Shown: one piece after another, positions 1-64,000 of the stretch
Layout: every line of letters begins with the position of its first letter
Numbering within the stretch: the stretch's first letter is position 1
Source of the DNA: Odoribacter lunatus
GTDB taxonomy: Bacteria > Bacteroidota > Bacteroidia > Bacteroidales > Marinifilaceae
Reading direction: 5' to 3'
DNA length: 64,000 nt
Assembly: GCF_943193135.1 (NCBI RefSeq)
Contig: NZ_CALPCZ010000003.1
Coordinates: forward strand, 62,001-126,000
Translations under genes and position numbers: made by a program
Notes under the pieces: generated by a model
What the model saw: only the letters and a program-made list of their open reading frames with translations
Told to the model about the DNA's origin: nothing
Databases searched by the model: none

Positions 1-274
1 ATCCTCCTAATCGTTTCCGGAAATTCAGAATCTTGTGCGCGTAATAAGGTCCGATACCTTTTATTTTAATTAAAGAAAGACTGTCGGCTTGATTTAATTC
101 CAGCCTGACAATGGGTTGTTCAATGTTTATGGTTAATGTATCGGGTAATGTTATATTTTCCAATAAGAAAAATGGATTTTTGTTCTTGGACAATTGTTTG
201 GGAAGTACTATAGTGCAAATAAGCAATGTAGTAAGAATCCATAATCCTTTTCTTTCATAATGATAGAGTAGCAT
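1..274 (-). CDS. ComEA-like helix-hairpin-helix protein (partial)
   Basis: The reading frame starts at the ATG at 274 and runs off the left edge after 91 codons, so only the N-terminus is visible. Residues ~11-27 are hydrophobic and look like a signal anchor. They are followed by LNQADSLSLIKIKGIGPYYA and then a basic stretch (KILNFRKRLGG), which is the usual signature of a ComEA-type helix-hairpin-helix DNA-binding unit. Such proteins bind DNA non-specifically at the membrane. Bacteroidetes often carry multi-HhH versions of unknown role. The gene diverges from the tRNA-Lys gene. Confidence 0.7.
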   Translation of the reverse strand, partial: MLLYHYERKGLWILTTLLICTIVLPKQLSKNKNPFFLLENITLPDTLTINIEQPIVRLELNQADSLSLIKIKGIGPYYAHKILNFRKRLGG

Positions 275-390
275 GACACGCACAATTTTTAGTTGCAAGT
301 AAAAAGTTACAACATTTTTTTGTATTTTCAATGAAGTTTCTTTTTATGAAAGGTGGTAATGCTATGAGTTGTTGAAAAATTGAAAAAATA

Positions 391-421
391 TTTGCAATAA
401 CGGGAATTCTCTCTATCTTTA
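391..421 (+). promoter_or_regulatory. Promoter of tRNA-Lys
   Basis: TTTG at 391-394, a 19-nt spacer and TATCTTTA at 414-421 match the Bacteroidetes sigma-ABfr promoter (TTTG / TAnnTTTG) with one mismatch. The tRNA begins 22 nt downstream. Confidence 0.6.
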
Positions 422-442
422 CCCCGCATTTTAGAAAATGAT

Positions 443-515
443 GATTCAGTAGCTCAGTCGGTAGAGCACAACACTTTTAATGTTGGGGTCCTGGGTTCGA
501 ATCCCAGCTGGATCA
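443..515 (+). tRNA. tRNA-Lys (anticodon UUU)
   Basis: A complete cloverleaf can be folded by eye. The acceptor stem is GATTCAG/CTGGATC. The anticodon stem CAACA/TGTTG closes the loop CTTTTAA, giving anticodon TTT. The T arm contains GGTTCGAATCC, and the discriminator base is A515. CCA is not encoded. Its 3' end is the attachment site of the integrated element that follows. Confidence 0.95.
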
Positions 516-516
516 C
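499..516 (+). repeat. Left attachment repeat (tRNA-Lys 3' end)
   Basis: GAATCCCAGCTGGATCAC forms the 3' end of tRNA-Lys and recurs exactly at 25388-25405 in direct orientation, next to mutS2. This is the classic trace of tyrosine-recombinase integration into a tRNA gene, with the gene kept whole on the left. Confidence 0.85.
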
Positions 517-539
517 TCATAGAAGAAGTAATGAAAAGA

Positions 540-576
540 AAATCCCTGATAATCAAGCGTTATCGGGGATTTTTGT
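540..576 (+). terminator. Terminator after tRNA-Lys
   Basis: A 12-bp stem (540-551 with 560-571, one G-T pair) and a T-rich tail lie just inside the element's left end. Confidence 0.75.
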
Positions 577-755
577 TTTAGGACAATTCCTCTGTTTTGG
601 GTAAAATAAGGCATCTTTCACCTGCGAAATCGGTGGAGTAAGCCTCTCCAAAAATTTCCACCGAATTTGCAAATTATTCACTGATTTACAATGTTTTGCA
701 TTGCTGTGTTTTTGGCTTTCAAACCTAGTTTTACGCACTAAAAAAGGAGGAAAGT

Positions 756-1976
756 ATGACAATGCAACGAACCTATTTTTCGATTCTCTTCTTTATCAGA
801 AGGACAAGATTGTTGAAGAACGGCGAAGCCCCTATCGGACTGCGCATTACCATGAACGGGCGGCGTGCCGAACTTCAGCTTGGACGGAGCGTTGACGCGA
901 TGCGCTGGAACGCTCAACGAGGCTGTGCTGTCGGCAAAGACCGGAAGACTTTGGAGTTGAACCAGTATCTGGAAGTTATCCGCACCAAAATCTATCAACT
1001 CTACCGGGAACTGCTGGAGACGGGCAAACCCATTACCGCCGAAATACTTAAGCGTCGGTTCAACGGAGAGGGCGATACTCCCAGAATGCTTCTGGAGGTC
1101 TTTCGCGAGCACAACCGGAAGTATCGTGAACTGCTGGGGAAGGATTATGTGAAAGGCACCGTCCTCCGGTATGAACGCACCGTCCGTTATCTGGAAGAGC
1201 TGCTCCAGATGAAATACAACCGCACAGACATTCCATTACGGGAAATAACCCCTGCTTTTGTCCTGGAATTTGAACACTTCATAAAAGTGAGCAAGGGATG
1301 TGCCCAGAATGCGACGGTCAAATACCTCAAAAATCTCAAAAAGGTAATCCGTCTTGCCTTGACAAACAAATGGATGAGCGACGACCCTTTTCAGGAAATG
1401 CGTTTCCACCAGACACAGAGCAACCGAGACTTTCTGACGGAGGAGGAATTACACAAACTCATCAGTAAGGATTTTGATATTCCGCGTCTGGAGATAGTTC
1501 GCGATATCTTTGTATTCTGTTGTTTGACCGGGCTGGCTTTTACCGACGTACAGCACCTGACGCCGTTTCATATTTCACGTGACAATACGGGCAGCTATTG
1601 GATACGCAAGCCCCGTGAAAAGACGAACAATATGTGCAACATCCCCCTGCTTGACATTCCGCGGATGCTTGTGGAGAAATACAGCTCACATCCGGAGTGT
1701 TCTCGGAAAGGAGCCGTCTTTCCCGTACCCTCTAACCAGCGTATGAACAGCTATCTGAAGGAGATTGCCGATATTTGCGGCATAAACAAATCCATCAGCT
1801 CGCACGTTGCCCGTCATACCTTTGCTTGTGTGGCGCTCGCTAACAAGGTTTCCATGGAATCCATCGCCAAAATGCTTGGTCATTCCGACATCCGTACGAC
1901 CAAGATATATGCCAGGTTGATGGACAAGACAGTGGCGGAAGAAATGGATGTGTTACGTCAAAAATTCAGCGTATGA
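756..1976 (+). CDS. int: Tyrosine recombinase / integrase (IntDOT-like)
   Basis: This 406-residue site-specific recombinase most likely catalyses integration at, and excision from, the tRNA-Lys site ~240 bp upstream. The N-terminus (~1-95) fits the arm-binding domain of Bacteroidetes integrases, residues ~105-200 fit the SAM-like core-binding domain, and the rest is catalytic. Visible catalytic parts are HVARHTF (His-x-x-Arg), LGHSDIRTTKIYAR (His and the nucleophilic Tyr) near residues 375-392, and TGLAFTDV where most family members have TGLR. Loss of the first catalytic Arg is known for IntDOT-type enzymes. A strong AAAGGAGG ribosome site lies just before ATG 756. The stop overlaps the next start by 4 bp. 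Confidence 0.93.
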   Translation: MTMQRTYFSILFFIRRTRLLKNGEAPIGLRITMNGRRAELQLGRSVDAMRWNAQRGCAVGKDRKTLELNQYLEVIRTKIYQLYRELLETGKPITAEILKRRFNGEGDTPRMLLEVFREHNRKYRELLGKDYVKGTVLRYERTVRYLEELLQMKYNRTDIPLREITPAFVLEFEHFIKVSKGCAQNATVKYLKNLKKVIRLALTNKWMSDDPFQEMRFHQTQSNRDFLTEEELHKLISKDFDIPRLEIVRDIFVFCCLTGLAFTDVQHLTPFHISRDNTGSYWIRKPREKTNNMCNIPLLDIPRMLVEKYSSHPECSRKGAVFPVPSNQRMNSYLKEIADICGINKSISSHVARHTFACVALANKVSMESIAKMLGHSDIRTTKIYARLMDKTVAEEMDVLRQKFSV

Positions 1977-2374
1977 ACCGAGGAATCATTACAATCAGCG
2001 AAACGGGGGCGGTCACGATGCCGGACGTTCCCGTATGGATGACCCTGTCGGAAATCGCCGACCTGCTCGGCGTGTTCGAGTACGATGTACGAAAGGTTGT
2101 CAAGTCCATTTACAAGAACAAGGAACTAAGCGAGTTTGATACGGCGAAGTATGCCAGGCAACCCAATGGCATCAGTTATGATGTTTACAACCTTGAAATA
2201 ATTTTAGCCGTCTCGTTCAGAATACGGAGCAAGGGAAGTCGTATCTTCCGGCAATTTCTGATAGAACGGTTATATTCCGGCAAGAACGGCGACACGATAC
2301 CTACGGTGTATTTGGTGGTATATAAGGACGGTTTCAACCGACAAGGTCGGGATAAAGGAGGTATATACAATTAA
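1973..2374 (+). CDS. Unknown protein coupled to the integrase
   Basis: This 133-residue protein is translationally coupled to the integrase through an ATGA overlap. Residues ~22-60 (WMTLSEIADLLGVFEYDVRK) look like a helix-turn-helix, followed by a part resembling the N-terminus of RhuM-like or antirepressor-like proteins (YDVYNLEIILAVSFRIRS). Linkage to int suggests a role in integration/excision control or in maintenance. I do not recognise a defined family with certainty. Confidence 0.6.
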   Translation: MNRGIITISETGAVTMPDVPVWMTLSEIADLLGVFEYDVRKVVKSIYKNKELSEFDTAKYARQPNGISYDVYNLEIILAVSFRIRSKGSRIFRQFLIERLYSGKNGDTIPTVYLVVYKDGFNRQGRDKGGIYN

Positions 2375-2587
2375 ACAGACAAGTCCGTTCTTTCCGTCGC
2401 CTGTTTCCGCTATCCGGTTGCAAAGATAGGCGTGCAGCTTTTGAGAAGTGCAAGGTCGGGCGGACAGAACCGTTTCGGATGCAATCTTCCTCCTTCGGAG
2501 CGTATTCCGTCCGAAAACCTTGCACCTGTCAACGGCACGCCCCCAAAGGCATCCGGCAACGGGAACAAGTGACGGAAAGAAAACAGA

Positions 2588-2643
2588 AAAACAGCCTGCA
2601 CGGGACACCGATACGATGTTATCCGGCAGGCTGTTTTCTTTTT
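2588..2643. terminator. Convergent terminator
   Basis: A perfect 12-bp stem (AAAACAGCCTGC at 2588-2599 with 2626-2637) has a 26-nt loop and is followed by CTTTTTT. It lies between the converging int operon and the minus-strand HTH gene. The rest of the gap 2375-2722 shows no gene. Confidence 0.7.
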
Positions 2644-2722
2644 TGGTGTTTGATAATGCCTCAGGGGAGGCAGCCGGAGAACTGCGCTCCATCAAGAAAA
2701 TCAGACGGCATCCACAATTCAC

Positions 2723-3034
2723 CTAATCCTGACATCGGAACGCTTCCCGATATCCCTCCTCCAGCATCTTTTCTATGTCGCTCTCCCTGTAAAGAATCTT
2801 TCCGCCCAACAGGATATACGGGATTCTTCCCTCATTCCGGTAGTCCTGCAATGTCCGTCGGCTCACTTTCAACCGGGCGGAAAGCTCCTTGTCCGTCAGA
2901 TAGCGTTCCCCGTTCAAGACAGGACGGCAACCGGCGGCAAGGCGTTCCATTCCTTTCAGCATCCTCTCGAGGCTTTCCATAAAGCGGCTGACCCTTTCGT
3001 TCTTTTCCGTTATCAGTTCGTTGTTCATAGGCAT
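2723..3034 (-). CDS. Excisionase-like HTH protein
   Basis: This is a 103-residue protein. The central part LTDKELSARLKVSRRTLQDY, followed by RNEGRIPYILLGGKILYRESDIEKML, is a winged MerR-like helix-turn-helix (HTH_17/excisionase type). Pairs of such small proteins are standard in Bacteroides mobilizable elements and usually act as excision factors or as regulators of the mob genes. A second one follows immediately upstream on the same strand. DNA binding is well supported; the excision role is inferred from context. Confidence 0.8.
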   Translation of the reverse strand: MPMNNELITEKNERVSRFMESLERMLKGMERLAAGCRPVLNGERYLTDKELSARLKVSRRTLQDYRNEGRIPYILLGGKILYRESDIEKMLEEGYREAFRCQD

Positions 3035-3113
3035 TTGGTTTTAGGTTAATTTCAGTTTAGGTTTTAATTTGTTGTTCATTTTACTTCATTTCCGGATTCA
3101 GTGGTTCCTTATT

Positions 3114-3425
3114 TCAAATCGCCCTCTTCCTGAATTCCGCCTCTTTCCGTCTTTCCTCCACAACCGGGAGGATGCGTCTCACATCCTGGGGCTTGTAATA
3201 GATTTTGTAGTTAATCCGGCTGTATGCCAGCGTACCGTTATCCCGAAGCGTCTGCAACGTCCGGGGACTGATGTTGAGCATCCGGCACACGTCCTGATTG
3301 TCCAGCCATTCTCCCATGCCTTTGTCTCCGCATCGCCGGCAGATTTCCTCCACCCGGTTTACAAACCGGTCAAATTTCTCACTCATTTCATCGAACGTCT
3401 TCTTTTCAATCGTAATTACTTCCAT
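3114..3425 (-). CDS. Excisionase-like HTH protein
   Basis: I use ATG 3425 (MEVITIEKKTFDEMSEKF) because the 24-residue upstream extension to 3497 is hydrophobic and unlike the family. The 103-residue product has an N-terminal amphipathic helix and then an HTH_17 domain (WLDNQDVCRMLNISPRTLQT, ending in INYKIYYKPQDVRRIL). It parallels the gene at 2723-3034 and the two probably form one minus-strand unit. The likely role is excision or transcription control of the element. Confidence 0.78.
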   Translation of the reverse strand: MEVITIEKKTFDEMSEKFDRFVNRVEEICRRCGDKGMGEWLDNQDVCRMLNISPRTLQTLRDNGTLAYSRINYKIYYKPQDVRRILPVVEERRKEAEFRKRAI

Positions 3426-3832
3426 ACATTTTACTGGTTTTGATATGATTATTAATTTTATTTCATTTGCGAAGTAAAACACTTTCATCCATATCATCGC
3501 ACAAATTCAAGCAAGTGGCAGCATGTGGCACAAGTTTGCAGTGGTTTGCTTCATTCCGGGGTATTTATCCGTGTGCTTATCGTTATCAATATTTTTCCTG
3601 TAATCACTATACCGTGTGTACTCACTATCTGTGATGACCGCACTTGGGCAAATCGGTGAAGTATGTACGGAACCTCTACTCTTCCTCGTGGCAATAGTCG
3701 ACAAAATTGACGCATCGGCTCCAATCGCTTGGCTGATGACGGCGACTTCCTTTCTTTTGTTCCCGACAACAGGTCCGGAGTAGATGCCGAGACCATTTTA
3801 TAAATCCTATAAACAATTAAACCAGATTCATC
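3426..3832. other. Intergenic control region of the mob module
   Basis: About 400 bp separate the divergent HTH genes and the DUF3408 gene. At 3508-3552 a cluster of short related words (GTGGCA twice, GTTTGCA, GGTTTGC) looks like possible protein-binding iterons. No gene with a convincing frame is visible. Confidence 0.4.
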
Positions 3833-4249
3833 ATGACAGAGAAAAGAAAAACATCGGCAGGAAGCGAAGACGAATATCGGGACTTTCATCCGGAAAGCTA
3901 TTTCCCGACAGAGGAGTTCCCAAAAATGGAGGAATATCTTCCCTTATCCCAATCGCCTTCCGAGAACGCAGAACAGGACGCATCCGTTTCCAATGAAGTA
4001 TCCACAAAACGCATCAGCAACAAGCAACGGCGGCTTTCTTTGGAAGAATACCGCACCGCCTTCCTGCAAGTTCCCCGAATCGAGGACCGCAAGCCCGTGT
4101 TCATCAGCAGAAATGTCCGTGACAAGCTGGACAGGATTGTCCGCACCCTCGGAACAAGGCGGATGAGCGTATCGGGACTGCTGGAGAATCTTGCAACACA
4201 TCATCTGGAAATCTATCGGGACGACCTCGAACAATGGCGTAAATTGTAA
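3833..4249 (+). CDS. DUF3408-type mobilization accessory protein
   Basis: This 138-residue protein has an acidic, low-complexity first half and a conserved C-terminal half (FISRNVRDKLDRIVRTLGTR, then MSVSGLLENLATHHLEIYRDDLEQWRKL). That is the typical tail of DUF3408 proteins in Bacteroides conjugative and mobilizable elements. The tail resembles a ribbon-helix-helix DNA-binding fold. It sits directly before the MobC-like and relaxase genes, so a role in relaxosome formation or partition is likely but not shown. Confidence 0.7.
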   Translation: MTEKRKTSAGSEDEYRDFHPESYFPTEEFPKMEEYLPLSQSPSENAEQDASVSNEVSTKRISNKQRRLSLEEYRTAFLQVPRIEDRKPVFISRNVRDKLDRIVRTLGTRRMSVSGLLENLATHHLEIYRDDLEQWRKL

Positions 4250-4330
4250 GCATTAAGACGATAGCAGGAATGGAATTATTTCGAGTTACTCAAAACGGAG
4301 AGGTTTTGAATTTGGAGGTAGCAAGTTTGT

Positions 4331-4380
4331 GTTTCGGGTGTACCGAAACCGCCTGCTTTTGCTCCCGGCGGTCGCAAAAG
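4331..4380 (+). other. Possible oriT: two hairpins before mobC
   Basis: Two inverted repeats stand side by side: GTTTCGG/CCGAAAC (4331-4337 and 4343-4349, loop GTGTA) and CTTTTGC/GCAAAAG (4356-4362 and 4374-4380). Closely spaced hairpins just upstream of mobC-relaxase genes are where oriT lies in related elements. The nick site cannot be read from the sequence. Confidence 0.5.
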
Positions 4381-4427
4381 AGGACATCCCGTTGGTCTAT
4401 GCAGTATTCACAGTAAACACATTGGAT

Positions 4428-4784
4428 ATGGAACAGAAGAAGGAACGCAACAGGGGCGGTCGTCCCAGAAAAGAGGAAACCGAGAAACTGAAATACCGTG
4501 TAGCGGTGAAAATGACGCCCCCGGATTATTTCCGTCTGTTGACGCAGGCGCATCAGACGGGCGTATCGCCGAGCGAGTACATGAGGGAGTGTTTCCGGAA
4601 CGGTCATGTGAAGGAACGGCTGTCGGAGGAACACGCCGGATATGTGCGCCAGCTCTGCGGCATGGCGAACAACCTCAACCAGCTTGCACGCAAGGCGAAT
4701 ACGGGAGACTTATCCGAAGTCCGTTGGGACTGCAAGGTGGTGGTGGCAAGGATTCACGAACTCATCAGCAGGATAGGAATATGA
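4428..4784 (+). CDS. MobC-like relaxosome accessory protein
   Basis: I prefer ATG 4428 (MEQKKERNRGGRPRKEE, 118 residues) because the upstream frame passes through the hairpin region. The basic N-terminus is followed by YRVAVKMTPPDYFRLLTQAH, a ribbon-helix-helix-like stretch. The C-terminus has YVRQLCGMANNLNQLARKAN, the typical MobC/bacterial-mobilization motif. These proteins bind oriT and assist the relaxase. The TGA stop overlaps the relaxase start, so the two are translationally coupled. Confidence 0.85.
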   Translation: MEQKKERNRGGRPRKEETEKLKYRVAVKMTPPDYFRLLTQAHQTGVSPSEYMRECFRNGHVKERLSEEHAGYVRQLCGMANNLNQLARKANTGDLSEVRWDCKVVVARIHELISRIGI

Positions 4785-5716
4785 TGGCTAAAATTGTAAA
4801 GGGAGGCGATTTTAAGGGCGTGGTGAATTACATTCTTGATAAGGAAAAAGGAACGCAGGTGGTGGCTCACGACGGCTTATTTCTGGAAAATAAGGAGACC
4901 ATTGCCATGAGTTTCAACGTCCAGTCGCAGATGAACAACAAGGTTGCGAAGCCGGTCGGACACATCGCATTGAGCTTTTCCAAGGAGGACGAGCCGCGTT
5001 TGACGAACCGCGTCATGGCAGGTATCGCACTTGAATATATGGAGCGAATGGGCATCCGGAATACGCAGTTCCTCATCGCCCGGCATTTCGACAAGGAGCA
5101 TCCGCACGTGCATATCGCCTTCAACCGCATAGACAACAATGGCAACACCATTTCGGACAGGAACGAGCGACTACGCAGTACCCGTATCTGCAGGGAGCTG
5201 ACGTTGAAATACGGTCTGTATATGGCGGACGGCAAGGAGAACGTCAAGCGCAACCGCCTGAAGGAGCCGGACAAGACGAAGTATGAACTGTACGCCATCC
5301 TCAAAACGGAAACTGGCAGGTGCGGAAACTGGAACGTGCTTGTCGCCAACCTGAACCGGCAGGGCGTGGAAGTCCGCTTCAAGTATAAGGGGCAGACAAA
5401 CGAGGTGCAGGGAGTTGTCTTTACCGTGAACAGCTACCGCTTCAACGGCTCCAAGGTGGACAGGCGCTTCAGTTATTCCAGGATTGACGCAGCCTTGCAG
5501 CGTAACAGAATGGAAGAACAACACGATTATCCTCGGCAGGAACAAGTACAGCCAAACAGGATAAATCCGGATAAACATGACAGGGATAATTTTATCGGGG
5601 ATTCATTAGGCCTGTTCGCCTCAAACGCTAATAATGTACCAGAGGAAAGAGAACTTTACGACCCTTATTTAAGAAACAGAAAAAAGAGGAAGAAACAACG
5701 TAAAATCAATTGGTAA
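4781..5716 (+). CDS. Relaxase (MobA/VirD2-like, MOBP type)
   Basis: This is a 311-residue relaxase. Translation starts at ATG 4781 or 4784, overlapping the mobC stop. The N-terminus (KIVKGGDFKGVVNYIL) carries the likely catalytic Tyr. The metal-binding histidine motif is HFDKEHPHVHIAFNRI (near residue 110), with H-x-x-x-x-H-x-H spacing. The enzyme nicks oriT and pilots the strand during transfer. The C-terminal third is basic and of low complexity. The protein is short compared with large relaxases but normal for Bacteroides mobilizable units. Confidence 0.92.
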   Translation: MMAKIVKGGDFKGVVNYILDKEKGTQVVAHDGLFLENKETIAMSFNVQSQMNNKVAKPVGHIALSFSKEDEPRLTNRVMAGIALEYMERMGIRNTQFLIARHFDKEHPHVHIAFNRIDNNGNTISDRNERLRSTRICRELTLKYGLYMADGKENVKRNRLKEPDKTKYELYAILKTETGRCGNWNVLVANLNRQGVEVRFKYKGQTNEVQGVVFTVNSYRFNGSKVDRRFSYSRIDAALQRNRMEEQHDYPRQEQVQPNRINPDKHDRDNFIGDSLGLFASNANNVPEERELYDPYLRNRKKRKKQRKINW

Positions 5717-5948
5717 TTGTGGCGTCACCTCTCCGGCTGCGATACTCTTGACGACTGTGGCCCGCCATTCGTGGGCAAGTATCGCGAGAAACAAGAACAT
5801 ACGTCTTTCCATGATCAGCGAGGGAATGGGACTTGATTCTGAGAGGACAATGCAAATTTATCTTACTTCACTAGAATGTTCCGTTATAGATAATGTCAAT
5901 GCGCTTATTTTGAAAGATTTGTAATGGAGGTTTTGTTTTGTAGAATTG
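5717..5948. other. Gap between relaxase and invertible segment
   Basis: No supportable gene. G+C-rich sequence resembling the mob module runs to about 5850, then changes abruptly to the A+T-rich DNA of the peptide/radical SAM cassette. This is a likely junction between mobilization backbone and cargo. Confidence 0.5.
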
Positions 5949-5966
5949 TTATCTCTTACGAAGAGA
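5949..5966 (+). repeat. Inverted repeat, left end of putative invertible promoter
   Basis: The 18-bp word TTATCTCTTACGAAGAGA is the exact reverse complement of 6115-6132. Each copy is itself nearly palindromic (TCTCTT-CGT-AAGAGA), as expected of a recombinase core site. Confidence 0.65.
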
Positions 5967-5980
5967 TACAATACATAAGG

Positions 5981-5988
5981 CAAATATA
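5981..5988 (-). promoter_or_regulatory. Invertible promoter, pointing away from the peptide gene
   Basis: Read on the minus strand, 5981-5988 is TATATTTG, a full match to the Bacteroidetes -7 box TAnnTTTG. A TTTG lies 22 nt upstream of it. It sits inside the 148-bp segment bounded by the inverted repeats. In the orientation given here it fires leftwards (OFF for the peptide/radical SAM genes). Inversion would place it about 80 nt upstream of ATG 6182. Confidence 0.55.
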
Positions 5989-6114
5989 TACAAAATACTG
6001 TATTTAAGAGCAAAATATTCTTTAAAATAAATTTTTGTATACCAACATATTTAGCAATATTTCCCAGATTACTTTTTATGATGTTGATTTTCAATATATA
6101 GTTGTGTCTTATTG

Positions 6115-6132
6115 TCTCTTCGTAAGAGATAA
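6115..6132 (-). repeat. Inverted repeat, right end of putative invertible promoter
   Basis: TCTCTTCGTAAGAGATAA is the exact inverted copy of 5949-5966. It lies 50 bp before the start of the Cys-rich peptide gene. Confidence 0.65.
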
Positions 6133-6181
6133 TATAATGGCAAGACCTATAAAGCCGTCAGAGTAGGGAAAATAATAAATT

Positions 6182-6403
6182 ATGCTAATACCAAAAGTAG
6201 ACGATTACAAACAAATTAAAGGACACGTTAGTGATTATATGGATGTTCATATGGCTGCATGTGCATGCGGAGGTGGATGTAGCTGTCTTTGTAAACAAAT
6301 GACGGTAGTTAGTATTCAAAAAATTTATGTATGTTTAGCTTGCAGTTGTAATACCTCTGTAATGAGAGAATTATTTAAGGAAAAAATTGATATTTTAACT
6401 TGA
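6182..6403 (+). CDS. Cys-rich peptide, candidate RiPP precursor 1
   Basis: This is a 73-residue peptide. Residues 1-24 form a leader-like part (MLIPKVDDYKQIKGHVSDYM) that is shared with the peptide at 11654. From residue 27 it is Cys-rich: CACGGGCSCLC, then CLACSC around 51-56, eight Cys in total. A radical SAM/SPASM enzyme starts 68 bp downstream on the same strand. Small Cys-rich peptide plus SPASM maturase is the usual arrangement for thioether-bridged RiPPs (sactipeptides, ranthipeptides). No transporter or leader peptidase gene lies next to it. Function inferred from context and composition only. Confidence 0.65.
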   Translation: MLIPKVDDYKQIKGHVSDYMDVHMAACACGGGCSCLCKQMTVVSIQKIYVCLACSCNTSVMRELFKEKIDILT

Positions 6404-6471
6404 GTTAAATGGGGGATTTTCCTCTTTTTTGTTTTACTGCATTGATAATAATCTTATTCTTAAAATAAATA

Positions 6472-7851
6472 ATGCAATATTCTAGATATGTTCATCTATT
6501 TTATGTAGGTAATGATGTGGTGGCATTATATCATGCATTATTAGTTCGTACTGTGTTTATTACTTATACGGAAGCACAACAATTGGATTTTTATTTTAAA
6601 ACAAATGATATTGATAGTGATGCTATTTTAGAAACTATCCAGTATCTGTATGTTAATTGTTATATTGTAGTAAATGCTGATGAAGACAATAAATTGTATA
6701 ATAAATGTATCGAATTGATATCTCCGCCTGCTATTTCTAATGCATATATTGTGGTAACAGAAAATTGCAATTTTAATTGTAAATATTGTTTTATATCTAA
6801 TGCTGTCCAACATGCCGGAGAAACAAAAGTAATGACCAATGAGGTTGCTCGACAGACGGTAAAGTTGTTACAAAAAACATATGAACGACAGCAGACTTCT
6901 TATGATAAGACTATTACATTTTATGGAGGAGAGCCATTACTTAATTTTGATGTGATTTGTTTTTTTATGGATGAGGTGAATCGTATTAAGGAAAAATATT
7001 ATTGGCCATCTGATATGAAATATGCATTAATTACTAATGGCTTTTTGTTGACAAAAGATATTTTAAAAGCTCTCCAAGGGTACGGTATTACTTTAAGTAT
7101 ATCATATGACGTGGATAAGGAATCGCATGCTCAGCGAATAGATAAAAATGGTAATAATAGCTATGAGGTTGTTAGAGAGAAAATAGGATTATGTCATGAA
7201 ATGGGGATACCATTCAGTTTATCCATTACAATTTCTGAAGTGTTGTTGAGTCGGAAAAATGAGGTTTTAACGGAAATATTAAAGTTATCTCCCGCAACGA
7301 TAGTATTTAATCTTTTAATACCTAATACACAACGATTAAAAAATGAACATTATTATGAAGATGCGACGGATTTTATGATTCAAGCGTTTATCCGTTTGAG
7401 AGGAATTGGGCTTTACGAAGATCGGATAATGAGAAAGGTTCGTGCGTTTTCAGAGAATAAAATGCATCTATATGATTGTTGTGCTGGAGGTGGTAATCAA
7501 TATGTTATAACTCCTGATGGAAAGATTGGTATCTGTCATGGATATTTGAATAATCGAAAATATTTTTCATCAAGTATTTATGATGTGGATTTTGATTTTC
7601 GGACACAGGTAGATTATTTGTATTGGAAGAAACGTACACCCCTATTAATGAAACAATGTCAGGAATGTGAGTGTCTTAGTATATGTGGAGGTGGTTGTCC
7701 TTATGCGGCAGATTATATGTATGGTTCTATTTATGAACTAGATACTCGATTTTGTATCCATGCCAAGAAAGTGTTAGATTGGATGATTAAAGATTTGTAT
7801 TATCAAGTGGTTAATAAAAGAAAAAATAGTTTAAATGGGAATTCTGTGTGA
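6472..7851 (+). CDS. Radical SAM/SPASM peptide maturase
   Basis: This is a 459-residue protein. The radical SAM iron-sulfur motif is NCNFNCKYCF (Cys-x3-Cys-x2-Cys) near residue 103. FYGGEPLLNF follows near 160, the usual GGEP motif. The C-terminus holds SPASM-type cysteines: CCAGGGNQYVITPDGKIGIC near 343-362, and CQECECLSICGGGCPYA near 398-414 plus a further Cys. SPASM proteins bind auxiliary clusters and mostly modify peptides. The N-terminal ~90 residues may be a peptide-recognition (RRE-like) region. The gene is very A+T-rich compared with the kinase genes after it, suggesting separate origin. The substrate is probably the peptide at 6182. Confidence 0.9.
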   Translation: MQYSRYVHLFYVGNDVVALYHALLVRTVFITYTEAQQLDFYFKTNDIDSDAILETIQYLYVNCYIVVNADEDNKLYNKCIELISPPAISNAYIVVTENCNFNCKYCFISNAVQHAGETKVMTNEVARQTVKLLQKTYERQQTSYDKTITFYGGEPLLNFDVICFFMDEVNRIKEKYYWPSDMKYALITNGFLLTKDILKALQGYGITLSISYDVDKESHAQRIDKNGNNSYEVVREKIGLCHEMGIPFSLSITISEVLLSRKNEVLTEILKLSPATIVFNLLIPNTQRLKNEHYYEDATDFMIQAFIRLRGIGLYEDRIMRKVRAFSENKMHLYDCCAGGGNQYVITPDGKIGICHGYLNNRKYFSSSIYDVDFDFRTQVDYLYWKKRTPLLMKQCQECECLSICGGGCPYAADYMYGSIYELDTRFCIHAKKVLDWMIKDLYYQVVNKRKNSLNGNSV

Positions 7852-7913
7852 ATGTGTGTGGCTTTCTTATAAAATTCAATATCATGATACGATAAAGGAA
7901 GATTTATATAACT

Positions 7914-8300
7914 ATGTCTGTAACCAAATACATTTATTTCAATTCACGGGATGAACTTTTTAAAGTGGCTATATCGGCGATCGTGTATATAGAGGCGGAC
8001 GGGAATTATACGCGTGTTATGTTGATGAATGATCAAGCTGCCATGATAGGTATGAATTTGGGGAAAATGGAAGAATTCCTGTCAAGCGGATTTGCTAAGG
8101 AAACATCGGGTTTGGCGCGTATCGGCAAGCGTTTTATTATCAATATGAAATACATATTCAAAATTAATTTGTTGAAGCAGGAGTTGGTTTTGAGCGACCA
8201 AAAATCCTTTATCTATACTTTGAATATCTCAAAAGATGCCCTTAAAAATTTGAAAAACATACTTATACAATCAGTAACTGTAAATAAGCAACAATTATGA
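7914..8300 (+). CDS. Stand-alone LytTR DNA-binding regulator
   Basis: This 128-residue protein is essentially one LytTR domain: DELFKVAISAIVYIEADGNY at the start, LARIGKRFIINMKYIFKI in the middle. There is no receiver domain, so it is not a classical response regulator. It may be controlled by phosphorylation by the neighbouring Ser/Thr kinase or by binding the FHA protein. It overlaps the FHA gene by ATGA, so the two are made together. Likely role: local transcription control of the island. Confidence 0.85.
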   Translation: MSVTKYIYFNSRDELFKVAISAIVYIEADGNYTRVMLMNDQAAMIGMNLGKMEEFLSSGFAKETSGLARIGKRFIINMKYIFKINLLKQELVLSDQKSFIYTLNISKDALKNLKNILIQSVTVNKQQL

Positions 8301-9001
8301 TAGAGATTATTATCGGACGGGAGGCAGGTGTGGAGAAGTCTCGTTTGGCTTTGATGGCAGGAGACAAGACTGCTTATTGTGGAAATCCCGGCAGCGTACC
8401 TCGCAGCGTGAGCCGGAAGCATTGTCGTTTGGTGATTCATGAGGATTCAACTCTTTCCGTGAGTGATTTGACGGACAATAATTTTATGTATGTCAACGGT
8501 TCGGATTGTAAGAGTCGGGGACATATAACCGTGAATGATAAGGTGGAATTGGGACCAGACCGTTATTGTCTGGAACTTTCGACTATCGTTAAGGCATTTG
8601 CTGCGCAACAGACTTATCATATTGCCTCTTTGAAAGAGGTGTATGATAATTACAATAAAACCAAGTTGGATAATCAGATCCGGCAGGGAAAACTTAATGC
8701 TTTGAGTGCTTTGCCGGGAGTGCTTTCCATGTCGTCTATGGTTTTGGCGATTTGCTTGAACAATGAAGGAATCAGAATTGTTATGATTGTATTGGCAGCG
8801 GTATTTGCCGTCGGTGTTGTGATTGTGCGAATGAAAAATTCAAGCAATAATCCACTGAAAATGAAGCAATTGGAGGATGGTTATCACGATAGATACGTTT
8901 GCCCCAATCCGTCTTGCCGACATTTTTTGGGATCAATGCAATACAAAGATTTGTTGAAGAACGGGGCATGTCCTTACTGCAAGGCGAAGTATGTAGAATA
9001 A
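8297..9001 (+). CDS. FHA-domain membrane protein with zinc ribbon
   Basis: This is a 234-residue protein. Residues 1-95 are an FHA domain that recognises phosphothreonine: the GREAG start, SVSRKHCRLVI with the conserved S-R-x-H core, and NNFMYVNG. Two hydrophobic stretches (near 138-175) make it a membrane protein. The C-terminus has a four-Cys zinc ribbon (CPNPSC, then CPYC). It sits 16 bp before the kinase gene, which fits a docking partner for the phosphorylated kinase or its substrates. Confidence 0.85.
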   Translation: MIEIIIGREAGVEKSRLALMAGDKTAYCGNPGSVPRSVSRKHCRLVIHEDSTLSVSDLTDNNFMYVNGSDCKSRGHITVNDKVELGPDRYCLELSTIVKAFAAQQTYHIASLKEVYDNYNKTKLDNQIRQGKLNALSALPGVLSMSSMVLAICLNNEGIRIVMIVLAAVFAVGVVIVRMKNSSNNPLKMKQLEDGYHDRYVCPNPSCRHFLGSMQYKDLLKNGACPYCKAKYVE

Positions 9002-9017
9002 TTAAATAACAAAAAAT

Positions 9018-11549
9018 ATGGATTCAAAAGCGCTTCATGAGGGGTATTTGTTGAAGAACAGCGAATACCGGATTATCTCTTCGCTGGGTCAGGGGGGATT
9101 CGGCATCACTTATTTGGCGGAACAGCTTTCCTTGTCGCGAAAAGTGGCGATCAAAGAGTTTTTCATGAAAGAAAACTGTAACCGCGATGAAAACACGTCG
9201 GAGGTTTCCGTTCCTTCTGTCGGGAGCCGGGAATTGGTGGCAAAATTCAGACAGAAGTTTTTGCGGGAGGCAAGGATGATAGCCAAACTGGATAATCTGC
9301 ATATCGTTAAGATTCACGATGTATTTGAAGAGAACGGGACAGCTTATTATGTGATGGAGTATTTGGACGGAGGTTCTCTTGTAGATGAGGTGAAACATCG
9401 AGGTCCGATGTCCGAGCAGAAAGCCCTCGGCTATATCCGTCAGATAGCTTCTGCGTTGGATTATCTGCATGGGATGAATGTTCTTCATTTTGACATCAAA
9501 CCTGCGAACATTTTAATCGGGAATGCTGGTCAGGCGATGCTGATAGATTTCGGCATCTCGAAGCATTATGATGCGGGAGGGAGTCAGACGAGTTCCACGC
9601 CCGTCGGCATCAGCAATGGTTATGCCCCGTTGGAACAGTATCAGCAGGGAGAAATCAGTACTTTTACACCGGCGACGGACATCTACGCCTTGGGGGCGAC
9701 GTTGTATTATCTGTTATTGGGACAGACACCTCCGAGTGCATCGGAGGTAAATGAGGAAGGGGGTGTTGCATTGCCTGCCCATTTGTCCGCCTCTGTTCGC
9801 AAGGCGATAGAGAAGGCGATGGCGCCTCGTCGCAGAGACCGTCCTCAGAGCGTTCAGGAGTTTTTGTCATTGCTGGATGGCGGTCGTACTGTGGCATCTG
9901 AAGTTCCGGAAGCGGACGAAGAGACGAAGGTCAACACCGGATTCAAGCGGGATTCGTCATCAGTTCCAGTTTCTTCTTCTCCGAAGCGTAATTATCATAT
10001 AGGCTTGTGGATAGCTTTGTGTTCATTTATCGGTATTGGAGTCTTGTCGTTTTTGCTTTTAATGCAGGGAAAAACATCAGCGCCGATACCTCCTGCAGTT
10101 CCAACGGGGACATTGAAAATCAGCAGTATCCCTTCTGGAGCCGTATTGTGGTTGGACGGTAAAAATATGGAAAAATCAACGCCCTTGACAGTCGAGAATC
10201 TTTCGTCAGGCGTTCATAAGGTTGTATTGAAACTGGATGGTTATGAAGACGGCGTAAAAGAGGTGGCCGTTTCTTCTTCAGCACACATGGACTGTAATAT
10301 AACTCTGAAGAAAAAAGTATCTTCCGTTGAACCTCCGGTTGTTCAAAGCGGCACGTTGAAAGTCAGTAGTACTCCTTCGGGTGCATCGATTTGGATTGAC
10401 GGCAAGAACACGGGTAAAACGACGCCTAAAGTGTTGGAGGATTTGTCTGCCGGAAAGCATGCGGTTGTTCTGAGACTTTCCGGTTATCAGGAGTTTAGCA
10501 AGTCCGTTAGTGTTATTTCTTCCCAGCGTAGTGATTGCCATGTTGATTTGGTCAAGGAACCCGAGGTCGTACGAACCGGCACGTTGAAAGTCAGCAGCAC
10601 TCCTTCGGGAGCATCGATTTGGATTGACGGCAAGAATACGGGTAAGACGACGCCGGAAATTTTGGAGGATATAGCAGTAGGCAGTCATAAGATCGTATTG
10701 AAGCATGACGGTTATCAGGACGTCGCAATGCAAGTCAGTGTCTCTTCCGGCAAGCGTACGGAGTGCACCGTCACCCTTGACGAAGTAACCGAGCCTGTCA
10801 AACCTTCACCCCCTCAGAACTACACGGAGACGGCTTTGGGTGTCAATATGAAGATGGTCTATGTTGCTAGCGGCAGTTTTATGATGGGAGCAACTTCGGA
10901 GCAGGGGAGCAATGCTTTTGACTATGAAAAACCTGTTCATCAAGTGGTTCTTTCCGGTTACTACATCGGTGCTTACGAGGTGACTCAGGGACAGTGGGAG
11001 AAGGTGATGGGCACATCCGTTACCCAACAGCGAGATAAGGCAAATTCAAGTTGGCCTCTTTATGGTGTCGGTTCTGATTATCCGATGTATTATGTTAGTT
11101 GGGATGAGGCTCAGGCATTTTGTCGTGAGCTGAGCCGCCGGACGGGCAAGCGCTATGTTTTGCCAACTGAGGCTCAGTGGGAGTATGCCGCCCGTGGAGG
11201 TAACAGGAATGAGGGGACCAAATACAGCGGAAGCGATGCTGTCGATGTCGTAGTTTGGTATGATTCCAACAGTGGTTCTTCTACTCATCCGGTAGGTACG
11301 AAGCGTCCGAACGCCTTGGGTTTGTATGATATGAGTGGCAATGTTTGGGAATGGTGTGCGGACTGGTACGGTTCTTATCCGAATATGTATCAGGCGAATC
11401 CTACAGGTCCTTCTTCCGGCTCTCGCCGCGTGTATCGCGGCGGTAGTTGGTTTAACAGTGCGGCGGGCAGCCGGGTGTCGAATCGGAACGACGGTACTCC
11501 GAGCCGCCGTGACGGCCATCGCGGCTTCCGCGTGGTGTGTCTTCCTTAG
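9018..11549 (+). CDS. Ser/Thr kinase-TM-PEGA-C-lectin receptor 1
   Basis: This is an 843-residue protein. Kinase domain (~15-285): glycine loop GQGGFGITYLAE, VAIKEFF Lys, catalytic HFDIKPANIL, LIDFGISK. The catalytic loop is HFD rather than HRD, a non-RD kinase. One TM helix lies at ~328-350. Three PEGA repeats follow (~364-435, 445-515, 521-590), each with G-T-L-K-x-S-S and G-Y. The C-terminus (~604-843) is an FGE-sulfatase/C-type-lectin fold starting at GVNMKMVYV. The paired FGE catalytic Cys after RGGSW are missing, so it is probably a ligand-binding rather than an enzymatic domain. The kinase part differs from receptors 2 and 3 although the PEGA and lectin parts are nearly the same, suggesting module exchange. 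The last 35 residues are hypervariable. Confidence 0.9.
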   Translation: MDSKALHEGYLLKNSEYRIISSLGQGGFGITYLAEQLSLSRKVAIKEFFMKENCNRDENTSEVSVPSVGSRELVAKFRQKFLREARMIAKLDNLHIVKIHDVFEENGTAYYVMEYLDGGSLVDEVKHRGPMSEQKALGYIRQIASALDYLHGMNVLHFDIKPANILIGNAGQAMLIDFGISKHYDAGGSQTSSTPVGISNGYAPLEQYQQGEISTFTPATDIYALGATLYYLLLGQTPPSASEVNEEGGVALPAHLSASVRKAIEKAMAPRRRDRPQSVQEFLSLLDGGRTVASEVPEADEETKVNTGFKRDSSSVPVSSSPKRNYHIGLWIALCSFIGIGVLSFLLLMQGKTSAPIPPAVPTGTLKISSIPSGAVLWLDGKNMEKSTPLTVENLSSGVHKVVLKLDGYEDGVKEVAVSSSAHMDCNITLKKKVSSVEPPVVQSGTLKVSSTPSGASIWIDGKNTGKTTPKVLEDLSAGKHAVVLRLSGYQEFSKSVSVISSQRSDCHVDLVKEPEVVRTGTLKVSSTPSGASIWIDGKNTGKTTPEILEDIAVGSHKIVLKHDGYQDVAMQVSVSSGKRTECTVTLDEVTEPVKPSPPQNYTETALGVNMKMVYVASGSFMMGATSEQGSNAFDYEKPVHQVVLSGYYIGAYEVTQGQWEKVMGTSVTQQRDKANSSWPLYGVGSDYPMYYVSWDEAQAFCRELSRRTGKRYVLPTEAQWEYAARGGNRNEGTKYSGSDAVDVVVWYDSNSGSSTHPVGTKRPNALGLYDMSGNVWEWCADWYGSYPNMYQANPTGPSSGSRRVYRGGSWFNSAAGSRVSNRNDGTPSRRDGHRGFRVVCLP
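11451..11547 (+). other. DGR-like variable region, receptor 1
   Basis: Codons at 11451-11522 differ sharply from the two sister genes, mostly at codon positions 1 and 2. The following 25 bp (11523-11547) are identical in all three genes down to wobble bases, as expected of a 3' homing anchor. Confidence 0.6.
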
Positions 11550-11653
11550 TTTCTGATATTCATTTGTTATAGCCTATAGATTTCTAAGATATAAAAATAA
11601 TAAGTGGAGATGCCGAAAATCCAGTAAAGAGTAGGTCTAAAATTAATATATTT

Positions 11654-11836
11654 ATGTTAATACCAAATTTTAATGATTACAAACAGATTCAAGGGAATAT
11701 TGTAGATTATTTAGAAATTAATAAATCTCGTTTTAAAATTGTATGTGGGGGGTGTAGTTGTGTATTTCCTCCGCTTGGTATAAAATGCTTTTTAATTTTC
11801 AATAATAATAATTTGCTAATAGACAGAAGTTATTAG
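11654..11836 (+). CDS. Cys-rich peptide, candidate RiPP precursor 2
   Basis: This is a 60-residue peptide whose start MLIPNFNDYKQIQGNIVDYL matches the peptide at 6182 in about 11 of the first 20 positions. The following part has CGGCSC and one more Cys, four in all, against eight in the first peptide. No second maturase gene follows, so it would have to share the enzyme at 6472, or it is a decaying copy. The flanks are A+T-rich like the first cassette. It interrupts the run of kinase-island genes after receptor 1. Confidence 0.55.
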   Translation: MLIPNFNDYKQIQGNIVDYLEINKSRFKIVCGGCSCVFPPLGIKCFLIFNNNNLLIDRSY

Positions 11837-11922
11837 AATGCATATTTGATTATTCAATAGCAATCGTATAGTTATAATAATTTTAATCTTAAGCGCTCAT
11901 AGATAAATTATCGTAATTTAAA

Positions 11923-12435
11923 ATGGATACTTTTATTGTTATTAAAAATATTGTTGAGTTTATTGTTTTAATAATAGGAGGGCCTATCACAATAATTCAG
12001 ATTATTTTATTAATTAGACAATCAAAAGAAAGAAGTGATTGGAATAGAAAAGATGTTACTTTTAAATATATGAATTTATATACAAAAGAGTTAAAGGAAA
12101 TTAATACAACTCTTCTTGGTAAATTGGATTTACTTTATAAAACCAATAAGATGAATCCTAATTTAGAAAATCAAATTAAAAATTTCCTTTCTGATGAAAA
12201 GAAGAGAGTAGAGATATTTAGTATTGTAGCATATTTTGAAGAATTAGGAATTGGAGTTAGATGTAAATATTTTGATTCTAATATTGCAAAAGAATATATG
12301 TATCTCACGACAATAAAAACATATCAATCTTTAAAATATTATTTTGAATATCGGAAAAAAGAAATCGGTAAACCTATTGCATCAAATTTCAAGATGCTAG
12401 CTGAAAAATGGGAAAACGAAGAGCAATTTTCATAG
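11923..12435 (+). CDS. Small membrane-anchored protein of unknown function
   Basis: This is a 170-residue protein. One N-terminal TM helix (FIVLIIGGPITIIQIILLI, residues ~13-31) is followed by a charged, helix-rich cytoplasmic part. Codon use is strongly A+T-biased, like the Cys-rich peptide cassette and unlike the flanking kinase genes. Proteins of this build (one TM plus helical tail) are frequent in mobile islands as effectors or immunity proteins, and it could be an immunity gene for the peptide at 11654. That is a guess from position. Confidence 0.6.
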   Translation: MDTFIVIKNIVEFIVLIIGGPITIIQIILLIRQSKERSDWNRKDVTFKYMNLYTKELKEINTTLLGKLDLLYKTNKMNPNLENQIKNFLSDEKKRVEIFSIVAYFEELGIGVRCKYFDSNIAKEYMYLTTIKTYQSLKYYFEYRKKEIGKPIASNFKMLAEKWENEEQFS

Positions 12436-12591
12436 ACAATATGGAATTAGAAAGATGATGAAAAAATAAAGATATATTCAGTATTTTATACTTTGTACAG
12501 AAAAGCCGGGAGTTCGTGTAATAGGCGGGAAGATGTTTTTTTAATCGGGAAGAGTGGTTTATGTTTGTCTTGAAAATAAAATTGAAAACCT

Positions 12592-13641
12592 ATGAATAAA
12601 TTAAAATTTCTTGCGTCGATATTTTTGTTTGTGTCGATGGTGATGGGAAAGACTGTTACTGCCCATGATTTTTCTGTAACTGTTTTCGGCGGGAATAAGC
12701 TATTCCTGAATGTTACGGATACATTGAAAAAGACTGTTGAAGTAACTTATGAAGGAAGTGTTTCAGAAAATCATGAACACTTGCCTGAAGGAATGTTGTA
12801 CATCCCTGAAACTGTGAAATATAAAGGGCAAACTTATACGATAACTGCGATAGGTCCGAAAGCATTCAGTGAAGCATTGGGACTTGAGGGGGTTGTCTTA
12901 CCTGCTTCGCTTTCTAAGATTGAGGCTTTTGCCTTTGAAGGATGTACGGGACTGAAAAGTATCGTTTATCCCGGTTCGCCGGTCTCTGTCGGGGAAGGAG
13001 CGTTTTTTAGATGCGACAGAATTGAATCGGTTTCTTTCGGCAGCGATTGGATTTCTGTGAATCTTGCTCCTTATGTATGGAGTGATTCGTTGAAGGAAAT
13101 AGAGGTTCCGGCAAAGGTAAAAAAACTGACTAATTTAAAAGCGCTGAGATCTTTGGAGAAAGTATATGTAAGTATTAATAATCCGATGTATTCTTCTAAC
13201 GACGGTTTGCTTTATTCCAAAGATTCCAAAATACTTTATGCGGCTCCTTGTGCCTATCGGGGCAGCATTGTCGTACCCGAAGGTACGGAAACCGTTTTTG
13301 AAGGAGCCTTCTCCGGCTGTCTCTATGTGGAGAACATTGATTTGCCCGGGACCATCAAGCAACTTTCCTATTTGGAATTTATCCGGGCTGTAAATTTAAA
13401 GAGTATTACATTAAAGGCGAAGGAGCCGATAAATACAGCAAAACATGGAGATGTATCCGTATTTGCACTCGGTCTGCCTTCTCCGGGTATAGTGATTTAT
13501 GTACCAAAACCGGCTTATAATGCTTATTGTACTGCAATTTGTCATGAAGCGGGTGCATACGAGAATATAAACGGGAAACAGAGAGAAATATTTGAAAACC
13601 CGGTTTTCGCGACGAAAGAAAATATCAAAAAAATAAAATGA
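12592..13641 (+). CDS. Secreted BspA-like leucine-rich repeat protein
   Basis: This is a 349-residue protein with a signal peptide (KFLASIFLFVSMVMGKTVTA, residues 5-24). It then has LRR_5/BspA-type repeats such as ITAIGPKAFSEALGLEGVVL, SKIEAFAFEGCTGLKSIVYP and VSVGEGAFFRCDRIESVSF. BspA-type proteins act in surface binding and host or microbe contact. It overlaps the next gene by 4 bp and begins an operon of closely spaced genes running to the PP2C gene, so it may be a ligand-binding or exported component of the phospho-signalling island. Confidence 0.85.
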   Translation: MNKLKFLASIFLFVSMVMGKTVTAHDFSVTVFGGNKLFLNVTDTLKKTVEVTYEGSVSENHEHLPEGMLYIPETVKYKGQTYTITAIGPKAFSEALGLEGVVLPASLSKIEAFAFEGCTGLKSIVYPGSPVSVGEGAFFRCDRIESVSFGSDWISVNLAPYVWSDSLKEIEVPAKVKKLTNLKALRSLEKVYVSINNPMYSSNDGLLYSKDSKILYAAPCAYRGSIVVPEGTETVFEGAFSGCLYVENIDLPGTIKQLSYLEFIRAVNLKSITLKAKEPINTAKHGDVSVFALGLPSPGIVIYVPKPAYNAYCTAICHEAGAYENINGKQREIFENPVFATKENIKKIK

Positions 13642-13946
13642 TCATGAAAAAAAGTATTGTTTTCTTAGTTTTTATAGTTCTTGCCATCGTGAATATAGCG
13701 CAGACGAACAAAACGGATTATTCTTCGGCCTTGAGATTAAAATCTCTTGAAAACAAAGAGGCAAAACTGACAGCAAAACTGGACAGTTTGAAAAATGTAA
13801 CGATTATGGATACGAGTCCTTGGGCATTGGAACGTAAGAAAATAATCCGGGATTCCATGCTGTTGTCAGTGAAATCGGAAATAATTACTGTACAGCTCGA
13901 ACGAAAAGAGATCAAGGCTAAACAGAGGACGTCGGTGTCGAAATGA
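13638..13946 (+). CDS. Small exported coiled-coil protein
   Basis: The product has 102 residues from ATG 13638, or 100 from 13644 (MKKSIVF), which is the likelier start. A hydrophobic N-terminus (SIVFLVFIVLAIVNIAQ) is a signal peptide or anchor. The rest is highly charged and helical (LKSLENKEAKLTAKLDSLKN), probably coiled coil. It overlaps both neighbours by ATGA, so it belongs to the operon. No family recognised. Confidence 0.65.
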   Translation: MIMKKSIVFLVFIVLAIVNIAQTNKTDYSSALRLKSLENKEAKLTAKLDSLKNVTIMDTSPWALERKKIIRDSMLLSVKSEIITVQLERKEIKAKQRTSVSK

Positions 13947-14446
13947 AAATCAGGAAAGAAAAGATTAATTGGAAGCAGGTTGTGCTCGGTCGTGTCCCCG
14001 GAATATTGCTGGGAACAAGGGGGGCTTTTACGGATGCTTTTGCTGCAGGGGAGAGCAAGGTCATCGGAGAGCATCATCTTGATACGGTATCGGATGAAAT
14101 GTCATTCGGAGATGCTTTTGCCGCTGCACGGGCCGAATTGGGGCAGGGAGGTGTTTTTGAGTGGAGGGGCAATCTGTATGCGACCGATACGATAGAGGAG
14201 TGGAATGCGTCCCATCCTCAGGAAGACAATCAGGATGAAATACCGGTGGAACAGGATGTGGATGAGAATGAAGTGGTAATATTCGGAGAAGCTGATGCGG
14301 AAGATTTTTCCGAAATAATGGTGATTGATACGGATGATGACGGGTGCGATGATTTTGCAGATATTCTGGACAACATGGACTTTACGGATGCGGAATCGTA
14401 TGATTCCGATTTAACGGATGACGGGTGTAGTAACGATATTATATAA
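13943..14446 (+). CDS. Asp-rich protein with AFAxAR-GGVFxWxG motif (copy A)
   Basis: This is a 167-residue protein. The basic start KINWKQVVLGRVPGILLG matches KIAWKSCLVGGIPGIILG in the protein at 16705. Both then share a motif of the form MSF-AFA-AR-G-GGVF-W-G-Y-T-EW (here at ~51-88). The C-terminal half is very acidic, with Asp-rich runs such as DTDDDGCDDF that recall calcium-binding loops. The hydrophobic Gly-rich segment may insert in or associate with the membrane. The family is unknown to me. The two copies flank the caspase/FHA/PP2C genes, which suggests a structural or substrate role in this system. Confidence 0.7.
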   Translation: MKIRKEKINWKQVVLGRVPGILLGTRGAFTDAFAAGESKVIGEHHLDTVSDEMSFGDAFAAARAELGQGGVFEWRGNLYATDTIEEWNASHPQEDNQDEIPVEQDVDENEVVIFGEADAEDFSEIMVIDTDDDGCDDFADILDNMDFTDAESYDSDLTDDGCSNDII

Positions 14447-14449
14447 TAA

Positions 14450-15160
14450 ATGATGAAACGGGTTGTTGTTATTGTGTTTTTTGCTTTGCTGGGAGTTGTG
14501 GCAAAAGCTCAAAGTATTTATTTGGTGGCTGTCGGTATTGCGGATTATCCCGGGACACAGAACGATTTGACTCTTCCGGTGAATGATGCCAAGGCCATTT
14601 ATCGGCTGTATCAGAAGCATTTCAATGCCAAAGCTGTTCTTATTACCGATGAAAGGGCGACGAAACAGCATATTCTGAATCAGGCCGGCAGGCTTTTCGC
14701 ACAGGCGAAAGATGAGGATATCGTTATCTTTTTCTTTTCGGGACACGGTTATCCGGGAGGTTTTGCCATTTATAATGATTATTTGGATTATGGGGATGTA
14801 CGTTCGTTGTTTTCTGTTTGCAAGGCTGCTAACAAGATGATTTTTGCAGATGCCTGTTTCTCCGGAGATATCCGGGAAAATAAAAGGGATGTCTCTTCCC
14901 GGAATCAGGGAGTCATGCTTTTCCTTTCATCGAGAGACGATGAATTTTCCATTGAAAATCCAAGTATGCGAAACGGTTTCTTCACGGCATGTCTGTTGCG
15001 TTGCCTGAAAGGAGGTGCGGATGTGAATCACGATAGAATCATCACGGCCAAAGAGTTGTTTACAGAGGTGAGCAAAGGGGTTCGTAGACTTTCAGGAGAT
15101 ATACAACATCCGGTGATGTGGGGAAATTTTGATGACAATATGCCTGTAATGAAATGGTAG
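14450..15160 (+). CDS. Secreted caspase-family (C14) peptidase
   Basis: This is a 236-residue protein. A signal peptide (VVVIVFFALLGVVAKAQ) is followed by a caspase-like p20 fold: LVAVGIADYPG, the catalytic His in FFFSGHGYPGG (~101) and the catalytic Cys in IFADACFSGD (~142). A later segment (NGFFTACLLRCLKGGADVNH) matches the substrate-pocket region. The His/Cys dyad is intact, so it should be active. Export to the periplasm is unusual for a signalling caspase and puts it on the same side as the receptor ectodomains. It lies 3 bp after the Asp-rich gene in the same operon. Confidence 0.9.
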   Translation: MMKRVVVIVFFALLGVVAKAQSIYLVAVGIADYPGTQNDLTLPVNDAKAIYRLYQKHFNAKAVLITDERATKQHILNQAGRLFAQAKDEDIVIFFFSGHGYPGGFAIYNDYLDYGDVRSLFSVCKAANKMIFADACFSGDIRENKRDVSSRNQGVMLFLSSRDDEFSIENPSMRNGFFTACLLRCLKGGADVNHDRIITAKELFTEVSKGVRRLSGDIQHPVMWGNFDDNMPVMKW

Positions 15161-15162
15161 CT

Positions 15163-15771
15163 ATGAATAAGATAAAAATTAAATGTCCCCATTGCGGGGC
15201 AACTCTTACGGTTGTGGATACGCCTGCCAATGCAGGGAAAAGTGTAAAATGTCCGAACTGCAGTGTAAAAAATCGGTATGAAAATTTTAAGCGAACGGAT
15301 TCCGATAAATGCGATGATGAGACAAGAATCAAGGGAATTCAGGGAAAGAATGGGGATGAAACTGTCCATGCAGGCAAAAAAGACCGTGTCGGGAAATTGA
15401 TGGATGAAACGACCGGGAAGGAGTATTTTTTGCAAGAGGGGACGAATCTGATAGGCCGGATGACATACCAGACAGCCCCCAAAGCGAGTGTCCCTATTGT
15501 AACGGACGATATGGGATTTAGCAGGGCGCATCTGTATATAGATGTGATATTGGCAAAGGATGGAATGTACCATTATTACGTTTATAATGCTTCTAATCAG
15601 AATCCGACTTATATCAATACGAACGAACTTATGAATACGGATAAAATCGGATTGAAAGAGGGGGACGTTATTTCCGCATCCAGGACGCGGCTTCGGCTTG
15701 TGAAATCGGCAGCGCATTACGGAGTGAAATCTGCCGGCAGTTTTAATAATGATGATAGTACTGACTTATGA
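15163..15771 (+). CDS. Zinc-ribbon FHA protein
   Basis: I use ATG 15163 (MNKIKIKCPHCGATL, 202 residues); ATG 15154 is possible. Residues 1-40 form a zinc ribbon (CPHC and CPNC). The second half is an FHA domain: GTNLIGRMTY, then FSRAHLYIDV with S-R-x-H, and NPTYINTNEL. It would bind phosphothreonine on the kinases or their targets. The stop overlaps the PP2C start by ATGA. The same zinc-ribbon plus FHA combination occurs, in reverse order, at 8297. Confidence 0.87.
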   Translation: MNKIKIKCPHCGATLTVVDTPANAGKSVKCPNCSVKNRYENFKRTDSDKCDDETRIKGIQGKNGDETVHAGKKDRVGKLMDETTGKEYFLQEGTNLIGRMTYQTAPKASVPIVTDDMGFSRAHLYIDVILAKDGMYHYYVYNASNQNPTYINTNELMNTDKIGLKEGDVISASRTRLRLVKSAAHYGVKSAGSFNNDDSTDL

Positions 15772-16676
15772 AAATACATAACAAAACTTTATCGCTCCAT
15801 GAATTGGGGCAAAGAGATAATCAGGAAGACAGCATCTGTCCCGAGGCAAGCGTAAAAGCCTCCACATCCGATTTTTATATTCTGTGTGACGGGATGGGTG
15901 GGCATGAATCCGGCGAGGTTGCCTCGCAGACTGTGTGTGAAGCGATGAGCAGGTATATTGAATCGCATAGGCGTGAAGACGGTCTGTTTGAAGAGGTGGA
16001 TTTCCAGGCAGCCTTGGATGCCGCTTACGATGCCCTGGATGCCAAGGATAACGGTGCGGCAAAGAAAATGGGTACGACCCTTACTTTCGTAAAATTTCAT
16101 CGGGGAGGATGTTTTGTGGCGCATATCGGAGACAGCCGTATTTACCAGATCCGTCCGTCGGAAAAAAGAATTGTTTTCGTAACGAAAGATCATTCTTTGG
16201 TGAATGACCTGATAGCCCTCGGGGAACTTTCACCGGAAGAAGCCAAAACTTCCAAACAAAGGAATGTGATTACACGGGCAATGCAGCCCAATCAGGAGAG
16301 GCGGACAAAGGCGGATTGGGTGAATCTGACGGATATAAAGGCGGGTGATTATCTGTACATGTGCAGTGACGGTATGCTGGAAACGACGGAAGACCGGGAG
16401 ATTGTCAATATAATTTCCATGAAGCGGCCGGATAGTCGTAAAATAGAGATTTTGAAAGGAGCCACGAAAGACAATAAGGATAACCATTCAGCTCATTTGA
16501 TCCGGATTACGGCTACAGAAGACGAGTCTTTTGGACAGGAATCGGCAGACGAAGTATCGGGAGCAGGAGAACAGGAAGAGGAAGTCGACGAGCGTCCGGT
16601 CAGGAAGCGTCCGGTTATTTGGTTTGTTATGGTATTGATATTGATTGTCGCGGTAGCTTATTTTTATTATAAATGA
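15768..16676 (+). CDS. PP2C-family Ser/Thr phosphatase, membrane-anchored
   Basis: This is a 302-residue protein. PP2C motifs are clear: GQRDNQEDS at the start, DGMGGHESGEVAS with the metal-binding Asp, MGTTLTFVKF, VAHIGDSRIY, CSDGMLETTEDREI. The C-terminus has one TM helix (VIWFVMVLILIVAVAYFYYK), which leaves the catalytic domain in the cytoplasm. It would reverse phosphorylation by the island's kinases. Overlap with the FHA gene indicates coupled expression. Family assignment is firm; substrates are inferred. Confidence 0.95.
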   Translation: MKIHNKTLSLHELGQRDNQEDSICPEASVKASTSDFYILCDGMGGHESGEVASQTVCEAMSRYIESHRREDGLFEEVDFQAALDAAYDALDAKDNGAAKKMGTTLTFVKFHRGGCFVAHIGDSRIYQIRPSEKRIVFVTKDHSLVNDLIALGELSPEEAKTSKQRNVITRAMQPNQERRTKADWVNLTDIKAGDYLYMCSDGMLETTEDREIVNIISMKRPDSRKIEILKGATKDNKDNHSAHLIRITATEDESFGQESADEVSGAGEQEEEVDERPVRKRPVIWFVMVLILIVAVAYFYYK

Positions 16677-16704
16677 AGTAGTTGTATGTTATAAAAAGTG
16701 TATT

Positions 16705-17646
16705 ATGAAAAAAGAGAAGAATTTTCAATCGAATCAGGGTGAGGAAACAGTATTGGATAACAAATCCAAACCAGTGGAAAAAACTAAAAAGAAAGATAAG
16801 ATAGCCTGGAAGAGTTGCCTTGTAGGAGGTATTCCCGGTATAATACTCGGGGCTGCCGGTGTGTTTGCCGGAAATGAGTTGGCTGCTGCTGAAGTAGCAG
16901 ATGATCAACAGGCAACTTTAGAGCCGGACGATGCGGGTGCGGAAATACATGATGTTGCCCCTGTTGCCGGGTCAGTCAGCGACGATATGTCGTTTGCGGA
17001 AGCATTTGCGGAAGCTCGTCATGAAGTCGGACCGGGAGGAGTGTTTTCATGGCATGGTCAGGTATACAGTACTTATACACAGAGTGAGTGGGAGGGAATG
17101 AGTGAGGAGCAGAGACATGAATATTCCGATTCTGTGGCAGAGGCGGATGTGAAACCGGACCCTTATACACCGGAGGAGGCTGGCGAAACTTCGGGTGACG
17201 AAGTCGTTTCGGTAGAAGAAACTCCTGCAGAAGAAGCTCCTGCAGAGGAGACACCTGCAGAAGAAACCGGAGACAACGATGATGATGTGATTCCGGTTGA
17301 AACGACCGAGGACGGAACGGAGACTGATGTACAGGTTGTGGCAGTCAATGAAGTGGAGTTGGAAGATGGAGGATCGGGATATGTCGGAGTGGGTCAGGTA
17401 GACGGGCATTATGCAGAGTTCCAGGATGCGGACGGTGACGGTGTGGTAGACCAGATAGGGGTGGATAGTAATGATAACGGAGTGATAGAGGCGGATGAAG
17501 TTGTTTCTGTAGAAGGGGAAAATATTCAAATCTCGGATTTGGCGGATATTGTCGCAACGGAAGAGCAAATCCCAATGCCTGATGACGATCTGTATACGGA
17601 TATGCCTGATTATACGAATGATGCGGATATCAGCAGTCTTTGTTAA
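16705..17646 (+). CDS. Asp/Glu-rich protein with AFAxAR-GGVFxWxG motif (copy B)
   Basis: This is a 313-residue protein, a larger paralogue of the protein at 13943. It shares KIAWKSCLVGGIPGIILG (~32-49) and MSFAEAFAEARHEVGPGGVF (~94-113), with SWHGQVYSTYTQSEW next. After that come a Glu/Pro/Ala repeat (EETPAEEAPAEETPAEET, ~171-188) and an acidic tail with calcium-loop-like DADGDGVVDQIG and DSNDNGVIEADE. It stands 12 bp before receptor 2, so the two are probably co-transcribed. It may be a scaffold or substrate; no known function. Confidence 0.72.
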   Translation: MKKEKNFQSNQGEETVLDNKSKPVEKTKKKDKIAWKSCLVGGIPGIILGAAGVFAGNELAAAEVADDQQATLEPDDAGAEIHDVAPVAGSVSDDMSFAEAFAEARHEVGPGGVFSWHGQVYSTYTQSEWEGMSEEQRHEYSDSVAEADVKPDPYTPEEAGETSGDEVVSVEETPAEEAPAEETPAEETGDNDDDVIPVETTEDGTETDVQVVAVNEVELEDGGSGYVGVGQVDGHYAEFQDADGDGVVDQIGVDSNDNGVIEADEVVSVEGENIQISDLADIVATEEQIPMPDDDLYTDMPDYTNDADISSLC

Positions 17647-17658
17647 AATAAACAAAAA

Positions 17659-20217
17659 TTGAATATGTTGACACAGCATCTTTCTGCAGGGACGGTTTTG
17701 CAGGGCTCTGTTTATCGTTATACGATAAAAAAAGTTTTGGGTCAGGGGGCTTTCGGTATCACTTATCTGGCAACGACGGAGGTGGAGGGTCCCCTGGGCA
17801 GGCTTCCCATGAATGTGGCGTTGAAGGAATTCTTTGCAAAGGATCTGAACGGGCGCGGCGAGGACGGATCCGTCCGGGAGGTATCTTCCGACAGCATTGC
17901 CAGTCGGTACGGCAGGGCTTTTCAACGCGAGTCTCTCAACCTTTCGCACATGAGGCATCCCGGCATCATCCGTGTATTGGAATCTTTCGAGGCCAATAAT
18001 ACCTACTATTATGCCATGGAGTATGTCGATGGCGGTTCGCTGGATTCGTACATACTTTCCAAGGGTAGGCTGTCGGAAAAGGAGGCTGTGGATTGTATCG
18101 GAGCCATCGGTTCAGCCTTGTCCTACATGCACGAACAGAAGATGCTTCATCTGGACCTGAAGCCGAAGAACATCATGCTTCGCACGGACGGCAGCCCGGT
18201 TTTGATAGATTTCGGCTTGTCGAAACAGTACGATTCAAGCGGCGAACCAGAATCGAGTTCTACGATCGGTTTGGGAACGCCGGGTTATGCTCCCATAGAG
18301 CAAGCGAACAGTTCTTCCGGTCGTGATTTTGCAGCGACATTGGACATTTATGCATTGGGAGGGACTTTTTACAAGATGCTTACGGGTAAGTCTCCGGTGG
18401 ACGCCTCGATAATACTGAACGACGGCTTTCCTGAAGATGAGTTGCGAAACAGCGGTGTGTCTAATAAAAGTATAGAGGCGATAAGGCGTGCGATGTCCCC
18501 TCAACGTAAGAGTCGTCCTCAGAGCGTTCAGGAGTTTTTGTCGTTGCTGGACGGCGGTCGTCCTGCATCGTCGTCGGTTCCGGCAGCGGACGAGGAAACG
18601 AAGGTCAACACCGGACTTAAGCGGGATTCGTCATCAGTTTCAGTTTCTTCTTCTCCGAAACGCAGTTCTCATATAGGTTTGTGGATAGCTTTGTGTTTAT
18701 TTGTCTGTGTTGGAGTTGTGTCGTTTTTGCTTTTAATGCCGGGAAAAACATCAGCGCCGACACCTCCAGCAGTTCCAACGGGGACATTGAAAATCAGCAG
18801 TGTTCCTTCTGGAGCAGTGTTGTGGTTGGACGGTAAAAATATGGAGAAATCAACGCCCCTGACGGTAGAGAATCTTTCGGCGGGCGTTCATCAGGTCGTA
18901 TTGAAACTGGATGGTTATGAAGACGGCGTAAAAGAGGTGGCAGTTTCTTCTTCAGCGCACATGGAGTGTAGTGTAACTCTGAAGAAGAAAGTATCTTCTG
19001 TTGAACCTCCGGTTGTTCAGCGTGGCACGTTGAAAGTGAGCAGCACACCTTCGGGGGCATCGATTTGGTTGGACGGCAAGAACACGGGCAAGACGACTCC
19101 GGAAGTTCTGGAGGATTTGTCTGTCGGTAAGCATACGATAGTTTTGAAGCTTTCGGGCTATCAGGAATCCAGCAAGTCCGTTAGTGTTGTTTCTTCCCAA
19201 CGCGGAGATTGTCGTGTGGATTTGGTCAAGGAGCCCGAGGTTGTCCGGACCGGCACGTTGAAAGTGAGCAGTACTCCTTCCGGTGCCTCGATTTGGTTGG
19301 ACGGCAAGAACACGGGTAAGACGACGCCGGAAATTTTGGAGGATATGGCAATTGGCAGCCATAAGATCGTGTTGAAGCATGAGGGTTACCAGGACGGCGC
19401 AAAGCAGGTCAGTGTCTCTTCGGGCAAGCGTACGGAATGCACCGTCGCATTGACGAAGATACCCGAGCCTGCCAAACCTTCAACCCCTCAGAATTATACG
19501 GAGACGGCTTTGGGAGTCAATATGAAGATGGTCTATGTTGCTGGCGGCAGTTTTACGATGGGAGCGGAGCAGGGGAGCGATAGTGATGAGAAGCCTGCTC
19601 ATCAGGTGACTCTTTCCGGTTACTACATCGGTGCTTATGAGGTGACTCAGGGACAGTGGGAGCAGGTGATGGGCACATCCGTTACCCAGCAGCGAGATAA
19701 GGTAGGTTCAGGTTGGCCTCTTTATGGTGTAGGTTCAGACTATCCGATGTATTATGTTAGTTGGGATGAGGCACAGACATTTTGTCGTGAACTGAGCCGC
19801 CTTACGGGCAAGCGCTATGTTTTGCCTACGGAGGCGCAGTGGGAGTACGCCGCAAGGGGTGGCAACAGGAATGAGGGGACGGAATACAGCGGCAGCGATG
19901 CCGTCGATGTCGTGGCTTGGTATTCTAGTAATAGTGGTTCTTCTATTCATCCTGTAGGAACGAAACGTCCGAACGCCTTGGGATTGTACGATATGTCGGG
20001 GAATGTTTATGAGTGGTGTGCGGACTGGTACGGTTCTTATCCGACTACCTCTCAGACGAATCCCACGGGTCCTGTGTCGGGCTCTAGCCGCGTTTTGCGC
20101 GGCGGTAGTTGGTACTACTGGGCGAGGAGCTGCCGGGTGTCGGATCGGCATGAACGCTTTCCGAGCAAGCGCAGTGGCAGCGACGGCGGCGGCTTCCGCG
20201 TGGTGTGTCTTCCTTAG
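17659..20217 (+). CDS. Ser/Thr kinase-TM-PEGA-C-lectin receptor 2
   Basis: This is an 852-residue protein. Kinase domain (~20-290): GQGAFGITYLA, VALKEFF Lys, HLDLKPKNIM (non-RD), LIDFGLSKQY. A Ser-rich linker leads to one TM helix (~340-362). Three PEGA repeats (~375, ~456, ~532) and an FGE/C-type-lectin domain (~617-852) follow. The kinase is nearly identical to receptor 3 but not to receptor 1, while the PEGA and lectin parts match receptor 1. The site where FGE has paired Cys keeps only one Cys (SWYYWARSC), so formylglycine synthesis is unlikely. Two codons are inserted in the variable tail relative to the other copies. Confidence 0.9.
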   Translation: MNMLTQHLSAGTVLQGSVYRYTIKKVLGQGAFGITYLATTEVEGPLGRLPMNVALKEFFAKDLNGRGEDGSVREVSSDSIASRYGRAFQRESLNLSHMRHPGIIRVLESFEANNTYYYAMEYVDGGSLDSYILSKGRLSEKEAVDCIGAIGSALSYMHEQKMLHLDLKPKNIMLRTDGSPVLIDFGLSKQYDSSGEPESSSTIGLGTPGYAPIEQANSSSGRDFAATLDIYALGGTFYKMLTGKSPVDASIILNDGFPEDELRNSGVSNKSIEAIRRAMSPQRKSRPQSVQEFLSLLDGGRPASSSVPAADEETKVNTGLKRDSSSVSVSSSPKRSSHIGLWIALCLFVCVGVVSFLLLMPGKTSAPTPPAVPTGTLKISSVPSGAVLWLDGKNMEKSTPLTVENLSAGVHQVVLKLDGYEDGVKEVAVSSSAHMECSVTLKKKVSSVEPPVVQRGTLKVSSTPSGASIWLDGKNTGKTTPEVLEDLSVGKHTIVLKLSGYQESSKSVSVVSSQRGDCRVDLVKEPEVVRTGTLKVSSTPSGASIWLDGKNTGKTTPEILEDMAIGSHKIVLKHEGYQDGAKQVSVSSGKRTECTVALTKIPEPAKPSTPQNYTETALGVNMKMVYVAGGSFTMGAEQGSDSDEKPAHQVTLSGYYIGAYEVTQGQWEQVMGTSVTQQRDKVGSGWPLYGVGSDYPMYYVSWDEAQTFCRELSRLTGKRYVLPTEAQWEYAARGGNRNEGTEYSGSDAVDVVAWYSSNSGSSIHPVGTKRPNALGLYDMSGNVYEWCADWYGSYPTTSQTNPTGPVSGSSRVLRGGSWYYWARSCRVSDRHERFPSKRSGSDGGGFRVVCLP
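20113..20215 (+). other. DGR-like variable region, receptor 2
   Basis: The 78-nt core at 20113-20190 is highly divergent from receptors 1 and 3. It is followed by the same invariant 25 bp (20191-20215). The flanking lectin-domain DNA is very similar in all copies. Confidence 0.6.
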
Positions 20218-20260
20218 TTTATGGTAGTCATTTTTATAGGCGTGAATAAATGAATCCAAT

Positions 20261-22402
20261 ATGTTGGCACAGCATCTTTCAGTAGGTTCGGTATTGCATG
20301 GCGTAGCTTGTCAGTACACGATAAAGAAAGTTCTGGGTCAGGGAACTTTCGGTATCACGTATCTGGCAACGACAGAGTTAGAAGGTCTCCTGGGCAGGCT
20401 TCCGGTGAACGTGGCGTTGAAAGAGTTCTTTGTGAAGGATTTGAACGGGCGTAGCGAGGACGGTTCTGTCCGTGAGGTATCTTCCGACAGCATCGTCAGC
20501 CGATATGGCAAAGCTTTTCAGCGGGAGTCTCTCAACCTTTCGCACATGAGGCATCCCGGCATTATTCGAGTACTGGAATCTTTCGAGGCCAATAATACCT
20601 ACTATTATGCCATGGAATATGTCGATGGCGGTTCGCTGGATTCGTACATTCTTTCCAAGGGTAAGCTGTCGGAGAAGGAGGCGGTGGATTGTATCAATGC
20701 CATTGGTTCTGCCTTGTCCTACATGCACGAACAGAAGATGCTTCATCTGGACTTGAAGCCGAAGAACATCATGCTTCGCACGGATGGCAGTCCAGTTTTA
20801 ATAGATTTCGGTTTGTCGAAGCAGTACGATTCAACTGGCGAACCAGAATCGAGTTCGACAATCGGTTTGGGTACTCCGGGCTATGCTCCCATAGAGCAGG
20901 CGAACAGTTCTTCCGGTCGTGATTTTGCAGCGACATTGGACATTTACGCTTTGGGAGGGACTTTTTACAAGATGCTTACGGGTAAGTCTCCGGTGGGAGC
21001 TTCGATAATACTGAACGACGGCTTTCCTGAAGATGAGTTGCGAAACAGCGGTGTGTCTGACAGGAGTATTGCGGCGATAGAGAAGGCGATGTCCCCTCAA
21101 CGTAAGAGTCGTCCCCAAAGTGTGCAGGAGTTTTTGTCTTTGCTGGACGGCGGTCGTCCTGTGGCATCTGAAGTTCCGGCAGCGGACGAGGAGAAGCAGA
21201 TAGATTCTGTTGTCGGGTCGTCCTCCGCTTCTCCTGCCGTTCCCCGTCGGAAATTCCGTTTGGCGTTATGGTTGACCTTGTGTCTTTGGTCGGTTTTGGG
21301 AGGAGCTTTTGCCGGTTGGTACTTTATGGGCGGCGAGGAATCCTTGCTTTCAAGCGATGTCGTTGTTTCGGACGGAGGAAGTCCTTCTCCTGTCGCTCCG
21401 CCAGTGCAGTCGGGTTCATTGAAAGTGAGCAGTACACCTTCTGGAGCCTCGATTTGGATTGACGGGAGGAACACGGGCAAGACGACGCCAGAAATTTTGG
21501 AGGATATAGCAGTCGGTAGTCATAAGATCGTATTGAAGCATGACGGTTATCAAGACGGCGCAAAGCAAGTCAGTGTCTCTTTCGGCAAGCGTACGGAATG
21601 CACCGTCACATTGACGAAGATACCTGAGCCTGCCAAACCTTCGACTCCCCAGAATTACACGGAGACGGCATTGGGTGTCAATATGAAGATGGTCTATGTT
21701 GCTGGCGGTACTTTTACGATGGGAGCGACACTGGAGCAGGGGTATGATGAGGGGTATGATGCTTGGAATCGTGCGAAACCGACTCATCAGGTAAGTCTTT
21801 CCGGTTACTACATCGGTGCTTTCGAGGTGACTCAGGGGCAGTGGGAGAAGGTGATGGGCACATCCGTTACCCAGCAGCGGGATAAGTTAAGTTCAAGTTA
21901 CTCTCTTTTTGGTGTCGGTTCAGACTATCCGATATATTATGTGAGTTGGGATGAGGCTCAGGCATTTTGTCGTGAGCTGAGCCGCCGTACGGGCAAACGC
22001 TATGTTTTGCCGACGGAGGCGCAGTGGGAGTATGCTGCAAGGGGCGGAAACAAGAACGAAGAAACAAAGTATAGCGGTAGCTGGTCTATAGACGCGGTGG
22101 CTTGGTATGATGGTAATAGTAATTCTTCTACTCATCCTGTAGGAACGAAGCGTCCGAATGCTTTGGGATTGTACGATATGTCGGGGAACGTTTGGGAGTG
22201 GTGTGCGGACTGGTACGGTTTTTATCCGAGTACTTCTCAGACGAATCCTACGGGTCTTTCTTCGGGCTCTTACCGAGTGAATCGCGGTGGTAGTTATGAC
22301 GTCGATGCGGGGTACTGTCTGGTGTCGCTTCGGCGCTCCGATTCTCCGAGTTTTCGGAGCAGCCTTGTCGGCTTCCGCGTGGTGTGTCTTCCTTCGCTTT
22401 AG
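20261..22402 (+). CDS. Ser/Thr kinase-TM-PEGA-C-lectin receptor 3
   Basis: This is a 713-residue protein. The kinase domain (~20-290) is nearly the same as receptor 2, with HLDLKPKNIM and LIDFGLSKQY. The linker, TM (~331-353) and spacer differ from the other two. There is only one PEGA repeat (~385-455), almost identical to the third repeat of receptor 1. The FGE/C-type-lectin domain (~469-713) ends in RGGSYDVDAGYC, so the enzymatic Cys pair is absent here too. It has a slightly longer C-terminus (VVCLPSL). It lies 43 bp after receptor 2, so the pair likely arose by tandem duplication followed by loss or gain of PEGA units. Confidence 0.9.
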   Translation: MLAQHLSVGSVLHGVACQYTIKKVLGQGTFGITYLATTELEGLLGRLPVNVALKEFFVKDLNGRSEDGSVREVSSDSIVSRYGKAFQRESLNLSHMRHPGIIRVLESFEANNTYYYAMEYVDGGSLDSYILSKGKLSEKEAVDCINAIGSALSYMHEQKMLHLDLKPKNIMLRTDGSPVLIDFGLSKQYDSTGEPESSSTIGLGTPGYAPIEQANSSSGRDFAATLDIYALGGTFYKMLTGKSPVGASIILNDGFPEDELRNSGVSDRSIAAIEKAMSPQRKSRPQSVQEFLSLLDGGRPVASEVPAADEEKQIDSVVGSSSASPAVPRRKFRLALWLTLCLWSVLGGAFAGWYFMGGEESLLSSDVVVSDGGSPSPVAPPVQSGSLKVSSTPSGASIWIDGRNTGKTTPEILEDIAVGSHKIVLKHDGYQDGAKQVSVSFGKRTECTVTLTKIPEPAKPSTPQNYTETALGVNMKMVYVAGGTFTMGATLEQGYDEGYDAWNRAKPTHQVSLSGYYIGAFEVTQGQWEKVMGTSVTQQRDKLSSSYSLFGVGSDYPIYYVSWDEAQAFCRELSRRTGKRYVLPTEAQWEYAARGGNKNEETKYSGSWSIDAVAWYDGNSNSSTHPVGTKRPNALGLYDMSGNVWEWCADWYGFYPSTSQTNPTGLSSGSYRVNRGGSYDVDAGYCLVSLRRSDSPSFRSSLVGFRVVCLPSL
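22298..22394 (+). other. DGR-like variable region, receptor 3
   Basis: The variable codons at 22298-22369 are followed by the invariant 25 bp at 22370-22394. Several aligned codons share the third base with the other copies but differ in the first two (for example AAT/GAT/CTT and ACT/TTT/TCT). Confidence 0.6.
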
Positions 22403-22528
22403 GCAGTCATTCCTTCTCCTGTATCAAGCTAACGACCGCAGCGTGATGAAGTATGCAAGCGCTAACGGAATGGAGTCATTCCGGCGACTGCCGTCTGAAA
22501 AGGAGCAGAAAATAAAAATGATAGAGAA

Positions 22529-23026
22529 ATGAATAGATATAAATTTTTGATATGCTTGTTCCTGTTTTGGGGATTTGGGGCGAAGGCTCAGGTTTGGAGA
22601 GGTGTTTATGAGCATCATGATTTCAAGTGTTATAAGTTGGAAACGGCGGGTTATCCGACGATATTGGCGGCTAAGACGTGTACTTCCAGTGCGTTTGGAA
22701 CGCAAGAATGGATAAAGTTGAAGATAAAATCTCCTTTTGATTGGGGAATGGGGGTGAGTGACGGTAAACTTGCTATTACGATGTTTGATGCGCAAGGTGA
22801 AGTAATTTGGACAGACAATATGTGTTATACCTTGGGAAAAGACAGTTGGGTTTATTATGATGTACTCGTGAATAACGGGAGACCGAAATGCGATATCTGG
22901 CTGGTTTTCTATGAACACAATGATTTCGGACAGCGAGGTGGTGCAAAGAAGACATTGAAATTGAACTTGTTCAAATTGCCAGTGGCGAGTCTGCCGATGA
23001 ACTACAATATGCAGAGCTATTGGTGA
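22529..23026 (+). CDS. Secreted protein of unknown function
   Basis: This is a 165-residue protein with a clear signal peptide (FLICLFLFWGFGAKAQ) and a mature part rich in aromatic residues (WRGVYEHHDFKCYKLETAG, DNMCYTLGKDSWVYYDVLV). The pattern suggests a beta-rich extracellular domain with a few Cys. It closes the kinase cluster. It may be a ligand or partner for the receptor ectodomains, but I do not recognise the family. Confidence 0.7.
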   Translation: MNRYKFLICLFLFWGFGAKAQVWRGVYEHHDFKCYKLETAGYPTILAAKTCTSSAFGTQEWIKLKIKSPFDWGMGVSDGKLAITMFDAQGEVIWTDNMCYTLGKDSWVYYDVLVNNGRPKCDIWLVFYEHNDFGQRGGAKKTLKLNLFKLPVASLPMNYNMQSYW

Positions 23027-23468
23027 CAAAGTTAGAGGCAAGTTCGTTTTTGTTTTTGATAATATTTAGGAATAGTGGAAAAAACGTAAAAACTGACTTT
23101 TTGAAAACATTCCAAATTGCCCCTCGTGGGAGTATAAAAAGTTGTTTGTTCGCGGAGGGTGAACGAAAAAATTTAGTTAGTGTCAAAATTCTAATTAAAT
23201 CGGGAGACCATGTCCAATACCCACATCAAAATGAACAAATTGAGAACGTTTGTACGAAAAACAGCCTGGTTAAAGACGATCGCTGGCTTGCCGTCACACC
23301 TTTCTATTTCCTCGTTGTAATCAGCAATGCTCTTTTTCGTTGCCAGCTTTCTTCTCTGCAATAAACGCCACTTCTTCGGCTTTCCGTCTCCAGCAACCGA
23401 TGATACTCTGCACTTTTGTGATAAGGAAGAGCAGGAGCAAGCCCTTTGCATTCACCGTAAACCTAAAA
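23027..23468. other. Gap between cargo and AbiE-like pair
   Basis: About 440 bp with no gene I can support. A minus-strand frame of 86 codons (23191-23451) is open but has no recognisable domain and may be a remnant. Confidence 0.4.
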
Positions 23469-24476
23469 TCAAATTGAACGGAATCGTGCCTGCAACTCCT
23501 CTATTCTCGAGATTAGTTGCTCGAATGTAAAATGTTCACCGTATATCATGGACTCCTGCATGGCCTTGTAGTCATCTTGCCATACTTTCAGCACCTCCTT
23601 GGGAGGCAATAGGACGATACGTTTGCGTATGTCGGGCGTATAGTCCACATCCTTGATAGAAGTGAACAGTTCTCTATGGTGGTGAATGGCGCTCCATAAT
23701 TCGTTATCGCTGACGGCTTTTTGCGCAAACGGTTCGTCCATCATTTTCATCAGATCGTAAAGATGGCGCGATTTGCGGTTTGCATTGCGGCAACCGTTGG
23801 TGGTAAACAACTCGTGAAGCAGGAATGACTTTTCCAAAAAGGTTTTTCCCGGTACGGACGAGATGATATCCACATCCGCAACAGTAGTATCTATCGAAGA
23901 ATTTTCACTTACCAAAGACTTTACTTGTGCCTTGGCGGTAGGCTCGAACAACGACCTTGCGCCAATTTCCAGCAATACTTCGGATTGTAGATAATCTGGA
24001 CCGGTATTTTCAAAGACCGATTCGTAAGCTATATGCACCTTGCGTGGTTCTGGATAAGTCGCATCCCCTTCGCCGTCCGGATCTGGCGTTATTGTGCAAT
24101 GGTTGGATAGCCCTTTTTCATTGACGACTCCCTGCAAATCCGCAGCAAAGACCTCCTTGACAAACAGCGATGATGCCTTGCGCAGTTTCTTCAGTTGTTT
24201 TTTGGTCAGGTCGCCTTCCAAACCGAAAACACTTCGGTCAATGGCAAGGTCGATGTCTTCTGAGAACCTGGAAATCAAATTCCACACTTTGCTCAAGGAT
24301 GACCCGCCTTTGAATACTAGCTTGTCTGCATACGGCAATGTATAAACCGCTTGAAGAATCCCTGTCACCCAAATATCCTTTTCTATCGCCTTGGGGTCAT
24401 CTATACCCAGGCGCAGGCTGACTTGTTCGTAGATGGTGCGGCGCATATCCGCTGGAAGTTGCAAGAATTTATTCAT
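23469..24476 (-). CDS. abiEii: AbiEii-type nucleotidyltransferase toxin
   Basis: This is a 335-residue protein. The nucleotidyltransferase motif KGGSSLSKVWNLISRFSEDI, followed by DLAID (~57-81), matches the G-G-[TS]-x-L-S-K and R-x-S-E-D-I-D-L core of AbiEii toxins. These transfer nucleotides and halt growth, giving abortive phage infection or plasmid stabilisation. It overlaps the upstream antitoxin-like gene by 8 bp, the usual antitoxin-first order. Position at the right end of the element suits a maintenance or anti-phage role. Confidence 0.9.
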   Translation of the reverse strand: MNKFLQLPADMRRTIYEQVSLRLGIDDPKAIEKDIWVTGILQAVYTLPYADKLVFKGGSSLSKVWNLISRFSEDIDLAIDRSVFGLEGDLTKKQLKKLRKASSLFVKEVFAADLQGVVNEKGLSNHCTITPDPDGEGDATYPEPRKVHIAYESVFENTGPDYLQSEVLLEIGARSLFEPTAKAQVKSLVSENSSIDTTVADVDIISSVPGKTFLEKSFLLHELFTTNGCRNANRKSRHLYDLMKMMDEPFAQKAVSDNELWSAIHHHRELFTSIKDVDYTPDIRKRIVLLPPKEVLKVWQDDYKAMQESMIYGEHFTFEQLISRIEELQARFRSI

Positions 24477-25080
24477 ATGCTTTCAATATTATGGAACGAA
24501 TCCAGCCCGGCACAAGTTTCAAGTCCTCGGCAATCTGCTCTTTGGGTTCATTGGACAATAGTTGCTTGATACGATTGAGCTGTTCCTCGCTCACGTTGCC
24601 TTGCCCCAGCCTTTGGAGGGCAAATGTAATCAGCATAATAAGTTCCGATTTGAAATTGAGCCGTTTGGGTACGACACGCTTGAAGAGAATACCTCTGCCG
24701 TTATATATCTTTATTCTTCGGGATGTGCCATCGGTGAAATAGACCGCATTCATCGGCACTTGTGTGGAAAGTCCGAGTTTGTTCAATGCGGCATCACCGG
24801 TTGGTACGATACGACATTTGTCTCTTTGGGCAATGGCCTGTGCGACATCATCCACGCCGGGGTACACGATTCCGAAGCCGAATTCAGTGTCGATTTTCGG
24901 TTTGCAATAGATGCCTCTTGCAAGCCGGATTATTTTTCCGGACAGTGTGATACGCTCAAAAACCTTGTTGATGGTCTTTTGCTCTCCCATATCCGCAAAA
25001 TTACTTGCAAATAGTATAGTACCGTGCTTTTTTCTATTTATGGTAGTGAGTATCTTATTATCAATGCTTTGTTTTGTCAT
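24469..25080 (-). CDS. AbiEi/DUF6088-like antitoxin
   Basis: This is a 203-residue protein. The N-terminal ~75 residues (ASNFADMGEQKTINKVFERI, ending LARGIYCKPK) are a winged-helix of the AbiEi_4/DUF6088 kind. The following part (GDAALNKLGLSTQVPMNAVY, then FTDGTSRRI) is the typical antitoxin body. It should neutralise the downstream toxin and repress its own promoter. A perfect 11-bp inverted repeat lies 16 bp before its start. Confidence 0.82.
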   Translation of the reverse strand: MTKQSIDNKILTTINRKKHGTILFASNFADMGEQKTINKVFERITLSGKIIRLARGIYCKPKIDTEFGFGIVYPGVDDVAQAIAQRDKCRIVPTGDAALNKLGLSTQVPMNAVYFTDGTSRRIKIYNGRGILFKRVVPKRLNFKSELIMLITFALQRLGQGNVSEEQLNRIKQLLSNEPKEQIAEDLKLVPGWIRSIILKAYE

Positions 25081-25095
25081 TTCTATTGGGATTTT

Positions 25096-25122
25096 GTCGT
25101 AAAAAACACATTTTTTTACGAC
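25096..25122. promoter_or_regulatory. Candidate operator of the AbiE-like pair
   Basis: GTCGTAAAAAA (25096-25106) and its exact inverted copy (25112-25122) are separated by 5 bp. They lie 16-42 bp upstream of the antitoxin start, where the promoter must be. A TTTG on the minus strand (25135-25138) is a possible -33 box. AbiEi antitoxins autoregulate by binding inverted repeats. No gene lies in the rest of 25123-25387. Confidence 0.6.
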
Positions 25123-25387
25123 ATTATTCTATTGCAAAAGTACAACGTTTCACCCAACCGCCCAAACAAATGGATGATTTTGTTTCTATTATCGGAAAAT
25201 GGTTTCAATGTGAATTTTTAAAGAGTGATATATTTCAAGATGTCTTGCTTTATTATTATTTTTGTGTCAAAGAAAGTTGAAAAACAGCAATGCGGAATAC
25301 AGAAATCAGCACGCTGTTGAATCGGTGGAGGGCGAGAGTTGTGTTATTTGAAAATATTGATTATCAGATAAATTGTAGAATCTAGGT

Positions 25388-25405
25388 GAATCCCAGCTGG
25401 ATCAC
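25388..25405 (+). repeat. Right attachment repeat
   Basis: This is an exact 18-bp copy of the tRNA-Lys 3' end (499-516) without the rest of a tRNA around it. It marks the right end of the integrated element. Confidence 0.85.
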
Positions 25406-25440
25406 AGAGAGAAGTAAGATGTAATCAATAAAAATGGAGA

Positions 25441-25476
25441 AAATCTTTCTAAATGAATATTTTAGGAAGGTTTTTT
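25441..25476. terminator. Chromosomal terminator beside the right att site
   Basis: A 12-bp stem with two G-T pairs (25441-25452 with 25461-25472) is followed by a T tract. It is probably the original terminator of tRNA-Lys before the element entered; it also faces the mutS2 3' end. Confidence 0.65.
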
Positions 25477-25498
25477 CTTTTTTACTTATCTACCGCTA

Positions 25499-27964
25499 TT
25501 AAAGGTCTAAACGAATTACTGTGATTCCGGCACCCCCTAATTGTACTTGTTCGTCTGCGTAAAATGCAACGATTGGGTTTGTGCTTAGGGATTGGCGTAT
25601 GATTTGTCGGAGAGTGCCAGTACCTGTGCCGTGTAATATTCTCAAATCTTTGATTTCCAGCATAACGGCTTCGTCAATGAAATCGGTTACTTTCTGTAAA
25701 GCTTCTTCTCCTCGCATGCCTCTGATGTCTATTTCCGGTTTGAATGCCAAGCGTTTTTGACTTAGATTTTCCCGAAAAGCAGACCAGGTAGTCGTTGTAG
25801 TACTTTGTCTTTTTAGTTTTTTTGCCTGGTTGGCAGATATTTTTTCTAATCGACTTACTTCTACAATGGATTGTATGTTTCCTAAAGCAATGACAGCATT
25901 TTTATCCTTGATTTCTATGATTTCTCCGGTAGCTTGATTGGGTAGTTTAACAAAATCCCCTTTTTGCAAGCTTATGGGAGTGGGGGAGGTTGTTTGCGTT
26001 GCGGAAGGTTGTTTGTGAGATTTACGTTTTTCCCGCCTTTTGATTTTTTCTATTTTTTGTTGCAGGCGTTTTTCTTCCTCCTCGTTTGTTGAAAGTTTAA
26101 GTTGTGTTTCTTGCAGTTTCTGACGGGCGAGTTTTGTTTTTTCTTTTTCAGCCTGGCTCTCTTTGATTTGACGGATTGTATTCTCTATAGTTTTATTTGC
26201 CTCACTAATTAAACTTTGTGCTTTTTCTTTAGCTTCTCGGATGATTTCTTTTCGGAGACGTGAGGTTTCACTGAGTTCATTACTGTACTTTTCTACGACT
26301 TCATCCAGACGTTTTTCGTTTTCATGTATTTTTTTTCTTTTTTCTTCCCAATAACGCTTGTCGCGGGCTATTTCTCTCAGATTTTTGTCGTAATTAATGT
26401 GGTCTTGTCCGATTTTTCCGGCAGCTTCGTCTAATATTTCTTTAGGAAGGCCGATTTTTTTTGCAATTTCAAAAGCAAAAGAAGAGCCGGGTTTGCCTAT
26501 TTGCAGTTCAAAAAGGGGTAGCATACGGTGGCTGTCATAAAGCATGGCACCGTTGGCAATACCTTGAGTAGAGGAGGCAAAATGCTTGAGGTTGGTGTAA
26601 TGAGTCGTAATAACGCCTTTTACTTCCGAGTTGTTAAGAGCGTGCAAAATAGCCTCTGCAATGGCTCCCCCTAACATAGGCTCCGTTCCGGTACCGAATT
26701 CATCAATAAGTATAAGGGTATCAGGGTCACTGTAACGGAGGAAATTTTTCATATTTATCAGGTGAGAACTGTATGTACTTAAATCATTTTCAATAGATTG
26801 TTCATCACCCATATCGATTAATATATTTCGGAAGATACCGAATCGGCTGTTTTCATGAACAGGAACAGGTAGCCCGCACTGAAACATGTATTGAAGCAGT
26901 CCGGCAGTTTGCAGGCAGACAGATTTGCCTCCGGCATTGGGACCGGAAATCAAGATAATTCGTTGTTTGTTATTTATTTCAATGTTTAGGGGAACTATTT
27001 TTTTTTCTGTTCCTTTGAATGACAAAAATAAAAGAGGGTGTTTCGCTCCATGCCATTGCATTTCTGCTTGTTCTGAAAAAACAGGGGAAATGGCTTCAAT
27101 GGAACGGGAAAATGTTGCTTTGGCTTGAACAAAATCAATGAATGCCATGAAATCGTAAGCCGGAATTAAATCATCGATATAGGGACGGATATCATCAGAG
27201 AATTTTCGTAAGATACGGTTAATTTCTCTTTTTTCTTCCAGTTGTAATTCTCTTATTTCGTTATTGACTTCGATAATTTCAGCAGGTTCTATGTAGGACG
27301 TTTTTCCTGTCGCGGATTCGTCATGGACGATGCCATTGATACGCCGTTTGTAGGCAGCAGGTATCGGAATGACCATTCTGCCGTCCCGGATGGATATGGC
27401 ACTGTCTTTGTCTGCCCAGCCTTCAGATTGGGCTTGTTGCAATAATGTCTGCATTCTTTTGGAAATACCGGATTGCTTTTTTAGCAATTGTTGCCGAATA
27501 TTTCCTAATTCAGGAGAGGCACAGTCTTTGATACTGCCATGTTTTGAAACGATGGAATCTAAACGTTGTAAGATATAAGGGAAGAGGCGTATCGAAGATG
27601 CTTTTGCCGTAAGTCGGGGATATATGTTATGCTTGTCCTTAAAAAAACGTATTATAGCAGATAGAGACTCCAAAGAATTTTTTAGTGAAATAAGTTCTGG
27701 AATTTCTAAAAACAATCCTTCTATCCGGATTTTATTTAAAAACGGACGGGCATCGGCATAAATATTTCCTGAAAATTCGTCTTCCTGAAGGATACGTATA
27801 AACTCTTGTGTTTCTTCCTGTTGTTCACGTATATGGGATACTTGATCTGAAAAGCACATGGAGTCGGTTAATTCCTTCCCCATGCTGCTTTGACAGTATC
27901 CTTTTATTAAGTAGCGAATTTTATCGAATTTTATTTTGCATTCAAGATTGTCCGGATAAATCAC
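25499..27964 (-). CDS. mutS2: MutS2 ATPase/endonuclease
   Basis: This is an 821-residue protein of normal length. The Walker A motif GPNAGGKSVCLQTAG (~343) and the Walker B motif LILIDEFGTGTEP (~421) show the MutS ATPase. A long charged coiled-coil (~520-640) and a C-terminal Smr domain (IDIRGMRGEEAL, LHGTGTGTLR) distinguish MutS2 from MutS1. MutS2 proteins act in suppression of recombination or in ribosome rescue rather than mismatch repair. The gene follows two DUF1573 genes on the same strand with a 6-bp gap. Confidence 0.96.
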   Translation of the reverse strand: MIYPDNLECKIKFDKIRYLIKGYCQSSMGKELTDSMCFSDQVSHIREQQEETQEFIRILQEDEFSGNIYADARPFLNKIRIEGLFLEIPELISLKNSLESLSAIIRFFKDKHNIYPRLTAKASSIRLFPYILQRLDSIVSKHGSIKDCASPELGNIRQQLLKKQSGISKRMQTLLQQAQSEGWADKDSAISIRDGRMVIPIPAAYKRRINGIVHDESATGKTSYIEPAEIIEVNNEIRELQLEEKREINRILRKFSDDIRPYIDDLIPAYDFMAFIDFVQAKATFSRSIEAISPVFSEQAEMQWHGAKHPLLFLSFKGTEKKIVPLNIEINNKQRIILISGPNAGGKSVCLQTAGLLQYMFQCGLPVPVHENSRFGIFRNILIDMGDEQSIENDLSTYSSHLINMKNFLRYSDPDTLILIDEFGTGTEPMLGGAIAEAILHALNNSEVKGVITTHYTNLKHFASSTQGIANGAMLYDSHRMLPLFELQIGKPGSSFAFEIAKKIGLPKEILDEAAGKIGQDHINYDKNLREIARDKRYWEEKRKKIHENEKRLDEVVEKYSNELSETSRLRKEIIREAKEKAQSLISEANKTIENTIRQIKESQAEKEKTKLARQKLQETQLKLSTNEEEEKRLQQKIEKIKRREKRKSHKQPSATQTTSPTPISLQKGDFVKLPNQATGEIIEIKDKNAVIALGNIQSIVEVSRLEKISANQAKKLKRQSTTTTTWSAFRENLSQKRLAFKPEIDIRGMRGEEALQKVTDFIDEAVMLEIKDLRILHGTGTGTLRQIIRQSLSTNPIVAFYADEQVQLGGAGITVIRLDL

Positions 27965-27970
27965 TGCTAT

Positions 27971-29050
27971 TTATTGTTTTTTTACAATTACATTGCCGGA
28001 AATCGTCAAATTTGTTTCCGGGTTTTTTGGGTCATTTGTGATAACAGTAATTGATTTGTATTGTCTTCCCGATTTTCCAGAGGAATTAAATGTAGCCCGG
28101 ATAACAGTCTTTTGGCCTGGAGCAATCGTGTTTTCTCCCAGTGTGATAGCCGTACACCCGCAACTGGCTTTAGTCTTGCGAATAATAAGTGCGGATTTAC
28201 CTTGATTTTCAAGAGTAAAATCACAGTCTACTTTTTCTCCTTGATTAATTTCACCGAATTCAATAGTGTTTTTATCAAAGTGGGCAACGGGAGCATTTTC
28301 CAGATCCTTTTGGCTAAGTTTACTGAAATCTTCAACAATATTGGCTGTTACGGTGAGACGATTGGTATATGAATTATCTTCATCGAATTTTAGAATAACC
28401 GAATCAAACGTGTAGCCGTAATCGTTTTTAGCTTTAGTGTCATAAGTCAGCACAAGCATCCCTTTTTGATTGGGGTCAATTAATTTTGGAAAAACCTCCA
28501 CTTTTATGTATGAGGGAGTATACCGAGTGGAAACCGCTACGGCTTTTTCTCTTGTGTTATAAAAATAAAGAGTATCCATTTTAGTTAATCCGATAAATAT
28601 TTTTCCCAGATTAATATTATTATCCTTGAATTTTACTCCGGAGAGATCAGTTTTATAGCGTAATGTCGGTTTTTTCGGATTGTCAATAATATTTCCGTTA
28701 ACCTGTAGCTGTTCTCTGGAATTTTGTGCATTGGATAATACAGTAATGGAATAATTGAAATTTTCAGGCATATCCATCGGAAGAAAAGAAATACGTATTT
28801 CTTCAGATTGGTTAGGCAGAATCGGAGATTTATTCCAATCAGCACTCATTCTGGGGAATGAGGGGAGAATCCGAGAAATAATGACTGGTTTGGTACCTGT
28901 ATTTTTCACTGTAAATGTTACAGTCGTTTGCGTATCATCCGCTTTCAGATTTGAGAGATGAATCTCTTTATTTTCAAACGTCAATATTCCGGATTGAGCC
29001 ATGATGCTACCGGCAAAACCTAATAAAAAGAATAATAAGATTGTTTTCAT
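27971..29050 (-). CDS. Exported DUF1573 protein
   Basis: This is a 359-residue protein with a signal peptide (TILLFFLLGFAGSIMAQ) and two Ig-like DUF1573/ASPM-like domains. The best-conserved part is FTLENQGKSALIIRKTKASC, followed by GCTAITLGE (~275-305), with the paired Cys typical of the family. DUF1573 proteins are abundant in Bacteroidetes and of unknown function; their folds resemble MSP/PapD-type domains. It is a neighbour and paralogue of the next gene, probably in one operon with mutS2. Confidence 0.85.
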   Translation of the reverse strand: MKTILLFFLLGFAGSIMAQSGILTFENKEIHLSNLKADDTQTTVTFTVKNTGTKPVIISRILPSFPRMSADWNKSPILPNQSEEIRISFLPMDMPENFNYSITVLSNAQNSREQLQVNGNIIDNPKKPTLRYKTDLSGVKFKDNNINLGKIFIGLTKMDTLYFYNTREKAVAVSTRYTPSYIKVEVFPKLIDPNQKGMLVLTYDTKAKNDYGYTFDSVILKFDEDNSYTNRLTVTANIVEDFSKLSQKDLENAPVAHFDKNTIEFGEINQGEKVDCDFTLENQGKSALIIRKTKASCGCTAITLGENTIAPGQKTVIRATFNSSGKSGRQYKSITVITNDPKNPETNLTISGNVIVKKQ

Positions 29051-29071
29051 GAATCAAATTTATTCGCTTGT

Positions 29072-30133
29072 TTACTGAATTTCTCCACTCAATTTATAAG
29101 AAACAATTGTGTTTTTAGGATCATTCAGTGTAAATGAAATGATTTTTACTTTTTTGCCCGGTTGATCATCGGTTTTCAGTGTGACATTTACTTTAGCTTT
29201 TTTACCTGGCTTGATAACAGTGCGGGCAGGTATAGCTGTCACTGTATTGTCGGATGTTTTTATTTTCCGGATGATTAAATCGGATTTACCGTCATTTTGA
29301 ATATAAAATTCATGTTTTTTGGTCGCATTTTTATCTAATATGCCTAATTCCGCAGATTTCTCGGCGAATGTTGCAACCGGAGCTTCTTCCGGATTGATTT
29401 TAGAAAAATCTTCTTTAATATTGGCAACAATACTAATTTCTCCTTTTGCTTCAGGAGATACGGAGACGTTGATTTTATCGGATACAATACCCCAGTCTTT
29501 TTTTGCGTCTGCATTATATTCTATGGAAATTTTACCTTTTTCCCCTTTTTTTAATGTTGCTGGGATTACCGTTGCTGTTAAATAATTAGCATTTGAGTTT
29601 ACGTTTACATTTACATTTACGGGCTGTTCTCCTGAATTGATAATATCAATATCTTTTTTGACAATGGCCGTATTATTGATACTGCCTAAATTCAGTTGGT
29701 CGGAAGTTATTTTTAACGTTCCTACCGTATAACGGAAAGCGGCATAAGGATCTGCCGGTTTAGATGTTACCGTACCGTTGATGGTTACAGAAGTAACAGC
29801 ATTGGAAGCATTGGAATGAATAGTAACGCTTTTATTAAAGCGTCCCGGGCGGTGACGGGGGTCATAGCTTACTTTTATGGAACCGGTTTCTCCCGGTGCA
29901 ATAGGTTGACGGCTCCAGGACGGGGTCGTACATCCGCAACTAGCCCTTACATTATTTAAAATTAAAGGGGCATCTCCCGTATTTTTAAAAACAAAATCAT
30001 AAACGGCGGCTCCACCATTTTCACTAATAGTTCCAAAATCGTGGGAAGTTTTTTCAAATTCAATTTTAGCTTTTTGACTGAATGCAATCAAAGGAATAAT
30101 AGTCAAAAATAAAAACAATAATTTTCTCATCAT
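29072..30133 (-). CDS. Exported DUF1573 protein
   Basis: This is a 353-residue protein with a signal peptide (LLFLFLTIIPLIAFSQ). The N-terminal domain has the family hallmark HDFGTISENGGAAVYDFVFK and then NNVRASCGCTTPSW (~60-73) with the double Cys. A second similar domain fills the C-terminus. It is a paralogue of 27971-29050, 21 bp apart. It is first in the minus-strand unit leading to mutS2. Confidence 0.87.
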   Translation of the reverse strand: MMRKLLFLFLTIIPLIAFSQKAKIEFEKTSHDFGTISENGGAAVYDFVFKNTGDAPLILNNVRASCGCTTPSWSRQPIAPGETGSIKVSYDPRHRPGRFNKSVTIHSNASNAVTSVTINGTVTSKPADPYAAFRYTVGTLKITSDQLNLGSINNTAIVKKDIDIINSGEQPVNVNVNVNSNANYLTATVIPATLKKGEKGKISIEYNADAKKDWGIVSDKINVSVSPEAKGEISIVANIKEDFSKINPEEAPVATFAEKSAELGILDKNATKKHEFYIQNDGKSDLIIRKIKTSDNTVTAIPARTVIKPGKKAKVNVTLKTDDQPGKKVKIISFTLNDPKNTIVSYKLSGEIQ

Positions 30134-30175
30134 TAAAAATTTATATTAATAAACGCATTACTGTGTAAAATCTTA

Positions 30176-30183
30176 CAAAGATA
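30176..30183 (-). promoter_or_regulatory. Promoter of the DUF1573-mutS2 unit
   Basis: Minus-strand TATCTTTG fits the -7 box TAnnTTTG and lies 43 bp before ATG 30133. The -33 box is weak. The gap 30134-30424 otherwise holds the rpsO promoter. Confidence 0.55.
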
Positions 30184-30355
30184 GGAATAATATGGGAAAA
30201 ACAATGTAAACTTTTCAATTCTTTTACTTTTCGACCTTAATTCTTTGGGAATTCGCTGTAGATTCTCCCATTTTTTTGCATACTTCTTACGATTTCGAGC
30301 GAATGTTGGGCGAATGATAAGAAAATACCGATATATCTATTTTTTGAAGATATTA

Positions 30356-30386
30356 TTTGTTTGTTCAGGAATAAAAACTACCTTTG
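30356..30386 (+). promoter_or_regulatory. Promoter of rpsO
   Basis: TTTG (30356-30359), a 19-bp spacer and TACCTTTG (30379-30386) form an ideal Bacteroidetes promoter 38 bp before the rpsO start. Confidence 0.75.
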
Positions 30387-30424
30387 CGCCGTTTATAAAA
30401 TATTTTAATTAAAAATTGGTAATT

Positions 30425-30694
30425 ATGTATTTGACAGCTGAAAAGAAAGAAGAACTTTTTTCACAATACGGAAAGTCTAATAAAGATACCGGTTCTGCAG
30501 AATCTCAGATATCTTTATTTTCCTACCGTATTAATCATTTGACTGAACACTTGAAGAAAAATCACAAAGATTTTGCAACCCAAAGAGCGTTAATCAAGTT
30601 GGTAGGAAAGCGCAGAGCTTTATTGGATTACTTGAAAAGAAAAGATATTGAAAGATATCGTTCTATTATTAAAGCGTTGAATATACGTAAATAA
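30425..30694 (+). CDS. rpsO: 30S ribosomal protein S15
   Basis: This 89-residue protein starts at ATG 30425 (MYLTAEKKEELF). An in-frame TTG nine bases upstream is unlikely. It has the S15 signatures DTGSAESQISLFSYRINHLT and HKDFATQRALIKLVGKRRAL. S15 binds 16S rRNA early in assembly of the small subunit. The rpsO-pnp order is the conserved one. Confidence 0.98.
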   Translation: MYLTAEKKEELFSQYGKSNKDTGSAESQISLFSYRINHLTEHLKKNHKDFATQRALIKLVGKRRALLDYLKRKDIERYRSIIKALNIRK

Positions 30695-30706
30695 GTATAT
30701 AGTATG

Positions 30707-30738
30707 AACAAACCCGGGTATTCCCGGGCTTGTTTTAT
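30707..30738 (+). terminator. Terminator after rpsO
   Basis: A strong hairpin (AACAA-a-CCCGGG, loop TATT, CCCGGG-c-TTGTT; 30707-30734) with TTTTAT after it. Confidence 0.75.
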
Positions 30739-30845
30739 ATTATACCCCTCACCTTCATATCTCCTCAAAAGCAGAAATAATTGTATGTTTCTGTCTAGTT
30801 TAAAGAAGAATTTCGTTAAAATGAATTTATTTTAACAGTAGAATT

Positions 30846-32981
30846 ATGAATGTTATTGAAAAACAAATTACTCTACCGGATGGAAGAGTGATAACACTAG
30901 AGACGGGCAAGTTGGCAAAACAGGCAGATGGTGCCGTTATGTTGAAAATGGGGAATACCATGTTGTTGGCAACAGTAGTATCTGCGCAAGATGCAGGACC
31001 GGATGTGGATTTTATGCCGTTATCAGTGGATTATAAAGAAAAATTTGCATCAGTAGGACGTTTTCCCGGAGGATTTACCAAAAGAGAAGGGAAGTCTTCT
31101 GATTATGAAATATTAGTATCCCGATTGGTAGACAGAGCATTAAGACCATTGTTTCCTGATGATTATCATGCAGAAACTTTTGTGCAGGTAACTTTGTATT
31201 CGGGAGATGCGGAGTCTATGCCTGATTCTTTGGCCGGATTGGCAGCTTCTGCAGCTCTTTCGGTAAGTGATGTGCCTTTTCAGGGACCGATTTCAGAAGT
31301 TAGAGTAGCTCGTATTAATGGGGAATTGGTAATTAATCCGACTCGTTCGCAGTTGCAAGAGGCTGATTTGGACATTATGGTAGGTGCTACTTACGAAAAC
31401 ATCATGATGGTGGAAGGGGAGATGAACGAGGTTTCTGAAAAAGAAATGCTTGATGCTATTAAATTTGCACATGCTGCAATCAAAGAACAATGCTTGATGC
31501 AGCAAGAGTTGGCGAGAGCAGTTGGTAAGGTGAAACGCACGTATTGTCATGAAGTGAACGATGAAGAGTTGCGTAAGGATGTGTGGGCTAAGTGTTATCA
31601 GAAAGCCTATGATGTTGCTCGTCAATGTAATGCCAATAAGCATTTGAGAGGAGAGTTATTGGCTAAAGTGTGTGAAGAATATATGGCATCTATTCCGGAA
31701 GAGGAGAGAGAAGGAAAGAAAATGATGGTGAGCCGTTACTATCATGATGTGGAGAAAGAAGCTATGAGACGAATGATTTTGGATGAAGGAGTACGTTTGG
31801 ATGGTAGAACGACCGAACAAATTCGCCCAATTTGGTGTGAAGTTGGTTATCTGCCCGGTCCTCATGGTTCCTCTATTTTTACCCGTGGAGAAACACAATC
31901 ATTGTCAACTGTAACTTTGGGAACAAAATTGGATGAAAAGTTGATAGATGAAGCTACAGAGCAAGGTAAGGAAAGATTTTTACTGCACTATAATTTTCCT
32001 CCTTTTTCAACAGGAGAAGCGAAGGCTTCTCGCGGTGTGGGACGTCGTGAAATCGGACACGGAAATCTTGCTCATCGGGCATTGAAGAGAATGTTACCGG
32101 TTGACTATCCGTATACAGTACGTGTGGTTTCTGATATTTTGGAATCGAATGGTTCGTCTTCAATGGCTACCGTATGTGCGGGTACATTGGCATTGATGGA
32201 TGCCGGTGTGCCGATGAAAAAGCCGGTGACGGGTATCGCGATGGGATTAATTACTGATAAAGGATGCGAGAAATACGCTATTTTGTCCGATATTTTAGGT
32301 GATGAAGACCATCTTGGTGATATGGACTTCAAAGTGACCGGAACGGTGGATGGTATTACAGCAACACAAATGGATATTAAAGTGGATGGGCTACCTTACG
32401 AGATTCTTGAAAAGGCTTTGGAGCAAGCTCGTCGCGGTCGGTTGCATATTATGAATATTATTTTGGAGACATTGCCTGCGCCTCGTCCGGATTTGAAACC
32501 GCATGCACCTCGTATTGAGACATTAATCGTGGATAAAGACCAGATTGGAGCTATTATTGGTCCTGGAGGTAAGATTATTCAGGATATTCAGGAAAAATCC
32601 GGCGCAACTGTTACCATTGAAGAAGTCGATAATAAAGGGATTGTAAATATTTCCGCATCAAATGCAGAGTCAATACGGATAGCCATTGCCCGAATCAAAG
32701 GTATCGCTTCCAAACCGGAAGAGGGTGAAATTTATGAGGGCGTAGTAAAATCTATTATGCCTTTCGGTGCTTTTGTTGAAGTATTGCCGGGTAAGGACGG
32801 CTTATTGCATATTTCGGAAATTGACCACAAACGTGTAGAGAAAGTGGAGGATGTACTGAAAGAAGGTGATAAGGTGCGTGTGAAATTGTTGGAAATAGAC
32901 AAAAAAACAGGCAAGTTGCGTCTTTCGAGAAAGATTTTATTACCCAGACCGGAACGAAAAGATTCCGAGGATAAACAATAA
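30846..32981 (+). CDS. pnp: Polynucleotide phosphorylase
   Basis: This is a 711-residue protein of normal length. It degrades RNA 3' to 5' by phosphorolysis. There are two RNase PH domains (first at ~10-140, second at ~320-540 with [13 protein letters not shown] and [20 protein letters not shown]). They are followed by a KH domain ([15 protein letters not shown], ~563) and an S1 domain ([20 protein letters not shown], ~633). Located after rpsO as in most bacteria but with its own spacer of ~150 bp. Confidence 0.98.
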
Positions 32982-32982
32982 T

Positions 32983-33009
32983 AAAAAAGAGGCTTTTGCC
33001 TCTTTTTTT
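32983..33009 (+). terminator. Terminator after pnp
   Basis: An 11-bp stem, AAAAAAGAGGC with GCCTCTTTTTT, loop TTTT, directly after the pnp stop. Confidence 0.8.
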
Positions 33010-33023
33010 GTCTGTGAATGTTT

Positions 33024-33031
33024 TATCTTTG
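33024..33031 (+). promoter_or_regulatory. Promoter of pdxA-like gene
   Basis: TATCTTTG matches the -7 box and lies 22 bp before ATG 33053. The -33 box is not obvious. Confidence 0.5.
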
Positions 33032-33052
33032 TATTGCTTAAAAGATAATAAA

Positions 33053-34153
33053 ATGGAAAATAGATTGAGAGTCGGGATTACCCACGGAGATATTAACGGT
33101 GTAGCTTATGAATTGATTATAAAAATGATGGCGGAGAATAGGATTTGTGAAGTGTGTACACCGATATTTTACGGTTCTCCAAAGGTTGCTGCCTATTATC
33201 GAAAGAATTTGAATGTAGAGAACTTCAATTTGAATAATATACAGAGTGCCACGGAAGCTAATCAGAAACGTTGTAATGTAATTAATTGCGTGGATGATAA
33301 TGTAAAAGTGGAAGTCGGGAAAGAAACGCAGGAATCGAATGAGGTCGCAATGTCCGTATTGAAAAGAGCGCTAGATGATTTGGAACGCAAGGAATTGGAT
33401 GTGGTTGTGGCAGCACCTCAGAGTATGCGTTCATTTCAGTTAGACGGGGGTAATGGTTGCTTTGATTTTTTTTATAAAAGATACGATACGAACTCTGGGA
33501 TACCGCTGTTGGTGGGAGAAAAAATGAAAATGGGATTTGTCACAACTCATATTCCCTTTAAAGAAATAGCCGAAAATCTAACGGAGGAAAAAATATTTAA
33601 TAAATTAAAGACTCTTGATTTTTGTTTGAGGCGTGATTTTACCATACGCAAACCTCGTATTGCCATATTGGGATTGAATCCGGGATCTAGTGAGAGGTGT
33701 GAGTTTGATAATGAGGAGAAGAATGCCGTATTGCCGGCTATAAATAAGGCGAGGGAGCAGGGAATTATGGCTTTGGGTCCCTATGCGGCAGATAGATTGT
33801 TCTCCGGAACGGAGTTTGAAAAATTTGACGCGATATTAGCATTGTATTATGATCAGGGAATGATACCTTTTAAAACGATAGAAGGAGTGGAAGGGGCTGT
33901 TTTAATAGCAGGGGTACCGGTGGTTTTTACATTGCCTTTAAATGGGCCTGCGTATGCAATAGCAGGGCAGGGGATTGCTAATGAACAAGGATTGAGAAAA
34001 GCCCTCTATTTGGCGATAGATGTGTATAATACACGTATGCAGAATATTTCATTGGTAGATAACTCTTTGCCTCATTATGATGTTGCTGGTAATGCCAATG
34101 AGAGTGATTTGAATGTGGAGCAGATTACTGGAATAAAAGAAGAAACTGTATAA
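33053..34153 (+). CDS. pdxA: Divergent PdxA (4-hydroxythreonine-4-phosphate dehydrogenase family)
   Basis: This is a 366-residue protein from ATG 33053 (MENRLRVGITHGDINGVAYE). The upstream frame to 32996 overlaps the pnp terminator and is unlikely. The overall PdxA build is clear: THGDING, YGSPKVAAYYRK, VTTHIPFKEIAE, LGLNPGSSERCEFDNEE, TLPLNGPAYAIAGQG. PdxA oxidises 4-phosphohydroxy-L-threonine in pyridoxal phosphate synthesis using three metal-binding His. Here the usual GHTE region reads CFDFFYKRYD and the usual YHDQG reads YYDQG, so two of the three His seem lost. The protein may have changed function or activity. Confidence 0.85.
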   Translation: MENRLRVGITHGDINGVAYELIIKMMAENRICEVCTPIFYGSPKVAAYYRKNLNVENFNLNNIQSATEANQKRCNVINCVDDNVKVEVGKETQESNEVAMSVLKRALDDLERKELDVVVAAPQSMRSFQLDGGNGCFDFFYKRYDTNSGIPLLVGEKMKMGFVTTHIPFKEIAENLTEEKIFNKLKTLDFCLRRDFTIRKPRIAILGLNPGSSERCEFDNEEKNAVLPAINKAREQGIMALGPYAADRLFSGTEFEKFDAILALYYDQGMIPFKTIEGVEGAVLIAGVPVVFTLPLNGPAYAIAGQGIANEQGLRKALYLAIDVYNTRMQNISLVDNSLPHYDVAGNANESDLNVEQITGIKEETV

Positions 34154-34191
34154 TAAATACTTGGGAATTTTTAATGTTTCAGTTTTTATTA

Positions 34192-34199
34192 TATCTTTG
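34192..34199 (+). promoter_or_regulatory. Promoter of rpsA
   Basis: TATCTTTG is a -7 box. It predicts an RNA start near 34206, which favours ATG 34253 over ATG 34217 for the coding start. Confidence 0.6.
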
Positions 34200-34252
34200 C
34201 ACCCGCAATTTATATAATGTCTAACTTATTAGATGAGAAACAATTAATTATT

Positions 34253-36151
34253 ATGTCAGAAGAACAAAAGGATTTGCAGGCCTTATCTGCAAAGGAAGCA
34301 CAAACAACCAGTGCGGAAACTGATGAGAATTTCGATTGGGATGCTTATGCTAATGATGAAGTAATTTCCGCATCGGAAAAAGAGGCTTTGGTTCAAAAGT
34401 ATGCAGATACTTTGTCTAAAGTAGCAGAAAAAGAAGTCGTTGAGGGAACTGTAATCTCAATGAATAAAAGGGAAGTTGTTGTTAATATCGGTTATAAATC
34501 AGATGGTATTATCTCTTTGAATGAGTTTCGTTATAATCCGGAATTGAAAGTGGGAGATAAGGTTGAGGTTTATGTCGAAACACAAGAGGATAAAAAAGGT
34601 CAATTGACTCTTTCTCACAAACAAGCACGTGCATTGCGGAGTTGGGATCGTGTGAATGAGGCTTTGGAAAATGATGAGATTATCAAAGGTTTTGTAAAAT
34701 GTCGCACGAAGGGTGGTATGATTGTGGATGTATTCGGTATTGAAGCCTTCTTGCCAGGTTCTCAGATTGATGTGAAACCTATTCGTGATTATGATATTTA
34801 TGTAGGTAAAACTATGGAATTCAAGGTGGTGAAAATCAACCAGGAATTTAAGAACGTAGTAGTATCTCATAAAGCTCTTATTGAAGCAGAACTTGAACAA
34901 CAGAAGAAAGATATTATTTCTAAACTTGAAAAAGGACAAGTTTTGGAAGGAGCCGTTAAGAATATTACTTCTTACGGAGTATTTATTGATTTGGGTGGTG
35001 TAGACGGTTTGATTCACATCACTGATTTGTCTTGGGGACGTGTAAATCATCCGAACGAAATCGTTCAGCTGGATCAGAAGTTGAATGTGGTTATTCTCGA
35101 TTTTGATGATGAGAAAAAACGTATTGCCTTAGGATTGAAGCAATTGACACCGCATCCGTGGGATGCATTGAATGCTGATTTGAAAGTCGGCGATAAAGTG
35201 ACAGGTAAAGTTGTTGTGATGGCTGATTATGGTGCATTTGTAGAAATCGCACCGGGCGTGGAAGGGTTGATTCACGTTTCTGAAATGTCTTGGTCTCAAC
35301 ATTTACGTTCTGCTCAAGATTTTATGAAAGTAGGAGACGATGTGGAAGCTGTCATTTTGACTTTGGATCGTGATGAAAGAAAGATGTCTTTGGGTATTAA
35401 ACAATTGAGAGAAGATCCATGGCAAAATATTGAAGAAAAATATGGTGTCGGAAGCAAGCATAATGCTAAGGTTCGTAATTTTACGAATTTCGGAGTATTT
35501 GTAGAAATTGAAGAAGGAGTTGACGGCTTGATTCATATTTCCGACCTGTCTTGGACGAAGAAAGTAAAACATCCGGCCGAGTTTACTCAGATTGGTGCCG
35601 AAATCGAAGTGGTTGTATTGGAAATTGATAAGGAAAACCGTCGTTTGAGCTTAGGACACAAACAGTTGGAGGAAAATCCCTGGGATGTGTTTGAAACCAT
35701 TTTCACAGTGGATTCCGTACATGAAGGTACGATTACCGAAATCTTCGACAAGGGCGCGGTGATTGCTTTACCTTATGGTGTAGAAGGTTTTGCAACTCCC
35801 CGTCATTTAGTAAAAGAAGACGGTTCGCAGGCTAAAGTGGAAGAAAAACTTTCATTTAAGGTAATTGAATTCAACAAGGCCGCTAAACGGATTATCCTTT
35901 CTCATTCACGCATTTTCGAAGACGAACAAAAGTCTGAAGAAAAAGCAAAGAAGAGTGCAGAAGAAAAATCTACCAAAAAAGCAGTTAAGCAGGTAAAAGA
36001 GAAGTTGGAAAAAACAACATTGGGCGATATTACCGAATTGGCAGCTTTGAAGGAACAGATGACTGCAGCAAAACCGGAGAAAGCTACCAAGGCTAAAAAA
36101 GCGAAAGCTGAAACCGAAGCACTGGCAGAAAGCGAAGCCAAGGAAGATTAA
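34253..36151 (+). CDS. rpsA: 30S ribosomal protein S1
   Basis: The protein has 632 residues from ATG 34253 (MSEEQKDLQALSAKEAQ); the frame is open to ATG 34217. Six S1 RNA-binding repeats can be followed. Clear ones are LEGAVKNITSYGVFIDLGGV, VTGKVVVMADYGAFVEIAPG and HNAKVRNFTNFGVFVEIEEG. The C-terminus is a Lys/Glu/Ala-rich tail. S1 recruits mRNA to the small subunit; Bacteroidetes rely on it because many of their genes lack Shine-Dalgarno sites. Confidence 0.97.
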   Translation: MSEEQKDLQALSAKEAQTTSAETDENFDWDAYANDEVISASEKEALVQKYADTLSKVAEKEVVEGTVISMNKREVVVNIGYKSDGIISLNEFRYNPELKVGDKVEVYVETQEDKKGQLTLSHKQARALRSWDRVNEALENDEIIKGFVKCRTKGGMIVDVFGIEAFLPGSQIDVKPIRDYDIYVGKTMEFKVVKINQEFKNVVVSHKALIEAELEQQKKDIISKLEKGQVLEGAVKNITSYGVFIDLGGVDGLIHITDLSWGRVNHPNEIVQLDQKLNVVILDFDDEKKRIALGLKQLTPHPWDALNADLKVGDKVTGKVVVMADYGAFVEIAPGVEGLIHVSEMSWSQHLRSAQDFMKVGDDVEAVILTLDRDERKMSLGIKQLREDPWQNIEEKYGVGSKHNAKVRNFTNFGVFVEIEEGVDGLIHISDLSWTKKVKHPAEFTQIGAEIEVVVLEIDKENRRLSLGHKQLEENPWDVFETIFTVDSVHEGTITEIFDKGAVIALPYGVEGFATPRHLVKEDGSQAKVEEKLSFKVIEFNKAAKRIILSHSRIFEDEQKSEEKAKKSAEEKSTKKAVKQVKEKLEKTTLGDITELAALKEQMTAAKPEKATKAKKAKAETEALAESEAKED

Positions 36152-36166
36152 TCGTAAGAGGTTGCA

Positions 36167-37117
36167 GTGAAATTTGAACTGACCATATTGGGGGCGGGTT
36201 CCGCCGTCCCCACCTTACAAAGAAACTCTACCGCTCAGGTACTCAATGTACTTGAGCGGTACTTTCTTATAGATTGCGCTGAAGCTACCCAGCATCAGCT
36301 GCGCCGTTTCCGGATTCCCTACAACCGGATCAACCATATTTTTATTTCCCATCTTCACGGAGACCATTATTTCGGTCTTATGGGCTTGTTGTCGAGTCTT
36401 TCGCTGCAGGGCAGGAAAGGGGAGCTGCATCTCTATGCCGATCCGCGTTTGCAGCAGATGATAGAGAGCCAGTTGAAGATTATGAATACGCGTCTGGGGT
36501 ATCCCCTTCGTTTTCATCCTCTGACCCGGAACGAGGAGGTTATTTTTGAAGACAAGGTGATGACCGTGACCTCTTTCCCGCTGCTACACCGTTACGATGC
36601 GCCCGTGTGCGGTTTTCTGTTTAAGGAGAAAGAGCGGAGCCGGACGATACGCAAAGATATGGCGGATGCCTGGCAGGTCCCGGTGGCTTTTATGCAGCAT
36701 CTGAAAGCCGGTGCCGATTTCGTTACTCCCGAGGGGAAGGTTATACCGAACCGGATGCTGACGGTGGCACCGCCTCCGTCTCGTTCCTATGCCTATATGA
36801 CCGATACGCTTTTCCGGGAGCGTTTCGCCGAGTATGTGCGCGGTGCGGATCTGCTTTATCATGAAGCTACGTATGGCCGGGAGCTGGAAGCCGTGGCGAA
36901 AGAGAATTATCACAGTACGGCGGAGCAGGCTGCACGGCTGGCGGTTCTGGCGGGAGCCGGAAGATTGCTGTTGGGGCATTTTTCAGCCCGTTATCCGGAT
37001 CCTTCCTGTTTGCTGCCGGAAGCCCGTGCTGTTTTTCCTGAGACATATATTTGTACGGACGGGGATGTTTACGATATTCCTCTTCAAAAGCGGTCGGGGG
37101 TGTTTCCCGCCGGATAA
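36167..37117 (+). CDS. rnz: Ribonuclease Z
   Basis: This 316-residue protein starts with GTG 36167 (VKFELTILGAGSAVPT). It is a metallo-beta-lactamase fold enzyme that trims tRNA 3' ends. HLHGDHYFGL (~63) is the H-x-H-x-D-H zinc motif, and further ligands lie in LLHRYDAP, YHEATY and LLGHFSARY. Length and motif order fit the short tRNase Z form. It follows rpsA by 15 bp, so the two may be co-transcribed. Confidence 0.95.
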   Translation: MKFELTILGAGSAVPTLQRNSTAQVLNVLERYFLIDCAEATQHQLRRFRIPYNRINHIFISHLHGDHYFGLMGLLSSLSLQGRKGELHLYADPRLQQMIESQLKIMNTRLGYPLRFHPLTRNEEVIFEDKVMTVTSFPLLHRYDAPVCGFLFKEKERSRTIRKDMADAWQVPVAFMQHLKAGADFVTPEGKVIPNRMLTVAPPPSRSYAYMTDTLFRERFAEYVRGADLLYHEATYGRELEAVAKENYHSTAEQAARLAVLAGAGRLLLGHFSARYPDPSCLLPEARAVFPETYICTDGDVYDIPLQKRSGVFPAG

Positions 37118-37120
37118 AGG

Positions 37121-37693
37121 ATGGGCTTTATGGAGAATGTGATAAGAAAAATGACTTCTTTGTATCCGGTATCCGATGATACAATACAGGCGTTGCGGGA
37201 AAAGCTGGTGTTGTGCCATTTTCCTAAAAGACACCGCCTGATAGAAGCGGACAAATACTGTAAGTCGGCTTATTTTATCGAGAAGGGTATGACCCGTTCT
37301 TTCTGGCTGGTGAACGGAGAAGAAATAACAACTTCTTTTTCTTCGGAAGGAGGGATCATTTTTAGCATGGATGAGTTGTATTATGACAGTGTGAGTGAAG
37401 AATTCGTGGAAGCACTCGAGGATATTGTCGCTTACAGGATTGCCCTGACCGATTTGCTGGAGCTTTTCCGGACGAACATAGAATTGGCCAATTGGGGAAG
37501 GATTATACACCAGAACGAGTACCGGCGTTTGCACCGCTCTCACAAGGAACGTCTTACACTGGCGGCCAAAGAGAGATACGAAGAGTTCAGACGGCAGTTC
37601 CCGGAGGTGTGCCAGCGGGTGCAACTGGGATATATCGCTTCTTATCTGGGGATAACGCTTTCCACTCTTAGCAGGTTGAGGGCTCTGAAATAA
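37121..37693 (+). CDS. Crp/Fnr-family transcription regulator
   Basis: This is a 190-residue protein. A cyclic-nucleotide-binding-like domain occupies ~20-120 (IEADKYCKSAYFIEKGMTRS). A short C-terminal helix-turn-helix follows: QLGYIASYLGITLSTLSRLR. Such Bacteroidetes regulators often lack true cAMP contacts, and their signals are unknown. It starts 3 bp after rnz. Confidence 0.88.
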   Translation: MGFMENVIRKMTSLYPVSDDTIQALREKLVLCHFPKRHRLIEADKYCKSAYFIEKGMTRSFWLVNGEEITTSFSSEGGIIFSMDELYYDSVSEEFVEALEDIVAYRIALTDLLELFRTNIELANWGRIIHQNEYRRLHRSHKERLTLAAKERYEEFRRQFPEVCQRVQLGYIASYLGITLSTLSRLRALK

Positions 37694-37795
37694 TCTTTGC
37701 GTTCCGAAGATTTTGACGTAGGACAATTTTTGGCAGGTGGGAGTTTTTTAATTTTGACCCGTTATTGAGATTGTAGTAAAATAACCGAATCTATT

Positions 37796-38929
37796 ATGCA
37801 AAAAATTTCATCCTCTGCGTTTGCGGATACGAAACCCCACTATGAACTTTTGGACGGTCTGAGGGGTGTAGCGGCTCTTTTGGTGATCTGGTATCATGTA
37901 TTTGAAGGTTTTGCCACAAGTCCGGTTGACCAGCGGTTCAATCACGGGTATCTGGCTGTCGATTTCTTTTTTATTCTTTCGGGGTTTGTTATCGGTTATG
38001 CGTATGATGACCGGTGGAAAACGAATATGGGTATAAAAGAGTTTTTAAAACGCCGGCTTATTCGTCTGCATCCGATGGTGATCATGGGAGCTGTTTTAGG
38101 TGCTGTTACCTTTTATATACAGGGGTGTGAGCAGTGGGATGGAACGCAGGTGGCGTTTTCAGCTCTTCTGCTTGCCATGTTCATGAATTTTTTCATGATA
38201 CCGGCATGGCCGGGAGGAGTTTCGGAGGTGCGGGGCAACGGGGAGCTGTTTCCCCTGAACGGTCCCAGTTGGTCTCTCTTCTTCGAATACATCGGCAATA
38301 TATTGTACGCTTTGTTGCTTCGTCGTTTCTCCACGAAAGCACTGGCATTTCTGGTCGGACTGGCCGGTTTGGGGCTGGCTTCGTTTGCGGTATTTAATTT
38401 TTCCGGTTACGGGCATTTGGGAGTGGGGTGGACTTTAGCGGAGTATAATTTCCCGGGGGGATTTTTGCGTCTGTTGTTTTCTTTTTCCGCCGGACTGTTA
38501 ATGTCACGTATATTTAAGCCGCTTCCTATTCGGGGAGCTTTCGGAATATGTAGTCTGGTGTTGCTTGTTTTGCTTGCTTTGCCGCATATCGGCGGAAAAG
38601 AGACATTGTGGATGAACGGCATTTATGATGCTGTGTGTGTGGTTTGCGTTTTTCCGTTGCTTGTATGGCTGGGTGCTTCAGGAAAAACAACGGATAAGGT
38701 TACAACTGGAATCTGCAAATTTTTCGGGGATATTTCTTACCCTGTTTACATTATTCATTATCCTTTCATGTATTTGTTTTATGCCTGGCTGTGGCGGGAA
38801 GGACTTACTTTTTCCAAAACGTGGCCGATTGCTTTGATTTTATTTTTCGGAAATATTATATTAGCCTATCTTTGTTTGAAATTATATGATGAGCCTTTGA
38901 GAAAATGGTTAAGTAAGAGATTTTTGTAA
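37796..38929 (+). CDS. Acyltransferase 3 (OafA/YrhL-like) membrane protein
   Basis: This is a 377-residue protein with about ten TM helices. The N-terminus YELLDGLRGVAALLVIWYHV carries the conserved R and H of acyltransferase-3 enzymes, followed by FFILSGFVIGYAYDDRW. Such enzymes O-acetylate sugars of lipopolysaccharide, capsule or peptidoglycan. The manC gene, 13 bp downstream, suggests a role in surface polysaccharide synthesis. Exact substrate unknown. Confidence 0.9.
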   Translation: MQKISSSAFADTKPHYELLDGLRGVAALLVIWYHVFEGFATSPVDQRFNHGYLAVDFFFILSGFVIGYAYDDRWKTNMGIKEFLKRRLIRLHPMVIMGAVLGAVTFYIQGCEQWDGTQVAFSALLLAMFMNFFMIPAWPGGVSEVRGNGELFPLNGPSWSLFFEYIGNILYALLLRRFSTKALAFLVGLAGLGLASFAVFNFSGYGHLGVGWTLAEYNFPGGFLRLLFSFSAGLLMSRIFKPLPIRGAFGICSLVLLVLLALPHIGGKETLWMNGIYDAVCVVCVFPLLVWLGASGKTTDKVTTGICKFFGDISYPVYIIHYPFMYLFYAWLWREGLTFSKTWPIALILFFGNIILAYLCLKLYDEPLRKWLSKRFL

Positions 38930-38942
38930 AAAAGGAAAATAT

Positions 38943-40004
38943 ATGATAGAAAACAATCATTTAGTTATTATGGCTGGTGGAATAGGAAGTCGTTTCTGGC
39001 CCGTCAGTACACCGGAAAAGCCGAAGCAGTTTATAGATATTTTAGGGATAGGACGTTCTTTGTTGCAATTGACTGTTAAGCGATTTGAAGATGTGTGTTC
39101 TAGTGAAAATGTTTGGGTCGTTACTTCTGTCAATTACAAAAATATAGTTCGAGAGCAATTGCCTGAAGTTCCGGAAACTAATATATTAACGGAACCTTGT
39201 ATGCGTAATACTGCACCTTGTATTGCCTATGCTGCCTGGAAAATTAAGAAAAGAAATAGTGCGGCTAATATAATAGTTTCTCCTGCCGATCATATTGTGA
39301 CTGATGTAGAGGAGTTCAGACGGGTAATGAAAAAAGGATTGCTTTTTACTGCTGGAGAGAATCGGATTTTGACAGTGGGGATGCGTCCTCATAGACCGGA
39401 AACTGGATATGGATATATAAAAGTAAGAGAAAGCGCGGAAGTAGGAGAAATCAGAGAAGTGGATGGGTTTAAGGAAAAGCCGGATCGGCAAAAAGCAGAG
39501 GAGTATTTAAATGTTGGCGGGTATTTGTGGAATTCCGGTATTTTTGTTTGGAATGTAGCTACTATTGAAAAGGTTTTTCGTCAAAAACAGCCGGATATGG
39601 CTCGGATTTTTGATGAGTTGGAGGGGTATTTCTATACTTTGGAAGAACAGGATGCTGTGAATCGATGGTTTCCTGAGTGTGAGAATATATCTATTGATTA
39701 TGCAATAATGGAGCATGCACATAATATTTATGTATTTCCGGCTGATTTCGGTTGGTCGGATTTGGGAACCTGGGGCTCTTTGCATGAGTTGTCAGAAAAA
39801 GATTCAGATAAGAATGCTGTGGTAGGTAAGGGTGTGCGTTTGGTAGAATGTCGGGATTGTGTAGTGAGGGTTTCTGCGGATAAGCGAATGGTAGTACAAG
39901 GATTAGATGGGTATATTGTCGCGGAACACAAGGGGGTGTTGCTCGTTTGTAATATGAAGGATGAGCAACGAATTAAGGAATTTTCAAAAATGTTGAATAC
40001 TTAA
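38943..40004 (+). CDS. manC: Mannose-1-phosphate guanylyltransferase
   Basis: This is a 353-residue protein. MAGGIGSRFWPVSTPEKPKQ is the nucleotide-binding start, with NTAPCIAYAAW, SPADHIV and GYGYIKV after it. It makes GDP-mannose from mannose-1-phosphate and GTP for surface glycans. The protein has only the nucleotidyltransferase/left-handed helix part; the phosphomannose isomerase domain of long ManC proteins is absent. Confidence 0.95.
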   Translation: MIENNHLVIMAGGIGSRFWPVSTPEKPKQFIDILGIGRSLLQLTVKRFEDVCSSENVWVVTSVNYKNIVREQLPEVPETNILTEPCMRNTAPCIAYAAWKIKKRNSAANIIVSPADHIVTDVEEFRRVMKKGLLFTAGENRILTVGMRPHRPETGYGYIKVRESAEVGEIREVDGFKEKPDRQKAEEYLNVGGYLWNSGIFVWNVATIEKVFRQKQPDMARIFDELEGYFYTLEEQDAVNRWFPECENISIDYAIMEHAHNIYVFPADFGWSDLGTWGSLHELSEKDSDKNAVVGKGVRLVECRDCVVRVSADKRMVVQGLDGYIVAEHKGVLLVCNMKDEQRIKEFSKMLNT

Positions 40005-40006
40005 CT

Positions 40007-40040
40007 AACAGCTCCTTGAATTTTCAAGGAGCTGTTTCGT
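40007..40040. terminator. Bidirectional terminator
   Basis: A perfect 14-bp stem (40007-40020 with 40023-40036) between convergent manC and the S9 peptidase gene. Confidence 0.8.
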
Positions 40041-40067
40041 TTGTGCTATGAAGTTTTGTGAGATGAT

Positions 40068-42602
40068 TTATAAATTCTTGTCTTTGTAGAGGTTTTTCCA
40101 CCAGTCGGGTTCTCCTTTCAGGTACTTGGCGAAATAGGCCAGAATGGTGTTGTTCCAGAGAATCCGGAGGTCGTAGTCTACGACGACGTGGTCAGAGTCT
40201 TTGACGAAAACCAGTTCGGCGTCTTTACCCAGAAGTTTCAGGGCCGTATAGAACTGCATGCTCTGGGCGGTGGGTACGTTCACGTCTTTTGTCCCGTGTA
40301 TCAGCAGGAGAGGGGTATGGACTTTGTCCGCGTTGAAAAGCGGGCTTTGTTCTACGTAGATGTCTTTTCTGTTCCAGGGGAAGGAATGGGCCGTGGCGTT
40401 TGTGCTGTAACCGTATCCCCAATATCCGTCCCCCCAGTATCCGGTAATGGAGGAGATGCCTGCGTGTGCGATGGCGCATGTGAAGATGTCGGTCCGGGTC
40501 GTAAGGTACATCGTGGTAAACCCGCCGTAGGAAGCTCCCATACACCCCACTTTCGACGCATCAATGAAAGGATGGGCTTTCAGAAAGGCTTTCGTGGCGC
40601 TGATGATTTCGTCGCCCGTGATTTTTCCCCAGTTGTTCTGATGGCGGGCGGAGAACTCTTGGCCGTAACCGATGGCTCCGGAAGGCTGCATGACGTAAAC
40701 TACATAGCCGTTGGCGGCATACAGATTGAACGGATAGCGTCCACCGAAAGTCCTTTCAACCGGAGTCGTGCCACCATAGTAGTAGACAATCAGCGGATAT
40801 TTTTTGGTGGGGTCGAAGTCGGCCGGGAGGTAGTATCGTCCGTCGATAACCGTTCCTTTTTTGTAGGTATAGTCCCAATCCTTCACTTCTCCGAATACGA
40901 TGTTTTCATACTGTGCGGCTGACGGGTTTTCCCAGATGCGGGTAGTTCCGTCGGTTAGTTTTCTTTCATACAGGATGGCAGGAGAGGTGGCTCCGGAGGC
41001 TATATAGAACATCCGGTCGCCGTCTTCCGGTATGCTGATATTCCGGATGATGTCACCGGGGCATACGATCCGGTCGATTTTGCCGTCTTCCGGATTGCAG
41101 ACGAAGAGACGGACGTAATCGGCATCATTGGCTACAATATATATTTTCCAGTCTTTCCGCCAGCAAGTCTGTGCAACGGAGGGATGGAAGTCTTTCGTAA
41201 TCGGCGTGATTTTTCCGCTTGCTATGTCGTATAGGTACAGCTGGGTATCGTATTGGTTGGCGATGGGATTTTTGCCTATATTTTCTCCGGCTTTGCCGAA
41301 TGCGGAAGGGCCTCCGCTGATAAGCAGCTGTTTGTCGTCGGGGGAGAAACTGCATGAGATGCCGTAAAGGCGGTCTTTCCACAGGGTGTCGAGCCTGTGG
41401 TTTTTCATGTCCAAAAGGTAAACGGATTGTTTACGGTAGGGATATTCGGTATAGTCCGGCTGTGAAGTGGAAAATAGCAGCCGGCTGCCGTCGTGGCTGA
41501 TGTCCATCAGAGAGGCGGTCAGATTGCCCCAGGTCAGTCGGGAGTGCAGTCCTGTGGCAAAATCGAATTTGTTTAACCAGGAGCGGTGACGGTAGTAGGA
41601 TTGGCGGTCTTCGATTCCAGACAGCTTCCGCAGCTTCCAGTCTTTTTCCGCATAGTTCTCGCTTTTGTAGTAAATCAGATAGGAAAGATCAGGAGACCAC
41701 GTGTAGTTGGTGATTTCCGTATCTTCTTTAATCAGGCATTGCAGTTGTTCGTTGTCCGGATTGTAGGCATAGAGGGAGTTTCCGTAGCCTTCTTTGCGGA
41801 GGTAGGACAGCTCGTCCTTGCCGGGTATCCATTTTAAGGATTGTACGTTTCCGTTGAAAGCATATACCACTTTTTTATCGCTGCTGCGGCAGATATGAGT
41901 GGTCGTGGTCGTTTTTCCGTCTACAATATTTTGTAGGGTGATCAGGACGTATTTTCCGCTGGGGGACAGTTCCGCCCGGCTGATTCGCTTTCCGTTGAGG
42001 ATGTCGTAAATGTTTTTTCCTCGTTTGGGGGACAGGGTGAAGGCGACCGTCGCGTCCTGCGGCTCTTTCGCTTTAAAAGACAGGGCGAAGGATTTTCCGC
42101 CTTCGGAAACGGTTTTGACGATCACGGTCTGTTTGCCCGGGACGAATTCGCAAGCGATCGTTTTGTTCGCTTTGGCGGTTTCGGTGTAAGTCAGTTTCTT
42201 TTTTCCGTTGATATATATTTCCGAAGGTCCGAAGAGGGTCAGGCGGAATTCGCCTTTCACCCACTGTTCATTGGCAAGGTATACGGCGTAGTAGTTCAGG
42301 GTATATTCCCCGTTTTTTCCGGAAGATATAACCGTATCCTGTTCCGTCCGGGCTTCTTCCCACGAGAGGTTCCGGTATTGTTTCTCGGGTTTGGCCAGGT
42401 CGGGGGTGAACTGGTGGATATTTAACTGGTTGGTCTTTAACAGCATGTCGGCTGAAAAGGTTTTGTTTTCTACGTCCCTGACATTTTCCAGGACCGGTTT
42501 CTCAATCCGTACCGGTGTCAGCGCCAGCCACTGGGAAGCCTGTTGTCCGAAGGCAGCCATTGTGCATGCTATCATAGCGAAAAGGAGTAATTCTTTTTTC
42601 AT
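40068..42602 (-). CDS. Secreted S9-family prolyl oligopeptidase (DPP IV-like)
   Basis: This is an 844-residue protein. Signal peptide (LLLFAMIACTMAAFGQQ), a beta-propeller N-terminal part (~180-560) with repeats such as YTWSPDLSYLIYYKS, then an alpha/beta-hydrolase domain. The catalytic Ser is in GCMGASYGGFTTMY (~694), Asp in HGTKDVNVP (~778) and His in KDSDHVV (~811). Such periplasmic enzymes trim dipeptides or oligopeptides from imported proteins. Confidence 0.93.
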   Translation of the reverse strand: MKKELLLFAMIACTMAAFGQQASQWLALTPVRIEKPVLENVRDVENKTFSADMLLKTNQLNIHQFTPDLAKPEKQYRNLSWEEARTEQDTVISSGKNGEYTLNYYAVYLANEQWVKGEFRLTLFGPSEIYINGKKKLTYTETAKANKTIACEFVPGKQTVIVKTVSEGGKSFALSFKAKEPQDATVAFTLSPKRGKNIYDILNGKRISRAELSPSGKYVLITLQNIVDGKTTTTTHICRSSDKKVVYAFNGNVQSLKWIPGKDELSYLRKEGYGNSLYAYNPDNEQLQCLIKEDTEITNYTWSPDLSYLIYYKSENYAEKDWKLRKLSGIEDRQSYYRHRSWLNKFDFATGLHSRLTWGNLTASLMDISHDGSRLLFSTSQPDYTEYPYRKQSVYLLDMKNHRLDTLWKDRLYGISCSFSPDDKQLLISGGPSAFGKAGENIGKNPIANQYDTQLYLYDIASGKITPITKDFHPSVAQTCWRKDWKIYIVANDADYVRLFVCNPEDGKIDRIVCPGDIIRNISIPEDGDRMFYIASGATSPAILYERKLTDGTTRIWENPSAAQYENIVFGEVKDWDYTYKKGTVIDGRYYLPADFDPTKKYPLIVYYYGGTTPVERTFGGRYPFNLYAANGYVVYVMQPSGAIGYGQEFSARHQNNWGKITGDEIISATKAFLKAHPFIDASKVGCMGASYGGFTTMYLTTRTDIFTCAIAHAGISSITGYWGDGYWGYGYSTNATAHSFPWNRKDIYVEQSPLFNADKVHTPLLLIHGTKDVNVPTAQSMQFYTALKLLGKDAELVFVKDSDHVVVDYDLRILWNNTILAYFAKYLKGEPDWWKNLYKDKNL

Positions 42603-42638
42603 GGTTTGTGTTTTTAGTGTTTTCTGTATTGTACGGTT

Positions 42639-44807
42639 TTATTGTTCCAGCATGGAGTCGTGCCGGTTTACTTTCATGATGCCCGGCAGGTGTTTCAGCC
42701 GGGATATGAGTTGGGACAAATGTTCCGTGTTGTCGATGAGCACCGTGATTTTTCCTTCAAAAATACCTCCGGAAGAGTTGATGGAAACGGCGCGCATGGT
42801 GACGCGTGGATCTTTGGTGATCAGTTCCGTAATTTTGTTCACGATTCCGATTTCGTCTTTTCCCACGATACTGACAACGGTCTGATAGGAGGCGGCACCT
42901 TCGTTGGTCCATTGGGTGTTTACAATCCGGTAGGGATAACGTTTTTGCAGGTCCAATGCGTTTTTACACTGACGCCGGTGTACTTTGATGCCTTCGCCGA
43001 TGGACACGAAACCGATGATGTCGTCACCGTACACGGGGTTGCAGCATCGGGCGAATTTGTAATCTACGTTGTCTACGTTCTTGTCAATAAGCAATACATC
43101 TTCGCCTATCTTTTTCGGATGGGTGATCCGGATGTCTTTCGGAAGATTTTCCGGTATAGCTGTTTTTTCTTCTTCTTTTGTCTGGGTCAGAATCTCTTTG
43201 ATTTCCGCGGGCTCGTGTTTGCCTTCCGCTATCGCCTGGTAGAGGTCCAGCGCGAATTTGTATTTATAGTAGTGCATCAGCCGGCGGGTAATATCGTCGG
43301 TGAATTCTATTTTCCAGTTTTTCAGTCGCCGGCTCAGCAGCTCCTTGCCCAAATCGGCCTGGTGATTGACGTTTTCATTGAGGAACTGTCTGATTTTGTT
43401 GCGGGCTTTGGAGGTAACGGCAAAGTTCAGCCAGTCGGCCTTGGGCTGCTGGCTGGCAGCCGTCAGGACCGAAATCTGGTCGCCGTTGCGGAGTTTGTAG
43501 CGCAGCGTTTCGTTCCGCTGGTTGACTTTTCCCCCCATGCAATGATCGCCGATATTGCTGTGGATGGCATAGGCGAAGTCGAGCAGCGTGGCGCCTGCCG
43601 GCAAGGTCATCAGGTCTCCTTTGGGGGTGAAGACGTGCACTTCCTTGTCCTGTAAATCCAGTTTCAGGTCGTCGAGCAGGTTGATGGCGCTTTCCTCGGA
43701 GCTTTCCAGCACTTCGCGCAGTTCGTTCAGCCAGCTTTCGATGACGTGGTCGGAGGTGCCCCCTTTGTATCGCCAGTGGGCGGCGAATCCTTTTTCCGCA
43801 ATTTCATCCATCCGCTCCGTCCGGATCTGCACTTCCACCCAGCGATTGCCCGGTCCCAAAACGGTGGTCTGCAGCGATTCGTAGCCGTTGGACTTGGGGA
43901 CGGAAATCCAGTCCCGCAGCCGCTGGGGGTTGGGGGTGTATTTGTCGGTAACGATGGAATACACTTTCCAGCAGTCGGGTTTTTCGTTTTCTCCGGTGCT
44001 GTCGATGATAAAGCGCACGGCGAAGATGTCGTATATTTCTTCAAATTCCACCTGGTTTTTTCGCATTTTGTTCAGGATGGAAGCGATGGTTTTCGTCCGG
44101 TATTTGGATTTGAACCGAATACCTTTTTTATTGAGTTCATCGACGATGGGTGCAATGAATTCGGCGATATATCTTTCGCGGGCGTCTTTGGTGTCATTCA
44201 GCTTGCGGGATATTTCGGCATATATGCGCGGATTGGAATAACGGAGCGCCCGGTCTTCCATTTCCGATTTGATGTTGTACAGTCCCAGACGGTGGGCGAA
44301 AGGGATATAAATATAGTTGGTCTCTTGCGCCAGTTTTTTCTGTTCCGCTTCGCTCAATTGGTCGGCAGTACGGAGGGCGTGAAGTTTTTCGGCCAGAAAG
44401 ATGAGCTGTACCCGGATGTCTTCGGCAAAGCTCAGCAGCAGTTTGCGGAAGTTTTCGGAATCCACGATCTTGCGTGTGGCGTATATCTTGCTGATTTCCT
44501 TTAAGCCGTGAAGTATTTGGGCTACTTTTTCGCCGAAATCCGTCCGGATGTCTTCAATGGAAATGGCGTCTTCTTCCGCTTTTTTGTGCAGCAGGGCGCA
44601 GAACAGGGAGGTTTTTCCCAGCCCGATTTCCGTGGTGACAATGAGTGCCGTATCAAGGATTTTATCCATGTTTTCTTCGTTCCGGGCAGCGATGGTGCAT
44701 GCTTTTTGGAAAAGGGCTATATCTTCGGTGGTCAGAAGGTTCCGGCAGGATTTTTGGAGGTTCCGGTATTTTTCGTCTGGAGAGGTGTGTATAGCCGTTG
44801 TCGTCAT
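42639..44807 (-). CDS. relA: RelA/SpoT-family (p)ppGpp synthetase
   Basis: This is a 722-residue protein with the usual four parts: N-terminal HD-type domain (~20-190), synthetase (~220-370), TGS (~395-455) and C-terminal ACT (~650-720). The synthetase motifs are intact: SKYRTKTIASILNKM, VRFIID, WISVPKSNGYESLQT, VEVQIRTERM. In the hydrolase part the usual H-D pair is replaced (ALLHKKAEEDAISIEDIRTD), so it probably makes but does not degrade (p)ppGpp. It would answer to starvation at the ribosome. Confidence 0.94.
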   Translation of the reverse strand: MTTTAIHTSPDEKYRNLQKSCRNLLTTEDIALFQKACTIAARNEENMDKILDTALIVTTEIGLGKTSLFCALLHKKAEEDAISIEDIRTDFGEKVAQILHGLKEISKIYATRKIVDSENFRKLLLSFAEDIRVQLIFLAEKLHALRTADQLSEAEQKKLAQETNYIYIPFAHRLGLYNIKSEMEDRALRYSNPRIYAEISRKLNDTKDARERYIAEFIAPIVDELNKKGIRFKSKYRTKTIASILNKMRKNQVEFEEIYDIFAVRFIIDSTGENEKPDCWKVYSIVTDKYTPNPQRLRDWISVPKSNGYESLQTTVLGPGNRWVEVQIRTERMDEIAEKGFAAHWRYKGGTSDHVIESWLNELREVLESSEESAINLLDDLKLDLQDKEVHVFTPKGDLMTLPAGATLLDFAYAIHSNIGDHCMGGKVNQRNETLRYKLRNGDQISVLTAASQQPKADWLNFAVTSKARNKIRQFLNENVNHQADLGKELLSRRLKNWKIEFTDDITRRLMHYYKYKFALDLYQAIAEGKHEPAEIKEILTQTKEEEKTAIPENLPKDIRITHPKKIGEDVLLIDKNVDNVDYKFARCCNPVYGDDIIGFVSIGEGIKVHRRQCKNALDLQKRYPYRIVNTQWTNEGAASYQTVVSIVGKDEIGIVNKITELITKDPRVTMRAVSINSSGGIFEGKITVLIDNTEHLSQLISRLKHLPGIMKVNRHDSMLEQ

Positions 44808-44896
44808 GGTGTGGCGTTTAAGGTGTAACTATTTTTCCGTTTTTGACTTCATGCAAAAATAGGCAATTCTTTTTAAGAATATTGGCGGGGAAATTC

Positions 44897-44904
44897 TATT
44901 TTTG
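44897..44904 (+). promoter_or_regulatory. Promoter of the 1459-residue protein gene
   Basis: TATTTTTG matches the -7 box, 60 bp before ATG 44965. The relA promoter must lie in the same 157-bp divergent gap. Confidence 0.5.
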
Positions 44905-44964
44905 TAAAGTTTATTGAAAAATTAGGAACCGGGTCCTGACTGATCCGGAAAAGATTCGGATGAT

Positions 44965-47900
44965 ATGGTGCGTATAGCGTTATTTTGGGGATTGCTGTGT
45001 TTTTCTCTTGCGGGGAATGCCCAGGAAGACAAATTGTTGAAAGAGCAGATTGAAACTCTTTTTAAGGATGTGCGTTCGTCGGAGCGAAAAGTGCTGGTAA
45101 GTGAGTGTATGGATACGTGGACTTCTTCTTTTCTTTCCCAGGAGGAAAAAGACAGAGTGAGTCACGTATTCAAGGAGCTTGAGGTAATGCGTATGGTTCC
45201 GGCGTCGGACATGAAGAATTTTGCAGAGTGTGTGAATCATTTCCGGCGATTGGAGGAAAAAGAGAATCTGCATGTCTGGCTGGGTGCGTTGAAGAAGCTC
45301 GTATTCGTGAAAGACCGGCGCAAAAACAATGTAAAGAATTATCTGGCTTTTACGCGTAATTTTATTGTGAACGGGGTGCTTTACGAAGGGGGAAGCCACA
45401 GCTGGATAGTGAAAGGGGGAAGCCGTTGGAATCCGGGAAAGGTGGTGTATGTGACGTTCGAGGATGCGACATTGATGTGCCGGACACCCAAGGATTCTAT
45501 TTTTATCTATGGTACCCAGGTGAATCATGAGTTGCAGTCTCATGTCTTGAAAGGCCAAGGGGGGCGGGTGTATTGGCGGTCGGAGGATACGCTTTATGCG
45601 GAGTTGTCCCGCTATGGTGTAGATATGACAGCGTCCGACTATGGTGCGGATTCGGTTTCTTTTGTGTATGCTCGGCAATACAACCGTCCTCTTGTAGGAA
45701 TGTTAAAGGACAATGCCTTGAAATACAAGACCGTGAAACAGGAAGAGCGTTTTCCGCAGTTCATTTCGTATGATACGGATATAAAAATTGATTCGCTGTT
45801 CCCCAGCATTTCTTTTCAAGGTGGGGTGCAGTATGACGGCATGAAACTGTCAGGTTTCGGCGACAAGGAGCTGCCGGCGTGCGTGCATATTTCCCCGAAT
45901 GACACGACCCACATGTATGTGTATGCCACTCGTTTTTCGATAGATACGGCACGGGTGGTGGCGGGCGTTTCCCGGATGGTTCTGCCTTTGGCTTCCGGCC
46001 GTTTTTTTCATCCCAATGTGAGTTTCTCTTATACCCGGAAGGACCATACGGTGACGGTGAAGCGTATTTCGGAGCAGAGTCAGCACCTGCCATTCCGCGA
46101 TGACTATCATCAGATATTGTTCAGTGTGGAACAGTTGATTTGGCCGGTAGACAGCAGTTGTGTGATGATGTGCATGAATAGTCGTTCCGGTATGTTCAAA
46201 GCGGAGGTGGAGTCGCTGGATTTTTTTAATGATATTCTTTACGATCAGATGCAGGGAATCGATGAGATACATCCGCTTAACGGTCTTCATAAGGCATCGG
46301 TAATTTTGGGTACGAATACTTTTTCGATAAGCGATTATGCCGGGATTATGAAAAAGCCGATGGATCAATTGAGAAAGCAGATTATTTCTCTTTCGTATGA
46401 TGATTTTCTGGATTTTGACGAGGCGCGTGATGAAGTGACGTTGAAAGAGCGTCTGTTTCATTATACCAACGCTCGTGTCGGGAGGCAGGATTACGACAAT
46501 ATCCGGTTTGCTTCTTTGCCGAAAGATTCCCGTACAAATGCCGTGCTGGACTTAAGGAACTATCAGTTGAAAATCTACGGGGTGGAAAAGTTTACCATCA
46601 GCGAAGCCAAAGATGTGTATGTAGAGCCTTCGGATAAATCGGTGATTATGCTGAAAAACAGGGACATGGAATTTAACGGGAAGTTGAAGGCGGGTATGTT
46701 CGATATGTTCGGGAACAAGCTTTATTTCTCCTATGACAAGTATACAATCGGGCTGACACAGGTGGATTCGACGGGGATGTATATGGCGGATAAGACAACG
46801 GGCAAGCGGGGGCGTCGGGTGAATTCCCTGATACGGGATGTGACCGGAGATATCGAAATCGATAAGCCGAATAATAAATCGGGTAAGAAAGATGTGCCGG
46901 GGTATCCGATTTTTCATTCTACTAAGGAATCGTATGTCTATTTTGACGCACCGTCAATCTGTAATGGGGTGTATAAGAAAGAGAAGTTTTATTTTGTCAT
47001 AAAGCCTTATACGCTGAAAAATATCAACGATTCGGATAAGTTCCGGTATGCTTTCGGCGGTACGCTGGTTTCCAATATTGTACCGGATATTTCCGATACA
47101 TTGAGACTACTGGCGGATAATTCGTTGGGGATGAAGTACCAGACGCCGGAGAATGGGTTGGAGCTGTATGAAAGGGGAAATCTGAAAAACCGGATAGAGT
47201 TAAGCCAGAAAGGATTTGTTGCCGACGGGAAGGTGGAGTTGAACGGCAGTAATTTTCAGTCGGAATCCATTTTGATGATGCCTGATTCGATGGTGACTGT
47301 GACGCCTTTTCTGACAGTAAATGGATTAGAAGGCCGACGCCCCGAAGCAAAAGGTGAGCAGGTAAAAATCATGTATCTGAAAAATCAGGGGAATATGTTG
47401 GCAACATCGACTAAACAGCCGTTTTCCGTGTATGACGGGCGTATACGGCACGAAGGGACGCTGATGGTATATGAGGATTTGATGGATGCTGCTGGTAAGT
47501 TGGAATTGAAGGGGGCGCGTTTGACTTCCAATCTATTTCATTTTGAGCCTAATAATGTTTTGTCCGACCAGACTGATTTGCATTTGAGTTCTTTCGCCAA
47601 CAAGAATATACAATTGAATACTGCCAATGTTCAGGCGAATATCGATTTGATTCATAACAAAGGCCGGTTTATGAACAATGCCGATGCCAATATGGCGGAT
47701 TTCCCGTCCAACCGATACCGCTGTTCGTTTAAGAGTTTCACATGGTATATGAATGAGGCTTATCTAAATATCGGTATAGAGGATGAAGAAGAGTTACAGC
47801 GCATCTGGCGTATTGAGGACATGATGCGTATGCCCGAAAAGGGAAAGAACCTGTTTGTCTCGACCGACAGAGCCTGTGATTCGCTTTCCTTCATGGCTCC

Positions 47901-49344
47901 ATTGGCGCGGTATAACCTGAATACGGGCGATATACACTGTCAGTGGGTAAACCATATTGACCTGGCCAACGGGCGTTTTTATCCGGATTTGGGAAAAATC
48001 AATATAAACGGTGTGGGAGATATCGAGGAGTTTAAAAACGGTTTGTTTGTATGCGACCGGGATAGCCGGAGCAAGCAACTGACCCAAGTGGGGTTGAAAG
48101 TGAAAGGGCGTTTTGCGTTCAGCGGAAGCGGTGATTACGATTATATCAATCAGGATAAGCAGAGAAGTGTGATTCATTTTACGGAGATAGGGGTGGATAC
48201 GTCGCGGAATGTCTATGCCAAAGTAGATATGAAACCCGAAGCGAAATTTGATTTGAACAAAGGAATCACGTATAAAGGCAATATCTATCTTTATTCCCGG
48301 CAGAAGAATCTGTTCTTTAACGGATATGTCCGGCTCACGGCAGACGATACGTATCTGAAACATTCCTGGCTGAAAGTAAAGACTTACTTTTCGGCACAGG
48401 ATATACGGGTGCCGGTGGGTGTGGAGAACCAGGATGACAAGGGAAAACATATTTATAATGGGGTGTTCCTGAATGTGGATAAAACGGTGAAGCCTTATGC
48501 CTCTTTTCTGAGCAACCGCATTTTCTATAATGACGAACTGGTGCTGGGCGGCCGCGGCGAGTTGGTATGGCTTGAAAAAGAGAAGAAATACCAGATCCGG
48601 GATACGTCGATGGATTCGTATTACCATATGTGTTATACACCTGATCAGAATACGGTTTTGGGTTTCGGTAAACTCGGTATGGAAATGGAGATTCCCGGCA
48701 TCCGGCAATGGGCGGTGGGGAATATCTCTTACAATCTGAAAGAAGAGGCGTTTAAGGCGGAAAATATGTTGTATGCGTTGGATTTTGTATTGTTAAACAA
48801 GATGGAAAGCGTGATGCTTCGGGACTTTGCAGATAAGAAACTGCGTACGATTACCCCCGATGCTTCGTTGGTTGCCAAGGTGACGGCATTGTATGGGAAA
48901 GGATTGGCACCATTGGCGATGAAACAGTTAGGCAAGAACAGCAATAATATTCCGGATTCGTTGAGCCGTTTTCTCGTGCTGGATTCGCTGGAGATGAACT
49001 GGGATCCGCAAAAACGTTCGTATATTGCGAACGGAAAGGCGCTGGTACGTACGTTGTTGCAGCGTCCTGTGGAAGAGGAGTACAATGTGGCGATGGAATT
49101 GGTACGGCGGCGCGCGGGAAACCAGCTTTATCTGTATATTTACAACGATGAGAAATGGTATTATTTCGAGTATCTGGACAAATCGCTCTTCACGCTTTCG
49201 TCCAATGCAGAATATAACGATATCCTCCGGAATGAGAAGGCGGACAAGAAGGTGATACAGAATAAGGAGAAACAGACGTTGTATACAATTACCCTGTGTC
49301 CGGACTCGAAGAAAACCCGTTTCTTGAAACGGGTCGGCTTGTAA
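44965..49344 (+). CDS. Very large secreted protein of unknown function
   Basis: This is a 1459-residue protein with a signal peptide (IALFWGLLCFSLAGNAQ). A helical N-terminal part (~20-120) is followed by a long beta-rich body with many short strands ending in Asp/Gly turns, for example VNGVLYEGGSHSWIVKGGSR, YISFDAPSI-like segments and ELKGARLTSNLFHFEPNNVL. The body suggests a long beta-solenoid or LptD/AsmA-like sheet. There is no membrane anchor or sorting signal at the C-terminus. Its size and position next to housekeeping genes suggest a conserved periplasmic or outer-membrane role in this lineage. No family recognised. Confidence 0.85.
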   Translation: MVRIALFWGLLCFSLAGNAQEDKLLKEQIETLFKDVRSSERKVLVSECMDTWTSSFLSQEEKDRVSHVFKELEVMRMVPASDMKNFAECVNHFRRLEEKENLHVWLGALKKLVFVKDRRKNNVKNYLAFTRNFIVNGVLYEGGSHSWIVKGGSRWNPGKVVYVTFEDATLMCRTPKDSIFIYGTQVNHELQSHVLKGQGGRVYWRSEDTLYAELSRYGVDMTASDYGADSVSFVYARQYNRPLVGMLKDNALKYKTVKQEERFPQFISYDTDIKIDSLFPSISFQGGVQYDGMKLSGFGDKELPACVHISPNDTTHMYVYATRFSIDTARVVAGVSRMVLPLASGRFFHPNVSFSYTRKDHTVTVKRISEQSQHLPFRDDYHQILFSVEQLIWPVDSSCVMMCMNSRSGMFKAEVESLDFFNDILYDQMQGIDEIHPLNGLHKASVILGTNTFSISDYAGIMKKPMDQLRKQIISLSYDDFLDFDEARDEVTLKERLFHYTNARVGRQDYDNIRFASLPKDSRTNAVLDLRNYQLKIYGVEKFTISEAKDVYVEPSDKSVIMLKNRDMEFNGKLKAGMFDMFGNKLYFSYDKYTIGLTQVDSTGMYMADKTTGKRGRRVNSLIRDVTGDIEIDKPNNKSGKKDVPGYPIFHSTKESYVYFDAPSICNGVYKKEKFYFVIKPYTLKNINDSDKFRYAFGGTLVSNIVPDISDTLRLLADNSLGMKYQTPENGLELYERGNLKNRIELSQKGFVADGKVELNGSNFQSESILMMPDSMVTVTPFLTVNGLEGRRPEAKGEQVKIMYLKNQGNMLATSTKQPFSVYDGRIRHEGTLMVYEDLMDAAGKLELKGARLTSNLFHFEPNNVLSDQTDLHLSSFANKNIQLNTANVQANIDLIHNKGRFMNNADANMADFPSNRYRCSFKSFTWYMNEAYLNIGIEDEEELQRIWRIEDMMRMPEKGKNLFVSTDRACDSLSFMAPLARYNLNTGDIHCQWVNHIDLANGRFYPDLGKININGVGDIEEFKNGLFVCDRDSRSKQLTQVGLKVKGRFAFSGSGDYDYINQDKQRSVIHFTEIGVDTSRNVYAKVDMKPEAKFDLNKGITYKGNIYLYSRQKNLFFNGYVRLTADDTYLKHSWLKVKTYFSAQDIRVPVGVENQDDKGKHIYNGVFLNVDKTVKPYASFLSNRIFYNDELVLGGRGELVWLEKEKKYQIRDTSMDSYYHMCYTPDQNTVLGFGKLGMEMEIPGIRQWAVGNISYNLKEEAFKAENMLYALDFVLLNKMESVMLRDFADKKLRTITPDASLVAKVTALYGKGLAPLAMKQLGKNSNNIPDSLSRFLVLDSLEMNWDPQKRSYIANGKALVRTLLQRPVEEEYNVAMELVRRRAGNQLYLYIYNDEKWYYFEYLDKSLFTLSSNAEYNDILRNEKADKKVIQNKEKQTLYTITLCPDSKKTRFLKRVGL

Positions 49345-49375
49345 ACGACAGGAATGTGAATTTTGAGAATATATT

Positions 49376-50017
49376 ATGACGACCAAAGAGAGATATGAAG
49401 GATTTATCCAGTGGTTTTCGGAGCACATGCCCGTGGCAGAAAGCGAGCTAAAGTACGAAAACCCGTTTCAGTTGCTGGTGGCAGTGGTCTTGTCGGCACA
49501 GTGTACCGACAAGCGGGTGAACATGACGACTCCGGCTTTGTTTCAGCGCTTTCCGGATGCTTTTGCCATGGCGGCAGGGAGTGTGGAGGAAATCTACGAG
49601 CTGATAAAGTCTATTTCTTATCCGAATAACAAGTCCAAACATTTGTCGGCCATGGCGAAAAAACTGGTGGAAGATTTTAACGGTGTGGTGCCGGATGATA
49701 TGGATTTGCTCCAGACGCTTCCCGGTGTGGGGAGAAAAACCGCCAACGTGGTGGAGGCAGTGGCCTTCCGTAAGCCCGCCATGCCTGTCGATACCCATGT
49801 ATTCCGGGTGGCGAACCGCATCGGGCTGGTGACGGATGCCAAAACACCGCTGGAGACGGAGAAGCAGCTGGTGAAAAACATTCCGGCGGAGATTCTTTCT
49901 ACGGCTCATCACTGGCTTATCTTGCACGGACGCTATGTGTGTATGGCGCGGAAGCCCAAATGCGAGGAGTGTGGTATCCGGGCGTATTGCCGGTATGACG
50001 GGAAACGGAAAAAATAA
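49376..50017 (+). CDS. nth: Endonuclease III
   Basis: This 213-residue DNA glycosylase/AP-lyase removes oxidised pyrimidines. The helix-hairpin-helix is LLQTLPGVGRKTANVVEAVA with the catalytic Lys (~121), and the catalytic Asp lies in PVDTHVFRV (~139). A 4Fe-4S cluster is bound by CMARKPKCEECGIRAYC (spacing 6-2-5). It begins 31 bp after the large gene and 24 bp before lipA. Confidence 0.97.
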   Translation: MTTKERYEGFIQWFSEHMPVAESELKYENPFQLLVAVVLSAQCTDKRVNMTTPALFQRFPDAFAMAAGSVEEIYELIKSISYPNNKSKHLSAMAKKLVEDFNGVVPDDMDLLQTLPGVGRKTANVVEAVAFRKPAMPVDTHVFRVANRIGLVTDAKTPLETEKQLVKNIPAEILSTAHHWLILHGRYVCMARKPKCEECGIRAYCRYDGKRKK

Positions 50018-50041
50018 ATGCGATAAAAAAGTTCTGAAAAT

Positions 50042-50893
50042 ATGGGATGTAACAGCAGAAGAAAACCGGACTGGTTAAAGATAAGATTGCCCAAGGGACA
50101 GCTTTCGGTGGAGGTGTTGAATGTGGTACGGGGGCACAATTTGCATACGATTTGCACGAGTGGCATGTGTCCCAATCAGGGGGAATGCTGGGGTTGCGGA
50201 ACGGCTACATTTATGATTTGCGGGGATGTGTGTACGCGGGGGTGCCGGTTCTGCAACGTAAAGACCGGTCGTCCGGCTCCGCTGGATGCCGGAGAACCGG
50301 AGCATATTGCCGAGTCGGTACGGTTGCTGAAATTGAAACATGTCGTATTGACTTCCGTGGACAGGGACGATCTGGAGGATTTGGGTGCGGGACATTGGGT
50401 GAAGGTGATGGAGGCGGTTAAGCGGGTGAATAAGGAGGTGACGATGGAGGTTTTGATTCCGGATTTTCAGGGGAGGAAAGAGTTGATACAACAGGTTATC
50501 GACGCCCGTCCGGAGGTGATTTCCCACAATCTGGAGACAGTGCGCCGGCTCACGCCGTTGATTCGCAGTCGGGCGACTTATGAAATGTCGTTGGAGGTCG
50601 TGAGGCAAGTGGCGGAAGCGGGTGTGATTTCAAAATCGGGAATTATGCTGGGATTGGGAGAGACGAGGGAGGAGGTATTGCAGACAATGGATGATTTGCG
50701 TTCCGTGGGATGTCGGGTAATGACCATCGGGCAGTATTTGCAGCCGTCGGCGGCCAATGTGGAGGTGCAGGAATATGTCACCCCGCAGGTATTCGACGAA
50801 TACAGGCAAATCGGGCTGGAAAAAGGATTTGCGCATGTGGAGAGCGGACCATTGGTACGGTCGAGCTATCATGCGGAACGGCATATAAAATAA
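50042..50893 (+). CDS. lipA: Lipoyl synthase
   Basis: This 283-residue radical SAM enzyme inserts sulfur into octanoyl groups to make lipoyl cofactors. The auxiliary cluster motif is CTSGMCPNQGEC (spacing 4-5). The radical SAM cluster motif is CTRGCRFCNV. The C-terminal RSSYHAE supplies the Ser ligand of the auxiliary cluster. It is followed by lipB 10 bp later, the pair needed for lipoylation of dehydrogenase complexes. Confidence 0.98.
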   Translation: MGCNSRRKPDWLKIRLPKGQLSVEVLNVVRGHNLHTICTSGMCPNQGECWGCGTATFMICGDVCTRGCRFCNVKTGRPAPLDAGEPEHIAESVRLLKLKHVVLTSVDRDDLEDLGAGHWVKVMEAVKRVNKEVTMEVLIPDFQGRKELIQQVIDARPEVISHNLETVRRLTPLIRSRATYEMSLEVVRQVAEAGVISKSGIMLGLGETREEVLQTMDDLRSVGCRVMTIGQYLQPSAANVEVQEYVTPQVFDEYRQIGLEKGFAHVESGPLVRSSYHAERHIK

Positions 50894-50903
50894 AGGACTT
50901 GTC

Positions 50904-51605
50904 ATGGCAGCGGAAAGAGAAACGGAATTCAGCGATTTAGGGGTAAGGGATTACCGCGAGGTGTGGGAGCTGCAATTGCAGACGCAGGAGAAGGTGAAGC
51001 AACAAAAGATACGGGGAGAGGCGACTTCCGGGTATCTTTTTTTTGTGGAGCATTCTCCCGTATATACGTTGGGGAAAAGTGGAAAAGAGGCGAATATGCT
51101 GATGAATGCCGTGCAGTTGCGGGCGAAACATGCCGAATTTATAAAGGTGGACAGGGGTGGTGACATTACCTTTCACGGGCCGGGTCAGCTGGTGGTGTAT
51201 CCGGTGGTGGATTTGGAGAATTTCGGTATGGGGGTGAAGGAGTACGTTTGCGGACTGGAAGAGGTGGTAATTCGTACGTTGAAAAAATACGGATTGTCGG
51301 GGACACGGGTGGCCGGAGCTACCGGGGTATGGCTGGATACGGGAACCCCTTCGGAAAGGAAAATTTGTGCCATCGGGGTGAAGTGTTCCCGTTATGTGAC
51401 GATGCACGGGTTCGCTTTGAACGTAAATACCGATTTGACGTATTTCGATGCCATCCACCCCTGCGGTTTCATTGACAAGGGGGTCACTTCGCTGCAAAAA
51501 GAGCTGAAAAGGCCGGTGGACATGGAGGAGGTGAAAGCGGAAATCCTCCGCCAATTCCAGTCGGTAATGTGTATGAAAATAAATACTAATAGCATAAAAA
51601 GATGA
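50904..51605 (+). CDS. lipB: Octanoyltransferase
   Basis: This 233-residue protein moves octanoyl from acyl carrier protein to target lysines. Signatures: RGGDITFHGPGQLVVYP, then KICAIGVKCSRYVTMHGFAL with the catalytic Lys, and IHPCGF with the catalytic Cys. The TGA stop overlaps the start of the next gene (ATGA), so the hexosaminidase genes are tied to the lip operon. Confidence 0.97.
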   Translation: MAAERETEFSDLGVRDYREVWELQLQTQEKVKQQKIRGEATSGYLFFVEHSPVYTLGKSGKEANMLMNAVQLRAKHAEFIKVDRGGDITFHGPGQLVVYPVVDLENFGMGVKEYVCGLEEVVIRTLKKYGLSGTRVAGATGVWLDTGTPSERKICAIGVKCSRYVTMHGFALNVNTDLTYFDAIHPCGFIDKGVTSLQKELKRPVDMEEVKAEILRQFQSVMCMKINTNSIKR

Positions 51606-53944
51606 AAAAGAGTTTAAGTTTATTCGTGGGACTGTTGTGTTTCGGAACCGTTTTTTCCCAGGATGTACAGCCTTCGGAAGAAATGAAAAAAGTAGCGGAG
51701 CAATTGCATTTGCAAGAGATAAAGAAAGGGGATGCGCGTTTGGAGTTCCCCGCTGTCCCGGAAGGGTATGTATTGAAACTGGTGGGTACGGACCGTCTTC
51801 CGGCAGTGGACCGGGAAGGGAATATCGGGAAGGTACTGACGGATGCGGAGGTGCATTTTTATTTCCGTCTGGAAAATACGCAGTCGGGTGAGGTATTGGA
51901 TGTCACTCATTTGAGTGGCGTAGTTCCCGGTAATAAGCCGGCAATTGCCGGCGGGAATACTTGTCCGGAGGTGATACCGGCCATACGGGAATGGTGGGGA
52001 GGCAAAGGTGAGTTGGCGTGGTCGGGTAAAGCGGATATAGTCGTTGATGCCCGGTATGCAAAAGGGTTGCGCGAGAAGGCGCAGATATTGGCGGACGATT
52101 TGAATACGCTTTATGCGTTGAAATGCGGGGTGAAAGAAGGTGTTGCGGGAGAGGGGGATGTCTTTTTGACGCTGGAGACGGATGACCGGCAGCTGGGCGA
52201 GGAAGGTTACCGAATGAGCATCGGCAATCAGATTAGAATAGAAGGCGTGGATGCCAATGGCGTTTTCTGGGGTACGCGCACGTTGTTGCAGATAGCGGAG
52301 CGGAACGGCTTGCATTTTCCGGTGGGGGAAATCCGGGATTATCCGAAGTATTCCCGTCGCGGATTTATGCTGGATGTGGCGCGGAAATTTTTCCGTCTGG
52401 AGTTTTTGCAGGCGTATGTGAAGATTATGGCCTATTATAAGATGAACGAATTCCATGTGCATCTGAACGACAACGGCTTCATACAGTTCTTCGACAATGA
52501 CTGGGATAAGACGTATGCGGCTTTCCGGCTGGAATGCGAGACATTCCCCGGGTTGACGGCCGAGGACGGTTTTTATACCAAGCGTCAGTTCACGGATTTG
52601 CAGCTGGCAGGTATGGCGCATGGGGTGAATGTGTTGCCGGAGATTGATATTCCGGCTCATTCCCTTGCTTTTTCGCATTACCGCAAGTCTTTGGGCAGCA
52701 CCAAGTACGGCATGGATCACCTGGATTTGTCCAATCCGGAGATTTATCCTTTCTTCGATAGCCTGCTGATGGAGTATATTGGAGGGTCTTCGCCCGTGTT
52801 CGTGGGGCCGGAAGTGCATATCGGCACGGATGAGTATGCCAAGGAGGAAGCGGAAAGCTTCCGTCATTTTACGGACCACTATCTGAAATATGTTCAGAGT
52901 TTCGGCAAACGAGCCCGCTTGTGGGGGGCACTGACGCATGCGCAGGGCACTACGCCTGTGACGTCTGAAAATGTCATCATGAATGCGTGGTATAACGGCT
53001 ATGCCGATCCCCAGGAGATGATGAAGCAGGGATACGATTTAATCAGTACGCCTGACGGCTGGCTGTATATCGTGCCGGCGGCGGGATATTATTACGATTA
53101 CTTGAATCTGGAGAAATTATACAACGACTGGGAACCTGTCCAGATAGGCAGTCAGCTGTTCCCCGCAGGGCATCCGCAGATTTTGGGCGGCACGTTTGCC
53201 GTGTGGAACGACCATTGCGGCAACGGTATTTCGGAGAAAGATGTGCACCACCGGGCTTTTCCTGCGATGCAGGTGCTGGCGCAAAAGATGTGGATGGGGA
53301 AGTCGGAGGTTGCCTATCCGGAGTTCGCCGGAGTGGCTGCCGGAGTGTGCGAGGCTCCCGGTGTGAATCTGATGGGCAAAATTCCCTCTGTTGGGGAGAC
53401 GGTTGCGGATTACCGCTTTGCTTCTGACGGCGGAAAGGATTTCTCCGGCAACGGCTATGATTTTAAGGTTAAGAAATCGAAAGGAAAAGGGTTGGTGCTG
53501 AATGGAAATACGGTTGTCGAAACACCGTTGGCGGAAATCGGCTATGATTATACGGTAGAGTTTGAAATGGTGCCTTTTGCCGGAATGAAACAGGAAGCCG
53601 TGCTGTTTGCCTCCCCGAATGCGTCGGTGGTATATACGCCGGAGCATAAGCTCGGATTCCGGCGGGACGGTTATTTCTATACTTTTTCCCATGCCTTTCA
53701 ACCGGGAGTGCCGGCAAAGGTAAAGATTGTCGGGGATGCGAAGGGAACGTCTTTGTATGTGAATGGTGAGAAGGCGGAGCATCTGGGCGTGGAAAAGAAA
53801 CTATTCAAGACACTGAAAGGCAAGGAGAGTGCGATGTATATCCAGCATACACTGGTATTTCCGCTGCAATATATCGGAAGTACGGAGAATGGATTCTGCG
53901 GGGAGCTCCGGAGTCTGAGAGTGTATAACAGAAAAATGGAATAA
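51602..53944 (+). CDS. GH20 hexosaminidase with LamG-like domain
   Basis: This is a 780-residue protein with a signal peptide (SLFVGLLCFGTVFSQ). An N-terminal accessory region (~25-220, GH20b-like at the end) leads to the GH20 barrel (~240-560). The catalytic pair is in EVHIGTDEYAKEEA (~405), where most family members have H-x-G-G-D-E. The C-terminal ~200 residues are a LamG/concanavalin-like sugar-binding domain (DYTVEFEMVPF, ending SLRVYN). It removes terminal N-acetylhexosamine or a related unit from host or diet glycans. The G-T-D-E-Y variant hints at a subfamily with other linkage preference. Confidence 0.9.
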   Translation: MKKSLSLFVGLLCFGTVFSQDVQPSEEMKKVAEQLHLQEIKKGDARLEFPAVPEGYVLKLVGTDRLPAVDREGNIGKVLTDAEVHFYFRLENTQSGEVLDVTHLSGVVPGNKPAIAGGNTCPEVIPAIREWWGGKGELAWSGKADIVVDARYAKGLREKAQILADDLNTLYALKCGVKEGVAGEGDVFLTLETDDRQLGEEGYRMSIGNQIRIEGVDANGVFWGTRTLLQIAERNGLHFPVGEIRDYPKYSRRGFMLDVARKFFRLEFLQAYVKIMAYYKMNEFHVHLNDNGFIQFFDNDWDKTYAAFRLECETFPGLTAEDGFYTKRQFTDLQLAGMAHGVNVLPEIDIPAHSLAFSHYRKSLGSTKYGMDHLDLSNPEIYPFFDSLLMEYIGGSSPVFVGPEVHIGTDEYAKEEAESFRHFTDHYLKYVQSFGKRARLWGALTHAQGTTPVTSENVIMNAWYNGYADPQEMMKQGYDLISTPDGWLYIVPAAGYYYDYLNLEKLYNDWEPVQIGSQLFPAGHPQILGGTFAVWNDHCGNGISEKDVHHRAFPAMQVLAQKMWMGKSEVAYPEFAGVAAGVCEAPGVNLMGKIPSVGETVADYRFASDGGKDFSGNGYDFKVKKSKGKGLVLNGNTVVETPLAEIGYDYTVEFEMVPFAGMKQEAVLFASPNASVVYTPEHKLGFRRDGYFYTFSHAFQPGVPAKVKIVGDAKGTSLYVNGEKAEHLGVEKKLFKTLKGKESAMYIQHTLVFPLQYIGSTENGFCGELRSLRVYNRKME

Positions 53945-53946
53945 GC

Positions 53947-55563
53947 ATGAAGGGATGGTGCTGGCTGCTGTGTCTGCTTTGCGGTATTCAGATGGGACGG
54001 GGACAGGCTCTGATTCCTTGTCCTGTGGATGTAAAGGCGCTTCCGCAGGAGGAATATGTGTTCGGCGACAAGGTCGTGATAGCTTTGTTGTCCGAAGGGT
54101 TGGAGAATGAGGCGGAGGAATTGCGGCAGGTGGTGAAGGACCGGACAGGGCGGGAGCCGGAGATTGTGCGTAGCGGGAAAATGCCGAATGGGGCGGTTTG
54201 CCTGAAACTGGATGCCGGGCTGTCGGAGACGGAGAGATATGAACTGACGGTAAACTCTTCAAATGTCTGTATTGCCGGTAAGACGGCGGCAGGTGTTTTT
54301 TACGGTATTCAGACATTCGACCAGCTTTTGGCGGAGAACGGAGGAAATACGGTGTGTACGGCTGTCGGGGGCGTGCGGATTACGGATAGTCCCCGATTCG
54401 GTTACCGGGCGTTGATGCTTGACCCTGCCCGGCATTTTATCCCGCTGGAGGAGGTGAAACGTTTTATCGATTTGATGGCGCGTTTTAAATTCAATGTACT
54501 GCAACTTCATCTTACCGATGACCAGGGATGGCGGATAGAAATCAAGGCTTATCCCGATTTGACGGGGAAGGGGGCGTACCGCAATCCCCAGGGGGGCATG
54601 AACGGTCCCGATAACGGATATTATACGCAGGAGGAGTTGAAGGAACTGGTGGCGTATGCCGCCCGCAAGCATGTGGAAATTGTGCCGGAGCTGGATATTC
54701 CCGGACATACGGCTGCTGCCATTCATGCCTATCCGCATCTGGGATGTTTGCGGGGCGATTCTGTACCGTTGGTGTTGGGAAAATCGACCGACCGCATGCT
54801 TTGTGCGGCAGAGGAAGGAACGTATGAGTTTTACGACAAGGTCATAGGGGAAGTGAGCCGTTTGTTTCCTTCCCGGAGAATCCACTTGGGAGGCGATGAA
54901 GCCGTGATGGAGAAGAATTGGGGCGTGTGTCCCCGCTGCCGTGCGCTGATGGAACGGCAAGGTTTCCGGAAGACAGATGAGCTGATGGGCTATTTCTTTG
55001 AGAGGATAGAAAAGACGGTGAAGCGGAACGACAAAGAGATGCTGTTGTGGTGCGAGCTGGACAATATCCGCATGCCTGCCGAAAGGTTTCTTTTCGATTA
55101 TCCGAAAGACTGTACACTGTTTACGTGGCGAATGGGTCTGACGCCCAGAACGATAGAACTGACCGCGCGTGCCGGAATCAAACTGATAGCTTCGCCCGGG
55201 GAATATTGTTATTTCGATTATCCTCAATGGAAGGGCGATTTGCCGGAATTTAACAACTGGGGCATGCCTCTTTTGCCGTTGCGGCAGGCGTATGCCTTTG
55301 ACCCCGGTTATGGTCTGCCGCCGGAGGAACAGGGGCACATTATCGGCGTGGCGGGGTTGTTATGGGGAGAAGCGATGGCCGATATGAACCGGATTACGTA
55401 TATGGCTTTTCCGAGGGCGCTGGCTTTGGCGGAAGCCGGGTGGAGCCGGATGGAAAACCGGGACTGGGAGTCTTTTAAGAACCGGATGTATCCGCTGTTG
55501 GCGGATTTAATGCGAAAAGGCGTCAGTTTCCGGGTACCGTTTGAGGTTTCCGGGTCACATTAA
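53947..55563 (+). CDS. GH20 beta-N-acetylhexosaminidase
   Basis: This is a 538-residue protein with a short signal peptide (WCWLLCLLCGIQMGRGQA). GH20b domain at ~20-140, then the catalytic barrel beginning GYRALMLDPARHFIPLEEVK. The catalytic Asp-Glu are in IHLGGDEAVMEKNW (~316). TAGIQTFDQ-like and WGEAMAD segments complete the substrate pocket. It is the classical type, unlike its neighbour upstream, so the pair likely handles different linkages. The 3' end overlaps the convergent patatin gene by 41 bp. Confidence 0.95.
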   Translation: MKGWCWLLCLLCGIQMGRGQALIPCPVDVKALPQEEYVFGDKVVIALLSEGLENEAEELRQVVKDRTGREPEIVRSGKMPNGAVCLKLDAGLSETERYELTVNSSNVCIAGKTAAGVFYGIQTFDQLLAENGGNTVCTAVGGVRITDSPRFGYRALMLDPARHFIPLEEVKRFIDLMARFKFNVLQLHLTDDQGWRIEIKAYPDLTGKGAYRNPQGGMNGPDNGYYTQEELKELVAYAARKHVEIVPELDIPGHTAAAIHAYPHLGCLRGDSVPLVLGKSTDRMLCAAEEGTYEFYDKVIGEVSRLFPSRRIHLGGDEAVMEKNWGVCPRCRALMERQGFRKTDELMGYFFERIEKTVKRNDKEMLLWCELDNIRMPAERFLFDYPKDCTLFTWRMGLTPRTIELTARAGIKLIASPGEYCYFDYPQWKGDLPEFNNWGMPLLPLRQAYAFDPGYGLPPEEQGHIIGVAGLLWGEAMADMNRITYMAFPRALALAEAGWSRMENRDWESFKNRMYPLLADLMRKGVSFRVPFEVSGSH

Positions 55564-56308
55564 ACTCTTTTAGCGTTTCTTTAGCGGCTAGGTATCCCTG
55601 TTCGTAAATCTCTTTTGCCCGGTTGAGGTCAAATATACTGAAACGAATCATATCGTCAGGGGCGATGACGAGGTCGGCCAGATTCTTATCTATTTTACTG
55701 TTGGAAGCGAGGGAGAGGTGCAAGGAACGTTCCGCAATATGAAGCATGTTGGCAATGTTCCGTTTTTTGTCAATGGAATTGATTTCCACCGCGATGACTT
55801 TTTCGCATAAATTTCGGATGGGGCGTACGGGCAGGTTCATGAATACTCCGCCGTCTACGTAATTGATTCCGTCGATTTTTGTGGGGGTGAAAAGAATAGG
55901 AATCGAGCAGGAGGCGACGACGCAGGGAATGAGTTCGCCTTTGTTGAAATGCACAGATGTGGCATTTTTCATATCGGTAGCCGTAACAACCAAAGGAATT
56001 TTCAGGTCGTCGAAGGTTTGTATTTGCAAAAAGTCTTTCAGATGATTTCTCATTTTTGACATGGACATCAACCCGCTTTTGGACAGGGTAAAACGGGCAA
56101 AGTTCATCATTTTTTTATGTGTGAAGAAATGAAGGCATTCTTCCGGATGCCTTTCGGTGGCGAGCATCGCTCCGGCGATGGCTCCCGCACTGGTGCCCGA
56201 AATAATATCGGGTTTTATTCCGTATTCCTTCATCGCCTGCATTACGCCGAAATGGGCGAGCCCTCGTGCACCTCCTCCGCTGAGTGCTAAACCTAACTTG
56301 TATTTCAT
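55523..56308 (-). CDS. Patatin-like phospholipase
   Basis: This is a 261-residue protein. The oxyanion-hole Gly-rich loop is LSGGGARGLAHFGV (~10), the nucleophile lies in GTSAGAIAGA (~40), and the Asp of the dyad in YVDGGVFMNLP (~152). No signal peptide, so it is likely a cytoplasmic or membrane-associated lipase. A minus-strand promoter (56528-56557) inside the putative invertible segment could drive it. Confidence 0.93.
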   Translation of the reverse strand: MKYKLGLALSGGGARGLAHFGVMQAMKEYGIKPDIISGTSAGAIAGAMLATERHPEECLHFFTHKKMMNFARFTLSKSGLMSMSKMRNHLKDFLQIQTFDDLKIPLVVTATDMKNATSVHFNKGELIPCVVASCSIPILFTPTKIDGINYVDGGVFMNLPVRPIRNLCEKVIAVEINSIDKKRNIANMLHIAERSLHLSLASNSKIDKNLADLVIAPDDMIRFSIFDLNRAKEIYEQGYLAAKETLKEFNVTRKPQTVPGN

Positions 56309-56489
56309 AACTACCTTTTTTTGAAAAGTAGTATTTGTACGGATAACAGGTTTATAAAGTAAAGAGCCATCCGGATAAATATCCTTAATTTATAATAAAT
56401 AAATGGAGACCCCGGATAGAGGAGCGGCAGCCACCTGTGAAAATGGTTAATATTGCTTATAACTGGTTGTTTTTAAGTGGAATACATGA

Positions 56490-56512
56490 CCAAAAAAAGG
56501 GTAGGTTTAAAT
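56490..56512 (+). repeat. Left inverted repeat of second putative invertible segment
   Basis: This 23-bp word pairs with 56610-56631 with only a small mismatch (GG against C): CCAAAAAAA and a perfect 12-bp part GTAGGTTTAAAT. Confidence 0.55.
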
Positions 56513-56527
56513 AAGCGGAGAGTTTCG

Positions 56528-56557
56528 CAAAATTAACAATTTTTTAAACGTGTCAAA
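56528..56557 (-). promoter_or_regulatory. Promoter inside second invertible segment
   Basis: Minus-strand TTTG (56554-56557), 18 bp, then TAATTTTG (56528-56535), a good Bacteroidetes promoter. As given it points to the patatin gene; inverted, it would point to the HU-like and LRR genes. Confidence 0.6.
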
Positions 56558-56609
56558 GTCTTCATACTCAAAACGATAATTTTTTTCCCTGTTTCGCAAA
56601 ACTCCGTCC

Positions 56610-56631
56610 ATTTAAACCTACGTTTTTTTGG
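56610..56631 (-). repeat. Right inverted repeat of second putative invertible segment
   Basis: Inverted partner of 56490-56512, about 90 bp before the HU-like gene. No gene lies in 56309-56720. Confidence 0.55.
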
Positions 56632-56720
56632 GCGGAGTTTCTCGAAAACCCCGTATTTCCAACGGAAAGGAGGTCAATAAAAGGAAGTACGTTTATTTAT
56701 TCATCATTAAAAAAAAGATT

Positions 56721-57173
56721 ATGACATTACTTTACAAGAAAATCCAGCGTGTGAATCCGTTAAAGAAAGACGAACCCCGTAAATGGTATCCGGTGGTAAA
56801 AAGTTTGGGTACGTTGGGCGAAAAAGAGGTTGCCAAGCGTATTTCCGAGGAAACGACCTTAAACCCGAAAGAGGCGGAGATGGCATTGGCACAATTGGAG
56901 AAAGTACTGATTAGCGGATTGCTGGACGGCTATACGGTGAAAATCGGAGACTGGGGCACGTTTCAGGTGACGGTGAATGCAACCGGTGCGGATACGGAAA
57001 AGGAAGCCACCGCTTCAAAAATTACGAAAGTAAATATCCGCTTCACCGCCGGACAATCTTTACGGGAGGCCGCGCAGAAAGCCACATTCCGTTCGGCAGC
57101 AGATTTTGTTGGCACTAACGGAAATGCTAACGGAGGAACGGAGAATATCGGAGGGGAAACCGGGGAAGGGTAA
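56721..57173 (+). CDS. HU/IHF-like DNA-binding protein
   Basis: The protein has 150 residues from ATG 56721 (MTLLYKKIQRVNPLKK); the frame is open upstream but that part has no family similarity. The N-terminal ~115 residues fit the Bacteroidales HU-like fold: KRISEETTLNPKEAEMALAQ, then DGYTVKIGDWGTFQVTV and IRFTAGQSLREA. The tail is Gly/Asn-rich. Such proteins bend or coat DNA and are often found next to surface-glycan or surface-protein genes, as here. Confidence 0.87.
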   Translation: MTLLYKKIQRVNPLKKDEPRKWYPVVKSLGTLGEKEVAKRISEETTLNPKEAEMALAQLEKVLISGLLDGYTVKIGDWGTFQVTVNATGADTEKEATASKITKVNIRFTAGQSLREAAQKATFRSAADFVGTNGNANGGTENIGGETGEG

Positions 57174-57184
57174 CTTTTTCTCCA

Positions 57185-57246
57185 TATCTTGCCCAAGATA
57201 GGTTGCCTATCTTGGGCATCTTCTTGTCTGTATCTTGCCCAAGATA
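57185..57246. repeat. Tandem palindromes between HU-like and LRR genes
   Basis: TATCTTGCCCAAGATA occurs at 57185-57200 and again at 57231-57246. Between them lies a 13-bp perfect stem (57190-57202 with 57206-57218, loop TTG). Could be an attenuator, terminator or operator cluster. Confidence 0.6.
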
Positions 57247-57357
57247 CAAGGAGTATTTCGGGCAAGGTGTCCGGAAGAGGATAATCGAAACAGATACTGA
57301 ATTATAAACGAGACAATAAACCGAATAAAATATCAATAGATTAAAAAACAGAAAAAG

Positions 57358-60300
57358 ATGAAAAGAGTATTGTATGGGATGCTGTGCTTGTTGCTGGTGG
57401 CAGGGTGCAGCAAGGATAAAATAGAGGAAGACACCCCTGTATTGCCGGATGATGTTACATTAGAGCTTTCCGCAACGGATCTCGTTTTCGAGTCCGGTGG
57501 CGGAAAACAGGAGTTCACCATTACAAGCAATGCGGAGTGGACGATTACCAACGAGAGCGAATGGTGTACGACGGATGTTACTTCCGGCAAGGGAGACAAG
57601 ACCGTCACCGTAACGGTGGCAACTTCCGCCGAGACGGAAGACCGCAACCTGAATCTCTCCGTTAGGGCAGGAGAGCAGACGAGTGTACTCACTGTGACCG
57701 AGAAACACGGCAACGCCTTGATATTGGCAAAGGACAAATTCGACCTTCCGCAGGACGGCGGGGACGTGTCGATTGATGTTAAAAGCGATGTGGAAGAGGT
57801 CATCATTCCCGCTGAATATCAGTCGTGGATTACTCTGGCGCCCGACACGAGAGCGGCACAGATTAAGTGCTACGTATTCATTATTCTGGAGCAGAAGGGT
57901 AAAGATGGAAGATGGGGGTACATCATCTTCAAGAGCGGTGAGCGGAGCGATACGGTGTTTATCTTCCAGGCACCCGAAGAGCGTTTGATATTGTCGGAAG
58001 ACACGTGCCGCGTATCGGGCAAGGGCGGAGATTTGACGGTGGAACTGAAGTCGAACATCGTCTACGACGTGACCATCCCAGCAGCCGCTGCGTCGTGGGT
58101 TAACCAGGTAACGGAGCGTTCTTTCCGGAGCGACCGTTTGAAACTGCACATCGAGGCCGACACGACTGTCGACCGGAACACGGAGATAGTGATTAAAAAC
58201 CGGTATGGCGATGAGACCGACACGCTGTACATCCGGCAGACCTCCACGCAATCGCCCAAAGAAGACATCACCTCGGCATTCGACCCAGCCTTTGCGGGTT
58301 TGTTGCAGCGGTTGGGTTACATCCCCGATTCTACCCGGATATTAAGAGAAAACATACAACATATCGACTCGCTCGTTGTCTATTGGAAAGCTTTGACCTC
58401 CTTAAAAGGGATTGAATACTTTGAATCGTTGAGAAAGTTGTATTGCGGTTCTAATCGGCTCACATCGTTGGATGTAAGTAATAATACGGCATTAACCCAC
58501 TTGAATTGCAGTTCTAATCAACTCACGTCTTTGGATGTAAGTAAAAATACGGCATTGACCCAGTTGTATTGTAGCTCTAATCAACTCACTTCTTTGAATA
58601 TAAGTAATTGTACTGCATTAGCCATATTATATTGTCAGACAAATCAACTTACGTCTTTGGATGTAAGCAAGAACACGGCACTGGAACAACTGTACTGTCA
58701 AGAAAATCAACTTAAATCGTTGGATATTAGTAATAATATGGTATTGACCAATTTGTATTGTGGTAATAATCAACTCACGTTATTAGATGTAAGTAAGAAT
58801 ACAGCATTGGTTCAATTGGGTTGTAACGGTAATCAATTGACTTCTTTGGATGTAAACAAGAATACTGCATTGGGCAGCTTGTTTTGTTATTCTAATCAAC
58901 TTACGTCTTTGGATATAAGCCGGGACACGGCATTGACAATACTGTATTGTTATAATAATCCTGGCGACGGGAAAGCTATCTTCCCTGTGACTGCTTGGTT
59001 TTATGACAATGATATTCCGTCTGGTTTTGGGTATGTAAAAAATTGGAGCTACGGAGACAACATCATCACCATCAGGTTTCAAACGGAGGAAGACATAAAA
59101 GACATTACGGCGGACTTCGACCCCGAATTTGCCAAAGTGTTGCAGGAAAATGGCTATATTCCCGATGCCGCCCATATTACCTTGGGGGATGTCAAAGGCA
59201 TAAAGGCGTTATATATATATGCAACAGAAGCGGATTATCAAGCCGGTAAGGGACTGACCTCTTTAAAAGGAATCGAGTATTTTGAATCCTTAACCAATCT
59301 GTATTGTGAAAATAATCAACTTACTTCGTTGGATTTGAGTCAGAATACGGCATTAACCGATGTGAGTTGTTATGACAATCAGCTCACCTCTTTGAATGTC
59401 ACGAAAAACACCGCACTGACATCCTTAGCTTGCGGTGGCAACCGATTGACTGCATTGGACGTGAGTAAAAACACGGCCTTGACCTACTTGTCGTGCGGTT
59501 CTAATCAGCTTACCTCTTTGGATGTAAGCCGGAACACGGCCTTGGTTGAATTACGTTGTTTAGAGAATCAATTGACTTCTTTAAATGTGGGCATAAACAC
59601 GGTGCTAACCAAGTTGTGGTGTCACTTCAATAAACTTGCCTCGTTGGATGTGAGCGGATGCACGGCGTTGGATTACTTGCGTTGCAACGATAATCCCGGT
59701 GATGAAAAAAATATCTTTTCATTAACGGTTTGGAATGACTATAAGAATACAATTCGTATCGCTATAGACGATTATAATGGAACGGTAATGAATAGAGGGG
59801 AAGCATGGGAGTATGAAGGTAAAAAAGTCTGGTTCCGACTTTTAAATGAAAAATACAGTAAAGACATCACGGCAGACTTCGACCCCGGTTTCGCTAAAGC
59901 ATTACAAGAAAAAGGCTATATCCCTGATGCTTCCCATATCATTAGGGGGGAAACAAAACTACTTACTTTAAGTTATTTAGATTTTAGTAGAACAGAAGCG
60001 GATTATCAAGCCGGCAAAGGCTTGACCTCCCTGGCAGGAATCGAGTATTTTGAATCTTTGACCTATTTAAGTTGCGCCTATAATCAACTCACGTCTTTGG
60101 ATGTAACTAAAAATACGGGCTTGGGCAGATTGTCTTGTGATTATAATCAACTCACGTCTTTGGATGTGAGCAAGAATACGGTATTGACTAATTTGTCTTG
60201 TGGTTATAATCAACTCACGTCTTTGGATATAGGCAAAAATACGGCATTGGTCAATTTATATTGCCCTTTTAATCAAATTACATCTTTGGATGTAAGTGGT

Positions 60301-60939
60301 TGTACTGCATTAACAAGCTTGTATTGCGTTTATAATCAATTTACCTCTTTGAATTTAAGTGGTTGTACAACATTGACTGAATTAGGGTGCGGTGGCAATC
60401 AACTTTCATTTTTGGATATAAGCGGTTGTACGGCGTTGACTGAGTTGAATTTTAATAGTTTTCAATTTACGTCTTTGAATGCAAGCGGTTGTACAGCATT
60501 AACTAAATTAGACTGTTCTAACAATCAACTAACCTTTTTGGATGTAAGTAATTGCACTGCGCTGACCACGTTGACTTGTTATTGGAATAGACTTACATCT
60601 TTAGATGTGAGCGGTTGTACAGCATTGACCACATTGGGATGTAGTCATAATCAACTCATATCGTTAGATGTAAGTGATTGCACTGTGTTAACTACACTGA
60701 GGTGCAGTTCTAATCAACTTACATCCTTGGATGTAACCAAGAATGTAGCATTGATTACGTTGGAGTGCAGTGGTAATCCTGGTGACGGGGAGAGCTTTTT
60801 TCCGGTGACGGCGTGGTTTGATAACAATACAGTTCCGGGAAATATGAAATTTACTTACGAAGAAGACAGTAGTTTTGACGGTAAAAGTTGGACGTATGAC
60901 GGCAAAACCATTACCATAGATTTCCGTAAGGCGGAGTGA
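57358..60939 (+). CDS. BACON/LRR surface lipoprotein
   Basis: This is a 1193-residue protein. Lipobox LLLVAGCSKD gives lipidation at Cys-19 or so. Two or three BACON-like beta domains fill ~30-300 (SGGGKQEFTITSNAEWTITN). Then come long runs of 21-residue leucine-rich repeats, consensus LTSLDVSKNTALTxLxCxxN, in three blocks. Each block is preceded by DITADFDPEFAKVLQENGYI or a variant with YIP next. The blocks look like internal duplications. Such proteins sit on the outer membrane facing outward and bind proteins or glycans. It is downstream of a candidate phase switch. Confidence 0.9.
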   Translation: MKRVLYGMLCLLLVAGCSKDKIEEDTPVLPDDVTLELSATDLVFESGGGKQEFTITSNAEWTITNESEWCTTDVTSGKGDKTVTVTVATSAETEDRNLNLSVRAGEQTSVLTVTEKHGNALILAKDKFDLPQDGGDVSIDVKSDVEEVIIPAEYQSWITLAPDTRAAQIKCYVFIILEQKGKDGRWGYIIFKSGERSDTVFIFQAPEERLILSEDTCRVSGKGGDLTVELKSNIVYDVTIPAAAASWVNQVTERSFRSDRLKLHIEADTTVDRNTEIVIKNRYGDETDTLYIRQTSTQSPKEDITSAFDPAFAGLLQRLGYIPDSTRILRENIQHIDSLVVYWKALTSLKGIEYFESLRKLYCGSNRLTSLDVSNNTALTHLNCSSNQLTSLDVSKNTALTQLYCSSNQLTSLNISNCTALAILYCQTNQLTSLDVSKNTALEQLYCQENQLKSLDISNNMVLTNLYCGNNQLTLLDVSKNTALVQLGCNGNQLTSLDVNKNTALGSLFCYSNQLTSLDISRDTALTILYCYNNPGDGKAIFPVTAWFYDNDIPSGFGYVKNWSYGDNIITIRFQTEEDIKDITADFDPEFAKVLQENGYIPDAAHITLGDVKGIKALYIYATEADYQAGKGLTSLKGIEYFESLTNLYCENNQLTSLDLSQNTALTDVSCYDNQLTSLNVTKNTALTSLACGGNRLTALDVSKNTALTYLSCGSNQLTSLDVSRNTALVELRCLENQLTSLNVGINTVLTKLWCHFNKLASLDVSGCTALDYLRCNDNPGDEKNIFSLTVWNDYKNTIRIAIDDYNGTVMNRGEAWEYEGKKVWFRLLNEKYSKDITADFDPGFAKALQEKGYIPDASHIIRGETKLLTLSYLDFSRTEADYQAGKGLTSLAGIEYFESLTYLSCAYNQLTSLDVTKNTGLGRLSCDYNQLTSLDVSKNTVLTNLSCGYNQLTSLDIGKNTALVNLYCPFNQITSLDVSGCTALTSLYCVYNQFTSLNLSGCTTLTELGCGGNQLSFLDISGCTALTELNFNSFQFTSLNASGCTALTKLDCSNNQLTFLDVSNCTALTTLTCYWNRLTSLDVSGCTALTTLGCSHNQLISLDVSDCTVLTTLRCSSNQLTSLDVTKNVALITLECSGNPGDGESFFPVTAWFDNNTVPGNMKFTYEEDSSFDGKSWTYDGKTITIDFRKAE

Positions 60940-60975
60940 AAAAGAAAGTAGAAAAGGTTAAAAAGTAGAAAAGTT

Positions 60976-61005
60976 GAAAGGGAGAGTTTTTCTCCCTTTC
61001 TTTTT
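60976..61005 (+). terminator. Terminator after LRR gene
   Basis: A 10-bp stem GAAAGGGAGA/TCTCCCTTTC (60976-60985, 60991-61000) with TTTTTT after it. Confidence 0.8.
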
Positions 61006-61056
61006 TATCGTGAAGATAACTTATCATGGGAAAGACGTAATTTCATGAATTATAGC

Positions 61057-61064
61057 TACCTTTG
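61057..61064 (+). promoter_or_regulatory. Promoter of KilA-N gene
   Basis: TACCTTTG -7 box, 26 bp before ATG 61090. The -33 box is weak. Confidence 0.5.
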
Positions 61065-61089
61065 TAATAAAACCAAAGCATAAACCACC

Positions 61090-61353
61090 ATGGCAAAGAT
61101 TACGGTTCAAAATACAGACATTAGTGTTGTCAAGCACAACGATGAAGATTATATCAGCCTTACAGATATGGCACGAAGTCAACTGCAAGAGCATATTATC
61201 TTCCGTTGGCTTAGTCTTAAAAGTACTATCGAGTATCTTGGTAAATGGGAAATGCTATATAATCCTGATTTTAATTGTACCGAATTCGGTATAATTCATC
61301 AGATGAGTGTATTGGAAAGCAGTGATAATGGAAACCGAAAATTATTAAGATGA
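61090..61353 (+). pseudogene. Truncated KilA-N domain protein
   Basis: This is an 87-residue frame beginning MAKITVQNTDISVVKHNDED with the KilA-N pattern YISLTDMARSQLQEHIIFRW. KilA-N proteins of this type are usually two to three times longer. Here the frame stops after DNGNRKLLR and a terminator follows, with no continuation in another frame. Probably a deletion remnant, though it has an intact promoter and terminator and could still make a short protein. Confidence 0.65.
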
Positions 61354-61377
61354 TTGTAATTCGTCCGGCAATCATTG

Positions 61378-61405
61378 AAAAAAGGGGGAATCTTCCCCCT
61401 TTTTT
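61378..61405 (+). terminator. Terminator after KilA-N fragment
   Basis: A perfect 13-bp stem AAAAAAGGGGGAA with its inverted copy, running into T residues. Confidence 0.8.
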
Positions 61406-61419
61406 CTTAATTGGATTTG

Positions 61420-61479
61420 TTATCGGATTTCAGCACCCAGTTGGTGTTGGTAGTTGCCGATGAGTTTGTTCATGATTTT
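61420..61479 (-). repeat. Displaced 60-bp copy of the pheT 3' end
   Basis: 60 bp matching 62947-63006 at 57 positions, including the pheT stop codon and its last 19 codons. It is in direct orientation, 1.5 kb from the true gene end. Confidence 0.85.
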
Positions 61480-61562
61480 CATCTTCGTTAAAGTTGTAGA
61501 TTTGGTTTTGTTGTATACTTTTACGAACTTTGTCGAAAGTATCAATTATTAATTTATCATCA

Positions 61563-62468
61563 ATGAACAATATAGTTAGCATACCCAATGTTTGTAGAGA
61601 TGAGAGGATTGGGAGTGCTTTCAATCATTTGTTCCGTTTGATACATCAAGTAGAATGTATCGATGATGATAATGTTGTTTGGGATTTTAGTGAATGTTCA
61701 TTTTTTCATCCATTTTTCTTATTCCCGCTTGCTTTATATAAAGATACTTGTGAAAAGAATGTGATATTCAAAAATATGTCATCTTACCTTCAGGAATATT
61801 CCAAATTGATATATTTTGAAGATTTGTTGCATATACGTAAAGATACTTGCATAGAAGATATATTGAATGGATATATGAATAAGACCTATATACCTATATG
61901 TAAGTTTGATTTATGTATTACGAATATAGATGGTTTGCAATCTTGTATACAAAAGATAATAGAATCTCAGTGTAATGCTGATAAAAGAATAACGACTCCA
62001 TTGTCATATTTTCTTGGAGAATTGATATGTAATATAAGCCAACATTCGGATAGTGTTCATGGCTATATATACTCACAATACATACATCAGGAAAAGTGTA
62101 TTGATATGTGTATTGCAGATTCTGGTATTACTATTTTAGGTAGTTATGTGAAAACCAGGAAGTATCTAAATGAAATAGGGGATGACGATGCCATTGCTAT
62201 TAAAAAGGCTAATGAAGGATATTCAACAAAAGATTTACCAAATAGCGAAAGCAGAGGATATGGTATATCTTCTACCAAAAAGATGCTTGTGGATGGATTA
62301 GGAGGCGCTTTCTTTATGTTGTCCGGCGGAGGTTTTCATCGTCATTCAGACTCAAAAAGTGATTATATAAAATTGCCTCCTTCTATAAATTGGAATGGCA
62401 CGATTATATTAATGAGAATACCTATTGAAGTCCCAGTTGATTTCAGTTATGAAAAATATGTAGGATAA
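61563..62468 (+). CDS. STAS-like/GHKL ATPase protein
   Basis: The protein has 301 residues from ATG 61563. The N-terminal part (DDNVVWDFSECSFFHPFFLF) looks like a STAS-like fold. The C-terminal part is a GHKL-type ATPase of the histidine kinase/anti-sigma-factor kind: N box FLGELICNISQHSD (~153), G1 box CIADSGITI (~189) and G2 box ESRGYGISSTKKML (~231). No phospho-accepting His domain is seen. Paired with a STAS-like protein 6 bp downstream, so likely a partner-switching or regulatory module. The A+T-rich DNA and flanking pheT repeats suggest recent arrival. Confidence 0.82.
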   Translation: MNNIVSIPNVCRDERIGSAFNHLFRLIHQVECIDDDNVVWDFSECSFFHPFFLFPLALYKDTCEKNVIFKNMSSYLQEYSKLIYFEDLLHIRKDTCIEDILNGYMNKTYIPICKFDLCITNIDGLQSCIQKIIESQCNADKRITTPLSYFLGELICNISQHSDSVHGYIYSQYIHQEKCIDMCIADSGITILGSYVKTRKYLNEIGDDDAIAIKKANEGYSTKDLPNSESRGYGISSTKKMLVDGLGGAFFMLSGGGFHRHSDSKSDYIKLPPSINWNGTIILMRIPIEVPVDFSYEKYVG

Positions 62469-62473
62469 TTAAA

Positions 62474-62833
62474 ATGGGAATTATGGAAAGCAATGTAATA
62501 AAAATATCTTCATTGATTAGTAGCGATGTTCGTTCCCGTTCTAATGCAGATATAGTAAGGAACGCTATGATGAGAATGTCTGATAAGGCAATACTTGATT
62601 TTTCTGGAGTATCTTTCGTTTCAAGGTCTTTTTCTGACGAGTTGTGTTCTGTTGTTGAACATTTTCATAATCTGACGATAGTGATGATAAATATGTCTGA
62701 TGTTGTTCGGAATATGATAGAAATAGTAAAAAACGGGAGAAAGAATAAAAGAGTTCGTATAAATGACGAATCTGTAATAAAAGAATTTGATAATATTGAT
62801 AGTCTTCTGAAATTTTTAAATAGTGAGGCTTAA
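62474..62833 (+). CDS. STAS-like DUF4325 protein
   Basis: The protein has 119 residues (or 116 from ATG 62483). The hallmark AILDFSGVSFVSRSFSDELC (~37-56) is typical of DUF4325 STAS-like proteins. It is regularly found with GHKL ATPases and probably binds the one encoded just upstream. Biological role unknown; a small defence or stress module is possible. Confidence 0.82.
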   Translation: MGIMESNVIKISSLISSDVRSRSNADIVRNAMMRMSDKAILDFSGVSFVSRSFSDELCSVVEHFHNLTIVMINMSDVVRNMIEIVKNGRKNKRVRINDESVIKEFDNIDSLLKFLNSEA

Positions 62834-62889
62834 TCCTTGCTATTTTGCTATCTAAGGTTACATAGTTGTGGGACAACAGAGAATTTATA

Positions 62890-62927
62890 AATATCAAAGG
62901 GCACCGATTTCGGTGCCCTTTGATATT
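62890..62927. terminator. Bidirectional terminator, cassette and pheT
   Basis: A perfect 18-bp stem with a 2-nt loop (62890-62907 with 62910-62927) between convergent genes. Confidence 0.85.
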
Positions 62928-62946
62928 ATAGAAATAATGGTTTAAC

Positions 62947-63006
62947 TTATCGGATTTCAGCCCCCAATTGGTGTTGGTAGCTGCCGATGAGTTTGTTCAT
63001 GATTTT
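62947..63006 (-). repeat. 60-bp pheT 3' end, functional copy
   Basis: Partner of 61420-61479, this copy in frame with pheT. The two enclose 1,467 bp holding the ATPase and STAS-like genes. Confidence 0.85.
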
Positions 63007-64000
63007 GTCGATTTGCTTGTCCGTCAGGGTTTTTTCGTCGTCCTGTAGGGTGAAGCTGACAGCGTAGGATTTTTTGCCGGTGCCCAGCTTTTCCCCTTCG
63101 TACACGTCGAAAAGGGTCACGGATTTCAACAGTGTCTTTTCCGTTCTCAAAGCGAGTTCTTTCACTTCCTTGAAAGTGACTTTTTTATCCAGCAGCAGGG
63201 CCAGATCCCGTTTTACGGAAGGATATCTGGGCAGCGGGGTGAAAGTCGTCGTATGGTTCTTGAGGGCTTTCAGCAGGTTTTCCCAAGAGAAATCGGCATA
63301 ATAGACTTCCTGGTCGATGTCGAAGTTTTTCAGCAGTTTCCGGCTGACCGTTCCGACGGTGAGCAGGTGTTTGCCGTTCAGGGTGTAATTCAGTCCTTCC
63401 CGCAATATGTCCTGGGTGTTTTCCTCGATATTCAGCGCATCAGTTTTGAATCCTAGCCGGGAGAGTACCAGTTCGCCGCAGGCTTTCAAGGTAAAGAAAT
63501 CGCTGCGGGCTTCTTTCGTGTTCCAGGAAGCCGCGGTTTTGTTCCCCGTGAGGAAGAGTGCCAAGCGGTTTTCTTCCCGGTACTGTTTCAGGTGGTTTTC
63601 TCCGTCTTTTTTGTTGAAGGTATAGGATTTACCGAATTCGTATAATTTTAAACTGTTGTTTTTCCGGTTGATGTTATAAGCGATGGTCTCCAGTCCGCCG
63701 AACAGGAGACTCTGGCGCATGGCGTTGAGGTCGGAGCTGAGCGGGTTGTAGAGCATGACGGTGTTTTCCGGCTTGTAGGTTTCCAGTCCCTCGAAATAGG
63801 ACGCCTTGGTCAGTGAGTTGTTCATGATTTCGTTGAATCCGTTGCCGGTCAGCAGGTCGGAAATCATGTCCTTCAGCCGGTAATCGTCCGGTTTTTCCGA
63901 ATAGCTCAAGGTCGAATTGACTTTGGAGGGCACCTCGATGTTGTTAAACCCATAGATGCGCAGAATGTCTTCGATGACATCGGCTTCGCGGCGTACGTCC
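62947..64000 (-). CDS. pheT: Phenylalanine-tRNA ligase beta subunit (partial)
   Basis: The C-terminal ~350 residues are visible; the frame is open to the right edge, so the GTG at 63933 is not the start. The first visible part (DVIEDILRIYGFNNIEVPSK) is the B5 domain end, and the C-terminal FDX-ACB domain (PRYPSVKRDLALLLDK, LFDVYEGEKLGTGKKSYAVS) is complete. The last residues KLIGSYQHQLGAEIR come from the 60-bp repeat. Confidence 0.97.
   Translation of the reverse strand, partial: DVRREADVIEDILRIYGFNNIEVPSKVNSTLSYSEKPDDYRLKDMISDLLTGNGFNEIMNNSLTKASYFEGLETYKPENTVMLYNPLSSDLNAMRQSLLFGGLETIAYNINRKNNSLKLYEFGKSYTFNKKDGENHLKQYREENRLALFLTGNKTAASWNTKEARSDFFTLKACGELVLSRLGFKTDALNIEENTQDILREGLNYTLNGKHLLTVGTVSRKLLKNFDIDQEVYYADFSWENLLKALKNHTTTFTPLPRYPSVKRDLALLLDKKVTFKEVKELALRTEKTLLKSVTLFDVYEGEKLGTGKKSYAVSFTLQDDEKTLTDKQIDKIMNKLIGSYQHQLGAEIR

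Follow-up and report, generated by a model that had tools for sequence, protein, structure and literature searches.

Organization of the locus

In the window (the entire 64-kb stretch of the Odoribacter lunatus genome that was analyzed here), an integrative mobilizable element abuts a C-terminal stump of a tyrosine recombinase, which is followed by a short segment enclosed by inverted repeats and a predicted operon that encodes a Cys-rich peptide precursor and its radical SAM maturase (Table 1). The mobilizable element is preceded by a tRNA-Lys gene, and no second copy of the 3' end of this tRNA was detected in the window. Each of the two peptide operons in this genome (the second one is described below) has the same mobilizable element next to it, with 86.7% DNA identity between positions 1973-4249 of the window and positions 1947-4194 of the second locus, L054.

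Table 1. Features of the locus discussed in the text (positions in the window)
Feature	Position	Strand	Remarks
tRNA-Lys (TTT)	443..516	+	left of the mobilizable element; ARAGORN
Tyrosine integrase of the integrative mobilizable element	756..1976	+	Pfam Arm-DNA-bind_5, SAM-like, Phage_integrase
Relaxase ORF of the mobilizable element	4589..5716	+	Pfam Relaxase, 3e-38; stop codon abuts the recombinase stump
C-terminal stump of a tyrosine recombinase	5720..5924	+	member of the invertase family associated with these repeats
Left inverted repeat	5949..5966	+	core TCTCTT-ACG-AAGAGA at 5952-5966
Putative invertible segment, 148 bp	5967..6114		predicted OFF orientation in the window
-7 box TATATTTG	5981..5988	-	14 bp inward from the left arm; directed to the left, opposite to the peptide operon
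TTTG at the -33 position	6011..6014	-	22 nt upstream of the -7 box; spacing slightly long
Right inverted repeat	6115..6132	-	core at 6115-6129
Nine-codon ORF MARPIKPSE	6137..6166	+	counterpart in the paralogous operon: MARPTKPLE
Cys-rich peptide precursor, FibroRumin-like, 73 aa	6182..6403	+	candidate for the nearest regulated gene
Weak terminator-like hairpin	6411..6425	+	between the precursor and radical SAM genes
Radical SAM/SPASM peptide maturase, FibroRumin type	6472..7851	+	TIGR04136; intact
LytTR DNA-binding protein	7914..8300	+	Pfam LytTR, 2.4e-11; 62 bp downstream of the maturase gene

The repeats and the predicted promoter within the segment

The initial annotation of this DNA described exact 18-bp inverted repeats around 148 bp, and the two arms are indeed complementary at 18 of 18 nucleotides (100%), with 148 nt between them. 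Apart from terminator-like hairpins, this pair is the only exact inverted repeat of at least 14 bp in the window: the remaining three have a gap of 2 nt, and dinucleotide shuffles (n=20) yielded 0 to 1 comparable inverted repeats. No further copy of the 18-mer was found in the 2.63-Mb genome when up to two mismatches were allowed. Each arm is itself palindromic, with one TCTCTT half-site on either side of a central ACG (TCTCTT ACG AAGAGA); half-sites around a short asymmetric center are the form expected of crossover sites of tyrosine recombinases. The segment has the properties of the recombinase-linked invertible promoters of Bacteroidales, namely, (near-)exact repeats and a non-coding spacer of 100-350 bp.

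A predicted outward promoter of the TTTG/TANNTTTG type is present in the segment, with a spacing of 22 nt between the -33 and -7 elements that is slightly long. The -7 box is the one that had been assigned to the minus strand in the initial annotation; when this segment is shuffled, such a box arises close to an arm by chance in about 6% of cases. The complementary claim, that no good plus-strand promoter precedes the ATG at 6182, agrees with the count of zero plus-strand TANNTTTG boxes in 5600-6181. Two plus-strand boxes with one mismatch, at 5905 (TTATTTTG) and 5933 (TTGTTTTG), are weak candidates for a fixed promoter.

The proposed OFF state holds on anatomy, given that the box is directed leftward and not at the peptide operon. 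When the segment is flipped in silico, the box comes to lie on the plus strand at 6093-6100, with 81 nt separating it from the ATG at 6182. The locus was assembled straight through in the OFF orientation alone, and thus the OFF form dominated the sample. In a search of public sequences for the flipped form, the right junction had no match in viral contigs, and no similar DNA was found in plasmids.

A recombinase reduced to its C-terminus

The 59-aa stump is 85% identical to residues 341-399 of a full-length tyrosine recombinase encoded on another contig of the same genome (C53), where the stop codon of the recombinase gene is located 31 bp before a site with the same half-sites. The DNA of the window is 76% identical to that contig from about position 5701, and the similarity continues across the left repeat to the promoter-bearing end of the segment. 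Between the stump and the left arm are 24 bp; the remainder of the gene is gone, apparently lost in a rearrangement that fused the gene to the mobilizable element. Thus, the linked recombinase of the window locus is represented by a C-terminal stump alone, and intact homologs are encoded on C53 and on contig C11. The integrase of the mobilizable element is not the invertase; it shows only about 25% identity to the invertase family. With the adjacent recombinase truncated, the window copy is either flipped in trans or is a frozen switch.

Capsule switches with the same half-sites in the same genome

The core TCTCTTNNNAAGAGA, with any three central bases, is present at eight places in the 2.63-Mb genome. 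These are the pair in the window (ACG/CGT), one site each on C26 and C53 (GTT), one each on C23, C24 and C25 (CCT), and a match on C10 that sits inside a coding stretch, as read from the sequence, and was taken as a chance occurrence. All five contigs with GTT and CCT sites end exactly 62 bp beyond the 15-bp core, and the contig-end overlap comprises 77 bases beginning at the core site, which is as would be expected from de Bruijn assembly branching at the site. The C23 and C24 contigs are identical over a flank of 39.9 kb, and their sequences part only within the segment, of which each carries a different end; C25, which represents the UpxY side, carries the same segment end as C24. Because the same flank is found connected to either end of a single segment, both orientations of the CCT segment were present in the sequenced DNA, which is direct evidence that inversion of this capsule switch occurred in the sequenced population. 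For the GTT switch, where the terminal 77-mers of C26 and C53 are identical and start exactly at the site, the assembly is consistent with inversion, the alternative being two separate copies of the segment.

The gene for the antiterminator UpxY next to the site on C25 reads away from it (E 5.9e-35, above the cutoff), as does a UpxY-like gene next to the site on C26 (E 4.4e-19, below the cutoff); both genes are followed by polysaccharide-type genes, as judged from the translations. Thus, the genome has two capsule switches with the same half-sites as the window segment, and in all three, the distance from the core to the box is exactly 14 bp. No recombinase match was found on the contigs of the CCT switch (C23-C25), so that this switch is presumably flipped in trans and serves as an inferred precedent for the window copy.

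As a side observation, the 39.9-kb flank is present twice in the assembly (loci L033 and L034, on C23 and C24, respectively), with the difference limited to the last 59 bases. Such a duplicated flank is a ready-made record of promoter inversion and may be common in draft genomes.

Related recombinases and segments in other genomes

We compared homologous recombinases (43-68% identity) from other genomes of the same family and order. In about 10 other genomes, the recombinase gene is followed by a repeat-flanked segment of 174-345 bp, and most of the homologs with enough downstream sequence have repeats of the same palindromic style, for example, CTCTCTTCTTAAGAGATA, CTCTCTTATCAAGAGAGGGAT and TTCTCTTTTTAAGAGAAATAG; a few homologs lack such a downstream segment (L004, L011, L014, L015 and L021). 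An outward TANNTTTG box is located at most 16 bp from an arm in 8 of the 10 segments (that of the window included); 2000 rounds of shuffling gave 0.39 such segments on average and never more than 3 of 10. The box usually lies 7-14 bp inside an arm, on the target side in some of the relatives and on the recombinase side in others. According to the translations, the genes beyond these segments encode UpxY, SusC-like receptors, fimbrial-type loci and a DNA methylase. A family-wide scan detected further pairs of cores about 165-330 bp apart, with centers that are reverse complements of each other (such as CAC/GTG, ATC/GAT, CTT/AAG and TTT/AAA).

Taken as anatomy, the claim of the initial annotation that the promoter is invertible gains support from the shared core, the 14-bp offset of the box and the adjacent remnant of a cognate recombinase. 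Given that a capsule promoter is flipped at the same recognition sequence in the same genome, the window segment looks like a genuine on/off switch.

The peptide operon and its paralog

The precursor and the maturase match best the two models of the FibroRumin system, TIGR04135 and TIGR04136, and their genes follow the same order as in that system. Both scores are below the curated cutoffs (E 8.7e-4 and 19 bits vs a cutoff of 45 for the precursor; E 1.3e-99 and 334 bits vs an equivalog cutoff of 400 for the maturase, nevertheless the best score among all models), and we therefore denote these proteins FibroRumin-like. The precursor gene is directly upstream of the maturase gene, a layout that is conserved in the paralogous operon and in relatives. 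The LytTR gene is possibly part of the same operon. In addition, the run of about 16 codirectional genes with small gaps that follows the switch (6182-22402) includes genes for LytTR, FHA, PEGA/SUMF1-domain kinases, a caspase-like protease (14450-15160) and a phosphatase-like protein, so that the effect of inversion could reach far beyond the peptide. Downstream of the kinase gene, there is a second precursor-like ORF (11654-11836; MLIPNFNDYKQIQGNIVDYLE...CGGCSC) with the same leader and a shortened, divergent core, which is 56% identical to the precursor over the first 34 residues.

The paralogous operon, on C11, encodes a maturase and a precursor that are 71% and 66% identical, respectively, to those of the window. 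There, an intact recombinase, 51% identical to the C53 enzyme, lies 28 bp before a pair of repeats (16 bp exact; 19 nt at 95%) with 140 nt between them; two CsgG-like genes come next, and then those for the precursor and the maturase. Hence both peptide operons of this genome stand behind recombinase-linked repeats. The C11 segment (L054:8473-8650) has a different core (CTCTTTGATAGAGATA) and contains no perfect TANNTTTG box, only one near match that faces left. A nine-codon ORF precedes both precursors (at L054:10198 in the paralogous locus) and is absent from the relatives checked; it is a possible leader peptide or, alternatively, a chance ORF.

The similarity between the two operons begins at the right arm (6127), and the window stump resembles the C53 enzyme (85% identity), from which the C11 enzyme is distant (51%). 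The latter suggests that the window switch was probably acquired separately rather than copied along with the operon. At five homologous peptide loci in other genomes, neither such repeats nor a recombinase were found in the 3.5 kb upstream (380 bp in the case of L027, which begins at a contig end), indicating that inversion is not a general feature of the FibroRumin-like peptide family.

Proposed mechanism and alternative explanations

We propose that the segment at 5949-6132 is a functional phase-switch promoter (inverton) of the peptide operon, of the tyrosine-recombinase family that is common in this family of Bacteroidales, and assign this interpretation a probability of about 0.7; that the segment is, or once was, an invertible promoter switch appears almost certain. 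Under this scheme, the recombinase would bind the TCTCTT half-sites in each arm, and strand exchange across the central TT-NNN-AA would invert the 148-bp segment. The single outward promoter predicted in the segment, TTTG-N22-TATATTTG, 14 bp inside one arm, would in the present orientation be directed left, toward the recombinase stump, leaving the peptide operon OFF; after inversion, it is expected to drive the precursor, the maturase and possibly later genes. Present-day flipping would depend on the intact homolog on C53, encoded beside a capsule switch with identical half-sites. More tentatively, as a suggestion with a somewhat less than even chance of being correct in full, the switch may be an orphan: with its own recombinase lost, it would be inverted by the enzyme of the capsule switch, such that one enzyme sets both the capsule and the peptide states, whereas the private 3-nt centers (ACG, AAC and AGG) prevent recombination between the loci.

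The main competitor is a relic: a former invertible promoter locked OFF by the loss of the local recombinase, in which case the operon would be silent or transcribed by read-through. The reduction of the adjacent recombinase to about 60 residues fits this scenario, and so does the assembly of a single orientation in the window, whereas the sibling sites broke the assembly. Nevertheless, we consider it unlikely because the arms are still perfect over 18 bp, the 3-nt center included, the precursor and radical SAM reading frames are intact, and other loci of the genome are flipped at identical half-sites, in one case without a recombinase gene on the respective contigs. The possibility that the switch is real but has another target, with the promoter serving the left side or a fixed promoter driving the gene at 6182, is considerably less probable still. 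Although the promoter is currently directed to the left, only the recombinase stump is located there, and it reads toward the segment, whereas in the sibling switches, the gene beyond the far arm that reads away from it is a typical phase-varied one (UpxY, SusC-like, fimbrial-type or methylase). As for a fixed promoter, there are weak sigma-70-like matches upstream of 6182, but these are fewer than in shuffles, and the region lacks the plus-strand TANNTTTG box as indicated above.

It is highly improbable that the repeats are not recombination sites at all but rather an operator, a transcript hairpin or the ends of a short non-autonomous transposon. The palindromic arms could bind dimers or fold, and a segment of 184 bp that ends in repeats would match a small insertion element in size. 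However, the 148 nt between the arms are too great a distance for the stem of a terminator, and a transposon is at odds with the single genomic copy and with the lack of a matching direct duplication at the ends. Moreover, the same core is found in capsule switches that flip and, elsewhere, next to members of the recombinase family.

Relationship to known switches and implications

Capsules, fimbriae, outer-membrane receptors and restriction systems are known to undergo phase variation in gut Bacteroidales, and invertible promoters linked to recombinases are familiar from this order (reviewed in PMC12632263; inverton survey in PMC11892184). The window segment shares with the UpxY/capsule promoters the repeat-flanked segment, the TANNTTTG promoter and a single predicted ON orientation, but differs from them in that the target would be a radical SAM peptide operon and the tyrosine recombinase beside the segment is a stump. 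The Tsr-type invertases of Bacteroides fragilis are described as acting on both local and distant sites (Roche-Hakansson 2007, via PMC12632263); the CCT site and the window copy would likewise need one recombinase to serve a segment nearby and another far away, although here trans action is deduced from the genome layout. Mpi, the global invertase of the B. fragilis capsule promoters (PMC5903667), is similar in that one enzyme controls several promoters, but it is a serine recombinase, whereas the family analyzed here consists of tyrosine recombinases. Capsule-type switches with other cargo are represented by the Bacteroidales invertible promoters that drive antibiotic-resistance genes on integrative elements (PMC8748976); the cargo in the present case is a peptide operon.

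Phase control is no part of the FibroRumin model descriptions. In the literature searched, which covered few subscription journals, no paper linked radical SAM peptides or ranthipeptides to invertons or phase variation, and we found no mention of FibroRumin by name; the sole match to a search for an invertible promoter and a RiPP was an unrelated paper on lanthipeptide software. Thus, the type of switch is already known, the literature searched contained no case in which a radical SAM peptide operon is its target, and the control arrangement is orphaned.

If the proposed switch is functional, a ribosomally made, radical-SAM-modified peptide would be produced by only part of the population, which would explain why such peptide operons can appear silent in culture; the ON form would then have to be selected or locked before a search for the product. 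More generally, this genome is a test case for how one recombinase may keep several switches apart via three central bases.

Follow-up and report, generated by a model that had tools for sequence, protein, structure and literature searches.

The window analyzed here is a stretch of 64,000 nucleotides from Odoribacter lunatus (G000:C3). At its end lies the 3′ part of pheT, the essential gene for the beta subunit of phenylalanyl-tRNA synthetase, which extends past the window and is open over 837 codons in the whole genome. The end of this gene is found a second time on the same strand, and the two copies enclose a short unit with two genes. The features of the locus are listed below by coordinates and strand.

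55523-56308 (minus): patatin-like gene, the ancestral 3′ neighbor of pheT, which it directly adjoins in the congeners G001 and G002
56309-61419 (plus): second accessory stretch (HU-like gene, BACON/LRR lipoprotein, KilA-N fragment), absent between pheT and patatin in the congeners
61090-61353 (plus): KilA-N gene fragment, 87 aa, matching approximately the first 81 of the 281 positions of PDC-S22, a candidate defence family
61384-61399 (minus): terminator-like hairpin behind the distal pheT end, from folding
61420-61479 (minus): distal repeat copy, an orphan pheT end
61480-62946 (plus): inserted unit between the repeats, 1,467 bp, delimited by the congeners and by homology to the phage contig L222
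61502-61562 (plus): leader and putative promoter region of the gene pair, common to L222 (blastn)
61563-62468 (plus): kinase-like gene, 301 aa, ATG at 61563, with an N-terminal STAS-like and a C-terminal GHKL (SpoIIAB-like) domain
62474-62833 (plus): STAS (DUF4325-like) gene, 119 aa, from Pfam, alignment and AF2
62890-62927 (no strand assigned): perfect 18-bp inverted repeat, a hairpin/terminator between the pair and pheT, from folding
62947-63006 (minus): proximal repeat copy, the functional last 19 codons and stop of pheT
62947-63999 (minus): pheT, 3′ part (Pfam tRNA_synthFbeta, FDX-ACB, B5)

The two copies of the pheT end align over 60 bp without gaps, are in direct orientation and are spaced by 1,527 bp from start to start. 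They are identical at 57 of 60 positions, and of the three mismatches two are synonymous and none falls within the first 25 bp from the gene side. One edge of the repeat coincides exactly with the pheT stop codon and the similarity breaks off sharply at both sides. The match has an E of ∼4.6e-18 when compared with the opposite flank and the 2.63-Mb genome holds just two copies of the pheT end and no third, so the repeat cannot be attributed to chance. Behind the distal copy lies a separate hairpin (61384-61399) that the preliminary description had not mentioned; a hairpin here would be expected if this copy is the original pheT end, and it is probably the original pheT terminator. A search of the locus against Rfam gave no match.

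The first of the two enclosed genes encodes a protein that AF2 models with a pLDDT of 91.4. We read the N-terminal alpha/beta region of this model as STAS-like. The top Foldseek matches, to the C-terminal GHKL domain, are SpoIIAB structures (1th8, 1l0o, 1tid and 1til) in complex with SpoIIAA or a sigma factor. The N-box, G1 and G2 residues E153, N157, D186, G188, G232 and G234 are invariant across 38 sequences and, judged by these six residues, the GHKL ATP-binding motifs are intact. The second protein (pLDDT 90.9) is modeled as a small STAS-type domain; its Pfam match to DUF4325/STAS has an E of 7.8e-4, which is under the curated cut-off. Its Ser52, which lies in an [ST]RS motif, is ≥90% conserved in 31 sequences and is a putative phospho-acceptor. 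Against PDB profiles the sole match at E < 0.1 was Escherichia VapS (9z7o), a weak one with an E of 0.021. PADLOC and NCBIfam returned nothing useful for the pair. The hairpin between the pair and pheT is predicted to be very stable (−30.8 kcal/mol, z −8.5).

The preliminary description of this locus had reported the direct repeat ∼1.5 kb away, with nothing but a GHKL gene, a DUF4325 gene and a terminator enclosed and no integrase among them. Our measurements and the annotation of the enclosed DNA bear this out. Neither the DNA between the repeats nor the ∼10 kb of the window next to pheT contains an integrase, and the nearest tyrosine recombinase match (756-1976) is 60 kb away. It follows a tRNA-Lys at the other end of the window, where 443-1976 forms the start of a tRNA-targeting island. 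No direct repeats are common to this end and the pheT region, which indicates that the island is unrelated to the pheT repeat. Elsewhere in the window, at 23469-25080, two adjoining minus-strand genes resemble an AbiE-type toxin-antitoxin system, judging by their translations.

A comparison of related pheT flanks had been proposed as a check for empty sites. In both G001 and G002 pheT, a terminator-like sequence and the patatin gene are directly consecutive, and the site is thus empty in these congeners. Together with the repeat, this supports the earlier proposal of an insertion at the pheT 3′ end that duplicated the gene end. With only ∼80% identity in PheT, the congeners are too distant to show the exact junction.

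In the window, the patatin gene lies 6.6 kb from pheT, and beyond the distal copy there is a second accessory stretch of ∼5 kb that the preliminary description had passed over. Its 56628-60939 part holds an HU-like gene (HU-HIG) followed by a gene for a 1,193-aa BACON/LRR lipoprotein with ∼16 LRR stretches. The bracketing pheT ends enclose the kinase–STAS unit alone and not this stretch. Since 56309-61419 is also extra relative to the congeners, the pheT site has taken up DNA more than once, and the KilA-N fragment is probably a relic of an earlier insertion there.

Relatives of the pair and the repeats around them

Scans of genomes and viral contigs with the single kinase sequence detected nothing, and an alignment-based profile was needed to find relatives. 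The profile search yielded 80 loci from named genomes and a further 12 from viral contigs, and the kinase–STAS loci come mostly from metagenome assemblies. Kinase matches are patchy, being present in 9 of 97 near relatives (some of these matches are weak) and in 15 of 393 genomes of the order. A same-strand gene close behind the pair is missing in 61 of 85 loci, and no third gene recurs among the relatives. At the unrelated loci L124, L151 and L146, genes for AAA_14/DUF4143-type ATPases adjoin the pair (Pfam-confirmed for L146 only).

The closest relative, which is 76% identical, is in the phage contig L222. By blastn its DNA homology with the window runs from 61502 to 62843, that is, over the leader and both genes, and on the side of the distal pheT copy it stops no more than 22 bp short of that copy. 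The pair is also present in the Bacteroides phage BF1-TP2.

The type of scar seen at pheT is found with other genes at at least five further loci. The 3′ end is duplicated for carB in L087 (353 bp), an acetyltransferase gene in L105 (117 bp) and ispE in L146 (34 bp). In L092 it is the 5′ end of a glycosyltransferase gene, coding sequence and leader, that is duplicated over ∼206 bp, and in L133 an XRE gene-end repeat surrounds a larger segment. The 3′-end repeats finish at the stop codon or no more than 9 bp after it. No tRNA genes were detected as targets near these gene-end cases. Among the relatives as a whole, many copies are 97–100% identical, some sites are intergenic and several inserted units hold the pair alone. 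The repeats of the Paludibacteraceae group lie in intergenic DNA, some of them consist partly of shared promoter-like sequence, and they are therefore weaker evidence.

When all loci were compared with themselves, 32 direct repeat pairs were far enough apart to enclose the gene pair and 22 of them did so, vs. ∼4 expected for a random position. The excess is seen in both subgroups (13/18 with 3.4 expected, 9/14 with 0.5 expected). Counted by locus, the pair is bracketed by direct repeats in 23 of 73 and by inverted repeats in 5 of 73, and the corresponding figure for control gene pairs is 3 of 81. A repeat above the threshold is lacking in ∼73% of the relatives.

Two additional repeats were noticed in these genomes. 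The genome of L087 contains, next to a HEPN-like gene, another 146 bp of the carB end (L217:8442-8587; G446:C24:11441-11586) at 84–86% identity, as though a second small cassette had taken a carB end to a different place. In L097, the STAS gene 3′ end and its terminator are present once more at 239-395, with 93% identity. This copy is found 5.7 kb upstream of the intact pair, beyond umuDC-like genes, and looks like a trace of repeated insertion and loss.

Origin of the gene end and route of insertion

What has happened at pheT is an insertion with a long duplication of the target end, in which the target has stayed intact and the unit contains no recombinase. The preliminary description had further suggested that a copy of the gene end came in with the cassette. 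The relatives L087 and L092 argue for this. In L087, 12 of the 16 coding mismatches between the copies are at third positions, and in the coding copies of six loci 25 of 38 mismatches are synonymous and 13 nonsynonymous (23% synonymous expected, p 1.7e-8). The excess stems mainly from L087 and L092; the mismatches in the XRE repeat of L133 have no clear synonymous bias. Because of this bias we conclude that the copies in L087 and L092 evolved as working gene ends, as would be expected of ends from different strains, and gene ends from sister-lineage donors are supported at these two loci by the pattern of substitutions. A truncated copy decaying in place would not be expected to leave such a pattern. 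The carB relatives that we compared are at most 85% identical and thus too distant for dating the L087 repeat.

L105 shows another donor. Here the empty site was found in the relative G482, whose target gene is 97% identical, and the insert amounts to 1,408 bp plus the duplication, the right copy of which runs on into the ancestral downstream DNA. Both copies carry two alleles that G482 lacks, which indicates that the donor of the duplicated end belonged to the same lineage. This origin and that from a sister lineage, as in L087 and L092, can both be explained if the unit arrives already joined to a gene end and recombines with the end present in the recipient. At pheT itself, just three mismatches are too few to tell a donor-derived end from a duplication of the resident one.

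We lean, with some reservation, toward the reading that a two-gene unit with its own leader and terminator inserted behind pheT by homology-anchored, recombinase-free recombination and left the 60-bp duplication. DNA carrying a gene end together with the pair would recombine by homology with the gene end of the recipient. The incoming DNA could be a circle that integrates in the Campbell manner, or the second junction could be illegitimate; events in which one end is joined through homology and the other illegitimately are known from transformation and conjugation (PMC3240628). The recipient pheT would then read through the incoming end and stay intact, and the original end with its terminator would remain as the distal copy. 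The unit would need no recombinase of its own, and the pair seems to move as a small unit without one, probably by this homology-anchored route.

Alternatively, the unit could be a relic or satellite of a site-specific element that carries a replacement gene end and whose integrase, which has been lost or acts in trans, has the pheT 3′ end as its attachment site; only the terminal cargo of the element would be left. Some relatives do travel with integrases, so that a trimmed island, as the preliminary description had suggested, is still conceivable. In L129 a tRNA-Val island that encodes a tyrosine recombinase and has perfect repeats of 97 bp carries the pair at its far end, and in L097 a recombinase and the pair lie between 41-bp perfect repeats at the 3′ end of a coding gene. 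L076 has the pair beside an integrase and next to a tRNA-3′-like fragment, in which ARAGORN found no intact tRNA, and in L223 and L224 the pair adjoins a phage integrase. The 25 identical gene-side base pairs at pheT would also fit a core sequence. Against this, the targets vary among the relatives, the repeats reach 353 bp and many units consist of the pair only, including the L105 insert that is missing from a 97%-identical relative, and at pheT there is the lack of a nearby integrase. The idea of pheT as an insertion hotspot did not hold up: a second copy of the own pheT end within 9 kb was found in 0 of 20 family members, a degenerate pheT-end pattern was not found in viral contigs, and no phage or integrase carrying a pheT end was found. 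A pheT-specific island is thus not supported, and related cassettes use other, unrelated genes and share no attachment site. On balance, we regard the site-specific origin as unlikely, though as an explanation to be taken seriously.

We give less credence to a transposition-like insertion in which a long target duplication of variable length was made de novo and the copies diverged later. The varied targets, some of them intergenic, the range of repeat lengths and the many nearly identical copies would all be accounted for, and such a class has been described for restriction-modification genes in the passages of PMC3874152 and PMC3031569 discussed below. However, the unit has no transposase, no terminal inverted repeats and no conserved ends beyond the leader and the STAS stop, and the synonymous bias in L087 and L092 indicates that both copies were working gene ends and neither was dead. 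A plain local duplication of the pheT end around unrelated resident genes, without any mobility, would suit a short repeat with two genes in between but is very improbable, as the congeners are without the genes, the pair is patchy within the order and its relatives are repeatedly bracketed by repeats.

Beyond pheT, we tentatively suggest that toxin-less kinase–STAS switches could be small selfish or defence units that copy the coding end or the promoter of a neighboring gene, so that the target keeps working, and that spread by recombinase-free, homology-anchored recombination as restriction-modification genes do; we hold this general picture to be possible rather than probable. Small accessory genes without a recombinase are common. 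With its gene-end scars, a clear empty site in one case and insertions at many separate places, the family of the pair can be tracked and allows donor-borne ends to be distinguished from de novo duplication.

Predicted function and known systems

The proteins are best read as a kinase–STAS pair of the phage type that is related to VapK–VapS and lacks VapC. VapK and CapK are both STAS-GHKL kinases (PMC13373217). CapK is activated by single-stranded DNA and phosphorylates a conserved Ser of CapS, which frees the promoter, and VapK has been proposed to act likewise on VapS, thereby freeing VapC (PMC13373217). By analogy, the pair is likely a switch in which the kinase probably phosphorylates the STAS protein at the conserved Ser, perhaps upon DNA damage or phage infection. 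Kinase–STAS pairs have so far been known as regulators of toxin and immune operons, and here such a pair circulates in phages and chromosomes as a free two-gene unit.

The VapKSC system (VapK kinase, VapS STAS antitoxin, VapC toxin) has the same order, in which a STAS-GHKL kinase precedes a STAS protein that consists of a single domain and has a conserved Ser (PMC13373217), but the locus described here has no gene for VapC or another PIN protein, and the two genes are followed by the hairpin and pheT. CapK–CapS is likewise a kinase–STAS pair with an anti-sigma-kinase-like fold (PMC13373217); in contrast to it, our kinase has no HTH and the STAS protein no wHTH domain, and pheT instead of an immune operon lies behind the pair. 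With SpoIIAB–SpoIIAA and RsbW–RsbV the pair shares the GHKL fold and the STAS partner. It differs from them in the additional N-terminal STAS-like domain of the kinase, in its mobility and in that no cognate sigma factor was seen.

Among mobile DNA, the archaeal phage psiM100 has a GHKL gene (33% over 140 aa) and a DUF4325 gene in its inserted fragment IFa, which is missing from the sister phage psiM2. The fragment (in L234, psiM100 3417-11812) also holds a third gene. We rejected the 125-bp repeats of psiM100 as a target duplication, as they are in tandem on one side only. The minimal mobile elements of Neisseria, which include a pheS/pheT locus, are also whole-gene cassettes beside pheT that move by homologous recombination (PMC3082526). 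They are swapped between two conserved genes, whereas our cassette is located behind pheT and is accompanied by a duplicate of the pheT end.

The closest parallel for the insertion itself may be that of restriction-modification genes, for which long target duplications of variable length are known (Kobayashi group; passages of PMC3874152 and PMC3031569, citing Nobusato 2000 and Furuta 2010). As described in these passages, they are small, recombinase-free units of patchy distribution with long (∼100 bp), variable direct target duplications. The direct duplications found here vary likewise (60 bp at pheT, 30–353 bp in relatives), and an empty site is seen for L105 and, through congeners at only ∼80% PheT identity, for pheT. 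The cargo is different, as it consists of a kinase–STAS pair and includes no nuclease or methylase. In contrast to the restriction-modification insertions, the gene-end repeats finish at the stop codon and some show synonymous divergence, which points to a gene end from a donor.
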